A DNA stretch of 64,000 nucleotides, taken from Thermodesulfobacteriota bacterium. Lineage in GTDB: Bacteria > Desulfobacterota > Desulfobacteria > Desulfobacterales > Desulfosudaceae. Position numbers and translations under genes: made by a program. The stretch is taken from assembly GCA_040753795.1 (NCBI GenBank), contig JBFMDX010000010.1, positions 1-64,000 of the forward strand, in the 5' to 3' direction. Numbering within the stretch: position 1 is the first letter of the stretch; each line of letters starts with the position of its first letter. The notes below the pieces were generated by a model. The model was given only the letters and a program-made list of their open reading frames with translations, was not told where the DNA came from and did not search any database. Of the stretch, positions 1 through 64,000 are shown one piece after another.

Positions 1-1747
1 CCCGCAGCGCTTCCTGAAAACAGGCCGCGGCCCGATTATAATCCCTCTGGCGCTCGTAAACCAGTCCCAGATTGTTCAGCGACTCGGCGGCCTCCATGCT
101 GTCCGCTCCGGCCCCTGAAATCCTCATCGCCAACGCCTGGCGGGCATGGGACAGGGCCAGGTCCACCTCGCCGGTCCGCAGATAAGCGACGCCCAGGTTG
201 TTGTGAATTTCGGCGGTGTCCAGTCCTTCAGCCGCGAAGCTTTCCGTCTGAATCTGTAAGGCCGTCCGCAGGCAGGTGATGGCTTCCTGATAAGCCCCTG
301 TTTCCAGCAGCGCCGCGCCGAGGCTGTTGTTGATCTGGGCGATTGCCGGGGAACCCTTTTTCAACCGGCGGCCGGCCAGGTCCAGACTTTTGCGAAACCA
401 TGGGATGGCCTGGGGGTAATCACCGGAGCGTTCCAGCGCCAGGCCGAGGTTATGACAGGCCCGGGAATTTCCCGGCGCTTTTTTGACACCGTCCTGCCAG
501 AGAGCGATAGGGGTCAGCCACACGCCATTCCGCTGCCAGGCCCACAGGCCGCAGAGGCAGATCGCCGCCGTCAGGACAAAAGCGCCGGCTCTGGCGGGCC
601 GGAGATGACCGGCTGCCGACGCGACAACGGCCATGACCGGAAAGACCGACGGCAGGTAGGTGCGGTGCTCGAAGATGAGGGGCAGGCCGATGAATGAGGA
701 CTCGATGGCCAGGTTGCCCAGAAACCAGAAAATGGCGAACGACGGCAGCGGGTGTTCACGGGCCGCGGCTATTGCCAGGACGATCAGTCCGGCCAGGGCC
801 GTCAGGGCCGCTATCGTGGGGAACGGGTCCGTCAGCGACAGGGACAGGGGAAAGTCGTAATCCACGGTCAGTCGGTCCGGATGGGGGTAGAACAGCAATG
901 ACACAAAGTAGATGACCACCCGCGGCTGGGTCAGCAGCCGCTGGCCGGGGGTAAACGGTTTGTCCCGGTACGTCTCGGCTATCCGTTCCAGGGGGTGGCC
1001 GCCCAGGCAGACGACGGCAAGCAATCCGCATAGAATCGGGATCACTATCAGCCAGGGAAACCGTTTTTTCAACCAGGCGGCCTCCCGATTCTGGAAGAAA
1101 TACCATTCATACAGAAAGAGGAATATCGGCAGGGTGACGATCGTTTCCCTGGCGGTCAGACCGACCAACCCGCACAGGGCGCATCCGGAAAACAGCAGGA
1201 CCCTTTTCCCCTTGCCGGAGGTTTCATTCTGCCTGATCCGTCCCTGAATATAGCAGATCAGTGCCAGCAGGTAGAACATCGTGGCCAGCAGGTTCATGCG
1301 TTTGACGATATAGGTGACGGATTGAATGTGCGGCGGCAGCGCCAGCCAGAGGAGGCAGGCCAGAAGCGGTGTCGATTGTGTGCGCTGATGCATTCTGCCC
1401 AGGGTAAGCCCTGTCAGATAATATACCAGCAGCGCGTTGGCAATGTGGAGGGCAAGATTGACGAGGCGGTAACCGGTGACGTCCAAGCGGTGCACGGTGT
1501 AGTTCAGGAGAAACGTCAGCTTGGCCAGGGGGCGGCGGGCGGAAGGTTCTTCGAATAAATTGGTCAACGCCTGCCAGGTAATGTCGGTGACCATGATCTG
1601 GGGGTTGTCGACGATAATACCGTCGTCGTCAAACACGAACGGGGCTGACAAGGTGTGGCCATAGATCGCCAGGGCGACCAGAGCCACAATCCCCGCCACG
1701 GTCAGCGGGTGATGGAAAAGGGTCGAAGGGGGAGAATGATTATTCAT
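1..1747 (-). CDS. TMTC-like GT-C membrane protein with TPR tail (3' end outside window)
   Basis: This gene was read by hand because it runs off the left edge, so at least 582 codons are visible. It starts at ATG 1747 and overlaps the stop of the gene upstream by 8 bp. The N-terminus is a membrane segment followed by the acidic loop FVFDDDGIIVDNPQ, as expected for the first external loop of GT-C glycosyltransferases. The signature SVTYIVKRMN and a loop reading EHRTYLPSVFP follow, then about 10 membrane segments. From about residue 410 there are TPR repeats, for example NNLGLVYERQRDYNRA. It is the third of three tandem paralogues. The family resembles eukaryotic TMTC proteins (DUF1736 plus TPR), which are linked to O-mannosylation. 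A glycosyltransferase role is inferred and the substrate is unknown. Confidence 0.8.
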   Translation of the reverse strand, partial: MNNHSPPSTLFHHPLTVAGIVALVALAIYGHTLSAPFVFDDDGIIVDNPQIMVTDITWQALTNLFEEPSARRPLAKLTFLLNYTVHRLDVTGYRLVNLALHIANALLVYYLTGLTLGRMHQRTQSTPLLACLLWLALPPHIQSVTYIVKRMNLLATMFYLLALICYIQGRIRQNETSGKGKRVLLFSGCALCGLVGLTARETIVTLPIFLFLYEWYFFQNREAAWLKKRFPWLIVIPILCGLLAVVCLGGHPLERIAETYRDKPFTPGQRLLTQPRVVIYFVSLLFYPHPDRLTVDYDFPLSLSLTDPFPTIAALTALAGLIVLAIAAAREHPLPSFAIFWFLGNLAIESSFIGLPLIFEHRTYLPSVFPVMAVVASAAGHLRPARAGAFVLTAAICLCGLWAWQRNGVWLTPIALWQDGVKKAPGNSRACHNLGLALERSGDYPQAIPWFRKSLDLAGRRLKKGSPAIAQINNSLGAALLETGAYQEAITCLRTALQIQTESFAAEGLDTAEIHNNLGVAYLRTGEVDLALSHARQALAMRISGAGADSMEAAESLNNLGLVYERQRDYNRAAACFQEALR

Positions 1748-3908
1748 CGGCCTTGTTACCGGATCTGGTCGTGAGCGCTTTCAACTGCTGCCTGGCTTCG
1801 GCATGCTCCGGGTGGTCGGCGAGGATTTTACAATACTGGGCAACGGCCTCGTCCGTCAGGTCCTGCCGGGCCAGAGCTGCTGCCAGGGCCATTCGCAATT
1901 CGGGAAAATCGGGCCCCAGGGCCAGGGCCTTTTCCAGGTGCGTGCGCGTGTCCTGGTATTTTTCCTGCCGCAGCAGAAAAAGGCCGAGCTCGGCGCGGGC
2001 GGCCGGAGCGTCCGGCGCCAGAAAGACCGCCCGGAAAAGGTGAAATACCGCCATTACGGGGTCGCCCAGCCTGTCGCAGGCGATGCCGATATTGATGTTG
2101 ACTTCCGCCAGGTCGGGCGACAGCTCCAGGGCTTTTTTTAAGTGGGGCAGGGCTTTGCCGGCATCGCCGGCCCCCAGGAAGATGGCGCCCAGATTGTTTT
2201 CGGCGGCGGCGTTTTCCGGGTCCAGCTCCAGGGCCCGGCGGCAGTGGCGGATGGCCGGCTCCACCTGACCGGTCTGATAATAGGCCCTGCCCAGGGCGTT
2301 ATGCGCGTCGGAATCGTTCGGGGAAAGGCGAACGGCGGTTTCTAGCAGCGGCAAGGCTTCCACCGGGTTTCCTTTTTCGGTCGCGATGATACCCAGATTC
2401 GTGAACGCGCCGGCGAAACCCGGCTGCAATGCGATGGCCTGCCGGAATTCGTCTTCCGCCGCCTCCATATCTCCGGATTGATAGGAGAGCAGCCCCCGGT
2501 TGTAGTGAACCGGCCCTTTTTCGCCATGGGGGAGAACCAGGGCTTTTTCATACTCGGTCCTGGCCTTTTCCACCTCCCCGGCTTCGGCCAGGGCCAGTCC
2601 GTAGTCATTCCGGGGGGCGACCAGCCGCGGCGACTTCATGCAGCCGTCGCGCCAGAAAGAGACCCGGTCCTGCCAGGTGATGTTCCGCTGATACGTCCAG
2701 TACCCGTTGGCAATAATGAGTCCACCGGCCAGAATGATCGCCACCCCTCTGGATCGCAAGAGCCGGATCAGTAGAGCGGCCGCGGCCATGGCCGGGAAGA
2801 TTGAGGGAAGATATAGACGGTGTTCGAAAGCCATGGCCAGACCGATCAGCGAAGATTCGACCGCCAGGGTCCCCAGATACCAGAAAACGGCAAACGACAA
2901 CAGTCGCTGTCGCCGGGCCGTTTTTACGGCCAGGACGACCAGGGCCGCCAGGGCCGCCAGCGCGAGCGCGGTTGTCATCGGGTCGGTGACAGCACGGGAG
3001 AGGGGAAAATCATAGTTCAGGGTCAGCCGGTCCGGATGGGGATAGAACAGCAAGGACAGATAGTAGACCAGAACCGACGGCTGGGTCAGCAGGCGCTGTC
3101 CGGGGGTGAACGGTTTGCCGTGATAGGTGTCCGCTATCCGCTCCAGGGGGTGGCCGCCCAGGTAGAGACCGGCGAAAAGAACGCACAGCAGGATCGCCAG
3201 AAGCGGTCTCCGCCAATGCCGTCGCAGCCAGCCGCTGTCCAGATTCCGGAAAAAAAACCATTCATACAGGAAAATAAATGCCGGCAGGGTGGCGACAATC
3301 TGCTTGGACACCAGACCCGCCAGCCCGGCCAGGCAGCAGCCGGAAAGCCACAGGGCGATGACGCCTTTGCCGGCACCCCGCTCCTGGCGGGTTCGGGCCC
3401 GGACATAGCAGATCATGGCCAGGAGATAGAACAGGACGGCCAGGGCGTTCATGCGCTGGACAATATAGGTTACGGACTGGGTATGCGCGGGCTGGACCAG
3501 CCAGAGCAGGCCGGTCAGAAGGGACGGAAAAAAAGGCTTTCTTCCTGTCAGGCGAAAGGTCTGCCAGGCCAGGCAGAACACCAGCCAGCCGTTCACTACA
3601 TGGATGAGAAGATTGGTCAGGTGGTAACCGCTTTCCCGATATTGATGCAGGTAGTAATTGGCGGCAAAAGTCATTACCGGCAGAATCCTGTCGGCGGGAT
3701 TGTGTTTTATCGCATCAGCGATTTGCCCTTTTGTCAGCCGGGTCAGACGGATATGGGGATTCTCGCGGATCAGGGAAAGGTCGTCGCAATAAAACGGCGC
3801 CGGCAGCGAATTGCCGTAGATCAGCGCGCCGATGGCGTAAATCATCAGAAAAACGGCCGGAGCCGCTTTCCGGAAAACCATGGCGCTGTCGGAATGACCG
3901 GGGGTCAT
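1740..3908 (-). CDS. TMTC-like GT-C membrane protein with TPR tail
   Basis: The 722-residue protein has an N-terminal membrane half (about residues 1-400) and a TPR half. The first external loop carries FYCDDLSLIRENPHIR, with the paired aspartates typical of GT-C enzymes. Family blocks shared with both neighbours are HTQSVTYIVQRMN, GQRLLTQP, HPDRLTLNYDFPLS and FEHRLYLPSIFP. About eight TPRs fill residues 430-715. The start ATG overlaps the stop of the upstream paralogue by 4 bp (ATGA), so the genes are probably translationally coupled. The likely site of action is the outer face of the cytoplasmic membrane, with a lipid-linked sugar donor. That role is inferred from the fold, and neither donor nor acceptor is evident. 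Confidence 0.85.
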   Translation of the reverse strand: MTPGHSDSAMVFRKAAPAVFLMIYAIGALIYGNSLPAPFYCDDLSLIRENPHIRLTRLTKGQIADAIKHNPADRILPVMTFAANYYLHQYRESGYHLTNLLIHVVNGWLVFCLAWQTFRLTGRKPFFPSLLTGLLWLVQPAHTQSVTYIVQRMNALAVLFYLLAMICYVRARTRQERGAGKGVIALWLSGCCLAGLAGLVSKQIVATLPAFIFLYEWFFFRNLDSGWLRRHWRRPLLAILLCVLFAGLYLGGHPLERIADTYHGKPFTPGQRLLTQPSVLVYYLSLLFYPHPDRLTLNYDFPLSRAVTDPMTTALALAALAALVVLAVKTARRQRLLSFAVFWYLGTLAVESSLIGLAMAFEHRLYLPSIFPAMAAAALLIRLLRSRGVAIILAGGLIIANGYWTYQRNITWQDRVSFWRDGCMKSPRLVAPRNDYGLALAEAGEVEKARTEYEKALVLPHGEKGPVHYNRGLLSYQSGDMEAAEDEFRQAIALQPGFAGAFTNLGIIATEKGNPVEALPLLETAVRLSPNDSDAHNALGRAYYQTGQVEPAIRHCRRALELDPENAAAENNLGAIFLGAGDAGKALPHLKKALELSPDLAEVNINIGIACDRLGDPVMAVFHLFRAVFLAPDAPAARAELGLFLLRQEKYQDTRTHLEKALALGPDFPELRMALAAALARQDLTDEAVAQYCKILADHPEHAEARQQLKALTTRSGNKADE

Positions 3909-6334
3909 GGGGTGTCTTTCAGGTGATTCATCATCTGTTGAAAGCGGGGCGTGTCGCGGATCGATTCCAGATCCGGATCGGTCCGTAACGCCTCAATGTC
4001 ATGATATCCTTTTTCCATCGCTTTTTCCAGCTGCCCCAGGGCGTTGTCGGTCTGGTTCTGCCGGGCATACAGGCAGGCCAGATTGAATGACACCGTCGCT
4101 GACCCGGGCAGCAGCTTTTCCAGTTTTTCCAGTACCCCGGCGGCTTCGCCGTATGCCTGGCTGCCGGCCAGGACCACCGCCAGCTGGTTGAGCAGGTCCG
4201 GAGCCTCGGGAGCGACCGACAAGGCCCGGCGGTAATAGTAGGCGGCCTCGTTCCATTGCCGCTTTTTTTCGCTGATCAGGGCCAGTTTCGCCAGAACAGC
4301 GGGATCGTCCGGTGACAGATCCAGGGCCCGGGTCAGCTCCGTCCGGGCCTCGTCCAGGCGGTTGGCGGCCAGCAGCGCCGATCCCAGTTCGGCCCGGGCC
4401 CGGGCCAGTTTCGGCGTGGCTTCCGCGGCCCGGGTGAGAAAGGCGACGGCCTCTTCCGGCCGGTTCAGCGTGTTTAAGGCGATGCCGGCGTTTAAATTGG
4501 CCTGGGGGTGGAACGGGAACCGGTCGAGTACCCGCTTCAGGTGAAACAGCCCCTGGTGCGGATCTCCTCCATGCTGCAGCAGGGCGCCCAGCATCACTTC
4601 GGCGTCGGCGTTATCGGGATCCACCGCCAGGGCCCGGCTGCAGATCTCCATGGCCCGGCCGATGTCTCCGTCTTTCTGGTAACCGGCCCGGGCCAGCAGG
4701 GGATAGGCGGGTGTCAGCCAGGGGGACAGCCGGACCGAGGTTTCCAGGTGGGTGACGGCCTCGTCCAGACGATTTGCCGTCAGCAGGGCCCGGCCCAGGT
4801 TCATGTGCGCTTCCGCCAGGTTCGGATTGATCTGGACGGCCCGCTGGCCGAAGTCGATGGCCTTTTCGGTGTCGCCCAGGTCATCATACATTCTGGAAAT
4901 ATTATTGTACGCGTCGGCCGTATTGACTTTGGGCGGGGAAAGGGCGATGGACTGCCGGCAGGCGGCAATCCCTTCCTCATTCCGGCGCTGTTTGCCCAGG
5001 GCCATGCCCAGGTTGTTGTAAGCGATAAAGCTGGCGGGCGACTTTTGAATGGCGTCCTGCCAGAGACGGACTTCGTCGGCCCAGATCCCGTTCCGCTGCC
5101 GGGTCCAGAATCCGCAAACGGCGATCAGCAGAACGATCGTTGTCATGGCCAGCCGACGGGGGGCGATGCGTTGCAGGAGAACGCAGGCCATGGCCATGAA
5201 CGGAAAAACCGAGGGAAGATAGGTGCGATGTTCGACCAGCATGGCCAGGCCGATGATGGACGATTCCACCGCCAGGGCCCCCAGGAACCACAAGATAGCG
5301 AAGGAAAACAGGCGGCTGCGTCTGGCTTTCCGGACGGCGGTGATAACGGTCAGCAGCAGCAGAGCCAGCGCGGGCAGGGTGGTGGCGGGACGGGTCAGGG
5401 ACGTGGAAACCGTCACCCAGTGATCGACAGTCAATCGTTCCGGCAGGGGCAGCAGCAGCAGGGAAATATAATGGATGATCACCCGGGGCTGGGTCAGCAG
5501 GCGCTCCCCCATGGTAAAGGGCTTTTTTTCATAGGTGGCCAGAATAGCCGTAACGGGGTCGCCTTTGAGATAGATGAAGACCAGGACGGTGAGGATGGCC
5601 GCCATGGCAAACAGGGTTGTCGCCTGCCTGCGGATGAAGCCGGTTTCAAGATCGCGGATAAAAAACCATTCATAGAGAAAAATCATCAGCGGCAGGGTGA
5701 TGGCGCTCTCCTTGGAAGCCAGGGCGCATATTCCCGACAGCCCGCTGCCGATCAGCCACGGGGCCGCGGCGGTCCGCCGGCGCCCGGCTTCGGGTGGAAC
5801 CGTTCTGGCCCGGATGTACATGGCCAGGGCGGCGAGGTAGAACAGGGCGGACAGGGAGGTCATCCGCTGAACAATATAGGTGACCGACTGGGTGTGAACC
5901 GGGTTGACCAGCCACAGGGCGGCGGTCAGGAAGGGTGCCGCCGGAATCTCTTTTTTCAGCAAGGCCAGGGTCTGCCGGGTCAGAAGGTAGACCAGCAGCC
6001 CATTAATCACATGAATCAGCCAGTTGACCGCATGATAGCCGGCGACCTGATAGCCGTGAAAATAATAATTCAGGGCGAAGGATAACACGGGGATCGGCCG
6101 GGTAATGGAACGGCTCCGGATAATATCAGCCAGGGAGGACGGGGACAGGTCCCGTACCCGGATATGGGGATTCTTCGGGATGTTCAGGTTGTCGTCAAAA
6201 ACAAAGGGGGCCCGGAGGGTATTGCCGTAAACGGCCAGGCACAATAGACCCAGGGCCATAAAAACGACCGGTATCCGCCACCGCTCTTTCCCGGGCGCCA
6301 GAGGATCGATGCTCGCGTGCATGCAAGAGGACAT
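3905..6334 (-). CDS. TMTC-like GT-C membrane protein with long TPR tail
   Basis: This 809-residue protein is the first gene of a three-gene minus-strand operon. A single N-terminal segment (about 20-40) precedes the loop APFVFDDNLNIPKNPHIR, followed by SVTYIVQRM, SKESAITLPLMIFLYEWFF, GERLLTQPRV and VEHRTYLPSVFPF, all shared with the two downstream paralogues. Residues from about 450 to 780 are TPRs. The C-terminal segment EKGYHDIEALRTDPDLESI resembles a motif often found at the end of bacterial TPR proteins. The start is uncertain: ATG 6334 is fused to a CACTTAA repeat array and has no Shine-Dalgarno sequence. ATG 6322 is an alternative. The enzymatic role is inferred from the family. Confidence 0.82.
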   Translation of the reverse strand: MSSCMHASIDPLAPGKERWRIPVVFMALGLLCLAVYGNTLRAPFVFDDNLNIPKNPHIRVRDLSPSSLADIIRSRSITRPIPVLSFALNYYFHGYQVAGYHAVNWLIHVINGLLVYLLTRQTLALLKKEIPAAPFLTAALWLVNPVHTQSVTYIVQRMTSLSALFYLAALAMYIRARTVPPEAGRRRTAAAPWLIGSGLSGICALASKESAITLPLMIFLYEWFFIRDLETGFIRRQATTLFAMAAILTVLVFIYLKGDPVTAILATYEKKPFTMGERLLTQPRVIIHYISLLLLPLPERLTVDHWVTVSTSLTRPATTLPALALLLLTVITAVRKARRSRLFSFAILWFLGALAVESSIIGLAMLVEHRTYLPSVFPFMAMACVLLQRIAPRRLAMTTIVLLIAVCGFWTRQRNGIWADEVRLWQDAIQKSPASFIAYNNLGMALGKQRRNEEGIAACRQSIALSPPKVNTADAYNNISRMYDDLGDTEKAIDFGQRAVQINPNLAEAHMNLGRALLTANRLDEAVTHLETSVRLSPWLTPAYPLLARAGYQKDGDIGRAMEICSRALAVDPDNADAEVMLGALLQHGGDPHQGLFHLKRVLDRFPFHPQANLNAGIALNTLNRPEEAVAFLTRAAEATPKLARARAELGSALLAANRLDEARTELTRALDLSPDDPAVLAKLALISEKKRQWNEAAYYYRRALSVAPEAPDLLNQLAVVLAGSQAYGEAAGVLEKLEKLLPGSATVSFNLACLYARQNQTDNALGQLEKAMEKGYHDIEALRTDPDLESIRDTPRFQQMMNHLKDTP

Positions 6335-6370
6335 TAAGTGTTAAGTGATTAAGTGGTTAAGTGTTAAGTG
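6334..6370. repeat. Heptamer array TTAAGTG (5 copies)
   Basis: Five copies of TTAAGTG lie at 6334, 6341, 6349, 6357 and 6364. Two adjoin directly and the others are separated by a single base. On the minus strand the array reads CACTTAA and runs straight into the start codon of the 809-residue TPR protein. Related arrays lie at 41137-41171 and 46552-46853. The function is unknown. Confidence 0.8.
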
Positions 6371-6482
6371 GCTACGGGGTATACATCGCATAAGTGTCAG
6401 GTGAATTCAAGAATCTTCAAAAGCGCCCGGCGGTCGTTATGGATGACGCGGCGCGGGGGCGATGATACGCCGAAATTTATCC

Positions 6483-6511
6483 TTGACATTTTTTCGCAAT
6501 TCGGCAACCAT
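6483..6511 (+). promoter_or_regulatory. Weak candidate sigma-70 promoter for the secreted-protein pair
   Basis: A perfect -35 box, TTGACA (6483-6488), is followed after 17 bp by AACCAT, a poor -10 box. Slightly longer spacings give ACCATA or CATAAC. It lies 45-75 bp upstream of the possible starts of the first secreted protein. Only the -35 half is convincing. Confidence 0.3.
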
Positions 6512-6555
6512 AACACATAAACACTGTTCGCGGATACAAATTCAGGTGCTTGATT

Positions 6556-7728
6556 ATGATCGATCACGCTGTACGATGGGGGGGGATGACCCATCCCGGA
6601 TTCAAGTTTCGTCTAAAGATATTTTTTAGGATTATCCTTCTCCTCCTGGCGGCCTTCCTGCCGTTGCCTGGTATCGCCGGCATGGACGTTATGACCAACC
6701 ATGAAATGGGTGAGCTGGAAGGCGGCAAAATGTGTGAACTGGCCATCAGCGACCCGAACTACTATTCTTCCACCACCCCTGTTACCGTGGTCCGGTTTGC
6801 CAGCGATATCTACCTGGAAGCATACGGAGAAGTCGGTTCGCTTAAAATGGGAGACTACCCCCGCTCGGTGGCCGAACTGGGGGACATGGCCTCCATGGAC
6901 TCCAACTACACCATGGTTTACGGCCCGCAAGACCGGTCCAATCCGAGGGGCGGGGGGGCTCAGGTAAATGCAAGCTACATGGGGACCGGCGGGGATAATC
7001 CCTATATGACCAATACCAACCGGACCGACCGGATTCATGATCGTTACATGGGCACCGGCTCCAGCACCCTCGACCTGGGCACATCCGCCTATCAGCAGTC
7101 CGCCAACGCGCCGTGGGATAACTTCGGGTCCTATCTGGCCACCAATTATCCTGAAACTCAATGGGACATCAACTGGGAGGCCATGAAAACCGGGCTTTCC
7201 GCCGAATACCCCCTGCGCATTTACGGTCTGGTGTTAAGGGCGGAGTTTGATCACTGGGGCACCTCTCTCCAGCAGTTGCGGCGATTCGTGATCGGCTCCA
7301 ATAACCTCTATGGCTATGCCTCGGCCCGGCCCCTGGTGAGCAGCGGCTGGCTGAATGCCGAAATGGCCCGGCTCAATAACGCCGTCATGCCGCTGGTGCG
7401 CCAGACCTGTTTTCAGGTCCAGCGGGATCCGATCATGGATCAGTACTGGTCCCTGTCCAGTTTTTATTTCAATCCCGACAACACCGGGGCCCATGGCTCC
7501 TTCCGCCAGTTCTGGTTTAATACCTGCATGAACGACGTGACCATCACCCCGGGCATTGCCAACCAGGTCGGCCGGTATCAGGATAAAAATCACGGGTTTT
7601 TCCTTATGGTCGACATGACCGACAAGCGGTTTTCCGGATGGAATTTAATCGGCGGCGTCAATGAATACCGGGACTGGCCGCCCCTGGAGCAGGATGACTC
7701 CCACTATTTTGAAAACGAGTACCGATAA
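6556..7728 (+). CDS. Unknown secreted protein with conserved post-signal motif
   Basis: I do not recognise this family. The predicted 390-residue product has a hydrophobic signal segment (IFFRIILLLLAAFLPLPGIAG). The mature part begins MDVMTNHEMGELEGG, which matches the start of the next gene product (pattern M-x-x-[ML]-[ST]-x-x-[DE]-M-G-x-[LV]-x-G). The rest is rich in aromatic, Asn, Gly and Met residues with few charged stretches, like an exported beta-rich surface protein. Starts are possible at TTG 6550, ATG 6556 and ATG 6586, and none has a clean Shine-Dalgarno. It forms an operon with the gene at 7760 (31-bp gap) and lies between two groups of GT-C/TPR proteins. It could be a substrate of that machinery, which is speculative. 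Confidence 0.65.
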   Translation: MIDHAVRWGGMTHPGFKFRLKIFFRIILLLLAAFLPLPGIAGMDVMTNHEMGELEGGKMCELAISDPNYYSSTTPVTVVRFASDIYLEAYGEVGSLKMGDYPRSVAELGDMASMDSNYTMVYGPQDRSNPRGGGAQVNASYMGTGGDNPYMTNTNRTDRIHDRYMGTGSSTLDLGTSAYQQSANAPWDNFGSYLATNYPETQWDINWEAMKTGLSAEYPLRIYGLVLRAEFDHWGTSLQQLRRFVIGSNNLYGYASARPLVSSGWLNAEMARLNNAVMPLVRQTCFQVQRDPIMDQYWSLSSFYFNPDNTGAHGSFRQFWFNTCMNDVTITPGIANQVGRYQDKNHGFFLMVDMTDKRFSGWNLIGGVNEYRDWPPLEQDDSHYFENEYR

Positions 7729-7759
7729 ATCATCAAGATTATTGATTCGGGATGAAGGT

Positions 7760-9457
7760 ATGAAAAACAGCATTTATCGCGCAGTCGTGCTGGGGATTCT
7801 GCTGATGGCGGTTGGCTTGACGGGCGTCGATCGGGTGGCGGCCATGCAGGCCCTGTCTACTACCGACATGGGCGGGGTCACGGGCATGGCGGGTCTGACC
7901 ATCTATTTCAAAGATCTGGACGCCACCCTGATCCAGTTGGACGACTACATGCTGGATTTGAGCCCCAGCGACACCACCGACTGCTCGTTCCGGATTCGCG
8001 ATGATAACAACAGAACGTCCATGCCCCTTCCACCGGCCGGTTTAGACGGTAACAACATTGCCATGTCTTTTTGCGGGAGCCCCACCGACGAGAGCGTGCC
8101 GATCAATGTGGACTTTCTGGGGCTTGAAATCGATATCGGCTACGGGCGCTGCGCTGGTGAGACGATACTGGACGCCGACGCCATAACTTTTTCCCTGACC
8201 GGATACGGCAGTACCGAAATGTACAACGTCTGGGACCTGGCCCAGTTCGATCCCCCCACAGCCGCTCCGTTTGACGTGTTCGGTCTGACCCTGGGGGAAA
8301 TCTTCTGGGCGGAAAAATATATCGACCCGGAGAAGCACCTGTTCATGCATATCCTGCTCTCCCCGCTTTCATCTTATGCTGACGCCGGTTTTGTCGATTC
8401 CAACGAAGGCGCCTGGCAGGTTCCGATCGGTACCGGCCTGACCAAGGCCCAGATCCGGGACAACACTGGCGTGGGCGGTGAACTGGGCCTGAAACCGGGC
8501 GGCGGCACCTTCGGGTTCACGGGATTTAAAAAGTCCACCGGCAGCCCGCAGCGAGCCACGATCAGCAGTGTCATGCTGGCCGGAAAAATTATCGATCAGG
8601 GGACAACGGCCGCTGGCCCTTATGCCTCAGCCGATACCGATCAGTATCCCAACTGGAAATCGATTAACCGGAATTATTATTACCAGGACAGCCTCAACAA
8701 CTGGAATATCATGGGCGAAGCGGTCATCGGGGTCCACCATTACCGTACCTATAACAGAACCAACTATATTGGAAAGTATGCCAGCGGCGCCAATTTTGAC
8801 ATGTCGACCTTTGCCGATAACGTCATCGGCGCCACCAGCCCCACCCGGCCCCTCCGTTTCCAGGTGGCCACGGCCGACGCCGGTTATGACTGCGACGGTG
8901 ACGGTCTGCGGGATACCTACCTGATCTCTTATATGAACGGCCACTATTCCCGGACGGTTTACTTTCCGGACAGTGCCGTCTCCTCCATGGGGGCGTCGCC
9001 ATCAACTTCCCCCACCAGCACCGTCCCCCGGAAAAAGGAGTATATCCTCGGCGATATGCGGATCGGTTTTTCTGAGGAAAGGTACCCTTCCCGAGACTGG
9101 AGCAACGGCGTTTTTACCACCCTGATCATCAACGGCAGCGAGATCCGCCACGGCGGCTCCTGGGTGGTCAATGACATATCCCTGGAATACAACAAGGTGG
9201 TTATCCCCGGGGACCGGAACCTCGTCCAGGAAACATCCGCCGCCAGCGAGGATTACATCATTCCGGACCGGGATTACGGCAACGACGGCACCAACAACGT
9301 CAATCAGCTCGTGTTCCTCGGCGACCCCACCTCCTCTGCCCGTACCATGGAGATTGCCAATCCCTGCGACGGTGATGCCGGCGGTAATTATGGCTTGCCG
9401 ATGAATGAGGGCGATACGGCAGCGGACCTTTCCCGTCCCAGTACCTGGTGGCGATAG
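7760..9457 (+). CDS. Unknown secreted protein with DUF6160-like N-terminal motif
   Basis: The product is 565 residues. I chose ATG 7760 because it places a standard signal peptide at the N-terminus (MKNSIYRAVVLGILLMAVGL, cleavage near RVAA). The mature start, MQALSTTDMGGVTGMAGLTI, resembles the 'L-S-x-x-x-L-x-x-V-x-G-x-x-G-[IL]-x-I' start of DUF6160/FilF-type exported proteins. A DxDxDGxxD calcium-loop-like stretch, DCDGDGLRD, occurs about two thirds of the way along. The protein is rich in Gly, Asn, Tyr and Thr, which suggests a beta-rich surface or fibre protein. It is co-transcribed with the preceding gene, with which it shares the post-signal motif. The function is unknown. Confidence 0.65.
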   Translation: MKNSIYRAVVLGILLMAVGLTGVDRVAAMQALSTTDMGGVTGMAGLTIYFKDLDATLIQLDDYMLDLSPSDTTDCSFRIRDDNNRTSMPLPPAGLDGNNIAMSFCGSPTDESVPINVDFLGLEIDIGYGRCAGETILDADAITFSLTGYGSTEMYNVWDLAQFDPPTAAPFDVFGLTLGEIFWAEKYIDPEKHLFMHILLSPLSSYADAGFVDSNEGAWQVPIGTGLTKAQIRDNTGVGGELGLKPGGGTFGFTGFKKSTGSPQRATISSVMLAGKIIDQGTTAAGPYASADTDQYPNWKSINRNYYYQDSLNNWNIMGEAVIGVHHYRTYNRTNYIGKYASGANFDMSTFADNVIGATSPTRPLRFQVATADAGYDCDGDGLRDTYLISYMNGHYSRTVYFPDSAVSSMGASPSTSPTSTVPRKKEYILGDMRIGFSEERYPSRDWSNGVFTTLIINGSEIRHGGSWVVNDISLEYNKVVIPGDRNLVQETSAASEDYIIPDRDYGNDGTNNVNQLVFLGDPTSSARTMEIANPCDGDAGGNYGLPMNEGDTAADLSRPSTWWR

Positions 9458-9582
9458 GCCCCTTTTCCCATCCGTAAAGTTTCGAGAAGCCGACACTCCC
9501 GGTTCCATTTTTTTCGGAGGGGGGACCGAGGTCATCCTGTTTTGTGCTTTTTCCCTCTTCCGATATCTGATATTCTTCCGTC

Positions 9583-11124
9583 ATGATGCGATACCTGTGG
9601 ACAGGCCTCTGCCTGACGGCGCTGATTGCCGTCGTCTACCTTCAGACCGGTCGGTTTGAGTTCCTCGGGTTTGATGATCCCCAGCTGGTTACGGAAAACA
9701 GCCATGTCCGCCGGGGAGTGACCATGGAAAGCGTCAAATGGGCGTTTTTTTCTTCCTGGCGGGAAAATGTCTTCTATTATCCGCTTTCTCTGGTTTCCCA
9801 TATGGCGGACGTGAGCGGGTTCGGCCTGGATTCCGGCCGTCACCACCTGACCAACGTCGCTGTCCACGCGGCCGCGGTACTGGCCTTGTTCGCGCTGCTG
9901 GCGCGGCTCTCGGGGGGGATATGGCGGGCCGGACTGGCCGCCGGTTTGTTTGCCGTCCATCCCCTGGGCGTGGATTCGGTGGCCTGGGTGACGGAACGGT
10001 CCAATCTGCTCTGTGCCCTGCTGACGGTGGCCGCCATGGGCGCTTACGCGCAATACCGGACGAGCCGGCGGAAACGCTGGTACGGCTTCAGCCTGGGGCT
10101 GTTTTTCCTGGCCCTGCTGGCCAAGCCCACGGCGGTCATGGCGCCGGTGGTAATGTGGCTGATCGGTCGTCTTGATTTTGATTCCGGTCCGGTGGCCGGC
10201 GCCCCCCGACTACCGGTCGTCAGGGACCTGCTGCCGTTTGCCGTCCTGGCGGCGCTCCGGATCATGGCGGTTCTGGCGGCGGAACGCGGGGCCAGCCCGG
10301 CGGTATCGGACGGGGTCATGACGACCGGGATGCTGGCCGCCAACGCCCTGACAGCCATGACCGCTTATCTGATCAAAGCGGTTTTTCCTTTCCGGCTGTC
10401 CGTATACTATCCCTTTCCCCAGACCCTGCCCCTGTGGCAGCCGCTGGTTTCCGGTCTGGTGATGACGCTGGTCACGGCCATGATCCTGAAGGCCGGCCGC
10501 CGGCGGCCCATGGTTTTACTGGGGTGGGTATGGTTTCTGGCTTTCCTGGCGCCGTCATTCGGCGCGGTGAGGTCCGGTCCCTGGCCGGCCATGGCCGATC
10601 ATTACGTCTACATTCCCCTGATGGGGCTGTTTACCGCCCTGGTCTGGCTGGCGCCCGCGCCCGGCGGTTCACGCCGGCGAAGGACGGCGGCCGGGGCCAT
10701 TGCTTGTTCTCTGGTGGCGTATTTCGCGGCCGTCTCGTATGTCCACGCCGGGCATTACCGGAACAGCGTCACCCTCTTTACCCGGGCCCTGGAACTGGAC
10801 TCAAAGAATTTTCTGGCCCGGATCGGCCTGGGTAACGCCTTTCGCCGGCAGGGGGCGATGGCCGCGGCCGAGGAGCATTTCCGGGCGGCTGTCGCCATCC
10901 GGCCAGAATCTCCCGGGGCGCATAACAACCTGGGGCTGGTGCTGGCGGAACGGGGAGGCTGGAAGGAAGCGGAACAGCACTTTCTCATGGCCCTGGCCCT
11001 GGATCCGGGGTTTGCCATGGCGCGTGACAATTTAATCAACTTAGAGCGGAAGCGGGCGGCGGCGCCGGACGCAGGGGGTGATTCCCCGGGCCGGGCGGCC
11101 AGTGAACCGCCAAGAGAAGAATGA
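9583..11124 (+). CDS. GT-C-like membrane protein with short TPR tail
   Basis: The 513-residue protein is related to the three TPR membrane proteins at the left of the window. The first loop reads FEFLGFDDPQLVTENSHVR, and HPLGVDSVAWVTERSNLLCAL corresponds to HTQSVTYIVQRMN in the paralogues. The block MADHYVYIPLMGLF matches the EHRxYLPS loop. About nine membrane segments are followed by two or three TPRs (residues about 410-490). ATG 9583 and ATG 9586 are both possible, and neither has an obvious ribosome binding site. It ends 10 bp before the next gene, so the two probably form an operon. A glycosyltransferase role is inferred. Confidence 0.78.
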   Translation: MMRYLWTGLCLTALIAVVYLQTGRFEFLGFDDPQLVTENSHVRRGVTMESVKWAFFSSWRENVFYYPLSLVSHMADVSGFGLDSGRHHLTNVAVHAAAVLALFALLARLSGGIWRAGLAAGLFAVHPLGVDSVAWVTERSNLLCALLTVAAMGAYAQYRTSRRKRWYGFSLGLFFLALLAKPTAVMAPVVMWLIGRLDFDSGPVAGAPRLPVVRDLLPFAVLAALRIMAVLAAERGASPAVSDGVMTTGMLAANALTAMTAYLIKAVFPFRLSVYYPFPQTLPLWQPLVSGLVMTLVTAMILKAGRRRPMVLLGWVWFLAFLAPSFGAVRSGPWPAMADHYVYIPLMGLFTALVWLAPAPGGSRRRRTAAGAIACSLVAYFAAVSYVHAGHYRNSVTLFTRALELDSKNFLARIGLGNAFRRQGAMAAAEEHFRAAVAIRPESPGAHNNLGLVLAERGGWKEAEQHFLMALALDPGFAMARDNLINLERKRAAAPDAGGDSPGRAASEPPREE

Positions 11125-11134
11125 AGCGGCAAAA

Positions 11135-13633
11135 ATGAGTCTGACTCCGAAACTCCGGCGAAGTCTCGCGGTTTGGCTGCTGCTGGCAGCCGTCATGGCC
11201 GCCGCCTCGTTCCATCGGGTGGGCCGGTATAAGGACCGGCCCCTGTATGATCCCCGTTCGGATGCCGGTTTTTTCTACACCGAGGAGGCCTTCCAGTACC
11301 GGTATGCCCGGATGACGGCCGGCGGCGAAGCCATCCCCTGTTTTGATAAAAAGGCCCAGTGGCCCGAAGGCGTCCGCCCTTTCCGGGACCTGACCCTTTT
11401 TCAGGAATATCTTCACGGAACGGCCTTCCGCCTTTTTTCGGTTTTTGTCAAAACAGTTCCCCTGCACGTATTCCTGATCTACTTTGTATCGTTTTTTTCC
11501 TCCCTGGCCGTTTTGGCGCTGTTTTCGAGTGCCCGCGCTTTGGGCGCGGACCGGGGCACGGCCCTGCTCTGTTCCGCCCTGTACGCGTTTACCGGGGCGG
11601 CCTTTGCCCGGTTGCAGTTTTACGAACTGGAAAATACGGCCTTCCCCCTCATGGCCCTTTCTTTTGCTGCCTTCCTGCGGGCCATACGCGGCCGCGGACA
11701 GGCCATGACCACCGCGGTTATTTCCGGCGGCCTGATGGCGCTGGCACTGATCACCTGGCATTTTACCCGGTTTTATCTGCTGATTTTCTGGGCGGCCATG
11801 GCCGCGGCCTTTTTGCTGCGCGGCGGCAACCGGAAGCACCTGGCCGCGGCCGCCATCCTGCTGGTTTCAGCCGCGCTGACGGGGTTGCTGTCGCCGGTCA
11901 TGAGAAGCGGCGGTCTGATCGGCTCCCCGACCATGCTGGCCGCCGTTCTGGTGGTGACCGGTCTGCATTTGAATGACCGCCATGGGCTGAATGCGCTTTC
12001 CCGGCTGGTTCTGATGCTGATCGGCGGGTTTATTATCCTCATCGTTCTTTCCTTCGGGAACGAAACATACGCCTACGGCCATGTCTGGGATCTGTTAAAA
12101 TACAAATTGTTTCATGCGCTGGTCAAACCGGCCGATTCGTCGCAACTGCCGTTTGCCGGCCGTCTCCTCTGGAACGGGCCGTTTGACACCCCTTCGCCCG
12201 GGTATCTGATTTACCGCTACGGCCTGTTGCTGCCCCTGGCCCTGGCTGCTCTTTTCCGGTTTGTCCGGCAGCGGCGGGGCACCGCCGGATTCGCGGACAT
12301 GCTCACCGTTGCCATGACGGTGCTGTTTGCAGCGGCCAATATCATGGTGGAACGGTTGACCATCTTCGGCGCTTTCTTCCTGGGACTGTCCGTTGTTTAT
12401 CTCTTTCCCCCGGCAACGGTCAAGGCCGCGTCGGCCGAGGCCGGGGTCTCCCCCGCCGGTTCCGGCCCCGGCCGGTTCCGGCTGTCCCATTTTTTTCTGG
12501 CGGCGTGCCTGATCATTCAGGCGCGGGAAGCGGTGCTGTGCGACCGGGCGTTTCTGGCCGAAGCGGTTCGGCGGCTGTTCCCGGACCGCTCCCCGGTCCC
12601 GCTTCTCCCGTACACGTCCGATGAGATGGACATGCTGGCCTGGATCCGTGACAACACGCCCGAAGAGGCCGTGTTCCTGTCCAACCAGGGGAACAGCCCT
12701 TCCATTTTGACCTACACCGGCCGGGCCATTAACCTTCACCCCAAACTGGAGACCGAGGGCCTTCGGAAAAAATATGAAACCGCGCTGTTTGCCCTTTTCG
12801 GAGAGGATGAAGAAGCGCTGTACCGTTTGCTGGACGCGATGGAAACCGATTATTATCTTTATCCCGCCAACAATCTGCTGTATGCCGGTCCGGACAGCGA
12901 GCGGTATATGGCCGGTCGCTCCCGGATATCGCGGGAAAATCTCACCTGGCGGCTGCATTTTGATCCCGGCGGCTTCCGGCGTCTGCGGCTGGTTTACCGG
13001 AACCGGAGCTATCAGATCTACCGGGTTCTGGACGCCGGGGCCGGCGCGCCGGCGGTCAATTATGTTCCGCCTTATTTCCCGGTATTTGATCCGGATCTGT
13101 TTGGCGCCCGCGGATCCGGACCGGCGGATGGTTTCGACGATGCCCTGGCCCATTCGGTTCTGGAGCGGGTGGATTATGCCGCCCGAATGATGGCGCAGGC
13201 CGGATCATGGCTGTCCCGGGGCAACCGCCGCCAGACGCAGGCATTGATTCAGCAGGCCCTGGCCATGGGCCTGCCCGACGGCCGTATCTGTTTTCTGGCC
13301 GCCGAATACATGACGCAAATGGAGAATGTCGATCAGGCTTTTTTCTATATCCGTCAGGCGCTGACCTATGACCCGGAAAATATGGCAGTCAAAAAGCTGC
13401 TGGCCAGGATTTATCTGCTTCGGGATGAACCGGACCGGGCCCGGTCCGTGCTGGCTGAGATCATCCGTCAGGATCCGGCTGACGCGGCGTCCCATAACGA
13501 TATGGGCCTGATCCTGTGGCGGAAAAAGGAATTCGCGGCCGCCCGGGACTGTTTTTTGCGGGCGCTTAGTCTGAATCCGGAATTTGAGCAGGCCCGCCGC
13601 CATCTGGAGATACTGAACGGAAATTTTCAGTAA
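11135..13633 (+). CDS. STT3-like GT-C membrane protein with C-terminal TPRs
   Basis: The 832-residue product starts at ATG 11135, which gives a 10-bp gap to the upstream stop. The upstream frame would extend 47 bp into that gene. The external loop EEAFQYRYARMTAGGEAIPC followed by QWPEG resembles the oligosaccharyltransferase STT3/PglB/AglB layout. After about 11 membrane segments a soluble domain begins (DEMDMLAWIRDNTPEEAVFL), like the 'aW...NTP' start of the STT3 periplasmic domain. I did not find a WWD-type motif, so oligosaccharyltransferase activity is unproven. Three TPRs end the protein (about 740-825). It converges with the radical SAM gene at 13653. Confidence 0.72.
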   Translation: MSLTPKLRRSLAVWLLLAAVMAAASFHRVGRYKDRPLYDPRSDAGFFYTEEAFQYRYARMTAGGEAIPCFDKKAQWPEGVRPFRDLTLFQEYLHGTAFRLFSVFVKTVPLHVFLIYFVSFFSSLAVLALFSSARALGADRGTALLCSALYAFTGAAFARLQFYELENTAFPLMALSFAAFLRAIRGRGQAMTTAVISGGLMALALITWHFTRFYLLIFWAAMAAAFLLRGGNRKHLAAAAILLVSAALTGLLSPVMRSGGLIGSPTMLAAVLVVTGLHLNDRHGLNALSRLVLMLIGGFIILIVLSFGNETYAYGHVWDLLKYKLFHALVKPADSSQLPFAGRLLWNGPFDTPSPGYLIYRYGLLLPLALAALFRFVRQRRGTAGFADMLTVAMTVLFAAANIMVERLTIFGAFFLGLSVVYLFPPATVKAASAEAGVSPAGSGPGRFRLSHFFLAACLIIQAREAVLCDRAFLAEAVRRLFPDRSPVPLLPYTSDEMDMLAWIRDNTPEEAVFLSNQGNSPSILTYTGRAINLHPKLETEGLRKKYETALFALFGEDEEALYRLLDAMETDYYLYPANNLLYAGPDSERYMAGRSRISRENLTWRLHFDPGGFRRLRLVYRNRSYQIYRVLDAGAGAPAVNYVPPYFPVFDPDLFGARGSGPADGFDDALAHSVLERVDYAARMMAQAGSWLSRGNRRQTQALIQQALAMGLPDGRICFLAAEYMTQMENVDQAFFYIRQALTYDPENMAVKKLLARIYLLRDEPDRARSVLAEIIRQDPADAASHNDMGLILWRKKEFAAARDCFLRALSLNPEFEQARRHLEILNGNFQ

Positions 13634-13652
13634 TGATGAAATCCGACGCGGT

Positions 13653-15158
13653 TTAAAAAGAGCGACGCCTGAACTTTTCGATGATTTCCGTCAGCACCCG
13701 TTCCGTTTTTGTCTCCTGCCGTCCCCGCATCAGGTTGCTTATCATTCGCGGAAGCCGGGAGGGGTGACGGAACAGAGAGATGGCATGAAACTGGATCAGC
13801 CCCGTCCATTTTAGCAGCAGCAACCGGTTTTTTCCCAGCAGCGGATTCCATGACGCGGACGGAACCAGGGCGGTGGCGTCCGCCGTCTGGTAGCAGAAGT
13901 CGTCGTCGACCGGCACCGGCCGGATGGCGGAAGCGTCGGCAAAGGCCCGTGTCCCCGGCAGCAGGACGAAAGAGGAAATGGCGATTTCGTCAACGTCCCG
14001 TTGGGCCAGCCAGCGGATCAGCCGGTAAGTCCGGCGGATGTCTTTTATCGTTTCCGTGGGATAGCCGATGACAAACAGGGCGCTGACGATCATTCCCGCT
14101 TTTTTGGCGGCCACAACGGCCTGGCGGAAGCGGTCCAGGTCCAGGTGCTTGTTCATGGCCGCCAGCACGGCCGGGCTGCCGCTTTCCGGGGCGAACTGGA
14201 TATGGCGGCATCCGGAGCGGAGCATCATTTCCGCCATGTCATCATCCATGACTTCCGGCCGGCCGCCCACCGGCATCTGCCAGCGGATCCCGGGATGACG
14301 CGCCAGAATCGTCCGACACAGGTCCCGGATCCACTCCCGGCTGATCAGGGGGCTGATGTCCAGAAACTGGAATTCGGTGATATGTTCTATTGATACGTAT
14401 GCGGACATTTCGCGCACGATTGCTTCCGGCCTCCGTTTTCTCCAGACGCCTTTCCACATGGCCGGCGCCGAGCAGAAAACGCAACCGTGGGGGCAGCCCC
14501 GGGAGGCCAGCATAGTCATGGTCCGGGCCTGGGCCGGTCCAACATACAATTTGTAAGCCTTCCAGGGAATAAGGTCCCAGGCCGGAAAGGGCAGGGAATC
14601 CAGTTCGGCTATGGGCGGGCGATCGACGGTTTGATGAATTTCTCCGGTGTCCGGATCTTTCCAGGCGATTCCGGCGATGGCTGCAAGCGGCCGGCCGGTT
14701 TCCAGGGCGTCGGCAATTTCCACCAGGGTCTCTTCCCCTTCTCCCAGAACGCAGGCGTCCAGCGGCGCCTGACGGAGACAAAGATCAAACAGGGCGGTGG
14801 GGTGCTCGCCGCCGGCGATGACCGGCACATCGGGAAGAACTTTTCTGATTTGCCGGACCAGATCCCTGACCAGGGGCCAGGTATGGGAAAACATGCAGGA
14901 CACGCCGATCAGATCGCTCTTGGGATCGATCCGGCGGAGAATGTCCTCCGTCGCCAGCCCCTGCCGCAGGAACCGCCTGGATAAGGGGTATGGCACAAAC
15001 CGGTCAATGGCTTCCCCCACAGCGTCGATCACGTCGACGGTGTGTCCGTGGCGCCGCAGGAAGGCGGCCAGATAGGCCAGCCCCAGGGGAGGGTGGCAGA
15101 AGGCGGAATAATGGAACCGTCCCGGCAGGGCCGGCGGATTGATCAGGGTGACGCGCAT
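13653..15158 (-). CDS. B12-binding-domain radical SAM protein
   Basis: The 501-residue protein starts at ATG 15158, since MRVTLINPP is the usual family start, and overlaps the GT2 gene stop by 16 bp. The N-terminal cobalamin-binding-like domain includes HPPLGLAYLAAFLRRHGH and VPVIAGGEHPTAL. The radical SAM core has the iron-sulfur motif CPHGCVFC (C-x3-C-x2-C) near residue 225, followed by FAPESGSPAVL and GYPTETI. The DxHxxG cobalamin-ligand motif is not visible, as in many members of this group. Family members methylate or rearrange lipids, antibiotics and tetrapyrroles, and the substrate here is unknown. It is downstream of and overlapping a polyprenyl-phosphate-sugar-synthase-like GT2. Confidence 0.85.
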   Translation of the reverse strand: MRVTLINPPALPGRFHYSAFCHPPLGLAYLAAFLRRHGHTVDVIDAVGEAIDRFVPYPLSRRFLRQGLATEDILRRIDPKSDLIGVSCMFSHTWPLVRDLVRQIRKVLPDVPVIAGGEHPTALFDLCLRQAPLDACVLGEGEETLVEIADALETGRPLAAIAGIAWKDPDTGEIHQTVDRPPIAELDSLPFPAWDLIPWKAYKLYVGPAQARTMTMLASRGCPHGCVFCSAPAMWKGVWRKRRPEAIVREMSAYVSIEHITEFQFLDISPLISREWIRDLCRTILARHPGIRWQMPVGGRPEVMDDDMAEMMLRSGCRHIQFAPESGSPAVLAAMNKHLDLDRFRQAVVAAKKAGMIVSALFVIGYPTETIKDIRRTYRLIRWLAQRDVDEIAISSFVLLPGTRAFADASAIRPVPVDDDFCYQTADATALVPSASWNPLLGKNRLLLLKWTGLIQFHAISLFRHPSRLPRMISNLMRGRQETKTERVLTEIIEKFRRRSF

Positions 15159-15928
15159 CCCCGCCCCTTCGGGATATGCCGGATCAGCCGGAGGGCCAGC
15201 CAGACGTAGCGGCAATTGATGTAAAAATTGTTTTTGCTGACCCCTTCCTCTCTTCCTTTCCAGACCGTGGGAACCTGGCGGATGGAGGCGTTTTCCAGCA
15301 GAGGCTTCAGGGTCGTTTCAATGAAAATCTCATGGAGGGTCCCTTCCCAGGGGATGGCCTCGACCAGCGATTTCTGTAAAATTTTGAAACCGTAAGTCAG
15401 GTCGCCGATATCGGTGGCGTAAATCCGCTTGAAAATCTGCTGAAACAGCCAGTTGAGCCACAGTTTCACCGGATGGTAGTGGGTGAACCCGCCGCCTTCC
15501 ATCCAGCGGCTGGCAACCACCGCCTGGCAACCGGTCCGTTGGATTTCCCTCACCATGCGGTCCACGGCTTCGGGCTCGGTCTCCAGGTCCGCGGACATGA
15601 TGGCCACATAGTCTCCGGTGGCGGCCGCCATTCCCTCCCGGACCGCCCGGCCCACGCCCGGATTCTCCTGGAAGCGGGATATCACCCGCGGGTCCTCCGC
15701 TGACAGGGCCCGGCAGATATCCAGGCACCGGCGGGTGGAACGGGGGCACACCACCAGGATGATTTCGTGGATGTATCCCCGGTCATTGGCCTTCAGCCGT
15801 TCGATGGTCTGCTTCAGGGACCCTTCCTCCGAATAGACGGTGATCACGACGGTTAACCGGATCCGCGGATGGATATCATTCATGGCGATGGCCGCCGTGC
15901 CTGCGATTGTGAATTTATCATTGGACAT
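15143..15928 (-). CDS. GT2 glycosyltransferase, polyprenyl-phosphate-sugar synthase type
   Basis: This is a GT-A fold family 2 glycosyltransferase of about 261 residues. RLTVVITVYSEEGSL is the nucleotide-binding start. ENPGVGRAVREGMAAATGDY and the metal-binding motif SADLETEP (DxE/DxD position) match dolichyl-phosphate glucose/mannose synthase relatives. Such enzymes move a sugar from a nucleotide sugar to polyprenyl phosphate on the cytoplasmic face, making donors for GT-C enzymes. No C-terminal membrane domain is present. A frame start exists at 15973, but the likely promoter (15945-15973) would put the transcript start near 15938, so I chose ATG 15928. ATG 15883 is equally plausible. Confidence 0.8.
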   Translation of the reverse strand: MSNDKFTIAGTAAIAMNDIHPRIRLTVVITVYSEEGSLKQTIERLKANDRGYIHEIILVVCPRSTRRCLDICRALSAEDPRVISRFQENPGVGRAVREGMAAATGDYVAIMSADLETEPEAVDRMVREIQRTGCQAVVASRWMEGGGFTHYHPVKLWLNWLFQQIFKRIYATDIGDLTYGFKILQKSLVEAIPWEGTLHEIFIETTLKPLLENASIRQVPTVWKGREEGVSKNNFYINCRYVWLALRLIRHIPKGRGCASP

Positions 15929-15944
15929 TCCGCAAAATAAAAAT

Positions 15945-15973
15945 ACTATATACAGGATAGGGGGTGATGGCAA
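15945..15973 (-). promoter_or_regulatory. Sigma-70-like promoter for GT2-radical SAM operon
   Basis: On the minus strand TTGCCA (15973-15968) is separated by 17 bp from TATAGT (15950-15945). Transcription would start near 15938, which excludes the frame-opening ATG at 15973 as the translation start. Confidence 0.55.
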
Positions 15974-16004
15974 TCGTTGTTTACCCGCTTTGACCGCATA
16001 TAAT

Positions 16005-17147
16005 ATGACGCCTAAACCTTTTCATATCGTACTGACGACCATTCGCGTGCCTGACGTGCTGGACAGCTATCTGGATAACATCCGGCAATACGGGCACCTG
16101 GATGAGGTCAAAGTGTGGGTCATCGGTGACCGCAAGACGCCGGCCACGGCCGGGGATTGCGCGGGCAGGCTGACCCGTCAGGGCCTGGAGACGGTCTTCA
16201 TGGATCCGGGGGACCAGGAAAAGTGGGGGAAGCGATGCGCCGACTTCTGCCGCCGTCTTCCGGTCAATAATGAGACCCGCCGGAACATCGGGTACCTGCG
16301 CGCCCTGGAAGAGGGTTGCCGGACGCTGATTGCCGTCGATGACGACAACTTCCCGACCGATTCTGATTTTATCGCCGGTCATGGCGAAACCGGCGGTCCT
16401 GCCCGCGGCCGCGCCCTGACCAGCGCCGCCGGTTTTTATAACGTCTGCGACCATCTGAATCTTGACCGTGCCGGCCGGGTTTACCCCCGGGGATACCCCT
16501 TTCTGCTGAGAAACGGATCGATCCCTGAAGTGACCCTGACGGACCTTGCCGATGGCGCCGGGTACGGCATCACCATGGGACTGTGGACCGGATCCCCGGA
16601 CCTTGACGCCGTCACCTGGCTGAACGGCCCGGTGACCAGCCTGGCCTACACCGGGGCAAACCGTTACGTTCTGGCCCATGATACCTGGATCCCTGTCAGC
16701 GGGCAGAACGTGAGCGTCGCCCGGGACCTGATTCCGGCCTATTGCTGCATTCCCATGGGATGGCCGGTTCCCGGGGGGAACATCCAGCGCTATGGAGATG
16801 TCTGGGGGGGATATTTTCTGCAGGCGGTAATAGACCGCACGCCCTATCATGTGGCGTTTGGCCGGCCGGTGGTGGATCACCGGCGGAACCGGCACTGCTA
16901 CCTGGACGATCTGCGGCATGAATACTGGGGCATGATGCTGACCGACTGGCTGGTCGGCCTCCTCAAGTCCGAATTTCATCCGGCCGCGTCGGGAATCCCT
17001 GACCGGACGATGGAGCTGGCGGGTTTCCTCGCGGATAATGCCGTGGCACGGATGCCGGAGTGGTGCCCGGATGAATTAAAAGCGTTCCTGCGGCAGACCG
17101 CGGACAACCTGTCTGCCTGGGTATCGGCCTGCCGCCGTTTAAGCTAA
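16005..17147 (+). CDS. Bacterial RGP-like protein (UDP-arabinopyranose mutase family, GT75)
   Basis: The 380-residue product, starting at ATG 16005, aligns in order with plant reversibly glycosylated proteins as I know them. IVLTTIRVPDVL is at the N-terminus and VDDDNF at residues 111-116 (plant IDDDCF). RGYPFLLRNG at 162-171 corresponds to plant RGYPFSMREG. GLWTGSPDLDA matches GLWLNIPDYDA, SGQNVSVARDLI matches CGMNLAFDRELI, and QRYGDVWGGY matches GRYDDMWAGW. Plant enzymes interconvert UDP-arabinopyranose and UDP-arabinofuranose in the cytosol and are self-glycosylated. The same activity here is inferred. Its stop overlaps the stop of the convergent radical SAM gene. Its length suits the family (about 350-365). 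Confidence 0.72.
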   Translation: MTPKPFHIVLTTIRVPDVLDSYLDNIRQYGHLDEVKVWVIGDRKTPATAGDCAGRLTRQGLETVFMDPGDQEKWGKRCADFCRRLPVNNETRRNIGYLRALEEGCRTLIAVDDDNFPTDSDFIAGHGETGGPARGRALTSAAGFYNVCDHLNLDRAGRVYPRGYPFLLRNGSIPEVTLTDLADGAGYGITMGLWTGSPDLDAVTWLNGPVTSLAYTGANRYVLAHDTWIPVSGQNVSVARDLIPAYCCIPMGWPVPGGNIQRYGDVWGGYFLQAVIDRTPYHVAFGRPVVDHRRNRHCYLDDLRHEYWGMMLTDWLVGLLKSEFHPAASGIPDRTMELAGFLADNAVARMPEWCPDELKAFLRQTADNLSAWVSACRRLS

Positions 17148-18574
17148 TGTCTTTTGGGTCGGTAAATCCCTTTCAAGGCGCGGCGGGCGAAAATCGGCAG
17201 GTAGAGCGATAGCTTGTAAGGCTGGGGATAATTTTTCACCAGGCGGGCCAGCCGGGCGGGATTCAGAAAAAACCTCCGGTTGGCCCGGCGCTGACAGGCA
17301 AAGAGAACATGGTCCGGCACATCGGAGAGGTTGACGGCCAGGCCGGCATACTCCATGTCGTCATAGTTGATGCGTCGCAGCCGATCCGGGAACTGCTTTT
17401 CCGCCAGTCGGTACATCTCCGTGTTGGGAAAAGGCGTAGTGGTAAAATAGGAAACCGTGTGCAGCCGTGACCGGCAGGTGACGTCGATGGTCATCTCCAG
17501 ATCCGCTTCGGTTTCCGTGGGGAATCCCATCATGGCAAACCCGTTGGAGAGAACGCCGAGCGAGGCCGCGTAATCCACGTTTTCAAGATACTTGTCAATA
17601 TCCAGATTTTTCCGGATCAGTTTCTGAATCCGGGGGGAACCGGATTCCAGGGCGAAGCTGGCGTAGTACATGCCCATTTCCACCAGCAGATCAATCTCAT
17701 CCCGGGTGAGGATATCGGTGCGGACGCCGTTGGGGAAGACCAGTTTCGTCTTGAGCCCCCGCCGGTTGATCTGCCCGGCAAGGTCCGCTATCCGCTGTTT
17801 GTTGAGATTGAAAATATCGTCCAGAAATTCGAAGTCCCTGATGCGGTGACGTTTTTGCAGCCAGGCCATTTCGTCGGCGATACGTTCGGCCGAATGCCAG
17901 CGGAAGGCGTCGCCGAAGATCCGGTGACAGTAGATGCAGTGGTAGGGGCATCCCCGGCTGGAAAACAGAGAGGCGTAGCGCCGGGTCGGCAGGGGCGGCA
18001 TGGACTGGGTCTTCCAGTACGGGGCCAGATCGATGAGGTCATAGGCCGGCGGCGGCAGCGAGTCGATGTCGTTGATGTAGGGGATATTGCCGGGGTTGGC
18101 GATAATATCGCCGGCGCCGTCCCGACGATATATTCCGGGAACGGATTCAAACGAATCCCCTTCAAAACGGGCCCGGATGATCTGCTCCAGGGCCAGTTCC
18201 CCTTCCCGGGGTACCGCCAGATCGGCGCTGTTGTTCGCCAGGGACCGGGACTCAAAGGCGGATACATGGGGACCGCCGATGATGATCAGCGCCCGGGGAA
18301 TCATTTTCTTTAAGTGGCGGGTCAGGTAGGGCAGGTTATGCGCCGTGGGCGTTGTCGCGCTTAACCCGATGATGTCGGGCTGAAATGAAACGGCCCTTTC
18401 GATGATGCGGTCGTTGGAGCAGTTCTCGACCTTCTGGTTGATCAGCAGAATATCGGCATCGAATTTTGACCGGACATAGGCCGCCAGGTACATGATGCCC
18501 AGCGGGGGGGTGACCAGCGGGAATTCGACCTGCCTTTTGCCGATATTGGCCAGAAAGAGTCGAAATCGCTTCAA
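17144..18574 (-). CDS. B12-binding-domain radical SAM protein
   Basis: This 476-residue protein has the usual two-domain layout. An N-terminal cobalamin-binding-like domain contains TPPLGIMYLAAYVRS and ALIIIGGPHVSAF. The radical SAM core has CPYHCIYC (near residue 213), ALESGSPRIQKLI and GFPTETEADLEM. A basic C-terminal tail rich in Arg and Tyr (RRALKGIYRPKRH) may touch the membrane. It lies 28 bp downstream of an FKBP lipoprotein gene and is probably co-transcribed with it. The substrate is unknown. It is one of three such proteins in about 9 kb. Confidence 0.85.
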   Translation of the reverse strand: MKRFRLFLANIGKRQVEFPLVTPPLGIMYLAAYVRSKFDADILLINQKVENCSNDRIIERAVSFQPDIIGLSATTPTAHNLPYLTRHLKKMIPRALIIIGGPHVSAFESRSLANNSADLAVPREGELALEQIIRARFEGDSFESVPGIYRRDGAGDIIANPGNIPYINDIDSLPPPAYDLIDLAPYWKTQSMPPLPTRRYASLFSSRGCPYHCIYCHRIFGDAFRWHSAERIADEMAWLQKRHRIRDFEFLDDIFNLNKQRIADLAGQINRRGLKTKLVFPNGVRTDILTRDEIDLLVEMGMYYASFALESGSPRIQKLIRKNLDIDKYLENVDYAASLGVLSNGFAMMGFPTETEADLEMTIDVTCRSRLHTVSYFTTTPFPNTEMYRLAEKQFPDRLRRINYDDMEYAGLAVNLSDVPDHVLFACQRRANRRFFLNPARLARLVKNYPQPYKLSLYLPIFARRALKGIYRPKRH

Positions 18575-18602
18575 GGCCGTCTTCCTCCGGCGATTATCTG
18601 TT

Positions 18603-19340
18603 TTAGCCGTTGCCGCGGAAATCGGTTGATGACCTTACCTCCAGCAGTTCAATTTCGATGATCATCAGCTGATTGGGGCCGACACAGCCGCCGTCGATGA
18701 AATTACCCATGTCTCCGTATGCCAGCGCGGAAGGGATGAAAAAGCGGTAGTGGCTGCCCGTGGGCATAAGGGAAAGGGCTTCTTCCCAGAAGGGAAGTTT
18801 GCCTTTGACCGGGACAAAGGTCGGTTCGGCAGTGGTGGACAGGGCCGTGACGATGGTGCCGTCGATCAGTTTCGCCCGGGAAAGGATCCTGGCGTAACCG
18901 TCGGCCGGGGGAGAGGGGCCGTCTCCTTTTTCCAGAATCTGGTATTGCAGGCCGCTGCCGGTGGTCATGATTCCCTCCCGGCCTTTATTCTGTTCCAGAA
19001 ACGCGGTCTGCTCGGACAGGTTTTCCCCGGCGTCTTTCATGATTTCCTGGTTTCTGAAAATGCGTTCTTCTTCAAAAACCAGGGCCTTGATATCAAAACC
19101 CTGTTGCTGAGTCAACAGGGGGGGGGACTTTTGAAAGGCGTCCCGGATGCCTTTGATGAAAGCCGCTTCATCAATGGTCACGGTCTCCAGGCTGGAAATC
19201 GCGCCCACGGCCTCATAGCCCATGACATAACTGAATTTCTGGTCGACCGTGTCAATGGCGACATCATCATTTCCGCCGGAACAGGAAGTCATCAGGCAGA
19301 TGAAAATCGCAAGGATGGTCATCATAAATGTTGTTCTCAT
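18603..19340 (-). CDS. FKBP-type peptidyl-prolyl isomerase lipoprotein (Mip/FkpA-like)
   Basis: The 245-residue product has a lipoprotein signal with lipobox LMTSC, so the mature protein should start at Cys20 and be lipid-anchored. Residues about 30-130 match the FKBP N-terminal dimerisation domain (QKFSYVMGYEAVGAI, FIKGIRDAF, GREGIMTTGSGLQYQIL). Residues 135-235 are the FKBP catalytic domain (WEEALSLMPTGSHYRFFIPSALAYGD). Within the usual 'Y.G...dG..fdsS' stretch the Asp is absent (SRAKLIDGTIVTALS), so isomerase activity may be weak. It probably acts as an envelope folding factor. A GC-rich hairpin lies just upstream of the start. Confidence 0.85.
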   Translation of the reverse strand: MRTTFMMTILAIFICLMTSCSGGNDDVAIDTVDQKFSYVMGYEAVGAISSLETVTIDEAAFIKGIRDAFQKSPPLLTQQQGFDIKALVFEEERIFRNQEIMKDAGENLSEQTAFLEQNKGREGIMTTGSGLQYQILEKGDGPSPPADGYARILSRAKLIDGTIVTALSTTAEPTFVPVKGKLPFWEEALSLMPTGSHYRFFIPSALAYGDMGNFIDGGCVGPNQLMIIEIELLEVRSSTDFRGNG

Positions 19341-19362
19341 GCGTCATTCTCTCTGTCAGTTC

Positions 19363-19381
19363 GCCGCCGAAGGCCGGCGGC
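19363..19381. promoter_or_regulatory. Leader hairpin upstream of FKBP gene
   Basis: GCCGCCG and CGGCGGC form a perfect 7-bp stem with a 5-nt loop, 22 bp upstream of the FKBP start. No T-tract follows it on the minus strand, so it is more likely a leader or mRNA-stability structure than a terminator. Confidence 0.45.
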
Positions 19382-19420
19382 AAGCGTGTTGTTTTGGATG
19401 CGCCCGGATAAACAGAAAAC

Positions 19421-19449
19421 TTTTTACAGCGGGACGGGGGGTTTGTCAA
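19421..19449 (-). promoter_or_regulatory. Sigma-70-like promoter for FKBP gene
   Basis: On the minus strand a perfect TTGACA (19449-19444) is followed after 17 bp by TAAAAA (19426-19421). It lies about 80 bp upstream of the FKBP start. Confidence 0.45.
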
Positions 19450-19592
19450 ACCGCTTTTTCATGTTGGTTTCACGCTGCCGTGTTTTCCGAAGTCTTTCCG
19501 GCGCGGGCAGCGGTAAAAAAGCGTGGACAATCGCGACGCTACAATAATATTATATACCGATTGCAAATCAAAGCACTCTCTCGGACAATATC

Positions 19593-21182
19593 ATGAATTC
19601 GGCAAAAATCTTTTCCGGCACCATGGCCTCCGTTCTGCTGTTTGCTTTTTGTCTCGGCTGTTATGCGCTGATGGCCTACGGCGGCATCCGTACCGCCGAC
19701 GGAGAGATCGTATACCGCACCGGTGAGGCCCTGGCCACCACCGGCTCTCTGGCCCTGGACGAGGACATGGCCGGATGGCGGGGATTCGCCGTGGCCACGG
19801 GAGTGGACGGCCGCCTTTATTCGGTATTCGCGCCGGGACAGTCGATCCTGATGGCCCCCTTCATCCGGCTGGGGCTGGCCGTCAATCAGACCCGCTGGTA
19901 CGAGAGCGGGCGGTTTGCCGTACCGGTCAGTTTCACCGTTGATGAGGATTCCCTGAAGGATTATTTTTTCAACCGCCGGCCGGCGTATCCTGAAAAGCAT
20001 GCCCGGCGCTTTGTGACATCGTTTTTTAACGCGGTTGTCACCGCCCTGGTGGCGGTGACTTTTTTCTTTGTCCTCCGGCACCTGGCCGTTTCAATACCAG
20101 CGGCGTTGGCGGCCGCTCTTCTGCTGGGCCTGGCTACGCCCCTGTGGAGTTATGCCGGCACCATGTTCAAAGAGCCGCTGACCATGCTCTGGACCCTGGT
20201 TGCTTTTGACTGCCTGATCCGCAATGACCCTGACGCCGGCGCGGCAGGGAAAAACCTGAGCCGGCTTTTCTTGGCCGGGCTCTGGATCGGTCTGGGCTTT
20301 TTTACTCACACCACCGTCATCCTCTTTGTCCCTTTCTTTTTCGCTTATGGTGTCTATCCCTTTGTGAAAAGTTCCGGACACGGCCTGAATCGTCCGGCAG
20401 CGGCTGCTCTGGTGTTTATCGCCGGGTTTTCCCTGTTTACGTCGGTTTTCTGCTGGCTGAACTACACCCGCTTCGGGAGCATTCTGCAAACCGGCCGGTC
20501 GATGTCTCCGGTAGCGTACGGCGCGGTGGTCGCTCCCTGGGAAGGATTGGCCGGACTGCTGGTCAGCCCCGGCAAGGGCCTGCTGCTGTTCTGCCCGATC
20601 GTGCTGGCGGGCATAGTCTGCTGGCCCCGGTTTCACCCGTCCCATCGTTTCCTGTCCACGACGCTGGTCGCCATGATCGCTTTCCGCTGGGTTTTTATCT
20701 CCTGCTTCAGCGACTGGCATGGCGGGTTCTGCCTGGGACCACGGCACCTGCTGCCGGTGGTGCCGTTCTTTCTGATCCCGGTGGCGTTTTATCTCTCGGA
20801 ATGGTTTGCCGCCGATCAGCGGAGAACAGGCGGGATGAAGATCCCGGCGGCAATCTTCTTCTCGGCCTGCGTCATTCAGCAGATTTATTTCTGCCTGGGT
20901 GAACCGATTTCTTTTTATTATCTGCTGAAACAGTATGGACTGGAAAGAGGGGTTTCCATTATCTCCGATAACAGCATCTATTTCCAGTGGCGGGCGTCGC
21001 CGCTTTTTTATCTTCTGGAAGCCAACCGCGGCCCGTTTCTGCTGAAACATGTGCCGCTGGATAACTACAGGCTGTTTTTAATGGCTGTTGCCGTGATGGC
21101 TTTAACGGTATTTTTGATTTTTATACTGGTCCGGATGCTTTGCCAGACACGTTCTCGGCCCCTCGGCCCCTCGACCCCTTGA
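19593..21182 (+). CDS. Polytopic membrane protein, GT-C/GT39-like
   Basis: The 529-residue protein has about 11 hydrophobic segments. The first external loop (TADGEIVYRTGEALATTGSL) resembles the 'sDe..Y...a..l...G.l' loop of bacterial GT-C/GT39 mannosyltransferase-like proteins. SVFAPGQSILMAPF and GTMFKEPLTMLWTLVAF are further recognisable blocks. I found no TPR tail. It is transcribed alone, divergent from the FKBP gene and convergent with the radical SAM gene at 21196 (13-bp gap). The neighbourhood supports a role in glycan assembly. The family assignment is moderate and the donor and acceptor are unknown. Confidence 0.65.
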   Translation: MNSAKIFSGTMASVLLFAFCLGCYALMAYGGIRTADGEIVYRTGEALATTGSLALDEDMAGWRGFAVATGVDGRLYSVFAPGQSILMAPFIRLGLAVNQTRWYESGRFAVPVSFTVDEDSLKDYFFNRRPAYPEKHARRFVTSFFNAVVTALVAVTFFFVLRHLAVSIPAALAAALLLGLATPLWSYAGTMFKEPLTMLWTLVAFDCLIRNDPDAGAAGKNLSRLFLAGLWIGLGFFTHTTVILFVPFFFAYGVYPFVKSSGHGLNRPAAAALVFIAGFSLFTSVFCWLNYTRFGSILQTGRSMSPVAYGAVVAPWEGLAGLLVSPGKGLLLFCPIVLAGIVCWPRFHPSHRFLSTTLVAMIAFRWVFISCFSDWHGGFCLGPRHLLPVVPFFLIPVAFYLSEWFAADQRRTGGMKIPAAIFFSACVIQQIYFCLGEPISFYYLLKQYGLERGVSIISDNSIYFQWRASPLFYLLEANRGPFLLKHVPLDNYRLFLMAVAVMALTVFLIFILVRMLCQTRSRPLGPSTP

Positions 21183-21195
21183 CCCCTTGCCATCA

Positions 21196-22632
21196 TTATC
21201 GGTACAGAACCAGTTTGATTCCCGTCTTCAGCTTTCCCGCGATGTCCTCCCAGCCGGTCAGATGGGAGAGGTATCGTTTCATCCGCCGGGGATGAAAGTA
21301 GTATTTCAGGTAAAATGTCTTGATCAGCCCGCTGATTTCCTTTTCCGGGATATGTGTGGTCCAGAGGCTGATTCGGGCGCGGCCGGCCGGATTTTCCACG
21401 AATCGCCGGAACCATTGGCTGTCGTAACCGGGGTCGCCGGAGGCTTCCTCGAAAATCTGCGTGCCCGGAAAAGGGATGAGGGGATTGCAGAAGACAAAAT
21501 CCGCGTCCAGCCGGAAGACAAACGCAAAGGTTCGCCGGATATCTTCGGCGGTCTCCCAGGGGAATCCGACGATAAAGTTGCCGACGGTGACAATGCCTTT
21601 TTGCCGGCACAGAGAGAAAGCCCGCCGGGTCTGCTCCGGGCTGATGTTCTTGTTGATGCGGTCCAGGGTATACTGGCTGGCAGATTCGATTCCGAACTGG
21701 ATCCGTTCACATCCGGCCGCGGCCATCCGGTCGATGAGCTCCGGGTCGACGCAGTCCACCCGGGTCTGGCATGACCAGGGCAGGCGCAGTCCGCTGGCAA
21801 TTATTTCCTGACAGAGGGCCAGGGCATGTTCGCGGGAACAGGTGAACACATCATCGCAGAACTGGACGGATCGATACCCCAGTTTCTGGCACTCCGCCAT
21901 TTCTTCGATCGTCAGGCCGGTGTCCCGGGGGAGAAAATACCGCTCCCGGTTATTACAGAAACTGCACTGATACGGACATCCTCTGCTGGCCACCATCAGG
22001 GCGCAGGGGTTGTGCCGGTTGACGTAGAAGTTGTGCTGGCGGATATCCAGCGCCGTGCGGTCGGGAAACGGCAGGGCATCCAGGGCGTCCCGGTCGATGG
22101 GGTCGGGGGGGTGGGTGATGACCTTGCCCCCGGACAGTCTGGCGGTCCCCGGGATCCCGTCCAGGTCACGGCGGTGAGCGACCCGGTTGGCGATTTCCAG
22201 AAACGGTTTTTCCCCCTGGCCCTGGACGATGATGTCGAATCGGCCCCGGCTGATGGTCTCTTCCGGATAGGTCCACATGTGGGGGCCGCCGCCCGCGATC
22301 ACCGTTGCCGGCCGTCGGGATCTGATGGTTTCGGTGATCAGGCAGGTTCCGTACCAGAAGGGCGATAATACCGAAATGCCGGCGATGTCAGGCTGGAATT
22401 CGTTCAGGTGCGCGATAAAATCATGAAGCGAAGGCGGTTTCGGCTTCTGGAAGTTGAAAACATCGACCCGCACCCGGGAATGTTTTTCCAGAAAGCTTTT
22501 AAGGTAGAGCAGACCCAGGGGCGGCGCGAAATCGTGCATGCGGAAGGCGATCCGGTCATTGATGCTGGGAAAGACCATGCGGCCCGTATGGGGGGGGTTA
22601 ATTAACAGAACACGGATTTTTTCGAGGCTCAT
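21196..22632 (-). CDS. B12-binding-domain radical SAM protein
   Basis: The 478-residue protein carries an N-terminal cobalamin-binding-like domain (APPLGLLYLKSFLEKHS, ATVIAGGGPHMW) and a radical SAM core with CPYQCSFC near residue 220. FGIESASQYTLDRI and GFPWETAEDIRRT follow. It overlaps the upstream SPASM-like gene by 4 bp, so the two are translationally coupled and may act in sequence. The C-terminal region is basic and Tyr-rich (YLKYYFHPRRMKRYL). The substrate is unknown. Lipid or cofactor modification is typical of the family. Confidence 0.85.
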   Translation of the reverse strand: MSLEKIRVLLINPPHTGRMVFPSINDRIAFRMHDFAPPLGLLYLKSFLEKHSRVRVDVFNFQKPKPPSLHDFIAHLNEFQPDIAGISVLSPFWYGTCLITETIRSRRPATVIAGGGPHMWTYPEETISRGRFDIIVQGQGEKPFLEIANRVAHRRDLDGIPGTARLSGGKVITHPPDPIDRDALDALPFPDRTALDIRQHNFYVNRHNPCALMVASRGCPYQCSFCNNRERYFLPRDTGLTIEEMAECQKLGYRSVQFCDDVFTCSREHALALCQEIIASGLRLPWSCQTRVDCVDPELIDRMAAAGCERIQFGIESASQYTLDRINKNISPEQTRRAFSLCRQKGIVTVGNFIVGFPWETAEDIRRTFAFVFRLDADFVFCNPLIPFPGTQIFEEASGDPGYDSQWFRRFVENPAGRARISLWTTHIPEKEISGLIKTFYLKYYFHPRRMKRYLSHLTGWEDIAGKLKTGIKLVLYR

Positions 22633-23720
22633 ATGTCGGCTCTTGTCCCGGGTTTGGCCTGAAGATGAAGATGGATGGTCCGCTGCTGGCGGCTGAAGCG
22701 GGTCTGGAACCCGGTTTCAGCGGGGCAGCCCCGGCAGGCGTCCGGCCGACCATTGCCGGAACGCATGTTCCCGCGAAACCGGTTGTAGTCGTTGTTTTTC
22801 CAGACCGCCTTCAATCCACCGGGGTCGGTGGTGCGGCCCATGCGGGCCATGTTCAGGCGGAAGAAACAGCAGGGGTATATGTCGCCGTTCCAGTTGACCA
22901 CGGATATCAGCCACGGCCACAGGCACTTTCGCCCTTTTGCCCGGCGTGGAGGTTCCCTCCTCTGGCCGTCGGAATCGGCGGCGATGCCCGGCGGGCAGGC
23001 CCGCCATCGCACTTCCCTGAGCTCAAACCAGTCGCAGCCCTCTTTCTTGGCCATGGCGGTCATGGCTTTCGTTTCATGGCGGTTGTGGTCCATGACCAGG
23101 AAACGGAAAATAATCAGCGGTGTTTTTTTCTTCAGTGTTTTTCTGGCCTGCCTGACATGCCGTACGCCGCTGAGGACCTGATCCAGCCGCCCGCCGCGGT
23201 GATAGTGTGCATACGTTTCCTGAGTGGCTCCGGAAAGAGACACCACCATAACGGAGAGCCCCGACGCCACCAGCGCTTCGGCTTCCGCCGGGGTCCTGAC
23301 AAAATGGCCGTTGGTACTGATGATCGAGGCGATGGCGTTTGCCGTCAGCAGGCGGATCATGTCCACGGCCGCGGTATGAAGCAGCGGCTCACCGGAGTTA
23401 TAGAGTACCGCCAGGGCGGTATACCGGGCGACCTCGTCGATCAGCGAGGCGAAGGTTTCATAAGGCATCATCCCCTGATGGCCGTTGTTCCATCCCATTC
23501 CGGTGAGGCAGCCCGGGCAGCGGAGGTTGCACATGTCGGTGATGTCCACCTGGATTACTGGCGGCGGCAGCGGCGGCGGCCGGTTGAACAGGCTGGCCAG
23601 CAGATTGACGGGAACGCCCGCCAGCCGGCGGATGTCGATCTGCCTGAACAGCAGGAGGCGGCCGAGGACGTTAACCGTCTGGCCGTGTCTGTTGAAGAAC
23701 TCTCTGACGGGTTGAAGCAT
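22629..23720 (-). CDS. Radical SAM protein with SPASM-like C-terminus
   Basis: The 363-residue product has the radical SAM motif CNLRCPGC near residue 68, with QVDITDMCNL before it and the glycine-rich NSGEPLLH after it. C-terminal cysteines (GRKCLWPW, DIYPCCFF, ACRGCP) look like an auxiliary iron-sulfur cluster domain of the SPASM/twitch type. Such enzymes often modify peptides or act as sugar/lipid dehydrogenases. It is the first gene of a two-gene operon with a B12-binding radical SAM protein (4-bp overlap). No small precursor peptide gene is evident next to it, so peptide maturation is not supported here. Confidence 0.82.
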   Translation of the reverse strand: MLQPVREFFNRHGQTVNVLGRLLLFRQIDIRRLAGVPVNLLASLFNRPPPLPPPVIQVDITDMCNLRCPGCLTGMGWNNGHQGMMPYETFASLIDEVARYTALAVLYNSGEPLLHTAAVDMIRLLTANAIASIISTNGHFVRTPAEAEALVASGLSVMVVSLSGATQETYAHYHRGGRLDQVLSGVRHVRQARKTLKKKTPLIIFRFLVMDHNRHETKAMTAMAKKEGCDWFELREVRWRACPPGIAADSDGQRREPPRRAKGRKCLWPWLISVVNWNGDIYPCCFFRLNMARMGRTTDPGGLKAVWKNNDYNRFRGNMRSGNGRPDACRGCPAETGFQTRFSRQQRTIHLHLQAKPGTRADI

Positions 23721-23755
23721 GAAGCCGTTTTCTTATGTTAATCCGTTCGACAACC

Positions 23756-23783
23756 TTGCAAAACCTTCCGATTCGATTATGAT
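23756..23783 (+). promoter_or_regulatory. Sigma-70-like promoter for UbiA-family gene
   Basis: TTGCAA (23756-23761), a 16-bp spacer and TATGAT (23778-23783) lie about 50 bp upstream of the open frame of the prenyltransferase. The transcript would begin near 23790. Confidence 0.5.
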
Positions 23784-23833
23784 GAAGTTGTAATATAAAC
23801 GTTTCCGGATAACAACAGGCAACTGGGGGGTCT

Positions 23834-24733
23834 ATTAAAAACGAATCGAGACAGGGCGGGTCTTCCCGCATTTCAGTCCGGGCACTGATCACGCTGGCCC
23901 GTCCGGGTCATTACATCAAGAACGGTTTCGTGCTGGTACCCCTGTTTTTCGCTCACCGGTTGACCCACGGCCCGTCCCTGGCCGCGGCCCTGACCGGATT
24001 TGCCGGGTTCTGCCTGGCGGCCAGCGCCGTCTATGTTTTTAATGATATAATGGACCGGGTCGGAGATGCCGCCCATCCGGTCAAACGACGCCGGCCGATT
24101 GCCGCGGGAAGGATCCGTGTTCCGCAGGCGCTGGTGTTCGGCCTGCTCCTCTCCGCCATGACCGGAGGGGTCTGCCTGCTGATTTCCCGGGCCGTGTATT
24201 GCCAGGTGATCCTGCTGTATATGCTGCTGAACCTGCTCTATTCCGTCAGGCTGCAGAAGATGGCGGGTATCGGCGCCGCCTGCGTGGCCGCCGGTTTTGT
24301 GCTGCGCGTTTATGGCGGGGCTGCGGTTATTGACGTGCCCGTTTCCGGCTGGCTGGCGGGATTGACCTTTCTGCTGGCCCTGTTCCTGGCTTTCTCCAAG
24401 CGGCGATGCGAGCTCATGGCCTCGGAAGAGGCGAACACGGATGGAAGTAAAAATCCGGGGCGTGCCGGCCTGTTGTTCCTTGCGGCCGCCTGCCTGGCCG
24501 GTTATGTGGCGTATACGCTTTCTCCGGCGGTTATCCGGGAGCACGCCGCGCCGCGTCTCTATCTGACATCCCTCTGGGTAGCCCTGGGGCTTTTCCGTTA
24601 TCTCCGTATCGGAACGGATCCCGGGGGAAATTGTTCTCCTGTCTCCGTTCTCTTCAGGGACCGGCCGTTGCAGATTTATGTCCTGCTATGGATCGGCACG
24701 CTCTGGTGGATAATTTACGGGGCCGGTACTTGA
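23834..24733 (+). CDS. UbiA-family phosphoribosyl/prenyl transferase (DPPR synthase-like)
   Basis: This is a polytopic integral membrane enzyme. The block NDIMDRVGDAAHPVKRRRPI closely matches the NDxxDxxxDxxHPxKxxRPIAAG signature of decaprenyl-phosphate phosphoribosyltransferase. That enzyme moves phosphoribose from PRPP to polyprenyl phosphate, the first step to polyprenyl-phospho-arabinose. The start is odd. The conserved segment LARPGHYIKNGFVLVPLFF begins upstream of the first GTG (23930), yet no ATG, GTG or TTG exists in frame back to the stop at 23810-23812. ATT 23834, close behind a G6 run, or CTG 23885 are the candidates; with ATT the product is 299 residues. The arabinose/ribose role is inferred from the motif. 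Confidence 0.75.
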   Translation: MKNESRQGGSSRISVRALITLARPGHYIKNGFVLVPLFFAHRLTHGPSLAAALTGFAGFCLAASAVYVFNDIMDRVGDAAHPVKRRRPIAAGRIRVPQALVFGLLLSAMTGGVCLLISRAVYCQVILLYMLLNLLYSVRLQKMAGIGAACVAAGFVLRVYGGAAVIDVPVSGWLAGLTFLLALFLAFSKRRCELMASEEANTDGSKNPGRAGLLFLAAACLAGYVAYTLSPAVIREHAAPRLYLTSLWVALGLFRYLRIGTDPGGNCSPVSVLFRDRPLQIYVLLWIGTLWWIIYGAGT

Positions 24734-25066
24734 GTCCGCGTCATGAGTATACTCCCGCCGTCTTACCGGATTCCTTGTGACGTTTTTGGGAAAAAGCGGG
24801 TACGGGTAATATTTTCCCGGCCGGGTAAAAAATATACACCCTTTATTTTCACAACGATTTGGTATCACTACATATAAAATTTGGCATGGATTTTGATAAA
24901 GCCAAGGCGCGACATCGTTCATCATCAACCACCGCTTACCTGATGGCGGTGTGTCATGAAAGAACAGACAAAAGCGTTGACGGTAGTCCCTCCGCGTCTT
25001 CCGCTGGCAGAAGATGACAGGAGGGTGAGGGGGAGGTGAGGGCCATTCGTCACCGATCCGGAGGGC
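24734..25066. other. Intergenic region without recognisable gene
   Basis: Some 330 bp between the UbiA-family gene and the moxR promoter hold no convincing gene. A G/C palindrome CCCGGCCGGG with A/T flanks near 24812-24835 could end transcription of the upstream gene. At about 24880 TTGGCATGGATTTTGATA resembles a sigma-54 site but lacks the near-invariant GC at -12. A 27-codon ATG frame at 24956-25039 lacks a good ribosome binding site and is not called. Confidence 0.4.
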
Positions 25067-25095
25067 TTGACAAGGGCTCTTCCGGTACTTATTGT
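25067..25095 (+). promoter_or_regulatory. Sigma-70 promoter of the moxR-bat operon
   Basis: A perfect TTGACA (25067-25072), a 17-bp spacer and TATTGT (25090-25095) lie about 70 bp upstream of the moxR GTG start. Seven genes follow in the same direction with short gaps or overlaps. Confidence 0.65.
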
Positions 25096-25163
25096 TTAGG
25101 CCGGATTTTTTCTAACGGGTTGATTTGGATGAATAAAGACTGTGTGGACCACAAGGAGGAGCC

Positions 25164-26144
25164 GTGAGTGTAGAAGCGTTGAAACACCGGGTTGAGGAAG
25201 CCCATGCGATTGTCAGCAGCATCCGCCGGGAGATCGCCCGGGTGGTGGTGGGCCAGAACGAGATGGTGGACGGTCTGCTCATCGGCCTGTTCACCAAGGG
25301 GCATATTCTCATCGAAGGCGTGCCGGGGCTGGCCAAGACCAGCGCCGTCAAGGCCCTGGCGGGAACCGTGGACGCCTCCTTCAAGCGGATCCAGTTCACG
25401 CCTGATCTGCTGCCGGCGGACCTGATCGGCACCGAAGTCTACCTGCCCAAGACCGGCGAGTTCACCATCAAGAAGGGGCCGGTCTTCAATAATATTATCC
25501 TGGCTGACGAGATCAACCGGGCGCCGTCCAAGGTTCAGTCCGCTCTGCTGGAAGCCATGCAGGAGCGGCAGGTGACCATCGGCGACAAGACTTTCAAGCT
25601 GGCCGACCCTTTTCTGGTCCTGGCCACCCAGAACCCCATCGAACAGGAAGGCACCTACCCCCTGCCGGAAGCCCAGGTCGACCGGTTCATGCTCAAGGTG
25701 ACGGTGGGCTATTCCAGCCGGGACGAAGAAAAAGAGATCATGCGCCGGGTGGGTTTTGAACCCGAGGCCGCCGTCAGCCGGGTGATCACGCCGGATCAGT
25801 TAAACGGCATCGTGCAGCTGGTCAAGGATATCTACATGGAGGAGAAGCTGCGGGACTACATCGTCGATCTGGTTTTTGCCACCCGCAAGCCGGCGGATTA
25901 CAAGCTCGACATGGCTCCCTACATCCGCTACGGCGCCTCCCCCCGGGCCACCATTTATCTCAGCCTGGCGGCCAGGGCCTACGCCTTTCTCCAGGGGCGG
26001 GCCTATGTCACGCCCCAGGACATCAAGTCCGTCGCCCCTGAGATCCTGCGGCACCGCATCATTCTGACTTACGAGGCCGAGGCCGAGGACATGACCACCG
26101 ACGACATCATCGGCCGGATTTTCGACGGCGTGGAAGTCCCCTGA
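25164..26144 (+). CDS. moxR: MoxR-family AAA+ ATPase
   Basis: The 326-residue protein has Walker A GVPGLAKT (52-59), Walker B ILADEINRAP (about 110-119), sensor 1 ATQNPIEQEGTYPLPEAQ and the C-terminal MoxR lid domain. MoxR ATPases act as chaperones that insert metals or assemble complexes together with the von Willebrand A proteins encoded next door. The start is GTG 25164, preceded by AGGAGG at 25154-25159, an excellent ribosome binding site. It is the first gene of the Bat operon. A sigma-70 promoter lies just upstream. Confidence 0.95.
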   Translation: MSVEALKHRVEEAHAIVSSIRREIARVVVGQNEMVDGLLIGLFTKGHILIEGVPGLAKTSAVKALAGTVDASFKRIQFTPDLLPADLIGTEVYLPKTGEFTIKKGPVFNNIILADEINRAPSKVQSALLEAMQERQVTIGDKTFKLADPFLVLATQNPIEQEGTYPLPEAQVDRFMLKVTVGYSSRDEEKEIMRRVGFEPEAAVSRVITPDQLNGIVQLVKDIYMEEKLRDYIVDLVFATRKPADYKLDMAPYIRYGASPRATIYLSLAARAYAFLQGRAYVTPQDIKSVAPEILRHRIILTYEAEAEDMTTDDIIGRIFDGVEVP

Positions 26145-26174
26145 TTCTCTTCCTTCCGGTTGGAGATGCTGCCC

Positions 26175-27071
26175 ATGTTTTCGCCTGAAGTCATCAAGAA
26201 GATCAAGCGGATCCATATTAAGAGCGGTCGCGTGGTGGATGCCGTCATGGCCGGCAATTACCGGTCGGTCTTTCGCGGGGTCGGCATGGAGTTCGAGGAG
26301 GTCCGGGAATACGCCGTCGGTGACGAGGTCAAGAGCATTGACTGGAACGTGTCGGCCCGTCTGGGACGGCCTTACATCAAGGTTTACCGTGAAGAGCGGG
26401 AACTGGTCCTGATGCTGCTCATCGACGTCAGCGGCTCCATGTCCTTCGGCACCACCGGCGTCCGCAAGCAGGACGCGGCCGCCGAAGCGGCCGCCATTCT
26501 GGCATTCAACGCCATCAGGAACAACGACCGGGTCGGCGCCATCCTTTTTACCGACCGGGTGGAAAAGTATGTTCCCCCCAAGAAGGGATCGGCCCATATC
26601 TGGCGACTGATCCGGGAGATCTTTACCCATCACCCCGAACATGAGGGAACGGACATCCAGGCGGCCCTGACCTACCTGGGGCATGTCTGCCACCGAAAGA
26701 CCACCGCCTTTCTGATATCGGACTTTTTCGCGGCCGACAGCCGCAAGGGGCTGCGGACGGTTTCGCGTCGGCATGAACTGATCGGGCTCCATGTCAGCGA
26801 TACGGGGGATTATGAGGTGCCGGCCGCGGGGATTATTCATATGCGGGACCTGGAAACCGGCCGGCGGCTGTTGTTTGACGCCTCGTCGTTCGCCGGCCGC
26901 CGGGCCCTGGCCGGTATAAAAGAGAAGAAGCGGCAGGCGGTCCTGGAGATGCTCAAAAAAAGCGATATCGACTGCGTGTCGATTTCGGCTGACGCGGCTT
27001 CCGTGCGGGAGACCCATGTGGCCGACACCCTGGCCGCCTATTTTCGCATGCGGGAGAGGAAACTCAGGTAA
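26175..27071 (+). CDS. DUF58 (VWA-like) protein
   Basis: The product is 298 residues. I chose ATG 26175 because GGAG at 26162-26165 is correctly spaced. The DUF58 signature is clear: GNYRSVFRGVGMEFEEVREY, VGDEVKSIDWNVSARLG and IKVYREERELVLMLLIDVSG. The DVSGS sequence is the metal-ion-dependent adhesion site of a VWA-like domain. No signal peptide or membrane segment is seen, so the protein is cytoplasmic. DUF58 proteins are standard partners of MoxR, and the gene order moxR-DUF58-batA supports that role here. Confidence 0.92.
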   Translation: MFSPEVIKKIKRIHIKSGRVVDAVMAGNYRSVFRGVGMEFEEVREYAVGDEVKSIDWNVSARLGRPYIKVYREERELVLMLLIDVSGSMSFGTTGVRKQDAAAEAAAILAFNAIRNNDRVGAILFTDRVEKYVPPKKGSAHIWRLIREIFTHHPEHEGTDIQAALTYLGHVCHRKTTAFLISDFFAADSRKGLRTVSRRHELIGLHVSDTGDYEVPAAGIIHMRDLETGRRLLFDASSFAGRRALAGIKEKKRQAVLEMLKKSDIDCVSISADAASVRETHVADTLAAYFRMRERKLR

Positions 27072-27131
27072 ATGGCTTCGGTAAAAACCCAATATCTGCG
27101 TTGCGCCGTATCCCCTTTGGAGAAGTTGATC

Positions 27132-27926
27132 ATGAAAGGCCACAGGGCCGGGAAAGGTTTTTTCGCTCGGATTTCTTGCGGCGACGTCCTTCATCAGACA
27201 CGATCAATTATTTTGACAACGATTATAGCACTGGGGGCATTGATAGCGGTACCGGCGGCGTCGGCGGGATCGGCAACGGTTTCACCCGGGGTAACGGCCC
27301 CGGCCGGTCCGGCTGCGGCCCAGGTGCCCCTCCGGCCGGGGGCGCCGGCGAATCCGGGCCAGAGCGGTCAGCCCCAGGCGGCCGGTCCCACGGATATTCA
27401 TGACATCCGTCAGCCGGTTCAGGTGGGCGTCAACCCCATGATCTATTACGGGATCTTTGCCGGGGTCGCGGCCCTGGCCGCCGGGGTCCTGATCTGGATC
27501 CTGGTCCGACGCCGGATGAAGAAAAAGAGCGGCGGCGTCACCGAGGTGACGGCCGCGGTTTATCGAACTCCCGAGGAGGAGGCCCTGGAGAACCTGACGG
27601 CGCTGGAAAACGGAATGTCCGGGGAGCCGGCCCTGTTTTATTTCGGCCTGTCGGCGGCTTTCCGCCGGTATCTGCAGCGGCGGTTTAATATCGACGCCCC
27701 GGAAATGACCACCGAGGAGCTGCTGCCCCGCCTGTCGGCTCTTGACGTTGAAAAGGAAATCCAGGCCGGTTTAAAGTCGTTTATCAAATTCGGGGACCAG
27801 GTCAAGTTCGCCCGGGCCCTGCCGGACCGGTCGGACATGACGGCCCACCTGGTCCTGGTGCGGGACCTGGTCAACCGGTTTGTCCCGTCTGAACCGCCCG
27901 CGGCCGGACAGGCGGAGGTGAAATGA
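27132..27926 (+). CDS. DUF4381-like membrane protein of Bat operon
   Basis: The 264-residue product starts at ATG 27132, behind GGAGAAG at 27119-27125. It has a signal-like segment (SIILTTIIALGALIAVPAASAG) and a Pro/Ala/Gly-rich linker. A membrane segment (YYGIFAGVAALAAGVLIWIL) and a cytoplasmic C-terminal domain follow, containing GEPALFYFGLSAAFRRYLQRRF and APEMTTEELLPRL. That C-terminal pattern is the DUF4381 type seen between DUF58 and BatA genes. Its stop overlaps the batA start (ATGA). The exact role is unknown; probably it anchors or links the MoxR-VWA machine to the membrane. Confidence 0.75.
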   Translation: MKGHRAGKGFFARISCGDVLHQTRSIILTTIIALGALIAVPAASAGSATVSPGVTAPAGPAAAQVPLRPGAPANPGQSGQPQAAGPTDIHDIRQPVQVGVNPMIYYGIFAGVAALAAGVLIWILVRRRMKKKSGGVTEVTAAVYRTPEEEALENLTALENGMSGEPALFYFGLSAAFRRYLQRRFNIDAPEMTTEELLPRLSALDVEKEIQAGLKSFIKFGDQVKFARALPDRSDMTAHLVLVRDLVNRFVPSEPPAAGQAEVK

Positions 27927-28924
27927 TGTTCCGTCTGGCTGATCCCTGGCTGGCCCTGCTGCTGATCATCATTCCGGCGGCTTTTTACTGGAGAAAGCAT
28001 CGCTGTCCGCGGCCGACCCTGGCCGTTTCGGAAACCGACTCCGCCGGCGCCATCGCGCCCTCATTCCGGATCCGGACGCGATGGGTCGTGCCGGCGCTTT
28101 CGGCAACGGCTTTTGCTCTGCTGGTCCTGGGCCTCTGCCGTCCCCAGTGGGGAGAAAAGAAGATTGAGACCATCACCGAGGGAATCAATATCGTACTGGC
28201 GGTGGACCTGTCCGGGAGCATGGCGGCCATTGACTTCAAACTCAAGAAAGAGATGGTTAACCGGCTGGAGGCGGTCAAGAGCGTCGTGTCCGAGTTCATT
28301 GCCGGACGGGACGGCGACCGCATCGGCCTGGTAGTGTTCGGCACCAACGCTTATACCCAGGTGCCGCTGACCCGGGATTATAATACCCTGACCTTTATCC
28401 TGGACCGGCTTAAAATCGGGGCCGCCGGCGATACCACAGCCATCGGCGACGCCATCGGTATTTCTTTAAAACGACTGAAGGACGTGGAAAGCAAATCCAA
28501 CGTCATCATCCTATTGACCGACGGCGTCAGCAACGCGGGAGAAATCACTCCGGCGGACGCGGCCGGCATTGCCGCCGAACGGGGGGTGAAAATCTATACC
28601 ATCGGTGCCGGTTCGGCCGGCAAGGCGCCGTTTCTGGTTAATCATCCCCTGCTCGGCCAGCAGTATGTCTATCAGCAGGTGGACATGGACGAGGAAGCGT
28701 TGAAGGCCATTGCCGATAAAACCGGCGGACTGTATTTCAAGGCGGAAAACACCGAGGCGCTCAAGCGTATCTATGAGACCATCGACGCCATGGAAAAGAC
28801 CGAAGCCAAAGCGAACGTCTATGCCGTGTATAATGATCTTTATCCCTGGCCGGTGCTGCTGGCCTTGCTGCTGCTGCTGGCGCGGATTGCGCTGGAAAAT
28901 ACCGTTTATCTGGAGGCACCGTGA
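27923..28924 (+). CDS. batA: BatA-type VWA membrane protein
   Basis: The 333-residue protein begins with membrane segments (LADPWLALLLIIIPAAFYW and VVPALSATAFALLVLGLC) and carries a VWA domain with MIDAS motif DLSGSM near residue 94. FGTNAYTQVPLT, DTTAIGDAIG and ILLTDGVSNAG continue the domain. A C-terminal segment (YPWPVLLALLLLLARIAL) re-enters the membrane. Bat proteins were first linked to aerotolerance in Bacteroides and are thought to act in the periplasm with MoxR. It is translationally coupled to both neighbours. Confidence 0.92.
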   Translation: MMFRLADPWLALLLIIIPAAFYWRKHRCPRPTLAVSETDSAGAIAPSFRIRTRWVVPALSATAFALLVLGLCRPQWGEKKIETITEGINIVLAVDLSGSMAAIDFKLKKEMVNRLEAVKSVVSEFIAGRDGDRIGLVVFGTNAYTQVPLTRDYNTLTFILDRLKIGAAGDTTAIGDAIGISLKRLKDVESKSNVIILLTDGVSNAGEITPADAAGIAAERGVKIYTIGAGSAGKAPFLVNHPLLGQQYVYQQVDMDEEALKAIADKTGGLYFKAENTEALKRIYETIDAMEKTEAKANVYAVYNDLYPWPVLLALLLLLARIALENTVYLEAP

Positions 28925-30816
28925 ATTTCGCGCATCCTTATTTACTGCTGTCCCTCTGGGCGGCGGTGCCGCTGCTGCTGATCGTTTTCTGGGGGGGAGC
29001 CCGACGCAAAAAAATCCTGGCCGGATTCGCCGCCGCCAACGGGCTGGTCCGGATCGCGGCGGACGCCTCCCCGGCCCGGCGGACCGCAGCGGGGCTGCTG
29101 CTGATCCTGGCCTCGGCCTCGGCCCTGGTCGCCCTGTCCGGACCGCGGTATGGGTTTCGCTGGGAAAAGATCGAACAGAGGGGCGTGGATATCATGGTCG
29201 CCCTGGACTGTTCCCGGAGCATGCTGGCCGAAGACATCAAGCCGACCCGGCTGACCCGGGCCAAGTATGAGATCATCGACCTGCTGCGGATGCTGACCGG
29301 CGACCGGGTCGGGCTGGTCGCTTTCGCCGGCAGCGCATTTTTGCAGTGCCCGCTGACCATGGACTACAGCGCCTTTCATCTGTTTCTGGACACCCTGTCG
29401 CCGGATATGCTGCCGGTGGGCGGCACCGCCATCGGTGATGCCGTGCAGACGGCCATTTCCGGATTCCATGAAAAGGACGCTTCCGACAAGGCCATTATCA
29501 TTATCACCGACGGCGAGTCGACGGCCGGTGCCGATCCCCTGGAAGCGGCCCGGCAGGCGGCGGAAAAGAAGATCAGGATCTTCTGCATCGGCGTCGGCGG
29601 AAACGAGGGCGCGCCCGTTCCCGAGGCCGCCGGCGGATTTAAAAAAGACCGGGAAGGGAAAATCGTTCTGACCCGGCTGGACGAGGAAACCCTCAAGCAG
29701 ATGGCGGCCGCCACCGGCGGTATTTATGTCCGCTCCGAGGCGGGCGACATGGACCTGGAGAATATTTATCAGGACCGGATCCGGGGAACCATGGAACAGA
29801 CCACGCTGGAGAGCGGCCGGAAGAAGATCTGGGAAGACCGGTTCCAGTGGTTCCTGGCGCTGGCTTTGCTCCTTTTGGCGGTGGAGATGTTCCTTCCCCG
29901 GGGCCGGAAGGCCGGTCCGGCTGTTCTGCTGGTGATGCTGCTGGCCGTCTCGGGCGCCTCCGAGGTCCGGGCGGGCAATGTCTATGATGACGTGCGCCAG
30001 GGAAGAGAAGCCTATGACGGCGGTCAGTATGATCAGGCCCTCAAGCATTTCATTGACGCGCAACTGGCCGATCCGGACAATGCCGAGCTGTATTACAATA
30101 TCGGCAGTGCCTATTACAAGGCGGGCAAACAGGATGAAGCCGTCGCCCATTATAAAAAGGCCCTGGAGCTGATCAGGAATAATGAGCCGTTCCGGGAGAA
30201 TGTGTGGTATAACCTGGGCAACGCCCATTACCGCCGGGGAGATTTCACCAGCGCCATTGACGCCTACCAGCAGGCATTGAAAATCAATGCCGGCGACAGG
30301 GAGGCCGAGGAAAACCTGGCTCTGGCCAGGAAAGCCGAGGAAGAGAAAAATAAACAGCAGAACCAGGACCAGCAGAAGCAATCGTCTGATCAGGACAAAC
30401 AGAAGACGGACCAGGAGCAACAGCAGCACCAGTCCGGTCAGGATCAGAACCAGGCGTCCGATCAGAATAAGTCGTCTGGTGAAAATCAGCCGCAGTCTTC
30501 GGAGCAAAACCGGCAGCAACAGGCAGGACAGCAGCCGGAGGATGAGGGCCAGCGGTCGGATAACGGTGGTGATGACCAGTTGACGGACGGACAGAACATT
30601 CAGCAGGAGAGTCAGCCGGATCAGCAAAGCGGAGGCAGCCAGGCCGCCGGAGGCGGCGACCAGGAGCCGGAGCAGGAACAGGCAGCGGGGAAGGCCATGG
30701 CCGGCCGGCAGCCGGGCGCCGATCCGGGCGATAACCGACTGAACCGGCTTCAGGATAGGCCCGGGGCTATTATGCTGCCGGAATACCGGAAAAAGGAGGT
30801 GGAACAGGACTGGTGA
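28921..30816 (+). CDS. BatB-BatC fusion: VWA domain plus TPR and Gln-rich tail
   Basis: The 631-residue protein combines what are usually two proteins. Residues 1-330 are BatB-like: two N-terminal membrane segments, a VWA domain with MIDAS DCSRS, and a third membrane segment near 303-320. A further hydrophobic, signal-like segment (AVLLVMLLAVSGASEVRAG) leads into BatC-like TPRs (about 350-470). The last 150 residues are very rich in Gln, Asp, Ser and Gly. The second hydrophobic segment suggests a former BatC signal peptide left inside the fusion. The start is GTG 28921, which overlaps the batA stop. Confidence 0.9.
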   Translation: MNFAHPYLLLSLWAAVPLLLIVFWGGARRKKILAGFAAANGLVRIAADASPARRTAAGLLLILASASALVALSGPRYGFRWEKIEQRGVDIMVALDCSRSMLAEDIKPTRLTRAKYEIIDLLRMLTGDRVGLVAFAGSAFLQCPLTMDYSAFHLFLDTLSPDMLPVGGTAIGDAVQTAISGFHEKDASDKAIIIITDGESTAGADPLEAARQAAEKKIRIFCIGVGGNEGAPVPEAAGGFKKDREGKIVLTRLDEETLKQMAAATGGIYVRSEAGDMDLENIYQDRIRGTMEQTTLESGRKKIWEDRFQWFLALALLLLAVEMFLPRGRKAGPAVLLVMLLAVSGASEVRAGNVYDDVRQGREAYDGGQYDQALKHFIDAQLADPDNAELYYNIGSAYYKAGKQDEAVAHYKKALELIRNNEPFRENVWYNLGNAHYRRGDFTSAIDAYQQALKINAGDREAEENLALARKAEEEKNKQQNQDQQKQSSDQDKQKTDQEQQQHQSGQDQNQASDQNKSSGENQPQSSEQNRQQQAGQQPEDEGQRSDNGGDDQLTDGQNIQQESQPDQQSGGSQAAGGGDQEPEQEQAAGKAMAGRQPGADPGDNRLNRLQDRPGAIMLPEYRKKEVEQDW

Positions 30817-32588
30817 AACGACTGGTTTTTCTCGCATCATTCCTTGTTCTGACGGCACTGTCGGCCGCGGCGGCACACACCGCCAATGTCAGCGCCTCGG
30901 TCGACCGGACACGGATTACCGACGGGGAGACGCTGACCCTGACCGTTACCATCGAGGGCGGCAAAGGGGAGGTAAATGTCGGCGGGATCCGGGACTTTGA
31001 AGTGGCTTCCCGGGGCACCTCGTCCTCCTACAACATGATCAATGGCAATGTGTCCAGCCAGACGGCATATATTTTTACCCTGGTTCCCTTGAAGAAAGGG
31101 CACCTGGTGATTCCTCCCCTGCCCGTAGAAACCGGCGGCAAGACGGTATACACCGAAATGATTCCCGTGGAAGTGGGCGACAGTCCCCGGGCCGGCGGCG
31201 GAGCGGATACGGAAACGGCGGATGCGTTCACGCAGTTGTCGGTATCCGGCGACTCTCCTTTCGTGGGCGAGCAGATCACCTGTCGGTTTTCCCTGTATAA
31301 CGCTGTCCCCATCGCCAACGCCGCCGTGAGCAAGGCACCAGATTTCCCCGGGTTTTCGGCGGAAAAACTGACCGATAACCGGTCCTATTCAAAAATCGTC
31401 AACGGCCGCCGCTTTGACGTCACCGAACTCGTCTACGTGCTGACGCCCGAACAGGCCGGCGTCCATGTCATCGGTCCGGCAACGATTTCCTGCGATCTGG
31501 TTGTCCGGACCGCCCCCCGGAGCCGGTCGCGGTTCGACTCTTTTTTCAACGATCCCTTCTTCGGCGGCGGCCAATCGCTTCAACCCCGTCGCCTGACCGC
31601 CGATCCCGTGACGGTGAATGTCCGGCCGCTTCCGGAATACAAAGGCGCTGAACCTTTTTCCGGTCTGGTCGGGGAATTTTCCATTGCCGCCGAAATCGGC
31701 CAGACCGAACTTGCCGAGGGCGACTCCTGCAATATCGCGGTGGTCATCAGCGGCCGGGGCAATATCAAATCGGCGGCGGCGCCGCGGTTTGATTTTCCGG
31801 CCGCTTTCAAGGTGTATGAAGACACGCCGACCGAAGATGTCACGGTCGGGGAAACCGGCGTCTCCGGGAAAAAGCGGTTCCCGGCGGCACTGGTGGCCGT
31901 CTCTCCCGGGAAATACACCGTGGGGCCATTTTCACTGACCTATTTTGATGTCAAACGGAACGCCTATGCGACCATTTCCACGGCGCCAATTGACATTACT
32001 GTCAAGCCGGGCGGGAAACGCCAGCCGGACGCCGTCGCCGGGGATAACTCATCCGATGGTGAAAAGATGTCCCCGCCGGTCCGCAAGCAGGCCGTGGAAT
32101 TCACGGGCCATGATATTTTCCCCGTCAAACCGGATCTGTCGGCCCTGGAACACGCCCGGCCGGTTCCGCTGACCCTGTTCCTGCTGATGACGGGCGGGCC
32201 GTTTGTCCTTTACGGCCTGGCCGCGGCGGTCATGTCCCGGGTCCGCCGGAAGACGGGCGACGCCACCCTGATGTCCCGCAGGTCCCGGGCGGCTTTGAAA
32301 GAAGCCAGGCGCGACCGGCTGACCGCTGAAGCGCGCCTGGACCTGCTTTTCAAAGCCGTGGTTTACGCGGTTTACGCCAGGGCGGGCCGGAAAGGGGAAT
32401 CCCTCACCTACCGGGAAGCCCGGCAGTTGCTGACGGACAACGGCTGTGATGAGACAATTGCCGAAAAGTCCTCCCGGCTGCTGGAGGAGATCGAACAGGC
32501 GCGCTACGGCGGCCGGGCGGTTGACCAGGATTTCATGACAAGAACGCTGGCCTCGGCCGGAACCCTGATCCGGAGGATTGTGCCATGA
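30813..32588 (+). CDS. batD: BatD-type secreted/membrane protein
   Basis: The 591-residue protein has a signal peptide (VFLASFLVLTALSAAAAH) and repeated beta-sandwich domains. The BatD start pattern is visible: VSASVDRTRITDGETLTLTV and SQTAYIFTLVPLKKGHLVIP. QLSVSGDSPFVGEQITCRFS begins the second repeat. A membrane segment (LTLFLLMTGGPFVLYGLAAA, about 450-470) precedes a cytoplasmic tail of about 120 residues. A low-complexity FFNDPFFGGG-type stretch, common in BatD proteins, is present. The GTG start overlaps the upstream stop, and its own stop overlaps the next start. Confidence 0.9.
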   Translation: MKRLVFLASFLVLTALSAAAAHTANVSASVDRTRITDGETLTLTVTIEGGKGEVNVGGIRDFEVASRGTSSSYNMINGNVSSQTAYIFTLVPLKKGHLVIPPLPVETGGKTVYTEMIPVEVGDSPRAGGGADTETADAFTQLSVSGDSPFVGEQITCRFSLYNAVPIANAAVSKAPDFPGFSAEKLTDNRSYSKIVNGRRFDVTELVYVLTPEQAGVHVIGPATISCDLVVRTAPRSRSRFDSFFNDPFFGGGQSLQPRRLTADPVTVNVRPLPEYKGAEPFSGLVGEFSIAAEIGQTELAEGDSCNIAVVISGRGNIKSAAAPRFDFPAAFKVYEDTPTEDVTVGETGVSGKKRFPAALVAVSPGKYTVGPFSLTYFDVKRNAYATISTAPIDITVKPGGKRQPDAVAGDNSSDGEKMSPPVRKQAVEFTGHDIFPVKPDLSALEHARPVPLTLFLLMTGGPFVLYGLAAAVMSRVRRKTGDATLMSRRSRAALKEARRDRLTAEARLDLLFKAVVYAVYARAGRKGESLTYREARQLLTDNGCDETIAEKSSRLLEEIEQARYGGRAVDQDFMTRTLASAGTLIRRIVP

Positions 32589-33343
32589 GCATTCGTTTCA
32601 GGCTTTTTATTTTTCCGGTTTTATTTTTTCTCCTGGCGATGATGCCGCCGGCGGCCCCGGCCCAGGATCAGGCCCGGGTGTTCCTGGATGCGGCCCGGGC
32701 CTATGACCAGGGTGACTACGTCGCTGCCAGGCAGGGGTTTCTGTTCCTGGCCCGGGAAGGCGTGGTCAACGGGAAACTTTACTACAATATCGCCAACGCC
32801 TGCTTGAAATCCGGGGATATCGGACAGGCGATCCTGTGGTATGAAAAGGCGCAGCGGCTGATCCCCGGTGATCCGGATCTGAAGTTCAACCTGGAGTACG
32901 CGCGTTCCCGGGTCAGGGACAAGGCACCGGAGGGCGTCTTTCTGCCGGAGATGCTCTTCTTCTGGCGGTACTGGCTGAATCACCGGCTGGTTGTGTTTCT
33001 GGCAGCGGCTTTCAGCTTTATCCTCTGCCTGCTCCTGTTTTTTCGAAGACACCTGATGCTGAATCCGCCCGGTTTCCTGCTTTACGGCGCGGCGGCGCTT
33101 TTCGTCTTTTTCAGTCTGACCGCCGCCGGAAATTATTTTTTTGAACACCGCCTTCCCCAGGGGGTTGTCCTGGCTGAATCATCTTCCGTCCGCTCCGGTT
33201 TTTCGGACCTGTCCACCGAACTGTTCGTGCTGCACGCCGGCAGCCGCGTGACCGTTGAGAAAAAAGAGAAAGATTCCTATCGCATTCGTTTCGGAAGTGA
33301 TAAAATCGGCTGGGTAAGCCGAAACGAGATAGGAATCATTTGA
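32585..33343 (+). CDS. BatE-like TPR/SH3 membrane protein
   Basis: The 252-residue product has a signal segment (LFIFPVLFFLLAMMPPAAPAQ) and TPRs (residues about 30-110: ARAYDQGDYVAARQGF, NGKLYYNIANACLKSG). Two membrane segments follow (RLVVFLAAAFSFILCLLLFF and GFLLYGAAALFVFFSLTAAG). The C-terminal part is an SH3-like domain (ESSSVRSGFSDLSTELFVLH, GWVSRNEIGII). This is the BatE architecture seen at the end of Bat operons. The stop codon at 33341-33343 is followed immediately by a 142-bp palindromic repeat, which probably marks the operon end. Confidence 0.85.
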   Translation: MSIRFRLFIFPVLFFLLAMMPPAAPAQDQARVFLDAARAYDQGDYVAARQGFLFLAREGVVNGKLYYNIANACLKSGDIGQAILWYEKAQRLIPGDPDLKFNLEYARSRVRDKAPEGVFLPEMLFFWRYWLNHRLVVFLAAAFSFILCLLLFFRRHLMLNPPGFLLYGAAALFVFFSLTAAGNYFFEHRLPQGVVLAESSSVRSGFSDLSTELFVLHAGSRVTVEKKEKDSYRIRFGSDKIGWVSRNEIGII

Positions 33344-33485
33344 GGCCACCTCTAAAAATTGCCTTTTGTCTCGATTTCGGTGTTGCGCTCAGATTTTAAT
33401 CCTCGAAATACTCCCATGTATTCCTGCGGTTAAAATTTTCGCGCGCCTTGAACTCGAACCCCAATTCTAATTTTTAGAGATGGCC
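33344..33485. repeat. 142-bp palindromic MITE-like element, copy 1
   Basis: The element has terminal inverted repeats GGCCACCTCTAAAAATT (left) and GGCCATCTCTAAAAATT (right, complement), and an internal imperfect hairpin around 33395-33440. An ungapped second copy lies at 46674-46815, about 83% identical by hand count. It starts at the base after the bat operon stop, and its right end contains the ATG at 33480. No transposase frame is present, which fits a non-autonomous element or REP-like sequence. Confidence 0.75.
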
Positions 33486-35054
33486 TTGATCTATTCAGGC
33501 AAGCCGAACATAGCCCGGATGGCCGGCTGGTTGCTGTTGCTGCTGCTGGCCATCATGTACCTGGCCTGGCCGGGTGATCATCACTGGGGAGACCTGGATC
33601 AGTCCCTGTATGTCAACCTGGCCCTTCAGGCCAACCAGGAGGGAAGGCTTTCGACCTGCTGGCGCCAGGGCAATGCCGGTATTCGTTATCATCCCTTTCC
33701 CATCTGGGTTTATCAGTGTTTTCTGGCACTGACCCACGATCTGGTTCTGATCAGTTTTGTCAAGGCCCTGCTCACCCTGATCGCCTGCCTGGGCGGGTTG
33801 TATTATCTGTCCCGGGTACTGTCTTATCCCCGCTGGGTTTTACTCCTTTTCTGCTTTTTCCCTCACTGCTACCTGTATGGTTCCGAGTTTACCGACGACT
33901 CCTGGCTGGTTCCGGTTTCTTTACTGGCAGTAGCTTGTTATGCCCGATTTTCTGAAAAACTGTCAACGGCCGCGCTGGCCGTGACGATTTTTCTGATGAC
34001 CCTTTTGTTTTACCTTCATCCCCGGGGAGCACTGCTGTTTTTCCCGGTCATTTTCACCATGGCCCTGTTCGACCGCCAGCGACTGAAAAACAAACCGGCC
34101 TTTGTTTTACTGATCGTGGCGGCTATGCTTCTGATCATCTTCCCCTATCTGACACCGGTGAAAGATACCGTGCCAGGTGATGTCGCCGGCCTTGCCGTCC
34201 CATTTTCCGGCAGAGCGGCTCGATTTCTGTCCGCCGCCCTGACCGGCGGTCTGTTTTTCAGCTACGATTTTTTTCAGTTGCTGATCCCTCATCATTTCAC
34301 CGGCAAAGTGCTGACCCCCGTTATGAAGGTCATAATCGGGTTAACCATGCTCAGCTACCTGCTTATGATCAGCGGTATCGGTATTACCGTTGTCAGCCTG
34401 ATTCGAAAGCGCCGCAGCAAGATTCCGCCGGACCTGGAGGATCGGCTGGGCGGTCTGTCACTATTTTCCGTGGTCGTGTTTTCAATGGTCATGGCTTTTT
34501 TCGACCTGTTTCATGCTGTTGAATACTATTCAGCGGTTTGGTTCTGTTTCTTTTTTTTCATATGGCGGGCGATCAAAATTTTTCAGGAAAGGAGATACCT
34601 GAAAATCCTGCCGATACTGTATGGGCTTTCCATGGCCTTCTGCTGGATCTGTTTCTGGTTGATGGTTCACCTGGAAGGTGTTGGTTTGACGTTGGATAAT
34701 GCCATGGCGGCAGCCCGTCAGATCAGTCAATATTCTCCGGAGAGCCGGGTGGTGCAGAAGGTCAGCCTTGAAAACGGAAACATGGTTGACATCATGAACG
34801 CCAACCTGGAAAGCGCTTTCGGGAATGTCTGGTATTATAGAGAAAGCGTTAATCTACTCAACAAAAATGAAATTCTTCAAAAATGTCTGAAGGGTAGTTA
34901 TATTTATCTCGCCCTGGTCCCCATGTTGAATATCTATTACGCCGGACAGGATCTGAAGAGGCTGCCGGTCAGGACAGTCCGGTTGAGTTATCGCGATGCC
35001 GGGGGCAAGAACCATTTGACGGTGACGGTGGAACCGGAAGATGCTGCCCCGTAG
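33480..35054 (+). CDS. GT-C-like polytopic membrane protein (paralogue 1 of 2)
   Basis: The 524-residue protein has about 11 membrane segments and a short C-terminal soluble part. Early blocks (MYLAWPGDHHWGDLDQSLYV, LALQANQEGRLSTC, HPFPIWVYQCFLALTHDLV) are shared with the next gene. A GT-C/GT39-like fold is likely but I could not place a catalytic motif firmly. The ATG at 33480 lies in the right terminal repeat of the palindromic element and lacks a ribosome binding site. ATG 33519 is an alternative that would remove 13 residues. The function is unknown. Confidence 0.7.
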   Translation: MALIYSGKPNIARMAGWLLLLLLAIMYLAWPGDHHWGDLDQSLYVNLALQANQEGRLSTCWRQGNAGIRYHPFPIWVYQCFLALTHDLVLISFVKALLTLIACLGGLYYLSRVLSYPRWVLLLFCFFPHCYLYGSEFTDDSWLVPVSLLAVACYARFSEKLSTAALAVTIFLMTLLFYLHPRGALLFFPVIFTMALFDRQRLKNKPAFVLLIVAAMLLIIFPYLTPVKDTVPGDVAGLAVPFSGRAARFLSAALTGGLFFSYDFFQLLIPHHFTGKVLTPVMKVIIGLTMLSYLLMISGIGITVVSLIRKRRSKIPPDLEDRLGGLSLFSVVVFSMVMAFFDLFHAVEYYSAVWFCFFFFIWRAIKIFQERRYLKILPILYGLSMAFCWICFWLMVHLEGVGLTLDNAMAAARQISQYSPESRVVQKVSLENGNMVDIMNANLESAFGNVWYYRESVNLLNKNEILQKCLKGSYIYLALVPMLNIYYAGQDLKRLPVRTVRLSYRDAGGKNHLTVTVEPEDAAP

Positions 35055-35091
35055 CGCTGGGGGCAGGGCCGGATTCAGAGAGAGGCATGCA

Positions 35092-36714
35092 GTGAAGACG
35101 GGCATAAGGATTGACCGCATGGACCGGGCCCATATCGTGCGTAAAGACTGGAAATTTTTTGTGTGTGTGATAGCGGCGCTGTCCGTGTCCCTCGTCTGGC
35201 CGGGTGATTCGTTCTGGGCGGGTAATGAACAGGCGGAAATACTGGATCTGGCTTTACAGGCCAACAGCGCTCACCGGCTGGCTTCTTATCAGCGCGGCGG
35301 CAGTACGGCTGCCATCCCTCATCCCCTGACGATCTGGGTGTATCAGTTGTTTTTGCTGGTTACCCATGATGTCGTTAAAATTATCGCCGTCAAACAACTG
35401 ATGGTGCTTTGCGCCAGTCTGGCGGGATTATGGTATCTTTCCAGAATTTTGCAGTTTTATAACTATCCGATATTAATCATTTTCCCATCGTTATGTTTTT
35501 ACGCTTTAAGCAGGCAGATAGAAGACAGCAGCTTTCTGGTGGTCCTGTCCATGATGTTGTTTGTGTGTTACGCCTGGTTTTATCATCATAAGGGATACGT
35601 TTCCTTATCGTTTCTGGCGGTTTGTATCGTTGCTCTGGTCCATAACAGTCACCGGGGAATGATCGCCGCGATTCCTTTTGTTTTATGCTTTTCCGTTTTC
35701 GAATATGGCTGGGTGAGGCAACACCGTCTGGGCGTACTGGTGATCACCCTGGGGGCGCTGGCGGTTTGCTCGCCTTATCTGATGAAAATAGCGCAGCAGT
35801 TCTATACAAGAGGTTTCCCCGGAGACTATCCTTTTCCGGAAAGATCCGTCTCTCTGGCCTGGCTGTTTACAGCAGTGTCCGGTGGAATCTGGTACAGCTA
35901 CGATTTGTTTCAGTTGATTCCGGATGAGTATTTTGACCGGCATGAAAATTTTTCCATCATGATCAGCGTGCTGTCGGTTATAACAATGGCGGCGCACCTC
36001 TACCTTGTTCTCGGGCTGGGGCAGACCATATCAAGTCTGGTAAGACGGTTCAGACAAGGCAAGCCGCTTTCTCTGGAAGACCGTTTCGGCGTCATCGCTC
36101 TGTTTACCCTCATTTTTTATATGATGCTGCTTTACGTGTTTCGACTTTTTAACCACTGGATCTATCATTCCGGGTTGTGGTTTTGCAGCTTTTATTTTAT
36201 ATGGAGAGCGGTGTCGACTTTCCACCGGGAAAAAATGTTGAAATATGTTTTTCCCGCTTATCTGGTATCCATGATGGTATTGTGGCTGGGCACCCTGGTC
36301 TATATTCACATGAACAATGACCGGTTGTTTACCATTCAAAAAGCCACCGATCTTGCCGCGAAAATAGCCGCCTATTCTCCGGAAAGCGATATTATCCAAC
36401 TGGTCAACGCGGCGGAAGAGGCGGAAAGACTGGCTGATCTGGTGATTGCCAATTCAGATCGGGCGTTTCTTGGATTCTATTACCGGGCGGCTGGTTTGTC
36501 CCTGAAGTCAGCCAGCCGGGCGCTGCAATCGCTTCATGTCAACCCGCTGTATAATGCCCTGAAACCACTGGTCTATATCCAGAGACAGGGGAACAATGAT
36601 TTTCTGCCTCCGAGAACGTTGATAATCAAGAAGGATGACGGGCCGGGAAAAAAAGGTGTGGTCCTGATTGAAGACCCCGCGCAGGTCCGGGTCGAGTTGA
36701 ACCGGCTTCGTTAA
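35092..36714 (+). CDS. GT-C-like polytopic membrane protein (paralogue 2 of 2)
   Basis: The product is about 540 residues with about 11 membrane segments. It is a tandem paralogue of the preceding protein: SLVWPGDSFWAGNEQAEILD, LALQANSAHRLAS, HPLTIWVYQLFLLVTHDVV, GLWYLSRIL and WYSYDLFQLIPDEYF align with blocks there. I chose GTG 35092, which has GAGAGG about 7 bp upstream. The open frame begins at 35041, inside the previous gene, and ATG 35119 is also possible. AT content and codon use look slightly different from the housekeeping genes. The role is unknown. Confidence 0.7.
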   Translation: MKTGIRIDRMDRAHIVRKDWKFFVCVIAALSVSLVWPGDSFWAGNEQAEILDLALQANSAHRLASYQRGGSTAAIPHPLTIWVYQLFLLVTHDVVKIIAVKQLMVLCASLAGLWYLSRILQFYNYPILIIFPSLCFYALSRQIEDSSFLVVLSMMLFVCYAWFYHHKGYVSLSFLAVCIVALVHNSHRGMIAAIPFVLCFSVFEYGWVRQHRLGVLVITLGALAVCSPYLMKIAQQFYTRGFPGDYPFPERSVSLAWLFTAVSGGIWYSYDLFQLIPDEYFDRHENFSIMISVLSVITMAAHLYLVLGLGQTISSLVRRFRQGKPLSLEDRFGVIALFTLIFYMMLLYVFRLFNHWIYHSGLWFCSFYFIWRAVSTFHREKMLKYVFPAYLVSMMVLWLGTLVYIHMNNDRLFTIQKATDLAAKIAAYSPESDIIQLVNAAEEAERLADLVIANSDRAFLGFYYRAAGLSLKSASRALQSLHVNPLYNALKPLVYIQRQGNNDFLPPRTLIIKKDDGPGKKGVVLIEDPAQVRVELNRLR

Positions 36715-36756
36715 TTTTTAAAAAAATTATTTTTGACTTGTAAGTGATGATTGATG

Positions 36757-36765
36757 TGTTATAAT
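36757..36765 (+). promoter_or_regulatory. Extended -10 promoter for small membrane protein
   Basis: TGT followed by TATAAT (36760-36765) is an extended -10 element. TTGTAA lies 16 bp upstream as a weak -35. The gene starts about 95 bp downstream with AAGGAGG as ribosome binding site. Confidence 0.55.
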
Positions 36766-36858
36766 CCAAAACCTTACTTGGAGCCGGTTGTTTTAGAGAT
36801 GAGCCTGTTAACGATTTAATGGACAAAATAAGTTGAGATTAAAAAGGAGGGATACCTG

Positions 36859-37074
36859 ATGAAAACACTGGTTGGTGGCGCGATCGCGTCGGTAGTTGGT
36901 CTTATTCTGCTGGCCGTCTGGTTTGATGCTTTCTTGCAGATTCTGGCGGGAACGCTTCCGCTGGTACTTCTGCTGGTCGGCTGCCTGGCGCTTTATCTGG
37001 GATTTGACGAGCTCAAGGATACCTGGAAGAACGAGGGGGCGAACGCCGCTTCTGAAGATAAAGAGTTGAAGTAG
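36859..37074 (+). CDS. Small membrane protein, 71 residues
   Basis: Two hydrophobic segments (VGGAIASVVGLILLAVWFDA and LPLVLLLVGCLALYLGF) are joined by a short turn, and a charged C-terminus (DELKDTWKNEGANAASEDKE) follows. A strong AAGGAGGG ribosome binding site, an extended -10 promoter upstream and a rho-independent terminator downstream mark it as a real monocistronic gene. I do not recognise a functional family. Comparable two-helix proteins occur widely in deltaproteobacteria. Confidence 0.8.
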   Translation: MKTLVGGAIASVVGLILLAVWFDAFLQILAGTLPLVLLLVGCLALYLGFDELKDTWKNEGANAASEDKELK

Positions 37075-37106
37075 CGGAAGATCGACCGGTCGATAACACG
37101 AGTTTA

Positions 37107-37140
37107 AAAGCCCGCGCTTGGGTAAAGCGCGGGCTTTTTG
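37107..37140. terminator. Rho-independent terminator (bidirectional)
   Basis: AAAGCCCGCGCTT and AAGCGCGGGCTTT form a 13-bp stem with a 4-nt loop. A T-run follows on the plus strand, and A residues on the left serve the minus strand. It separates the 71-residue protein from the convergent rnhA. Confidence 0.9.
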
Positions 37141-37151
37141 TTTGGGAATTT

Positions 37152-37835
37152 CTACCCGGAATGTTCTTCTATGGCGGCCACGGCCAGACGGTCGGCCGTT
37201 TCGTTCTCAGGAATGCCGGCGTGGCCTTTGACCTTGATCAGTTTCAAGTCCCTGAATCCGGCCATGGTCTTTTGGATGGATTGAATCAGTTCATTGTTTT
37301 TCTTGGGTTTCCACCCCAGCGTCAGCACGCCGTGGGCATAGGCGCTGTCCGTAAATATCCTTACGGGCAGTTTTTTGTTTTTGATTTCCAGAAGCGCCGC
37401 CTGGATGGCCGTGAGCTCGGCGATGTTGTTGGTGGCCTGGCCGATGAACCGGGAGATGCATTTCTCCTTGTCCTTATAACGGAGCAGGACACCGATGCCG
37501 GAAGGCCCGGGATTGCCGGATGAGGCGCCGTCGGTAAACGCCAGGACGGCATTGTCCGGCAGGTTTGCCGTGATGTCTCCGCTGGCTTCCGCCCCGTCGC
37601 TTCTCTTGTCCCGGCTTTTCTTGTCCCCTGTTTTTTTCTGCCCAGCGGACCGGCCGATTTGTTCCACGGGAGCCACGCTGCTTTTGTGGACCCAGTATTC
37701 GTAATCCTGGTTCACCTGGTACTTGATGAGTACCTTGCCGTCTTTTTCCAGTGGCCGCTGCTCTTCATCAAGGGCCATCCAGACCTTGTTGCCTTTAAAG
37801 GCCATTCGTTTCCAGCCCGGTTTGTCGTCGCTCAC
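37152..37835 (-). CDS. rnhA: Ribonuclease HI with N-terminal extension
   Basis: The 227-residue protein has a C-terminal RNase HI domain (about 92-225). Its catalytic acids are visible: Asp in FTDGASSGNPG, Glu in NIAELTAIQAAL, Asp in FTDSAYAHGVL and Asp in NETADRLA. It would cut the RNA of RNA-DNA hybrids. The first 60 residues (WKRMAFKGNKVWMALDEE, DYEYWVHKSSVAPVE) are not the usual viroplasmin-type hybrid-binding domain. They are joined to the catalytic part by a Lys/Asp/Ser-rich linker. The gene overlaps nothing and starts 14 bp after the DUF1343 gene stop. Confidence 0.92.
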   Translation of the reverse strand: MSDDKPGWKRMAFKGNKVWMALDEEQRPLEKDGKVLIKYQVNQDYEYWVHKSSVAPVEQIGRSAGQKKTGDKKSRDKRSDGAEASGDITANLPDNAVLAFTDGASSGNPGPSGIGVLLRYKDKEKCISRFIGQATNNIAELTAIQAALLEIKNKKLPVRIFTDSAYAHGVLTLGWKPKKNNELIQSIQKTMAGFRDLKLIKVKGHAGIPENETADRLAVAAIEEHSG

Positions 37836-37849
37836 GGTTTCATGCGCCT

Positions 37850-39022
37850 TTATTTATAAAGAAAATATTCTCTGCTGACAGCGGAGAATCGATCCAGGTC
37901 TTCGGTCCAGGATGCTTCCAGGCTTTCGATGGGCTCCTGTTGTTCCAGGCGACGACGGATCTCCGGGTTTCCCAGGATCAGGTCGATGGCCGGTTTCTCG
38001 TATTCATATTCATAGGGCTCCTTGCTCCAGGCGAACCGGTCCGGGTACAGTCGCAGGACCGCCCGCAACAGGGCCAGGGAAGCCGAGTAGGGCCGGAACC
38101 GGCCCGGTTCGGTTGGGTGGATCTGGAATCCCCGGCAGGGCTGTCCCGCCCACTTGTTCGAGGTAGGCTCGAACAGCACCGGGCGGAGAACGGCGCCGGC
38201 AAGCCCTTCCGGGCCGATGACCGCCGTTATTTCCCTGGGGTCAATAAAGGGCGCCCCGAAAAGCTCAAAGGGGCGGGTGGTGCCGCGGCCTTCCGACACG
38301 TTCGTGCCTTCCCAGATGACCTGTCCGGGATAGACCACGGCGGATACGGGCGTGGGCAGGTTCGGGGACGGCGCCACCCAGGGCAGGCCGGTCTGTTCAA
38401 AGAACATGTCCCGCCGCCAGTTTTCCATGGGGACCACCGTCAGGTCACAGCCGATTTCAAAGTGGTCATTGAACAGCCGGGCCACTTCGCCGACAGTCAG
38501 GCCGTGCCGCATGGGAATGGGGAACCGGCCGACAAAGGAGGCGTATTCCGGGATCAGCAGGTTGCCTTCCACGATGTTCCCGCCGACCGGGTTGGGACGG
38601 TCCAGCACCACCACCTGCTTGCCGTGGCGCCTGGCCTCTTCCAGGCAGTAGGCCATGGTGTAGATAAAGGTATAAACGCGGGTGCCCACGTCCTGGAGAT
38701 CGATGATCAGGGTGTCGATGGGCGCCATCATCTCCGGGGTGGGGATGCGGGTTTGGCCGTAAAGGCTGAATACGGGGACGCCCAGTTCCGGATCGACGAA
38801 ATTGTCAGAGGCTTTCATGTTGTCCTGCTTGTCGGCAAAAAAACCGTGCTGGGGGGCATACAGGGCAACGACGCGTCCGGGAAACGCCTGGCTGATCCGG
38901 TCCCGGGCATGGACAAACCGGCTGTCCACGGAGGCCGGGTTAGCCAGGATGCCAAGGCGTTCTCCCGGAAGATAACGGGAAGGATTTTCGCACAATACCT
39001 CTAAACCGGTTCGGGTCCGCAT
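37850..39022 (-). CDS. DUF1343 protein (NamZ-type exo-N-acetylmuramidase family)
   Basis: The 390-residue product matches DUF1343/YbbC: GERLGILANPASVDSRF, LYAPQHGFFADKQDNM, IIDLQDVGTRVYTFIYTMAY and VVLDRPNPVGG. NVSEGRGTTRPFELFGAPFI also matches. Characterised members (NamZ) release N-acetylmuramic acid from non-reducing ends of peptidoglycan fragments. No signal peptide is present, although many members are exported, so this one may work on imported muropeptides in the cytoplasm. It precedes rnhA in the same direction. A hairpin repeat begins 27 bp upstream of its start. Confidence 0.88.
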   Translation of the reverse strand: MRTRTGLEVLCENPSRYLPGERLGILANPASVDSRFVHARDRISQAFPGRVVALYAPQHGFFADKQDNMKASDNFVDPELGVPVFSLYGQTRIPTPEMMAPIDTLIIDLQDVGTRVYTFIYTMAYCLEEARRHGKQVVVLDRPNPVGGNIVEGNLLIPEYASFVGRFPIPMRHGLTVGEVARLFNDHFEIGCDLTVVPMENWRRDMFFEQTGLPWVAPSPNLPTPVSAVVYPGQVIWEGTNVSEGRGTTRPFELFGAPFIDPREITAVIGPEGLAGAVLRPVLFEPTSNKWAGQPCRGFQIHPTEPGRFRPYSASLALLRAVLRLYPDRFAWSKEPYEYEYEKPAIDLILGNPEIRRRLEQQEPIESLEASWTEDLDRFSAVSREYFLYK

Positions 39023-39049
39023 GGGTTCTGCTCCGGGGAAATATATTTA

Positions 39050-39191
39050 GTTTCCATCCATAAATGGCCTTTTTCCGCAATCTCTGCGTCAAACGACGGG
39101 GCTTTTTGTGCGGCGTACTTTAAGTACGCCTCCGCAAAACCCCTTGTTTTCCTTGACCTTGCGGAAAAATTCACCTTTCTGGATTGGAAAC
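39050..39191. repeat. 142-bp hairpin element of a second type
   Basis: The outer imperfect inverted repeat (GTTTCCATCC...TTTTTCCGCAA at 39050-39080, complement at 39159-39191) encloses an inner stem at 39099-39144. The centre is the perfect palindrome GGCGTACTTTAAGTACGCC. The sequence differs from the other 142-bp element. It has no coding capacity and lies between divergent DUF1343 and hisC genes. The rest of that spacer (39192-39378) shows no clear feature. Confidence 0.7.
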
Positions 39192-39378
39192 TGCTGCTTT
39201 GCTCATGTTATAAAAAGGATGGGCACTATTTACAAAAAGAAACGAGCATATTATAACCGGTTCATCAAAATCCAGGCCCGGTGAAAATTGAAAAGATGCT
39301 ATCATAATTGATGAATTTGTAAAAAGTGAATTTTGAAGACGACCCGCTTTTTGTGTTGCCGTCTTGGAGAAACAAGCG

Positions 39379-40467
39379 ATGAAGTTACAACCGCCCGAAT
39401 ACGTCCTGGCCGTCAAACCTTACGCTCCCGGCAAGCCGATCGAGGAACTGGAAAGAGAATACGGTTTGACCGGCTCCATCAAGCTGGCCTCCAATGAAAA
39501 TCCCCTGGGGCCGTCCCCGCTGGCCCTGGAGGCCATCAGCCAGGCGCTTTCCCGGCTGCACCGCTACCCGGACGGCAGCGGTTATTACCTGGTCCGGAAG
39601 CTTTCCGAAAAATTCGGGGTCCGGCCGGAAAATATCATCCTGGGCAGCGGGTCCGACGACATCATCGGCATGCTGACCCGGGCCCTGCTCTATCCCGGGG
39701 ACGAGGTCATCATGAGCCGGCCGTCCTTTTCCATGTATGAGATCATGACGCGCGTTTCCAATGCCCGGCCGGTCTTTGTGCCCCTGCGCTCACTGGCCGT
39801 CGATCTGGATGATATCGCCGGCGCGGTCACATCGAAAACACGGATGATATTTCTGACCAACCCCCACAATCCCGCGGGCACGATTTTCCCCGCGGACCGG
39901 TTCGGGGATTTTCTGAAAAACATCCCGGAAACGGTGACGGTCGTTCTGGATGAAGCCTACGTGGAGTTCGCCCGGGACCCCGCCTGCGCCGACAGCCTCG
40001 ACTTTCTGGATGACGGACGTCCCCTGGCGGCCCTGCGGACCTTTTCAAAGATTTACGGATTGGCCGGCCTGCGGGTGGGCTACGGCTTCATGCCGCCGGA
40101 AATGGTGTCCCTGCTGAACCGGGTCCGGCAGCCCTTTAACGTCGGGTCCCTGGCCCAGGTGGCGGCCGTGGCCGCCCTGGATGATGATGCTTTCCTCCAA
40201 AAGACCCGGCAGGTCGTACATGATGGACTGGATTTTTTATTCCGGGAACTGAAACGGATGGGCGTCACCTGCTTCCCCACCCAGTCCAACTTTTTCCTGC
40301 TGGATGTGGAGCGGAACGCGGATGAGGTGTTTACAGCGCTTTTACGGGAAGGGGTGATTGTCCGTTCCATGACGTCATACGGGTATCCGACATACCTGCG
40401 GGTCAACGCCGGCCTGCCGGAAGAAAACGTCCGTTTCATCGAGGCCCTGGAGAAGGTGTTATCATGA
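39379..40467 (+). CDS. hisC: Histidinol-phosphate aminotransferase
   Basis: The 362-residue PLP enzyme is a class II aminotransferase. LASNENPLGPSP is the family start, TNPHNPAGTIF the substrate-side loop, and DEAYVEFA holds the PLP-ring Asp/Tyr. TFSKIYGLAGLRVGYG contains the Schiff-base lysine, and LRVNAGLPEEN the C-terminal Arg. It converts imidazole-acetol phosphate to histidinol phosphate in histidine synthesis and may serve aromatic amino acids as well. I chose ATG 39379 because GGAG lies about 10 bp upstream; the frame opens earlier at TTG 39364. It overlaps cmk by 4 bp. Confidence 0.93.
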   Translation: MKLQPPEYVLAVKPYAPGKPIEELEREYGLTGSIKLASNENPLGPSPLALEAISQALSRLHRYPDGSGYYLVRKLSEKFGVRPENIILGSGSDDIIGMLTRALLYPGDEVIMSRPSFSMYEIMTRVSNARPVFVPLRSLAVDLDDIAGAVTSKTRMIFLTNPHNPAGTIFPADRFGDFLKNIPETVTVVLDEAYVEFARDPACADSLDFLDDGRPLAALRTFSKIYGLAGLRVGYGFMPPEMVSLLNRVRQPFNVGSLAQVAAVAALDDDAFLQKTRQVVHDGLDFLFRELKRMGVTCFPTQSNFFLLDVERNADEVFTALLREGVIVRSMTSYGYPTYLRVNAGLPEENVRFIEALEKVLS

Positions 40468-41135
40468 GAGATATGGTGATTACGATCGACGGCCCGGCCG
40501 GGGCCGGTAAAACCACCGTCAGCCGCCAGCTGGCCGGGCGGCTGGGTTATCGCTACGTGGATACCGGCGCCCTGTACCGGGGCATCGCCCTGGCGGCCAG
40601 GGAAAAAGGGGTTGACGCCGGCGATGATGCCGGGCTGGCCGCCCTGTGTTCCGGCCTGACCCTGGAGTTGGTCGTCGGCCCGGACGGCTCCCGCCTGCTA
40701 TCCGGCGGGGTCGATATCTCCGGCCGGATCCGGACACCGGAGATCAGCATGATGGCTTCGGCGGTTTCCGCCCGGCCCGTGGTCAGGGAGTTCCTGCTGG
40801 GGCTCCAGCGGAAGATGGGCCAGGATAAGCGGGCCGTGTTCGAGGGCCGGGATACGGGCACCGTGGTTTTCCCCGGGGCCGACGTCAAGTTTTTTTTGAG
40901 CGCCGCCGTTGAGGCCAGAGCCCTGAGACGGTTCAAGGAACTTCCGCCGGGCGCCGGCCTGACCCTGGAACAGGTGGCCGATGACATCCGGCTCCGGGAC
41001 CACAATGACCAGACCCGCAGCCACGCCCCGCTGAAACCCGCCGAAGACGCCATCATGGTCGACTCCACGAATCGTACTCCGGACCAGGTCGTCGATTTCA
41101 TGATGGAGCATATCCGGGGACGCAGTAAGACGTAA
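40464..41135 (+). CDS. cmk: Cytidylate kinase
   Basis: The 223-residue protein has the P-loop IDGPAGAGKTTVSRQLA, the CMP-binding YVDTGALYRGIAL, and FEGRDTGTVVFPGADVKFFL. DDIRLRDHNDQTRSHAPLKP holds the lid arginines. It phosphorylates CMP and dCMP. The start codon overlaps the hisC stop (ATGA). The order hisC-cmk-rpsA is common in deltaproteobacteria. A heptamer repeat array begins right after the stop codon. Confidence 0.96.
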   Translation: MRDMVITIDGPAGAGKTTVSRQLAGRLGYRYVDTGALYRGIALAAREKGVDAGDDAGLAALCSGLTLELVVGPDGSRLLSGGVDISGRIRTPEISMMASAVSARPVVREFLLGLQRKMGQDKRAVFEGRDTGTVVFPGADVKFFLSAAVEARALRRFKELPPGAGLTLEQVADDIRLRDHNDQTRSHAPLKPAEDAIMVDSTNRTPDQVVDFMMEHIRGRSKT

Positions 41136-41136
41136 G

Positions 41137-41171
41137 GGTTTTAAGTTTTAAAGTGTTAAGTGTTAAGTGTT
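41137..41171. repeat. Degenerate TTAAGTG heptamer array
   Basis: Copies of TTTTAAG and TTAAGTG follow the cmk stop codon directly. The pattern matches the arrays at 6334-6370 and 46552-46853. The remaining spacer up to rpsA (41172-41369) shows no clear promoter or structure. Confidence 0.7.
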
Positions 41172-41369
41172 GTATGCCCTAAAACCTTAAAACGTGTCCA
41201 TTCCCGTCCCGGCTGATCGCGAAACCCGGCATGAATCGAGAAAGAGAATATCCCGGTATGCATATTATTTTTTTGTTTGCTTTTTGAATGGCGTGTTGAT
41301 AGGTTGCCAAGGTTGTTTAAGCTGTCATGGTACAGCCAAATAAAATAAGGTAAGGGGGTTTAAAGTTAC

Positions 41370-43187
41370 ATGGTAAACAAATTAACAAACAACAAAGACA
41401 TGATGGAAGATGACGACGATCTGGATCTGCAGGAAGCCGGGCAGGGCGAATCGTCCGGCGAGAGCATGGAAGCCCTGATGGGGATGTATGAAGACAGCAT
41501 CAAGCAGTTCGCCGAAGGCGAAGTGGTCACGGGAACCATCGTCTCCGTGGACAAGGACTACGTGCTGGTGGATATCGGCTACAAATCCGAAGGCCAGATC
41601 AAAACCAACGAATTCCGGGGCGAAGAAGGCAAGGCCAAGCTCAACGTCGGCGATCCTGTCGACGTGATGATCGAGTACTGGGACGAAGAAAGCGAAACCC
41701 TGGTCCTGTCCAAGGAAAAGGCCGTCAAGGTCAAAGTCTGGGAAACGATCAAGGACACCTACGACAAAGACGGTATCATCAAGGGCGTTATCGTCAGCCG
41801 GGTCAAGGGCGGTTTTTCCGTGGACGTCGGACTTCAGGCCTTTCTGCCGGGTTCCCAGGCCGATCTGCGGCCCATCCGGAATTTCGACGAGATGGTCGGC
41901 CAGACCTATGACTTCAAGGTGCTCAAATATAACCGGCGCCGCAATAATATCGTGCTGTCCCGGCGCGTGCTGCTGGAACAGGATCTGAAAGCCAAGCGCG
42001 CCGAGGTCCTGGAGAATATCGCCGAAGGCCAGGTGCTGGACGGCATCGTAAAGAACATCACCGAATACGGCGTGTTCGTTGACCTCGGCGGCGTGGACGG
42101 TCTGCTCCACATCACCGATATTTCCTGGGGCCGGGTCCGTCATCCGGCGGAGATGTTCAAGGTCGGCGACAATATCAAACTGAAGGTGCTTTCTTTTGAC
42201 CTGGACAAGAAAAAGATTTCTCTGGGCATGAAACAGTTGTCGCCGGATCCCTGGACCTTTGTCAGCGAAAAATATCCGGTCGGCAAGAGAGTGTCCGGAA
42301 AAGTGGTCAGCATCACCAACTACGGCATTTTCATCGAGCTGGAAGAGGGCGTGGAAGGCCTGATTCATGTATCCGAAATTTCCTGGACCCGGAAGGTCCG
42401 CCATCCTTCCCGGGTGGTGAATGTCGGTGAGGAAGTGGAGGCGGTCGTCCTGGACGTTCAGCCGGACAACCGGCGCATCTCCCTGGGCATGAAGCAGATT
42501 GAACCGAATCCCTGGGAAGTCGTCAGCGAAAAGTATCCGGTGGGAACGGTCATCGAAGGCCGGATCAAGAATATCACCGACTTCGGTCTGTTCATCGGCA
42601 TCGACGATGACATCGACGGGCTGGTTCATATCTCGGACATCTCCTGGACCAAACGCATCAAGCACCCCTCCGAGATCTATAAGAAGGGCGATGTCGTCCA
42701 GGCCGTGGTTCTGGAGATCGACAAGGAAAACGAACGGTTTTCCATGGGCATCAAACAGCTCGAGGCCGACCCCTGGGAAAGCGTCAGGGAACGGTATCCC
42801 ATCGGGACCAAGGTTTCCGGCCTGGTCACCAACGTGACCGATTTCGGGATTTTCGTGGAACTGGAAGAGGGGATCGAAGGACTGGTCCATGTGTCGGAGA
42901 TCAGCACCGAACGGATCAAGACACCGGTCGGGCAGTACGAGGTGGGTGCGGAACTGACGGCCCGCGTCATGAACGTGAACGTGGATGAGCGGAAGATCGG
43001 CCTGTCCATTAAACGGCTTGAAATAGATGATGAAAAGAGCCTTCTCAAGGATTATGTCGATAATTCCAAGCCGGCCCGTTCCGCTTTCGGGGAACTGCTG
43101 CGGGAGAACCTCCAGGAAGGATTGAGCGATATCGGCAAGAAAGGCAATAAGGACAAGGACGCGGCTGAAGACCCGGGAGCAAAATAA
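41370..43187 (+). CDS. rpsA: 30S ribosomal protein S1
   Basis: The 605-residue protein has six S1 RNA-binding domains. The last four are highly alike, each with the pattern GxVxxITxYGxFxxLxxGxxGLxHxSxxSW (for example NITEYGVFVDLGGVDGLLHI and NVTDFGIFVELEEGIEGLVH). It brings mRNA to the ribosome. The N-terminus is longer and more acidic than in E. coli S1 (557 residues). AAGGGGG precedes ATG 41370 by a usual distance. A strong terminator follows at 43280-43318, so the gene is probably transcribed alone or with cmk. Confidence 0.97.
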   Translation: MVNKLTNNKDMMEDDDDLDLQEAGQGESSGESMEALMGMYEDSIKQFAEGEVVTGTIVSVDKDYVLVDIGYKSEGQIKTNEFRGEEGKAKLNVGDPVDVMIEYWDEESETLVLSKEKAVKVKVWETIKDTYDKDGIIKGVIVSRVKGGFSVDVGLQAFLPGSQADLRPIRNFDEMVGQTYDFKVLKYNRRRNNIVLSRRVLLEQDLKAKRAEVLENIAEGQVLDGIVKNITEYGVFVDLGGVDGLLHITDISWGRVRHPAEMFKVGDNIKLKVLSFDLDKKKISLGMKQLSPDPWTFVSEKYPVGKRVSGKVVSITNYGIFIELEEGVEGLIHVSEISWTRKVRHPSRVVNVGEEVEAVVLDVQPDNRRISLGMKQIEPNPWEVVSEKYPVGTVIEGRIKNITDFGLFIGIDDDIDGLVHISDISWTKRIKHPSEIYKKGDVVQAVVLEIDKENERFSMGIKQLEADPWESVRERYPIGTKVSGLVTNVTDFGIFVELEEGIEGLVHVSEISTERIKTPVGQYEVGAELTARVMNVNVDERKIGLSIKRLEIDDEKSLLKDYVDNSKPARSAFGELLRENLQEGLSDIGKKGNKDKDAAEDPGAK

Positions 43188-43279
43188 CGGCATGCCCGGC
43201 GAAGTCGGATGAAATGAAAGCCATTCGACAGCGCCTTGATTTGACTCCATGACGGGTCGGACGAGAAAACAATACAGCA

Positions 43280-43318
43280 AAAACCGGGAACCGGCTGCCG
43301 GTTCCCGGTTTTCTTTTT
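43280..43318 (+). terminator. Rho-independent terminator after rpsA
   Basis: AAAACCGGGAACCGG and CCGGTTCCCGGTTTT form a 15-bp stem with a 3-nt loop, followed by CTTTTT. It ends the rpsA transcript about 90 bp after the stop codon. Confidence 0.92.
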
Positions 43319-43354
43319 AAGGTCACTCGATTTTTATCCTGTCGGAGGGGCGTG

Positions 43355-44254
43355 ATGTTTTCCAGAAGGCATCCGTTTTTATTTTTTATCCTGATTTTTA
43401 CCGGCATGGCGTTGAGTGCCGCCGTTGTCCTTTCGGCGCTTTTTGTCCTTTCGGACCCTGCTTCCCTCGAACTGGGAGAAAAGGTGGGAATTGTCGAAGT
43501 CATCGGCGCCATCATGGATGCCGGCGGCGTCATTTCGGATTTAAAGACATTCCGGGAAAATCCTTCCATCAAAGCCGTTGTTGTCCGGATCGACTCTCCC
43601 GGAGGGGCGGTGGGGCCGGCCCAGGAGATATACCGGGAGATCCGCAAAACCGCCGGGAAGAAGAAGATCGTCGCCTCCCTGGGTTCCGTAGCCGCTTCCG
43701 GGGGGTACTATATCGCCGCGGCGGCCGACACAATCATGGCCAACCCCGGCACCATCACCGGCAGCATCGGCGTCATCATGAGCTATACCAACCTGGAAGA
43801 ACTGTTTGGTAAAATCGGGCTTTCGCCGGTGGTCATCAAAAGCGGTGAGTACAAGGACATCGCCTCTCCGGTCAGGACAATGACGGAAGCGGAGCGTGCG
43901 CTTCTCCAGGAATTCGCCGGGGATCTCCACGACCAGTTTATCAATGATGTTGCCACGGGCCGTGGCATGGACGTGGCGGCGGTCCGACAACTGGCCGACG
44001 GCCGGGTATTCTCCGGAAAAAAGGCCCGGGAAATCGGCCTGATCGATAACCTGGGCAACCTGGAGGACGCCATTGAAATGGCCGGGCGGATGGCCGGAAT
44101 TGAAGGCGATGTCGTTTCCGTGTATCCCCCCAAAGAGGAGCCTTTTTCGCTGCTGGAGTGGATCTCCGGCATGTCGGCCGTGGAATGGGTTGGTCACATC
44201 ACCACCCAGCTGGGCGGGCTGTCCGGCGGGTATCTTTTCCAGCCTGGAAGATAA
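43355..44254 (+). CDS. sppA: Signal peptide peptidase SppA
   Basis: The 299-residue protein has an N-terminal membrane anchor (PFLFFILIFTGMALSAAVVL) and a serine protease domain in the periplasm. RIDSPGGAVGPAQEIY and SVAASGGYYIAAAADTIMAN carry the nucleophilic Ser. GSIGVIMSYTNLEELFGKIG precedes SGEYKDIASP, which holds the general-base Lys. It degrades cleaved signal peptides. GGAGGGG at 43344-43350 sets ATG 43355 rather than the adjacent GTG 43352. It lies directly after the rpsA terminator. Confidence 0.95.
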   Translation: MFSRRHPFLFFILIFTGMALSAAVVLSALFVLSDPASLELGEKVGIVEVIGAIMDAGGVISDLKTFRENPSIKAVVVRIDSPGGAVGPAQEIYREIRKTAGKKKIVASLGSVAASGGYYIAAAADTIMANPGTITGSIGVIMSYTNLEELFGKIGLSPVVIKSGEYKDIASPVRTMTEAERALLQEFAGDLHDQFINDVATGRGMDVAAVRQLADGRVFSGKKAREIGLIDNLGNLEDAIEMAGRMAGIEGDVVSVYPPKEEPFSLLEWISGMSAVEWVGHITTQLGGLSGGYLFQPGR

Positions 44255-44263
44255 ACAACAACT

Positions 44264-44872
44264 TTATTGAAAAATACCGATATCCCCCAACCCCTCTCTT
44301 ATCACTTCAGGCTCATCATTAATAAGGGAAATCACGCTGGATGGTTGTGACGGGACCGGCCCGCCGTCGATGACCACGTCGATCTGCCGGCCGTAATGGT
44401 CGTCGATAAACGAGGGGTCGTCAAATACCGTCTCGTCCGGGCTGGTGGCGCTGGTGGAGAGGATGGGATGGCCCAGCCTGCGGACGATATCCAGGCAGAT
44501 GGCGTGAGCAGGCACCCGGATGCCGGCGGTTTTTCTTTTGGTCATTAAAATCTGCGGCAGCAGGCGGGATCCCTCCAGGATAAAGGTGTAGGGGCCCGGC
44601 AACAGCCGTTTCATGGTTTTGTAAGCGTAATTGCTGACCTTGGCATAATCGCTGATGTTTTTCAGGTCGCAGCAGATAATGCTGAAGGGCTTGGTCCGCG
44701 TCCGCTGTTTCATGGCGTAGATTTTCTCCACGCTTTTCTTGCAAGTGATGTCGCATCCGATACCGTAATAGGTATCCGTGGGGTAAGCGATGATTCCTCC
44801 GTCCCGAAGGATATCCACCACCCTGTCGACCAGTCGCTGTTGAGGGTTGTCCGGGTTGATACGAATGATCAT
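44264..44872 (-). CDS. YciO/Sua5-family protein (threonylcarbamoyl-AMP synthase fold)
   Basis: The 202-residue protein has the YrdC fold: GGIIAYPTDTYYGIGCDI, KQRTRTKPFSIICCDL, LPGPYTFILEG, AGIRVPAHAICLDIV and STSATSPDETVFDD. Its length and the details (TYYGIG, RTRTKPFS) fit the YciO subgroup better than TsaC. It may therefore not be the main enzyme for tRNA t6A. It is convergent with sppA, with 9 bp between the stops. Confidence 0.88.
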   Translation of the reverse strand: MIIRINPDNPQQRLVDRVVDILRDGGIIAYPTDTYYGIGCDITCKKSVEKIYAMKQRTRTKPFSIICCDLKNISDYAKVSNYAYKTMKRLLPGPYTFILEGSRLLPQILMTKRKTAGIRVPAHAICLDIVRRLGHPILSTSATSPDETVFDDPSFIDDHYGRQIDVVIDGGPVPSQPSSVISLINDEPEVIREGLGDIGIFQ

Positions 44873-45081
44873 AATCCAATATCCGCGTTATTCCGTTGCC
44901 GCTGTCATTGCGGTTTCCCGGTATTTTCGTCGGGTTTGAGGCCATGTAATATCAAAATAAAAAAGATTGTAAAGTAAATTATCTTTTGTTATGGGATGCT
45001 AAACAGCTCTCCCGGAGCCGGTGCCTTATCGCCAAAACAAGAATTTCATTTTTTGTCATGAAAAAAGTGTTCGGAGGTTCA

Positions 45082-46548
45082 ATGGTCATGAAAATGTCCC
45101 CGGAAGAAGTTTACTCGTTTGATGATGTGCTGCTGATCCCCAGTTACTCCGATGTGCTGCCGGAAGATGTGGTCACCTCCACCCGGCTGACGAAGAGCAT
45201 CATCTTGAATATTCCCATCGTCAGCGCGGCCATGGATACGGTTACCGAATCAGCCACGGCCATCAGCATGGCCCGGGCCGGAGGGATCGGTATTATCCAT
45301 AGAAACATGAGCATAGAGAACCAGGCCCTGGAGGTCGGGCGGGTGAAAAAGTCCGAAAGCGGCATGATTGTCAACCCCGTGACCACGGAACCGGACCAGC
45401 CCATCAGCGCGGTACTCAGCCTGATGAAGGAATACAATATCTCCGGGGTACCGGTCACCAGGGGCAGCAAGCTGGTGGGCATCGTCACCAACCGGGACCT
45501 TCGTTTTGAAGGGGATTTGAACCGCAAGGTCTCCGAGGTGATGACCAGCAAGAACCTGATAACCGTCCCCGAGGGCATTACCCTGGAGGAGTCAAAGGAG
45601 CTGCTCCATCGCCACAAGATCGAAAAACTCCTGGTGGTGGACAAGGCCGGCGGCCTGGTCGGCATGATCACCATGAAAGATATTGAAAAACTGAAAAAGT
45701 TCCCGCAGGCCTGCAAAGACAGTTTGGGAAGGCTTCGCGTGGGCGCGGCCGTCGGTGTCAGCAGCGAAACGGCCGAACGGGTGGAGGCCCTGTTGAGGGC
45801 CGGCGCGGATGTCATATTAATTGATACCTCTCACGGCCATTCGGCCAATGTGATCCGGACGCTGAAGATGATCAAAAGCGGTTTTAAGGACGCCGAGGTG
45901 ATCGCCGGCAATGTCTGTACCGCCAAGGGAGCCGAAGAGCTGATCGAGGCCGGTGCCGACGGGGTCAAGATCGGAATCGGGCCGGGATCGATCTGCACCA
46001 CACGGGTGGTGGCCGGGGTGGGCATGCCGCAGCTGTCGGCCATCATGAACTGCAAATCCATATCCAACAAGACCGACGTTCCCCTGTGCGCCGACGGCGG
46101 CATCAAGTATTCCGGGGATATCACCAAGGCCATCGCGGCCGGGGCCCACACCGTCATGCTCGGCGGGCTGTTTGCCGGAACCGAAGAAAGTCCCGGCGAA
46201 ACGATCCTGTTCCAGGGCCGCAGTTACAAGGTTTACCGCGGCATGGGTTCGGTGGAGGCGATGAAGCAGGGCAGCAAGGACCGGTATTATCAGACGGACG
46301 ACGTGGATGACAGCCGCCTGGTCCCGGAGGGCATCGTCGGTCGCGTTCCCTACCGGGGGACCATCGCCAACAACATCATTCAACTCATCGGTGGGTTGAA
46401 GGCCGGAATGGGATATCTCGGCTGCCGGACGATCGACGAACTCAGGGAACGGGGCCGGTTTGTGAAAATAACCGCCGCGGGCCTCCGCGAGAGCCACGTC
46501 CATGACGTCATCATCACCAAGGAAGCGCCCAATTATCGGGTAGAATAA
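45082..46548 (+). CDS. guaB: IMP dehydrogenase
   Basis: The 488-residue enzyme oxidises IMP to XMP, the committed step to [23 protein letters not shown] is the canonical start. Residues about 95-210 are two CBS domains. [20 protein letters not shown] holds the catalytic Cys, and [16 protein letters not shown] is the flap region. GGAGG at 45073-45077 fixes ATG 45082; the open frame extends upstream to 44986 without support. A heptamer repeat array begins immediately after its stop codon. Confidence 0.97.
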
Positions 46549-46551
46549 AAG

Positions 46552-46673
46552 AAAAGTTTTAAGTGATTAAGTTTTAAGTGTTAAGTTTTAAGTTTTAAGT
46601 GTTAAGTGGTTAGGTGTTCAGGGGTTTAGGCTTATATTCCTTAACACTTAAAACTTAATCACTTAAAACTTAA
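46552..46673. repeat. TTAAGTG array with 32-bp perfect inverted repeat
   Basis: Plus-strand TTAAGTG/TTTTAAG units (46554-46613) are followed by the same units inverted (46640-46673). The segments 46554-46585 and 46640-46671 are exact reverse complements over 32 bp, separated by 54 bp. The resulting hairpin sits just after guaB and could end its transcript, although no T-run follows. Confidence 0.8.
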
Positions 46674-46815
46674 GAGCACCTCTGAAAATTGCCTTTTGGC
46701 CCGATGTCGGCGTTGTGCTCAAATTTTAATCATCGAAATACTTCAATGTATTCATCCGGTTAAAATTTTCGTACCCCTTGACCTCGAACCAAAATTTTAA
46801 TTTTTAGAGATACAC
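46674..46815. repeat. 142-bp palindromic MITE-like element, copy 2
   Basis: This copy aligns without gaps to 33344-33485 (about 83% identity by hand count), including the terminal CACCTCTGAAAATT and AATTTTTAGAGAT. It lies between two CACTTAA-type arrays. A 28-bp sequence at 46646-46673 is repeated exactly in direct orientation at 46821-46848, so the element is bracketed by array DNA. Confidence 0.75.
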
Positions 46816-46853
46816 TTAAAACTTAAAACTTAATCACTTAAAACTTAAAACTT
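46813..46853. repeat. CACTTAA-type array upstream of dnaE
   Basis: Units ACTTAAA and ACTTAATC repeat up to 13 bp before the dnaE start codon. The array is the inverted orientation of the units after guaB. The dnaE promoter must lie in or before these repeats. Confidence 0.75.
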
Positions 46854-46866
46854 CCCGGAAAGAGCA

Positions 46867-49800
46867 ATGACCGATATCCCTTCCCAGGATTTTGTCCATC
46901 TGCACGTTCATACGGAATACAGCCTTCTGGACGGTATTATCCGGCTGGAATCCCTTATGCGGCGTGCCGTGGAATACGGCATGCATTCCGTGGCCATTAC
47001 CGACCACGGCGTCATGTTCGGTGTCGTTCATTTTTATAAGGAGGCGGTCAAGGCCGGACTGAAACCGGTCATCGGATGCGAATGCTATCTGGCGCCCAGA
47101 ACCATTGCCGACAAAACCCCCCAGGATCATGAAGGGCTCTCCCATCTGGTGCTGCTGGCGGAGAATATGGAGGGATATCATCATCTCTGCCGTCTGGCGT
47201 CCATCGCCTCCATCAAGGGGTTTTATCATAAACCCCGCATCGATAAGGATTTGCTGCGGCAGTATGGGTCGGGACTGATTGCCCTGTCCGCCTGCCTGAA
47301 AGGGCAGATCCCTCAGTCGCTGACTAAAGGAAGGGTGGCGGAGGCGGACGCGGCGGCGCGGGAATTCCAGAAAATATTCGGCGAGGACCGGTTTTTTCTG
47401 GAAGTGCAGAACAACGGCGTTAAAGAGCAGGTTGCGGTCAATGAAGCCCTGCTGGACATGAGCCGGCGGCTGTCCATCCCCCTGGTCGGCACCAATGACT
47501 GCCATTACCTGGATTCCGGCGACAGCGGAACCCATGAACTCTTCCTGTGTCTGCAAACCGGCAAGACCATCTATGACGCGGATCGCATGAAGTTCGAGAC
47601 CGATCAGCTCAATTTCAAACCCCGTCATGAAATGCGCGCTTTTTTTCAGGATTTTCCCGGCGCCGCCGACAACACGGTGGCCATCGCCGGCCGATGCAAT
47701 GTGGCGCTGGATTTCAAAACCCTGCATTTTCCCCGTTTTGAAACGCCGGCGGAAAAAACGGTGGATGATGTTTTCGATGAGAAGGTCAGGGCCGGTTTTG
47801 AACGGAAAAAAGAGCGGATCCGGGAGAACAACCCCGGTGTGAATGAATTCGTATACGAGGAACGCCTGGCCTATGAAATCTCCGTTATCAAGAAGATGGA
47901 GTTCCCGGGTTATTTCATGATCGTGGCGGATTTTATCGAATATGCCAAGAACTGCGGCATCCCGGTGGGCCCCGGTCGCGGATCGGCGGCCGGCAGTCTG
48001 GTGTCGTACTGCCTGGGCATCACCGATCTTGATCCGATTGAACATGGCCTGCTGTTCGAACGATTCCTGAATCCGGAACGGAAAAGCATGCCGGATATCG
48101 ACGTGGATATCTGCATCAACGGCCGGGACCGGGTCTTTAAGTATCTGGTGGAAAAGTACGGCGGTGACGAATACGTGGCCCACATTATCACGTTCGGTTC
48201 CATGAAGAGCCGGGCCGCCATTCGCGATGTGGGTCGTGTGCTGGATATCCCGCTGTATGAGGTTGACCGGATCGCCAAGCTGATCCCCCCGGACAGCAAG
48301 AGCCTGGATGATGCCCTGGAAAAAGAGCCGGCGCTTAAGGAATTGATCGGCTCCAAGCCGGAATTCGGCGAGCTGATGAAGGCCAGTCGCGTCCTGGAGG
48401 GCCTGCCGCGGCACGCCTCGACCCATGCGGCCGGCGTGGTCATCGGGGACCGGCCCCTGTTCGAGTATGTTCCGCTTTATTCGGTCAATGAAGGGGAAGT
48501 GTCCACCCAGTACGACATGAAGTGCGTCGAGGCCATCGGGTTGGTCAAGCTGGATCTGCTGGGTCTGCGCAACCTGACGGTTATTCAGGACACCCTGACC
48601 CTGCTGGAAAGTCAGGGCCGGACGCCGCCCGACATGTCCCGGCTGAAGCTGGATGATCTTTCGACCTATCAGCTTCTTTCCCGGGGGGATACCACCGGTG
48701 TTTTCCAGCTGGAAAGTTCCGGTATGAAGGAACTGCTGGTCAAGATGAAGCCGGCGGCGTTTGCCGATGTCGTCGCCCTGGTGGCGTTGTACCGGCCGGG
48801 CCCCCTGGGCAGCGGCATGATCGAGGATTTCATCGAAAGAAAGCACGGCCGCAGGAAAGTGGAGTACCTGGTTCCGGAACTGGCGCCGATTTTAAAGGAG
48901 ACGCACGGCGTTATCCTTTATCAGGAGCAGGTCATGAAGATCGCCCAGGTTCTGGGCGGTTACAGCCTGGGGACGGCGGATGACCTGCGCAAGGCCATGG
49001 GCAAGAAGATCAAGGAAAAGATGGCCGAACACCGGGATTATTTTGTCGCCGGAGCGGTTAAAAACAACATCAACGAGGCCCGGGCCCGGGAAATCTACGA
49101 GCAGATGGAGTACTTCGGCGGCTATGGCTTCAACAAGTCGCACAGCGCCGCCTATGCCCTGATAGCTTACCAGACGGCTTTTTTAAAAGCCCATTTCCCG
49201 GTCGAATTCATGGCGGCGCTGCTGACCAGCGCCATGTCGCATCCCGATGACGTCGTCAAGTTCATTGCCGAGTGCCGCACGGCCGGCATTGAAATCCTGC
49301 CGCCGGACATCAACGAGAGCGAAAAGCGGTTCGCCGTGGTGGACGCAAAAATCCGGTTCGGTCTGCTGGCGGTCAAAAACGTGGGGGAAGCGGCCATTGA
49401 AGTGATCGTTGAAGAACGCCGGAAAGACGGCCGGTATACTTCTCTGTTTGATTTCTGTGAGCGCGTCAGTCTTTTCAAGGTGAACAAGAAAGTCGTGGAA
49501 AGCCTGATCAAGTGCGGCGCTTTTGATTCCACCGGAGCGGAGCGGGCCAGAATGATGGCGGCGCTTGAAGACGCCCTGTCTCACGGCCAGACAGTCCAGC
49601 GGGAACGGGCCGATGCCCAGATGACCTTTTTTGACATGGGTGACGTCAATAATACCATCAACGCGCCGGTTCTGCCGGAACTGCCGGAATGGCCGGAGAA
49701 GCAGCGACTGGCCTTTGAAAAAGAAGCCCTGGGATTCTACGTTAGCGGGCATCCATTGTCCAATTTCCGGGACCTGCTGGCCCGATACGCCAACGCGGAT

Positions 49801-50418
49801 TCGGTCACTATCCGCGAGATGAACGACAAGGCTCATGTCATCATCGGCGGTACCATCACCACCATCATCCGGAAGCGCACCAAGACGGACAAACAGATGG
49901 CCAACCTGGTGATTGAGGACATATACGGCCCTTTAAGAGTCGTCGTGTTTCCGGATGTCTTCAAGGTGGTCGCGGATTTTCTGGCTGAGGACGTGCCGGT
50001 ATTCGCGGAAGGAACCCTGGAAAAGTCCGAGTCCACCATTACCCTCCAGGCGGACCGGATCGTGCCGATCGAAAAAGCGCCTGAAGCCTGGCGGCCCAGC
50101 GTGCATTGCACCATAAACGCCGATACCGCCACCCGGGACACGCTGTCCGAGTTGAGAAAGATATTTAATGAGAATCCCGGGCCCTGCAACGGTTTCCTGC
50201 ACCTGATTTCCTCGAGCGGAGGGGAAACGGTCATCGCCCTGCCGGATTCGATAAAGCTCTCGCCGGGTAGTGTCCTGACGGATAGAATCGACGGGCTGCT
50301 GGGGTACAGATCCGTGCGGGCCACCTGTCAGCTGCTGCCGGGAGCGGAGCAATGGGGCCCCCGCAGGTCTCCCCGGAAGAACGGCTTCGGCGGCAACGCC
50401 AGAAGAGGCCCCAATTGA
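46867..50418 (+). CDS. dnaE: DNA polymerase III subunit alpha
   Basis: The 1183-residue replicative polymerase has the N-terminal PHP domain (FVHLHVHTEYSLLDG, AITDHGVMFG) and the palm with catalytic aspartates in MPDIDVDICINGRDRV. GPGRGSAAGSLVSYCLGITD, the finger block GYGFNKSHSAAYALIAYQTA and a C-terminal OB fold (about 1000-1080) follow. Its length is typical of DnaE1 (E. coli 1160). The PHP metal-binding His/Asp residues seem intact, so proofreading or phosphatase activity is possible. GGAAAGAG provides the ribosome binding site. It converges with the chemotaxis receptor gene, leaving 9 bp. Confidence 0.97.
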   Translation: MTDIPSQDFVHLHVHTEYSLLDGIIRLESLMRRAVEYGMHSVAITDHGVMFGVVHFYKEAVKAGLKPVIGCECYLAPRTIADKTPQDHEGLSHLVLLAENMEGYHHLCRLASIASIKGFYHKPRIDKDLLRQYGSGLIALSACLKGQIPQSLTKGRVAEADAAAREFQKIFGEDRFFLEVQNNGVKEQVAVNEALLDMSRRLSIPLVGTNDCHYLDSGDSGTHELFLCLQTGKTIYDADRMKFETDQLNFKPRHEMRAFFQDFPGAADNTVAIAGRCNVALDFKTLHFPRFETPAEKTVDDVFDEKVRAGFERKKERIRENNPGVNEFVYEERLAYEISVIKKMEFPGYFMIVADFIEYAKNCGIPVGPGRGSAAGSLVSYCLGITDLDPIEHGLLFERFLNPERKSMPDIDVDICINGRDRVFKYLVEKYGGDEYVAHIITFGSMKSRAAIRDVGRVLDIPLYEVDRIAKLIPPDSKSLDDALEKEPALKELIGSKPEFGELMKASRVLEGLPRHASTHAAGVVIGDRPLFEYVPLYSVNEGEVSTQYDMKCVEAIGLVKLDLLGLRNLTVIQDTLTLLESQGRTPPDMSRLKLDDLSTYQLLSRGDTTGVFQLESSGMKELLVKMKPAAFADVVALVALYRPGPLGSGMIEDFIERKHGRRKVEYLVPELAPILKETHGVILYQEQVMKIAQVLGGYSLGTADDLRKAMGKKIKEKMAEHRDYFVAGAVKNNINEARAREIYEQMEYFGGYGFNKSHSAAYALIAYQTAFLKAHFPVEFMAALLTSAMSHPDDVVKFIAECRTAGIEILPPDINESEKRFAVVDAKIRFGLLAVKNVGEAAIEVIVEERRKDGRYTSLFDFCERVSLFKVNKKVVESLIKCGAFDSTGAERARMMAALEDALSHGQTVQRERADAQMTFFDMGDVNNTINAPVLPELPEWPEKQRLAFEKEALGFYVSGHPLSNFRDLLARYANADSVTIREMNDKAHVIIGGTITTIIRKRTKTDKQMANLVIEDIYGPLRVVVFPDVFKVVADFLAEDVPVFAEGTLEKSESTITLQADRIVPIEKAPEAWRPSVHCTINADTATRDTLSELRKIFNENPGPCNGFLHLISSSGGETVIALPDSIKLSPGSVLTDRIDGLLGYRSVRATCQLLPGAEQWGPRRSPRKNGFGGNARRGPN

Positions 50419-50427
50419 TGTCGCCGC

Positions 50428-52539
50428 CTACACTTTGAATTTACCGACCATCTGATTCAGTTTTTCCGACAGCGTTTTGAGCTCTTCGGCGCTGCTGTTG
50501 ACTTTGGCGCTGGTCCGAGAAATCTCTCCGGCCGAATGATCGACGTTGCCGATTTCGTCGGCGATGCTGATGGCGGCCGAGGAACTGTAGGCGATCTCGT
50601 TGTTGGTGTCCTGGATCCCCTGGGACGCCTGCCCCACGTTGGCGGCGATTTCCCTGGTGGTAACGGATTGCTGTTCCACCGCCGTGGCGATGGTGGAAAC
50701 GATGCTGTTGATCTCTTCGATGACCCGGATGATATTATCGATTCCTTCCACGGTCAGCATGGTGGAATTCTGGATCCCGTCTATTTTTTCCTTTATTTTT
50801 TCCGTGGCGTCGGCGGTTTGACGCGCCAGCACTTTTATCTCGTCGGCGACGACGGCGAACCCTTTTCCGGCCTCACCGGCGCGGGCCGCTTCAATGGTAG
50901 CGTTTAAGGCCAGAAGGTTGGTCTGCTCGGAAATTTCCGTGATTGCTTCCGTGACCATGCCGATTTCTTCGGCTGACTTTCCCAGTTCGTCAATCTGCTG
51001 GGAGGCTTTTTTCGTTTCCAGTACGGCCCGCTCGGTTATCTGGTTGGCTTTACCGGAGTGCTGGGCGATGTCGCTGATGGTCGCCGTCATTTCTTCGGCG
51101 GAAGAGGCGATGGAATCCAGCGTTGCCGATCCCTCTTCCATGGCGGTGGCCACGGAGTTGACTTTAGAGCTCATTTGTTCCGCCGCCCGGGCCACGGAGT
51201 TCGCCTTAAGAGAAACGGTCTCGGCGCCGCGCGACATTTCACCGGCCAGGGTGGAGAGGTCGCTGGACGAGTTGTTCAGGGTAGAGGCATGCCCGCTGAT
51301 ATTTTTGATCATGGAATGCATGCTTTCGATGAACACGTTGAACCAGTGCGCCAGTTCACCCAGTTCGTCCGCCTCGTTGGCGCCCTTGATGTTGAGCCGG
51401 CGGGTAAGGTCGCCTTCCCCTTTGGCGATTTCCCTTAACCCTTCCACGACTTTGGAAATCGGGCGCATGGCTTGCTTGATCAGATACTGGTTGGTGGGGA
51501 TAAGAATGATAAAACAGATAAAGAAAACGATCAGCAGCGTTTTTATCGCCTGCAAGGTATGCGTCCAGGCGGTTTTGGTGGATATCAGCGAAACGATGAC
51601 GCCGATGCACTTTGATTCGCTGTAGATCGGCAGATACCCGGCGAAGAAGCCGCCGTTGCCCTTGACGTCTATGGTTTCGTGATAAATATTTTGCCGGTCA
51701 AACTGCCATTCCGATGAGATGTCGGGGTATTGCTTGGCAATCTGCTGAAATGACGCCAGCGTTCCGGAGGTCAGTTTCCGGTCGATGAAGATGTTGATGG
51801 CGGTTTCCGTTAATTTCGCCATGTCTTCTGCAAATTTCTGGTTGAATCGATGATAGGAAACGACCCATCCGACCTGAACCGGTTCCATGGCGTCCGTTGC
51901 CATGTTGTATTCCAGGACGGTGGAGGGAGTTCTGATGACCACTGAAAGGAAACCATCCGTAATAACAAAGCCCATATTTTCGTTGCCGAAAATGGTACTC
52001 TGGGTAAAACGCAGATCAATTTCGGGCAGGGCCGAGCGGGTGGCCCAGTCCTGTTGCTGCAGGTTCATGTCGGCGCCCAGTTCCGTCAGATAAACCATCT
52101 GTTCACCCTGGTCCCGGAAAGGATAACCGATGACGGACTGACCGTTTTTTTCCATGGCAAAGGCGGACAGATCACCCTCCATGTCGTAAATGGCGATTTT
52201 ATGGGTATCGCCGTCCTGGATAATCGTGTACAGGGTGTGGGCGACATTCCGGAAGGCGCTTTCGGTGAGAACGGTTTTCTCGTCGGCTTCTTCCTTTGCC
52301 ATTTGTTTGAACTTGATCCACATGTTGCTGGCGGCAGCGGCGCTTTCCGCCTGGTCCAGTAACTTTTCCTTGATGGAGTCAATGCTTTTGCGGATGATAT
52401 TAAACGTCAGATTGATAGCCAGTTGCGAGGATTGACGGTTTTGCGAAAAAAGCAATATGGAGAGGGCAATCGAGAGGGCGACCAGCAGCACCACCAGAAC
52501 GAGACTGATTCGTAGCGTGATTTTATTACCGAGTTGCAT
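50428..52539 (-). CDS. Methyl-accepting chemotaxis protein
   Basis: The 703-residue receptor has two membrane segments (about 12-32 and 337-356) enclosing a 300-residue periplasmic sensor of probable Cache type. A HAMP domain (MRPISKVVEGLREIAKGEGD) and a coiled-coil signalling domain follow. The conserved tip QTNLLALNATIEAARAGEAG binds CheA/CheW. No C-terminal CheR pentapeptide is present. The ligand is unknown. A good sigma-70 promoter and a leader of about 115 nt with two hairpins precede it. No other chemotaxis gene lies nearby. Confidence 0.95.
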   Translation of the reverse strand: MQLGNKITLRISLVLVVLLVALSIALSILLFSQNRQSSQLAINLTFNIIRKSIDSIKEKLLDQAESAAAASNMWIKFKQMAKEEADEKTVLTESAFRNVAHTLYTIIQDGDTHKIAIYDMEGDLSAFAMEKNGQSVIGYPFRDQGEQMVYLTELGADMNLQQQDWATRSALPEIDLRFTQSTIFGNENMGFVITDGFLSVVIRTPSTVLEYNMATDAMEPVQVGWVVSYHRFNQKFAEDMAKLTETAINIFIDRKLTSGTLASFQQIAKQYPDISSEWQFDRQNIYHETIDVKGNGGFFAGYLPIYSESKCIGVIVSLISTKTAWTHTLQAIKTLLIVFFICFIILIPTNQYLIKQAMRPISKVVEGLREIAKGEGDLTRRLNIKGANEADELGELAHWFNVFIESMHSMIKNISGHASTLNNSSSDLSTLAGEMSRGAETVSLKANSVARAAEQMSSKVNSVATAMEEGSATLDSIASSAEEMTATISDIAQHSGKANQITERAVLETKKASQQIDELGKSAEEIGMVTEAITEISEQTNLLALNATIEAARAGEAGKGFAVVADEIKVLARQTADATEKIKEKIDGIQNSTMLTVEGIDNIIRVIEEINSIVSTIATAVEQQSVTTREIAANVGQASQGIQDTNNEIAYSSSAAISIADEIGNVDHSAGEISRTSAKVNSSAEELKTLSEKLNQMVGKFKV

Positions 52540-52561
52540 AGTGAGTTACCTTTTCATAATG

Positions 52562-52626
52562 GTTACGGCTTCGTAACAGGGCTTTCTCCATCGCTCCGCT
52601 GTTTTGAACGGGCAAAGGGCCCGTTC
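52562..52626 (-). promoter_or_regulatory. Structured 5' leader of the chemotaxis receptor gene
   Basis: Within the transcribed leader GAACGGGC/GCCCGTTC (52606-52626, 5-nt loop) and GTTACG/CGTAAC (52562-52577, 4-nt loop) form two perfect stems. I could not match them to a c-di-GMP or other known riboswitch class. Neither stem is followed by a T-run. Confidence 0.45.
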
Positions 52627-52659
52627 TTTAAAAATAATATGAAATTTTTATGAATTTTT

Positions 52660-52688
52660 ATCATATGCCGAAACATGAAATATGTCAA
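52660..52688 (-). promoter_or_regulatory. Sigma-70 promoter of the chemotaxis receptor gene
   Basis: On the minus strand TTGACA (52688-52683), a 17-bp spacer and TATGAT (52665-52660) form a near-consensus promoter about 120 bp upstream of the start codon. Confidence 0.75.
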
Positions 52689-52794
52689 CACGCGAAAACC
52701 GATAACCACCCGATATCCTTATCCCTCGGCGGGTCCATGAAGTCGCCTGAAAGGGCGCGGGGCATGACGGGCCTCTGGCGCGGTCAGAAGGATG

Positions 52795-53688
52795 TCATGG
52801 CAACCGGTTCTGCGCGTCGGTAAAAAGCCGTTCCATCTCTTCTATCCGGGAGGACGGAAGAGATCCCTTGTCCCGGGCGATGCGGAGGGTATGGATCCCC
52901 AGCTGGCAGTAAATGGCGAGCAGGTCGTTCTTGTGCCCGTAAATGCCGTTCACATGATCGGCGATGGTTTTGGTGTCTCCCCTGGCGATCGGTCCGGTCA
53001 GCGCGTCGGGAATGCCCGCGGTTTTGATGTTGGCCAGCGTCCCCTGGATGAGCGGCGCAAGAATGGTCATGGCGTCAGGACGCCTGATTCCGGCGGATTC
53101 CAGCAGGGAAAAGGCGATATCGACGATCGCGACCAGGTAGTTTGACGCCACCACCGCGGCGGCGTGATACAAAACCTTGGACTCGGTCGCAATGGTAAAA
53201 CAAGTGACCCCGAGGGCTTTACCCAGAGCCGCCGCCGCCTCCAGCGCCCGGGGATCACCTTCGATGGCCGCCATGATTCCCTGAAACGGGTTGCTGTCCG
53301 TTGCGCCGACGGTGGCGAAACTCTGCAGGGGGTGGAACGATCCCCTGGCGACGCCGGCGGCGCCGGGGGAAGTCAGAATCGTGGAAGGATGCGCTCCGCT
53401 GCAATGGAGCACGGTCGTTCCCGGAGAAAATCCGTTGTGCGCCACGATGGAGGCATAAGCGCCGGCGATCTCCCCGTCCGGGGTCGTCAGCAACACCAGT
53501 TGCGCGGGCCGGGTGATCTCCCAGGGATCGGTCACCGCCTTTCCCGTTCCGATGGCGGCTGCCGCCTTGAGGGCGGATGCCATGGTCCGGCAGCAGACGC
53601 CGGTGATCCGGTAACCGGCCGCGGCCAGGTACTTTCCCATGGCCGTGCCGAGCTTGCCGCCGCCGATAATGGCAACCGCTGTCGTCAT
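52795..53688 (-). CDS. Rossmann-like/DUF2520 oxidoreductase
   Basis: The 297-residue protein has an N-terminal NAD(P)-binding fold (VAIIGGGKLGTAMGKYLAAA) and the DUF2520 C-terminal helical domain. HCSGAHPSTILTSPGAAGVA and GSFHPLQSFATV are family hallmarks. YHAAAVVASNYLVAIVDIAF lies in the C-terminal domain. Members resemble ketopantoate reductase and pyrroline-5-carboxylate reductase, and their substrate is generally unknown. GGAGGG precedes the ATG. It is a single gene with its own promoter. Confidence 0.88.
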   Translation of the reverse strand: MTTAVAIIGGGKLGTAMGKYLAAAGYRITGVCCRTMASALKAAAAIGTGKAVTDPWEITRPAQLVLLTTPDGEIAGAYASIVAHNGFSPGTTVLHCSGAHPSTILTSPGAAGVARGSFHPLQSFATVGATDSNPFQGIMAAIEGDPRALEAAAALGKALGVTCFTIATESKVLYHAAAVVASNYLVAIVDIAFSLLESAGIRRPDAMTILAPLIQGTLANIKTAGIPDALTGPIARGDTKTIADHVNGIYGHKNDLLAIYCQLGIHTLRIARDKGSLPSSRIEEMERLFTDAQNRLP

Positions 53689-53725
53689 CTTAATCCCTCC
53701 GTTTATTTCTCCGCGATATGGAATT

Positions 53726-53754
53726 GGTATAGCACGCCCTGATGCTTAAGACAA
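53726..53754 (-). promoter_or_regulatory. Sigma-70-like promoter of DUF2520 gene
   Basis: On the minus strand TTGTCT (53754-53749), a 17-bp spacer and TATACC (53731-53726) lie about 40 bp upstream of the start codon. Confidence 0.5.
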
Positions 53755-53860
53755 CATGCCGGGGTGGTCCGATTTGTCTTTGACTTGGTGATGGTTTTGT
53801 GAAAAAATTTAAAAAATTGTGACGACTGACTGCGAAAGTCAGGGGATCATAAGGATCTGA

Positions 53861-54292
53861 ATGGCGGATTTACCTATGGCCAGAAAAAGCGACAGTGGCG
53901 CCAGTAAAAGGCGCTGGAAAAGATATCAGGTAAAAAACGGCGCCTTTGTCATGATTTACAAGCCTTCTCTGCTGAAACTGGGTAAACCCGCGCCGGTGAA
54001 GCTGGGACCAATCAAGGATATCGGCATGAAGGGGCTGGCGGTGCAGTACATGGATCAGAAGAACCTTCTGCGCAACGTGGAAGAATTGGCCATCGCCCTG
54101 CCGGACGGAACCATTGCCGTGGACAAACTGAAATTCACCCCGGTTACGGATTTTGAAGTCGCTCAAATGCCCAATGCCCGGTCTATCCGGACGCTTTGCG
54201 TCTCCTTTTCCGGTTTGCTGCCTTTGCAGAAAATTCAACTGGAACGTTTTATCGATGAATACGGCCTCGAAATGGTCAAAGGGCCCTGTTGA
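53861..54292 (+). CDS. PilZ-like domain protein
   Basis: The 143-residue protein begins with an Arg-rich segment (KRRWKRYQVKNGAFVMIY) in the place of the PilZ RxxxR motif. IKDIGMKGLAVQYMD then resembles the second PilZ motif (D/N-x-S-x-x-G), but with Gly in place of Ser. It may bind c-di-GMP, although the altered motif makes binding uncertain. AAGGATC serves as ribosome binding site. A small hairpin (CTGAC/GTCAG) lies in the leader at 53825-53841. It stands alone between the DUF2520 gene and nfo. Confidence 0.65.
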   Translation: MADLPMARKSDSGASKRRWKRYQVKNGAFVMIYKPSLLKLGKPAPVKLGPIKDIGMKGLAVQYMDQKNLLRNVEELAIALPDGTIAVDKLKFTPVTDFEVAQMPNARSIRTLCVSFSGLLPLQKIQLERFIDEYGLEMVKGPC

Positions 54293-54359
54293 AAATCAGC
54301 TATGTCCTCATGACTTACCGCCGGCGGCATAGTCGGGGTCGAATGGTTTCGGCAGGAAT

Positions 54360-54365
54360 TATAAT
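54360..54365 (+). promoter_or_regulatory. -10 box upstream of nfo
   Basis: A perfect TATAAT lies 41 bp upstream of the nfo start codon. No convincing -35 box is found at the usual distance. Confidence 0.4.
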
Positions 54366-54406
54366 AGAGTAACCCAGCCAACGGCAGCTTTCCCGGAGCG
54401 TGATGG

Positions 54407-55276
54407 ATGAAATACGTCGGCGCGCATGTCAGTGTATCGGGCGGTGTCGAAAACGCCCCCCTCAATGCCGCCCGGATTGGCGCCCGCGCTTTCGCCCTTT
54501 TCACTAAAAATCAGCGGCAGTGGCGGGCAAAGCCCCTTTCAGGGGAATCGGTTGACGCTTTCCGGAAAAACTTTGCCGACAATGGATACCATCCGCGACA
54601 TATCCTTCCCCATGACGGGTATCTGATAAACATCGGTCATCCGGACCGGGAAAGCCTGAAAAAATCCCGCGATGCTTTTATTGATGAAATGAACCGGTGC
54701 CGTCAACTGGGGCTGAACCGCCTCAACTTTCATCCCGGCAGTCACCTGGGCCGGATGACGCAAGACGCCTGCTTAGACAGAGTCGCCGAATCCCTCAACA
54801 TTGCCTTGGACCGGACGGACGGCGTGGTTGCCGTGGTCGAAAACACCGCCGGCCAGGGGAATAATGTCGGTTTCCGGTTTGAGCATATTGCCCGGATCAT
54901 TGAGGCCGTGGAAGATAAGACGCGGATAGGCGTCTGTCTTGACACCTGTCACGCCTTTGCCGCCGGCTATGATTTGCGGACGAAAAAGGCCTATGAAAAA
55001 ACCATGGCGGATTTTGACCGGGTGATCGGATTTCGGTACTTGAAAGGCGTTCATCTTAATGACGCCAGGTCCGGGCTGGCCAGCCGGGTCGACCGCCATG
55101 AGCGTCTCGGTGACGGCACGCTGGGACTGGCGCCGTTCCGGTTGATGATGAACGATCCCCGGTTCGACGATATCCCCATGATCCTGGAGACCACGGACAG
55201 CGATATCTGGGCGGAGGAGATCGCGTCCCTTTACCGGATGATCAAGAACGGGATGAATGGCAAGGTTGCCGTATAA
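54407..55276 (+). CDS. nfo: Endonuclease IV (AP endonuclease)
   Basis: The 289-residue TIM-barrel enzyme cuts 5' of abasic sites in DNA. Metal-binding family motifs are clear: [80 protein letters not shown] and ILETTDSD. Length fits the family (about 280). The start is ATG 54407, and MKYVGAHVS is the usual N-terminus. It is followed after 26 bp by an SDR gene in the same direction. Confidence 0.96.
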
Positions 55277-55302
55277 ATGTTTAATTGAGAGAAGGGGAAC
55301 AT

Positions 55303-56148
55303 ATGGGCTTTCTTGAAGGCAGAAAGGCGATCGTGACCGGCGGTGCCATGGGCATCGGGTTGGCGACGGCCAGACGACTGCTGGCGCAAGGGTGTGATGT
55401 CACCATCTGGGACATGAACCGGGATGCCCTGGAGAAGGCGTCGGATGAATTGAAAACCCTTAAACAAGGCGCTGTTTACGCCCACCTCTGCGACGTGACC
55501 GACCGGGAAAAGGTGATGGCCCTGGCGTCAACGGCCGAAAGGGAAATGGGCCGCGTCGATATTCTGATCAATAACGCCGGCATTGAAAAGCACGGCCGGT
55601 TCTGTGACGTGTCCCTGGACGAATGGGAACGGGAGACGGCCGTCAATTTCCGTTCCATCCTGTACACGACTCACGCGATTCTGCCCGGGATGTACCGGAG
55701 AAATGAAGGTCACATCGTCAACATTTCCTCGGCGGCCGGCCTGATCGGGGTGGCGGACGTGGCGGTTTATGCCGCCACCAAATGGGCGGTGTTGGGGCTG
55801 ACCGAGTCCCTGAGGGCGGAAGCCGTCATGGACGGTAAAAACATTGCCTTTACGTCGGTTCATCCCCATTTTATCAGGGAAGGGCTGTTTTCCGGCGGGC
55901 GGCTTAATCTTCTGGGTGAATTGCTGGTGCCGCGCATCCGATCCCATGATGTCGTGGCCCGGGCCATCGTCGACAAGGCCCTCCGGCGGAGGCGGAACGT
56001 CGTCAAGATTCCGGTGACATTGCACCTGGGGTTGCTGTTCCGGGCGCTTCTGCCGGATCGATGGCTGCAGGTAGTGCTGGTCCGCCTGATCGGGACCGGC
56101 CGGTGCATGGAAAAACTGGTGGGATACGGAAACGAAAAACATTTGTAA
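55303..56148 (+). CDS. Short-chain dehydrogenase/reductase
   Basis: The 281-residue protein has a Rossmann fold start (KAIVTGGAMGIGLATARRL, the TGxxxGIG motif), INNAGIEKHGRFCD, the catalytic Ser in VNISSAAGLIG and the YxxxK motif YAATK. An acidic residue after the second strand (WDMNRDAL) suggests NAD preference. The C-terminal 60 residues are hydrophobic and basic, so it may be membrane-associated, as in sterol- or retinol-type SDRs. GAAGGGG before ATG 55303 fixes the start; an upstream TTG at 55285 is less likely. The substrate is unknown. Confidence 0.9.
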   Translation: MGFLEGRKAIVTGGAMGIGLATARRLLAQGCDVTIWDMNRDALEKASDELKTLKQGAVYAHLCDVTDREKVMALASTAEREMGRVDILINNAGIEKHGRFCDVSLDEWERETAVNFRSILYTTHAILPGMYRRNEGHIVNISSAAGLIGVADVAVYAATKWAVLGLTESLRAEAVMDGKNIAFTSVHPHFIREGLFSGGRLNLLGELLVPRIRSHDVVARAIVDKALRRRRNVVKIPVTLHLGLLFRALLPDRWLQVVLVRLIGTGRCMEKLVGYGNEKHL

Positions 56149-56176
56149 AACATAACAACATAGCAGGGTGACCAAC

Positions 56177-56734
56177 ATGATGATGAAAGTTAAAAACGAA
56201 AATGGTATTTCCGGGGGCTGCCTGTCGATGATTTTTTTCTGCCTGGTGATGATGGCGGTTGCCGATGTAACCGTCAGCCGGGCGGAAGATACCAAGATAG
56301 GCATCATTGATACGGCCAGGATCGTTCTTCAATCTCAATACGCCCAGAAGGTCAAGGCGGATTTTACTGCGGAAATGGAAGAACAGCGGAATGTGCTCGA
56401 CAAGAAAAGAGAAGAGGCCGAGAAACAGCGGCAGAAAGTGTTGAGCCTGAAAGAGGCGGGGAAAGATTCAGCGGCGACCAAAAAACAGGAAAAAGAACTG
56501 GAAAAGATGGTCCGGGAATTGAAATGGTTGAAGGAGGATTTTGACAAGGATCTGGTGGAGATGGATAACGCGCTTCTGGAAAAAATGAAGGAAAGGGTTC
56601 GCAAGGTTCTGGATCAGTTTATCGCCACCACGGATTATTGCATCATCATGGAAAAGCAGCGGGTGGCCGTTTATTGCAAAACCGTTGACGTCACCGATGA
56701 GATTATCAAACGGCTGGATAACTACCGGGAATAA
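56177..56734 (+). CDS. Skp/OmpH-like periplasmic chaperone
   Basis: The 185-residue protein has a signal segment (MIFFCLVMMAVADVTVSRAE), a short beta start (KIGIIDTARIVLQSQYAQKV) and a long charged coiled coil (about 55-140). A C-terminal beta segment (YCIIMEKQRVAVYCKTVDVT) completes the Skp fold. Skp proteins keep outer-membrane proteins unfolded in the periplasm. Three consecutive ATG codons (56177-56185) make the exact start uncertain. It is not beside bamA/lpxD, the usual place, so it may be a specialised paralogue. Confidence 0.8.
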   Translation: MMMKVKNENGISGGCLSMIFFCLVMMAVADVTVSRAEDTKIGIIDTARIVLQSQYAQKVKADFTAEMEEQRNVLDKKREEAEKQRQKVLSLKEAGKDSAATKKQEKELEKMVRELKWLKEDFDKDLVEMDNALLEKMKERVRKVLDQFIATTDYCIIMEKQRVAVYCKTVDVTDEIIKRLDNYRE

Positions 56735-56839
56735 ATATCTTCCGATTCCGCTGACATCGGCGGAGAGAAGCTTGACCTGGCTGATTTGATAAAGGTGAAA
56801 AAGCGTCGCTGATCCTTTGCAAAAAAGAGGAGGAGGATA

Positions 56840-57496
56840 ATGAAACATTTAAAATATGGCGCATGCCTGTTGCTGTTTCAGTTTCTGGCCGTCTGGCCCC
56901 TTTACGCGGAAATCAATTCCTGGATAGACGAAAGCGGGATCAGGCGCTATTCGGATACCGCTCCTGATAATCCCGAGGGATCCGTCGAGGTCCTTGAGGG
57001 AGTAGAAAACAAGGAACCTCCGAAGGCGGTTCAACCGGGAAACGATGGCCTGGAAAGCACTATCGATCAAATAAAAGCCGAAGAAGAGGCGGCTAAAGAA
57101 GGGGACATAACAAAAAAGCAGAAGGCGGAAAGAGAGGAAAAAGTAAAAAGCGCCTATGACGCCCTGGTGAAGCTTAAAAATAGCGTTACCGGAAAAATCG
57201 ACTGGCGCGAATATGAAAGATTGCTGGCGGATGCGAAACAAAAGGTTGACGAACTTGACGGCATTCAGGAAATAAAGGATGTCAGAACACGGTTGATTGA
57301 GGCATATGAGAGCTACGAGGTCGTAATCGAACTGAAAAGCTTTGAAACGGCGGGACAGAAAGCGAGTTTAAATAATCGGATCAGGAAAATGAACGAAGAC
57401 TGGGGAACGGCGGCTCCGGAAAATTATTTCAAGGCCCGGGAAATATGCTGGCAGCGCGCGGCTGACCGGCTAAACAGATCCGGCATCTCCCCATAG
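56840..57496 (+). CDS. DUF4124 domain exported protein
   Basis: The 218-residue protein has a signal peptide (MKHLKYGACLLLFQFLAVWP, cleavage near LYA) and a short DUF4124 motif (EINSWIDESGIRRYSDTAP), common at the start of exported proteobacterial proteins. A mostly alpha-helical charged region follows. The ribosome binding site AGGAGGA is strong. The function is unknown. It lies 105 bp after the Skp-like gene, in the same direction. Confidence 0.82.
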   Translation: MKHLKYGACLLLFQFLAVWPLYAEINSWIDESGIRRYSDTAPDNPEGSVEVLEGVENKEPPKAVQPGNDGLESTIDQIKAEEEAAKEGDITKKQKAEREEKVKSAYDALVKLKNSVTGKIDWREYERLLADAKQKVDELDGIQEIKDVRTRLIEAYESYEVVIELKSFETAGQKASLNNRIRKMNEDWGTAAPENYFKAREICWQRAADRLNRSGISP

Positions 57497-57607
57497 CCCG
57501 GGTCCGCGGCTCCTTCCCGGCGGTTCGGCAGGGCGTGTTGGCGGATATTCACGATTCCGCTGAGAAATATCCGGTGATCAAGCCCCTTGCCTTTTTTTGT
57601 TGAAGGC

Positions 57608-58399
57608 TTACCCGCCGGACCGCTCTTTGGCGATCAGAGCCGCGCCCATGGCGCCGACGGTATCCGGCAGTTCCGGCACCAGCACGCTGACGCCGCCCAG
57701 GGCTTCGCTGATGGCCCTGACCACGCCGTTGTTACGCGCCACGCCGCCGGACATGGCCACGGCATATCCGTTTAAATCGGAGGCAACCCGTTTGACCAGG
57801 GACACTGTCCGGCTGGCAATGGAGCGGTTCAGCCCGTTAACAATCTCTTTGACCGGCGTGCCGTTGGCGATCAGCGACACGACTTCGCTCTCGGCGAATA
57901 CCGTGCACATGCTGCTGATGGTCAATCCCGCCTGGGCGCCTTTATCGAGTTCCCCCATTTCGTCAATATCGACCTGGAGCGCCCTGGCCATGGCTTCGAG
58001 AAACCGCCCGGTGCCGGCGGCGCACTTGTCGTTCATGGCAAAGTCCGTCACCTTGCCGTCGGCATCCAGAAGGATGACCTTGCTGTCCTGACCGCCGATG
58101 TCGATCAGTACGCGGGTTTGCGGGTAAAAGGCCAGGATTCCCTTGGCATGGCAGGTGATTTCCGTAACGGCGCAAAGGCGGTCCGTCACGCGGTTCCGGC
58201 CGTAGCCGGTGGACACGATGGCGGCCAGCCTGTCTTTGGTCAGCCCGGATTTTTGCAGCACTTCATTGGTCGCCCGCTCGATGGCCTCCTGGTTGCGGGC
58301 GCCGGTGGGGACCACCGACGTGGCCAGAACGGTTTCATCCCGGTCGATCAGCACCGCGTCGCTGGACAGACTGCCGATATCAATTCCCAGGTAATACAT
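57608..58399 (-). CDS. BadF/BcrA/HgdC-type activator ATPase
   Basis: The 263-residue ASKHA ATPase begins YYLGIDIGSLSSDAVLID, with DIGGQDSKVI as second phosphate loop. The iron-sulfur ligands lie in NDKCAAGTGRFLE and SSMCTVFAESEVVSLI. MSGGVARNNGVVRAI is the third nucleotide motif. It binds one [4Fe-4S] cluster per dimer and uses ATP to push a low-potential electron onto the dehydratase/reductase component. It is the last gene of the four-gene MarR operon. Only one activator gene is present, which fits a homodimeric HgdC-type activator better than the BcrA/BcrD pair of benzoyl-CoA reductase. Confidence 0.93.
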   Translation of the reverse strand: MYYLGIDIGSLSSDAVLIDRDETVLATSVVPTGARNQEAIERATNEVLQKSGLTKDRLAAIVSTGYGRNRVTDRLCAVTEITCHAKGILAFYPQTRVLIDIGGQDSKVILLDADGKVTDFAMNDKCAAGTGRFLEAMARALQVDIDEMGELDKGAQAGLTISSMCTVFAESEVVSLIANGTPVKEIVNGLNRSIASRTVSLVKRVASDLNGYAVAMSGGVARNNGVVRAISEALGGVSVLVPELPDTVGAMGAALIAKERSGG

Positions 58400-58422
58400 A
58401 ATAGTTCCTCTCTGTGATCAGT

Positions 58423-59637
58423 CTATTTCCGACTTTCCATCATCTCCACAAAAGCCTCCAGGCGGGTCCGGAACTGACCTTCGGTAAATTTGCGCGAATC
58501 GACGCAATCCACTTCCAGATTGAGCACCGGTACGCCGATTTCCTTCAACCCGTCTTCGATCAGGCCGCGGGCGCCGGTGCCCTGGCGGCACCCCCAGTTG
58601 CAGGGGTTGACGGCGCCGTCCACCTGATATGCTTTCGCCAGCTTCCGCAGATGGCTTACCCGTTTTTCAATGGTCCCGTTAAAGGGAATGGATATGGAGC
58701 GCCGGGCAAGCCCCCCATAAATATCGTCCAGGTCGATCGGGTCCCAGGTGATGTCGTTGAGTTCATCGATGACGATCCGGGCGCCGAACTCATCTTCTAA
58801 CAATTTTTCAATCGGGTTTTTAAACTGAATCCGGTTCTGGATCCAGAGCAGCCGGAACTTTTCTTTAGGCCTGCCGGTTGCCCCTGCCGCGAGGCGATGT
58901 TTAAATTCGTCCCGGTAGGCTTCCGCTACGTTTACCGCTTCTTCGGTTCCCAGGAAAAGCGCCATGACGATGCCGAAATTGCTCAACTCCTTGCTGGTCA
59001 CCGGCGAGGGGAGGCCCCTGGCCAGGTCATATATCTCGGCCAGGATGCTCCGGGTCCGGTTGGTGTTCGTCATGGCCATTTTCAGCTTTTCCGGGTCCGG
59101 GGTAATCCCGGTCACATCCGTTATAAAGGCCGTCATGTCACGGAGCTGATCGGCAAAATAGCGCACGTTTTTCCCGGACTCGTCCTGGGGCACGTGAAGG
59201 ACAAACAGCTTTTTTTTGAAATGGGCGGCCAGGTTTTCAATCACCGCCAAACCGCCGGAACACGGGTTGGTGGTCCCGATCAAAAACTCCGGTTCGGGCA
59301 TCAATCCTTTTATGGCGGCGCCCGTGACCGCCCGGTGGTAGCTGCAGGAATCGGAAGAATAACCGATATGTTCCGTTGCCTCTATGAACTCGCCGGCGGC
59401 GCCAGTGCTGGCCAGCATGGCGCCGATGAACTCCACGAAGCAGGAGGTGATACCCATGGCGCCCAGCAGGTCGAACGGCGCGGTGATCCCGCACCAGGCC
59501 ACCCTGTTCGTCCCGGAATAGAGTCGTTTCCCCAGGCGGGCAACCTCCAGCGAATATATTTTTCGCGGGCTGGCCTGACCGCTGGCAATGGCCTTCCGGA
59601 GGCCGTCTTCCAGTTGTTCAAAATATTCCATCATCAT
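58423..59637 (-). CDS. 2-hydroxyacyl-CoA dehydratase/BcrB-HgdA-type subunit
   Basis: The product is about 404 residues of the 2-HGD family (HgdA/B, BcrB/C, FldB/C). Cysteine-bearing blocks include WCGITAPFDLLGAMGITSCF, SDSCSYHRA, TTNPCSGGL and NPCNWGCRQGTGARG, able to hold a [4Fe-4S] cluster. The C-terminus QFRTRLEAFVEMM is the family ending. The open frame begins at GTG 59646, but GAGG is best spaced for ATG 59637. It partners the next subunit upstream. Function is dehydration of a 2-hydroxyacyl-CoA or reduction of an aromatic acyl-CoA; sequence alone does not decide. Confidence 0.88.
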   Translation of the reverse strand: MMMEYFEQLEDGLRKAIASGQASPRKIYSLEVARLGKRLYSGTNRVAWCGITAPFDLLGAMGITSCFVEFIGAMLASTGAAGEFIEATEHIGYSSDSCSYHRAVTGAAIKGLMPEPEFLIGTTNPCSGGLAVIENLAAHFKKKLFVLHVPQDESGKNVRYFADQLRDMTAFITDVTGITPDPEKLKMAMTNTNRTRSILAEIYDLARGLPSPVTSKELSNFGIVMALFLGTEEAVNVAEAYRDEFKHRLAAGATGRPKEKFRLLWIQNRIQFKNPIEKLLEDEFGARIVIDELNDITWDPIDLDDIYGGLARRSISIPFNGTIEKRVSHLRKLAKAYQVDGAVNPCNWGCRQGTGARGLIEDGLKEIGVPVLNLEVDCVDSRKFTEGQFRTRLEAFVEMMESRK

Positions 59638-59642
59638 GATGA

Positions 59643-60698
59643 TCACCTCAGCATTTCGATAAAGGCTTCAATTCTGGTTTTCTGCTGGCCCATGGAACGC
59701 ACCGTGCAGTCGCCTTCCAGCAGGAGGAAGGGGATGCCCTCTTTTTTCAGTTCGGCCCTGATCCCCGGCAGGCGGGCAAGATACGGGTCGCAGAATTTTA
59801 CGGTGTGCCCGATTACGCCTTTGGCCCGGCAGCGCCCGGCATCGGCCACGATGTCGGCGGCCAGTTTTCCGGGCCGGGCGGGATTCATGGTGCGGGCGCA
59901 GGCCGGGCGGTTCATAAGTTCCCGGGCGTATTCGTGCAGCAGGTCATCGCCAGCGTCCGTCGTCACGGTTATGGGCGGGAACATGCGGGAACCGGTGCAC
60001 AGGTCGTCGACGATAATCCTGGCGCCGCATTCCGCGAAAAGGTCCATGGCATCGATGTCCGGCAGCATGTTGCCGAACAGGTACACGGGAACCCCGTCAT
60101 CGGCCGGGTGTTCATCTTTTAACGCCAGAAGATCGTCCAGTACCGGCAGCATCCGTTCCGGTGCCATGCAGGACGCCTCAAGATAAGCCTTCTGCAGTGC
60201 TCCGGTCCCCTGTTTTATGGTGTTGTCCCGGACGGATTCTCTTAATTGCCGGAAACGGTCGGCCAGTTGATTGTAGGCCCGTATGCCGGTGATCAGCGCC
60301 TCCGGGCTATAGGGCTTTCCGCCCCATGCCGTCAGGAGGTCGGCGGTTCGTTTTAATTCATCCGTTAAAAAATGGATGTCGTTTTCAGCGGTGGTCACGG
60401 GCAGATCGACCAGCGCGCTCTTTATCTCCGGCCGCGCGATCCGCCAGGCATCCGCCAGGCGACGCATGGCATCGCAACTGTTCATGAAGATCATTCCGGA
60501 CAGGTCCGGCAGGTCGTTGCTCATGGCCCGGTCCAGGATGCGCTTGACATGAGGGCAGAGGTTGTCGTGCAGGAGGCGGCCGGCCTGGTCCGGATTGTCG
60601 CCGACCGGCAGAACACGATACGGCGTAAACCCGGCGGCATGGATCAGGGCCAGCGGCGTGTAGGCGCAGGCAAACCCGATGGCGTTTTCGTTTTTCAT
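59643..60698 (-). CDS. 2-hydroxyacyl-CoA dehydratase/BcrC-HgdB-type subunit
   Basis: The 351-residue second subunit of the 2-HGD family has GFACAYTPLALIHAAGFTPY at the N-terminus, NLCPHVKRIL and FMNSCDAMRRL in the middle, and HTVKFCDPYLARLPG. It ends with the family motif KTRIEAFIEML. The cysteines in these blocks are candidate cluster ligands. The gene starts 2 bp after the MarR stop and overlaps the next gene's frame, so the operon is tightly coupled. Length suits HgdB/BcrC-type subunits. Confidence 0.88.
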   Translation of the reverse strand: MKNENAIGFACAYTPLALIHAAGFTPYRVLPVGDNPDQAGRLLHDNLCPHVKRILDRAMSNDLPDLSGMIFMNSCDAMRRLADAWRIARPEIKSALVDLPVTTAENDIHFLTDELKRTADLLTAWGGKPYSPEALITGIRAYNQLADRFRQLRESVRDNTIKQGTGALQKAYLEASCMAPERMLPVLDDLLALKDEHPADDGVPVYLFGNMLPDIDAMDLFAECGARIIVDDLCTGSRMFPPITVTTDAGDDLLHEYARELMNRPACARTMNPARPGKLAADIVADAGRCRAKGVIGHTVKFCDPYLARLPGIRAELKKEGIPFLLLEGDCTVRSMGQQKTRIEAFIEMLR

Positions 60699-60700
60699 GA

Positions 60701-61189
60701 TCAGGCACCCCCTTTGTTGGCGTTGGCTAATATGGTTCGCAGCACTTTTTTAACGACCGACATGTCCCCGGATGCGATGCCGTCAAAAGCCTGGGTGAAC
60801 ATCCGTTCTATGGCCTCGAAGACAGCGGATTGAATTTTTACGCCTCGTTCCGTCAACTTGACCTGCTGGGCCCGGCGGTCGTTAGGATCACTGGAACGAT
60901 ACACCAGGCCGTCCCGCTCCATGCGGTCGATCAGGCCGGTCATGGTGGAGGGCTCCAGCCCGGCGCAAAGCCCCAGTTCGGAAAGTTTCATGCCGTCCCT
61001 GCTGCCGAATTTGCTCAACATGTCATCCAGGTTCTCATCTTTCCAGAGACACATCAGCGCCCCCAGGTAGGCGGGTTTGACATCATCCAGTCCGCAGTCG
61101 GTCAGGACCTTTTTTAACAGCGAGGTTAATGTGAGTGATGATCGCGTGATCAGGTAAAAGGGGCATTCTTCAGGGGGAAAATAATTCAT
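60701..61189 (-). CDS. MarR-family transcriptional regulator
   Basis: The 162-residue protein has a winged helix-turn-helix core: MKLSELGLCAGLEPSTMTGL is the recognition region, and IDRMERDGLVYRSSDPNDRR with QQVKLTERG is the wing. AAGGTG before ATG 61189 sets the start; the frame opens at 61237, inside the operator. It is the first gene of the operon it probably controls. A perfect palindrome covers the -10 region, so autorepression relieved by an acyl-CoA or aromatic ligand is likely. Confidence 0.92.
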   Translation of the reverse strand: MNYFPPEECPFYLITRSSLTLTSLLKKVLTDCGLDDVKPAYLGALMCLWKDENLDDMLSKFGSRDGMKLSELGLCAGLEPSTMTGLIDRMERDGLVYRSSDPNDRRAQQVKLTERGVKIQSAVFEAIERMFTQAFDGIASGDMSVVKKVLRTILANANKGGA

Positions 61190-61235
61190 AGGGCACCTTG
61201 TCCGGTTGTTATTGCCTATCCATAATTTACCTATC

Positions 61236-61264
61236 AATATATTACGCTAACGTAATATATGCAA
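61236..61264 (-). promoter_or_regulatory. Promoter of MarR-dehydratase operon
   Basis: On the minus strand TTGCAT (61264-61259), a 17-bp spacer and TATATT (61241-61236) form a promoter. Transcription would start near 61229, giving a 40-nt leader to ATG 61189. Confidence 0.7.
61237..61260. promoter_or_regulatory. Palindromic MarR operator
   Basis: Perfect 10-bp arms ATATATTACG and CGTAATATAT flank CTAA. The palindrome fills the spacer and -10 box of the operon promoter, so a bound dimer would block RNA polymerase. Confidence 0.8.
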
Positions 61265-61483
61265 GTAAAATTTTATTTGATTTTGATTTTTAGGGATAGG
61301 GATAAGCACTCGCTTTTCCGGACATCATCTAAAGTGCTGATGATCTTAATCAATCAGCTTTATTCGGGGCACAATAACGGATCCGCTTCATAAAACCGGA
61401 TGACTTAAACATCATTTTCAGGGTCAAAAAGGGCAGTCTAAGCCTGATTTTTGAGGTGGTTTCGGAGCGTATATTTCTTTAAT
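61265..61483. other. Non-coding spacer
   Basis: This AT-rich stretch lies between the MarR promoter and a possible small gene. I see no further convincing promoter, terminator or gene in it. Confidence 0.4.
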
Positions 61484-61666
61484 TCAGCATGTTGGCGTGG
61501 TCCGACCCCGGACGGCCAGGCCCGCCCACCAGACCGCCCGGTCATAAGGGGAGACGGCGCACACGGTAAACACGATGAGGCAAGGTCCGAGCAGCAGCAG
61601 CGGGACGGTTTGGTTCATTCGCATTTCATCGCCCCAAAAATTCGGATGGGGGTTTTCGCCGGTCAT
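61484..61666 (-). CDS. Possible small membrane protein, 60 residues
   Basis: The short frame has AGGGAAAG as ribosome binding site about 7 bp before ATG 61666. It encodes a polar N-terminus, one hydrophobic helix (TVPLLLLGPCLIVFTVCAVS), then YDRAVWWAGLAV and a short basic tail. It is the only plausible gene in the 650-bp spacer between the MarR operon and the carboxylase genes. An extended -10 (TGT-TATATT) lies upstream near 61705. No family is recognised and it may be spurious. Confidence 0.4.
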   Translation of the reverse strand: MTGENPHPNFWGDEMRMNQTVPLLLLGPCLIVFTVCAVSPYDRAVWWAGLAVRGRTTPTC

Positions 61667-61792
61667 GACGCTTTCCCTGATATGTTTCCCTCATTTCCGA
61701 TTCGAATATAACAATCTGTTTTGATTGACGTTGTATATAGCAAGGCGGATTCTGGTGTCAATGCCTTTATGGTCGTGGCAAGTGGTTTTTTG

Positions 61793-61822
61793 TTGACAGG
61801 GATCGTTCTGTCCGGTTATACA
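61793..61822 (+). promoter_or_regulatory. Sigma-70-like promoter of carboxylase genes
   Basis: TTGACA (61793-61798) is followed by TTATAC at 17 bp or TATACA at 18 bp. The inverted repeat GACAG/CTGTC with an 8-bp centre overlaps the -35 box and spacer and could be an operator. Confidence 0.55.
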
Positions 61823-61916
61823 AAATACCTTTTAGAACACCTGCTTTTCTTTGAAGAATCCGCTGAATTTATCGGTTCATCCAAATCGTAAAGGTCTTTT
61901 GTGAAAAGGCGTGTCT

Positions 61917-63470
61917 ATGGAAATCCAACTTAACAGCACACTGGCCACCCTGGAGAAACTGCGGAATGAATCCGCCTCATCCGGCGGCCCAGAGAAGATA
62001 GACGACCAGCATCGCAAAGGCAAACTCACCGCCCGGGAGAGGATCCATCTTCTCCTGGACGACGGTACCTTCGAGGAGTTCGACGCCTTGAAAACCGGTC
62101 GGGGCAGCGCGATCGGAGACGAGAAAAACTATCCCGGGGACGGCGTGGTGACCGGCCACGGGTCCATTGACGGTCGTGAAGTGTTCGTGTTCAGCCAGGA
62201 CTTCACTGTTATCGGCGGTTCTTTGGGTGAAGCCCATTCCCAGAAAATCTGCAAAGTCATGGACATGGCGGTCAAGGTCGGCGCTCCCATCATCGGCCTG
62301 AAGGATTCGGGCGGGGCCCGGATTCAGGAGGGGGTGGATTCCCTGGCCGCTTACGGAGAAATATTTCACCGGAACGTTCATGCCAGCGGCGTGGTGCCTC
62401 AGATTTCATGCATCATGGGGCCCTGCGCCGGGGGCGCTGTTTACAGCCCGTCCATGACCGATTTTGTTTTCATGGTGCAGGCGTCTTCCTATATGTTCGT
62501 AACCGGACCCAACGTCGTCAAGACCGTCACCCACCAGGACATCACCTCCGATGACCTCGGCGGCGCCGACGTCCATGCGCAAAAGAGCGGCGTCGCCCAC
62601 TTTACCGCCCCCAATGACGTGCTCTGCCTCCGGGAAGTCCGACGGCTCATCAGCTACCTGCCTTCCAACAACCGGCAGCGGTCCCCGCTTCTGGACTTGT
62701 TGGACCCGCCGGACCGCATCGACCCGGTTCTGGACTATCTGGTTCCAGATGATCCCAACCAGACATACAATATGAACGTGCTGATATACAGCATCCTGGA
62801 CGGAGCCGAATTCATGGAAGTTCATGAGCATTTTGCCCGGAACATCATCTGCGGCTTCGGCCGTCTCGGCGGTCAGACCATCGGGCTCGTGGCCAACCAG
62901 CCGGCGGTGCTGGCGGGCGTTCTGGACAATGACGCCTCGGTCAAGGCCGGGCGTTTTGTCCGGTTTTGCGACACCTTCAACATTCCCATCATCGCCCTGG
63001 TGGACGTGCCGGGGTTTATGCCGGGACCGGATCAGGAACATGGCGGCATCATCCGTCACGGCGCCAAACTTCTTTACGCCTTCACCGAAGCTTCCGTCCC
63101 CCGGATCACGGTCATCGTTCGTAAGGCATACGGCGGGGCCTACCTGGTAATGAATTCCAAGCACATTCACTGTGACGTCAACTACGCCTGGCCGACGGCC
63201 GAAATCGCCGTCATGGGCGCCAGAGGGGCCGCTGAAATCATTTACCGCCGGGAGATCATGACGGCGGAAGACCCCCAGCGCCTGATCAACGAAAAGATGG
63301 AGCATTACCGGAAGCGTTTCATCAATCCTTTCCTGGCGGCCAAGCGGGGATACATCGATGACGTGATTTTCCCCCGCGAGACTCGCCACCGCTTGATTCG
63401 CACCCTGCAGGTGCTGGAAGGAAAGGAAAGCAGACTTCCGGATCGTAAACACGGCAACATCCCCTTATGA
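61917..63470 (+). CDS. Acyl-CoA carboxylase carboxyltransferase (beta) subunit, propionyl-CoA type
   Basis: The 517-residue carboxyltransferase has the N-terminal [20 protein letters not shown]. The acyl-CoA oxyanion motif lies in [19 protein letters not shown] and [16 protein letters not shown]. The biotin-side motif [20 protein letters not shown] and [11 protein letters not shown] follow. It transfers CO2 from carboxybiotin to propionyl-CoA (or a related acyl-CoA), giving methylmalonyl-CoA. Length and sequence style fit PccB. AAGG before ATG 61917 sets the start. The biotin carboxylase gene follows directly. Confidence 0.94.
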
Positions 63471-63477
63471 GGTCATG

Positions 63478-64000
63478 ATGTTTAAAAAAGTATTGATCGC
63501 CAACCGCGGTGAAATCGCCGTTCGTGTCATCCGCACCCTCAAGCGCCTGGGGATTGCCTCCGCGGTCGTCTATTCCGACGCGGACCGGCGCAGCCTCCAT
63601 GTGCAATACGCGGATGAAGCGGTTTGTATCGGGCCCGCCCCCGCCCGGGAATCTTACCTGAATATCGACAAGGTCATCCAGGCCGCTCTGTTCGCCGGCT
63701 GCGAGGCCGTTCATCCCGGCTACGGCTTTCTTTCCGAGAATGCCGGCTTTGCCGACGCCGTATCGGCCGCCGGTCTGACCTTTATCGGGCCTCCGGCCGG
63801 GGCCATTGCCATGATGGGGGACAAGATCGCCGCCAAGGAACTGGCCGTCAGTGCAGGTGTCCCGGTGATACCCGGATATGACCGGGCCATAAAGGACCTG
63901 GATGAGGCGCTGGCGGCCGCCGCCGGCATCGGCTATCCGGTCCTGCTCAAACCCGCCGCCGGCGGGGGCGGGAAGGGCATGCGGATCGTCAGCGGCCCCG
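63478..64000 (+). CDS. Biotin carboxylase (alpha) subunit, 3' end outside window
   Basis: The visible 174 codons begin [20 protein letters not shown], the hallmark start of acetyl/propionyl-CoA and pyruvate carboxylase biotin carboxylase domains. [16 protein letters not shown] follows, then the ATP-grasp glycine loop [17 protein letters not shown] at 63469-63472 favours ATG 63478 over the adjacent ATG 63475. It forms an operon with the carboxyltransferase subunit (7-bp gap). Whether it carries its own biotin carrier domain cannot be seen. Confidence 0.93.

Follow-up and report, generated by a model that had tools for sequence, protein, structure and literature searches.

The window analysed here opens contig C10 of genome G000 (4.75 Mb) and spans 64 kb. 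At its start, GT-C proteins with TPR tails surround two exported proteins, S1 and S2. The locus raises the question of whether these enzymes modify the exported pair, as the first-pass annotation had proposed in reading it as a dedicated glycosylation system with its substrates encoded in the middle.

Gene layout

All seven genes named in that annotation are present in the sequence (Table 1). Genes a, b and c are transcribed leftwards to the contig start, and S1, S2, d and the Dpy19-type gene rightwards. Genes a and b overlap by 8 bases and b and c by 4, so the three are coupled, and they are true paralogues (b against c, 43% identity over 699 aa, E = 4e-164), confirming the three tandem coupled GT-C/TPR paralogues described before. 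Two other calls needed adjusting: the supposed fourth paralogue at 9583 (d) is a GT-C/TPR gene that falls on a different tree branch from a, b and c, and the protein at 11135, called STT3-like with TPRs, is a GT-C/TPR protein whose family match is Pfam Dpy19 (E = 6.6e-20; 71.3 bits, cut-off 27.2). Start sites were re-examined by eye and with a script, and the Dpy19-type start stays at 11135. The S1 reading frame (6550–7728) has alternative ATG codons at 6556 or 6586, and for S2 the ATG at 7760 (565 aa), with a purine-rich stretch just upstream, is more likely than that at 7661. A search for related loci returned one, on a contig of G001 (a Desulfococcus MAG).

Table 1 Genes at the start of the window.
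Feature	Position	Strand	Remarks
GT-C/TPR protein a, abc-type	2..1747	-	cut by window start, which is base 1 of contig C10; DD behind TM1
GT-C/TPR protein b, abc-type	1740..3908	-	DD behind TM1
GT-C/TPR protein c, abc-type	3905..6334	-	divergent from S1, 215 bp apart; DD behind TM1
S1, exported protein	6550..7728	+	leader-like motif MTNHEMGELEGG behind signal peptide
S2, exported FilA/DUF6160-type protein	7760..9457	+	leader-like motif LSTTDMGGVTGM behind signal peptide
GT-C/TPR protein d	9583..11124	+	125 bp behind S2; enzyme kept with the S1/S2 pair
Dpy19-type GT-C protein with TPR tail	11135..13633	+	Pfam Dpy19 match

The block a-b-c-S1 occurs twice in the genome (window 1–7728 and contig C13, 1–7867) at about 89–91% protein identity, and both copies are cut by a contig end; the C13 copy of c (89%) is likewise divergent from an S1 copy. 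Downstream of the GT-C genes, the window carries GT2, B12-radical-SAM and RGP-like genes. The gene at 15840–17147, beside GT2 and B12-radical-SAM genes, matches the RGP family (reversibly glycosylated polypeptide; E = 1.8e-13), which is found mainly in plants, and at 13653–23720, next to the GT-C genes, are four radical-SAM proteins, of which three have B12-binding domains and one a SPASM domain.

Identity and spread of the exported proteins

The secreted pair had been described as being of unknown family. For S1, Pfam and NCBIfam give no match at E 1, and the N-terminus of S2 resembles the DUF6160/FilA type weakly (18.5 bits; cut-off 27). Both appear to be relatives of Fil/Fap-type exported proteins with a putative leader, which often occur with FilB/FapD-like C39 peptidases, FapF-like barrels and FilD, and the earlier description is replaced by this one. 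Close copies of S1 lie on contigs C8 (88%) and C13 (91%) of the same genome, relatives occur in two other genera of the family, and an S1 profile found the protein in 49/389 genomes of the order (26/150 genera). We mapped 67 S1 loci, not counting G304 (a contig-end fragment) and L197 (G243, no S1 call). A FilA-type protein lies within 3 kb at 48 of these, a count that excludes L050 (49/67 otherwise), where the apparent neighbour is a frame artefact of the false 5' extension of S2. A C39 peptidase lies within 9.5 kb at 29/67 loci, this distance being an upper reach, as many mapped stretches end at contig ends. S2 has no match in 57 relatives at E 0.001 and gives partial BLAST matches (25%) to the proteins at the corresponding position in G001 and G002; because its sequence is poorly conserved, its equivalence across genera rests on gene order and the leader. 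The predicted structure of S1 (AlphaFold2, two-row alignment) reached a pLDDT of 27, too low to be of use, and enrichment in Ser/Thr was not seen in S1 (0.142) or S2 (0.167), the class means being 0.154 and 0.161.

The spread of S1 includes several other settings. The third copy in this genome (L050:8660-15236, contig C8) has no real FilA and no GT-C neighbour, and follows exported proteins that by eye resemble an esterase, a lipase and a lipase helper. Around the short S1 relatives of family f60 (L168, L173, L184–L188, L191–L195), the stretch contains no gene assigned as FilA-type or C39, and several of these relatives lie next to either a 616-aa protein or one resembling an 11-TM transporter. 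Family f18 shows an expansion of its own (L152, L153, L155, L156, L159–L163, L165), which combines long S1 proteins with FilA-type proteins of 546–651 aa and has no C39 or GT-C gene assigned nearby.

The Fil/Fap core of the genome

A core of three FilA genes followed by FilB, FilC and FilD is encoded at 37–45 kb on contig C13 of the same genome. Its FilB is the genome's single FilB match and thus lies outside the window, and BLAST found no FilB, FilC or FilD in window positions 1–20000. This FilB matches the FilB model at 3.5e-59 (200 bits against a cut-off of 475) and the FapD model at 2.3e-36, and the C13 barrel matches FapF at 6.3e-20, the FapD and FapF matches both being below cut-off. Similarly, the proteins of the L060 operon match NCBIfam FilA, FilB, FilC, FilD, FapD and FapF, all below the curated cut-offs, as well as Pfam DUF6160, Peptidase_C39 and Toluene_X. 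FilB was found at E 1e-20 or better in 10/58 relatives and DUF6160 at E 0.05 in 10/58, with nine common to both; DUF6160 is above its cut-off in 7/58 genomes, this one included. G001, which is 87% complete, has no FilB match.

Across the order, the Fil operon is often accompanied by a TolB-like propeller protein (at least 22 cases, e.g., L198:8814-10532), which in L198 matches the TmcD family below cut-off (1.3e-39). On C13, the Fil operon is led into by an island of eleven GT-C/TPR genes (1166–36556; L048, L049), among which are genes resembling, by eye, those for sugar-nucleotide and GT2 enzymes.

A leader-like motif behind the signal peptide

The new and testable element is a candidate 12-residue motif placed directly after the predicted Sec signal of S1 and FilA-type proteins, with the outline [LM][ST]-D-x-E-[LM]-x-x-[VI]-T-[GA]-[Q/G]. 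Signal peptides were identified with a crude hydropathy rule, and the 154 of 158 S1/FilA-type members with one entered the counts. A matrix trained on FilA-type proteins found the motif in 59/62 S1 proteins, whose assignment came from a full-length profile that covers the N-terminus as well; a matrix trained on S1 found it in 88/92 FilA-type proteins, a class that is partly circular because it was assigned by BLAST to motif-bearing references. Shuffled stretches gave 0/62 and 3/92, and other signal-peptide proteins of the same loci 14/186 and 13/186, many of the positives resembling, by eye, unclassified FilA-type proteins. Among the FilB, FilC, FilD and propeller proteins in which this crude rule called a signal peptide, none has the motif (0/31, 0/28, 0/27 and 0/22; 0/108 in all), a count from a matrix trained on proteins that it scored, as opposed to the cross-trained S1 and FilA-type counts.

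The motif has hydrophobic residues at -12, -7 and -4, often an acidic one at -8, and G or A at -2. Leaders cleaved by C39 peptidases are described with a hydrophobic -12/-7/-4 pattern (PMC10885120), and the consensus given for double-glycine leaders includes E(I/L)X2(I/V)XG(G/A) (PMC3140520). In the reading that we favour, the motif on the cargo would be a double-glycine-type leader read, and probably cut, by FilB. An alternative is that it forms the structural N-terminus of the mature proteins, used for assembly or barrel docking. Its last residues fit this idea, as the motif ends in GG in the window's S1, in GM in S2 and mostly in GQ or AQ in relatives, while canonical C39 sites are given as GG and sometimes GA in PMC5557850. 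The match of its hydrophobic spacing to the C39 leader pattern (PMC10885120) and the C39 peptidases near S1 loci counted above argue for a protease leader instead, and we regard the structural role as possible while leaning against it. Export of FapC in Pseudomonas depends on catalytically active FapD, the periplasmic C39 peptidase, whose target was reported as unclear (PMC5557850, PMC6173800). Our searches of open-access papers turned up none that joins this motif to FilB or FapD. A near-universal motif with C39-leader spacing on putative Fil-like cargo is a candidate signal for a FapD-type protease, and makes the question of the target directly testable.

Linkage of the exported pair to GT-C genes

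The order S1-S2-d is kept in three genera of the family (the window, G001 and G002), with gaps of 125, 3 and 14 bp between S2 and d. In two genera of another family (G019 and G083), the order is FilA-S1-GT-C, with gaps of 80 and 128 bp between S1 and the GT-C gene and a second, convergent GT-C gene at each locus. Searched against 58 genomes, d finds its two best non-self matches in the linked genes of G002 (52%) and G001 (48%), the next being at 41%; the linked gene of G019 is only 33% identical to d, no closer than many unlinked ones. In a 91-row tree of GT-C domains, from which pieces below 250 aa and contained ones were left out, the five linked genes fall inside one 8-row set (support 98/94), whose other members are two second copies from those loci and a gene of G042, a genome without an S1 match. 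They are not one clade, requiring two label changes, and the 7-row subset is weak (90/58) in a tree whose bootstrap had not settled. In the S1 tree (66 of the 67 rows, one 82-aa S1 piece being left out), all 7 rows with a GT-C gene nearby, which include two near-copies in one genome and one locus (L143) with its GT-C gene on the opposite strand at a distance of 7.4 kb, belong to a single 23-row clade (95/96), against 0/43 elsewhere. The linkage label needs 5 changes on this tree, which 18/500 shuffles reached, and two S1 proteins of the long clade (G000:C8 and G019:C58) have no GT-C gene nearby.

The expectation that the secreted pair would always co-occur with GT-C/TPR genes did not hold. A GT-C gene lies within 9.5 kb at 7/67 mapped S1 loci, with none in the stretch read at the other 60, and genomes with 9–18 GT-C matches carry S1 without linkage. 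Of the proposed dedicated link, what stands is the conservation of the S1-S2-d and FilA-S1-GT-C orders, set against an S1 family that is mostly independent of GT-C genes. With GT-C genes as frequent as here (35 matches in 4.75 Mb), chance adjacency could account for some cases: for the 49 genomes, the expectation is at most 1.5 S1 loci having a GT-C gene within 9.5 kb (from 69 S1 places, as compared with 67 loci mapped). The 7 seen and the five co-directional GT-C genes within 2 kb downstream of S1, where 0.08 are expected (P about 0.003 when counted as two lineages), make chance very hard to credit as the explanation.

Alternatively, surface polysaccharide or lipid could be the substrate of the GT-C/TPR enzymes, and their proximity to Fil cargo could reflect no more than the gathering of surface genes in islands. 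The 35 GT-C/TPR matches in the genome, the continuation of the window into GT2, B12-radical-SAM and RGP-like genes, and control loci all speak for this. No S1, Fil or leader-motif neighbour was found at 20 GT-C loci of other genomes (four of these stretches being shorter than 6 kb) or at 21 further loci inspected as a subset of all matches in G000 (13), G001 (4) and G002 (4). The tight co-directional adjacency in two families, which involves one small GT-C set and is unseen at these 41 loci, argues for a closer connection with the cargo, and we rate the surface-island explanation as unlikely. The a-b-c triplet has its own link, to the second S1 copy and the Fil operon on C13, and in G000 and G002, abc-type GT-C genes stop about 0.5 kb short of a FilA-FilB-FilC-FilD operon.

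The GT-C/TPR enzymes

All of a, b, c and d carry a C-terminal TPR array and a DD motif behind TM1, and D31/D32 are nearly invariant (at least 90%) among 16 GT-C rows, one of which is truncated there. Crude hydropathy gives the GT-C/TPR proteins 9–11 TM segments, compared with 11 in TMTC, where the TPRs lie outside. The domain tree splits into a d-type half and an abc-type half (c being represented by the copies L018_1498 and L048_1166), so that a, b and c are placed as a separate, locally expanded GT-C branch and d on the other. At least one GT-C/TPR match is present in 41/49 S1-bearing genomes.

The resemblance to TMTC enzymes suggested earlier extends to the DD in the first loop and the TPR tail and stops at DUF1736 (PF08409), which is matched at none of the listed GT-C genes: its sole match in the genome at E 10 is at E 1.7 (C1:239934), where no listed GT-C gene lies, and TMTC_DUF1736 is not among the families matched by the 16 GT-C rows. 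A GT-C profile found no match among PDB sequences at E 1. Structure prediction, which had been proposed as a check on the GT-C domains, was run on d, where the TPR part was confident and the rest was not (pLDDT 46). Prokaryote homologues of TMTC are mentioned in PMC7801869; our literature search found nothing on the role of TMTC-enzyme relatives in bacteria.

The GT-C/TPR enzymes probably attach sugars to proteins. Another way to explain the pairing is that d serves Fil cargo as a TPR chaperone or docking factor in the membrane, with transferase activity not being the link. This would agree with the TPR tails on all of a–d and with the Fap model, in which cargo is unfolded while in the periplasm (as outlined in PMC5557850). 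Retention of the first-loop DD, at the frequency given above, argues against this, and we consider a purely chaperoning d improbable.

Proposed mechanism

The reading that we favour, with about as much doubt as confidence, is that S1 and S2 are Sec-exported Fil/Fap-like cargo, that d is a dedicated modifier glycosylating them before export, and that the motif is a leader read by FilB. The sequences themselves show the gene order and its conservation, the motif with its rarity in controls, and a Fil core in the genome. Weighing against the reading are the 60 S1 loci with no GT-C gene in the stretch read, the ordinary Ser/Thr content of the cargo, the lack of a FilB match in G001 and the missing DUF1736 signature of TMTC. 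Sec would export S1 and S2 as cargo of a Fil/Fap-like secretion system, the putative core of which (the FilB C39 peptidase, the FapF-like barrel FilC, and FilD) is encoded on C13. In the periplasm, the TPR tail of d would hold unfolded S1 and S2, while its GT-C domain would move a sugar from a lipid-phosphate donor onto Ser/Thr of the cargo before export. FilB would then read, and probably cut, the motif right after the signal peptide, and the FapF-like FilC would carry S1 and S2 out. In kind, d would behave as a GT-C/TPR enzyme that glycosylates proteins and is paired with Fil/Fap-type cargo; the chemical steps are our inference.

The conserved pairing singles out specific proteins as candidate substrates of bacterial TMTC relatives, and if the favoured reading is true, surface fibres of Fil/Fap type can be glycosylated. 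A broader version, in which the locus represents a glycosylated branch of Fil/Fap-type secretion that combines periplasmic sugar-coating by GT-C/TPR enzymes with a Sec-exported double-glycine-type leader as the missing signal of the C39 peptidase, seems to us doubtful at present.

Comparison with known systems

We did not file the system as TMTC, DPY19, Fil or Fap, because a defining feature of each failed or stayed below its cut-off. First, TMTC O-mannosyltransferases (GT105) likewise have a GT-C domain with DD in the first loop followed by a TPR tail, but the proteins described here are without a TMTC_DUF1736 match.

Second, the Dpy19-type protein resembles the DPY19 C-mannosyltransferases (GT98) in its Pfam match above cut-off, and a relative in G001 (contig C53; 25% over 564 aa) also matches Pfam Dpy19 (4.9e-08). 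phmmer returned mostly TPR proteins for the window's Dpy19-type protein, with the C-mannosyltransferase dpy-19 only at E 0.082. It differs in its TPR tail and in having neither ExE behind TM1 nor Rx6LRE, both of which are given as DPY19 motifs in PMC6801728, where C-mannosylation is described as confined to metazoa and alveolata. C-mannosylation of S1 and S2 was considered and dropped, as the window pair has no WxxW/C (the S1 proteins of G002, G019 and G083 have one each).

Third, the putative Fil pilus system (NCBIfam FilA–FilD) shares FilA-type exported proteins, a C39 FilB, FilC and FilD in one operon, as seen in relatives and on C13; here, however, the scores are far under the curated cut-offs, S1 and the GT-C/TPR genes are extra, and the window genes lie apart from the core. 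Fourth, the Fap functional amyloid system of Pseudomonas (FapA–F) likewise has a periplasmic C39 peptidase, and the C13 barrel is FapF-like, whereas Fap proteins are said to be without canonical C39 sequences (PMC5557850), as against the near-universal leader-like motif here; no likeness of the cargo to FapB, FapC or FapE was noticed. Finally, the motif shares its hydrophobic spacing, its frequent acidic residue at -8 and its G or A at -2 with double-glycine leader peptides, and differs from them in following a Sec signal, in belonging to proteins of about 150–650 aa and in ending mostly in Q.
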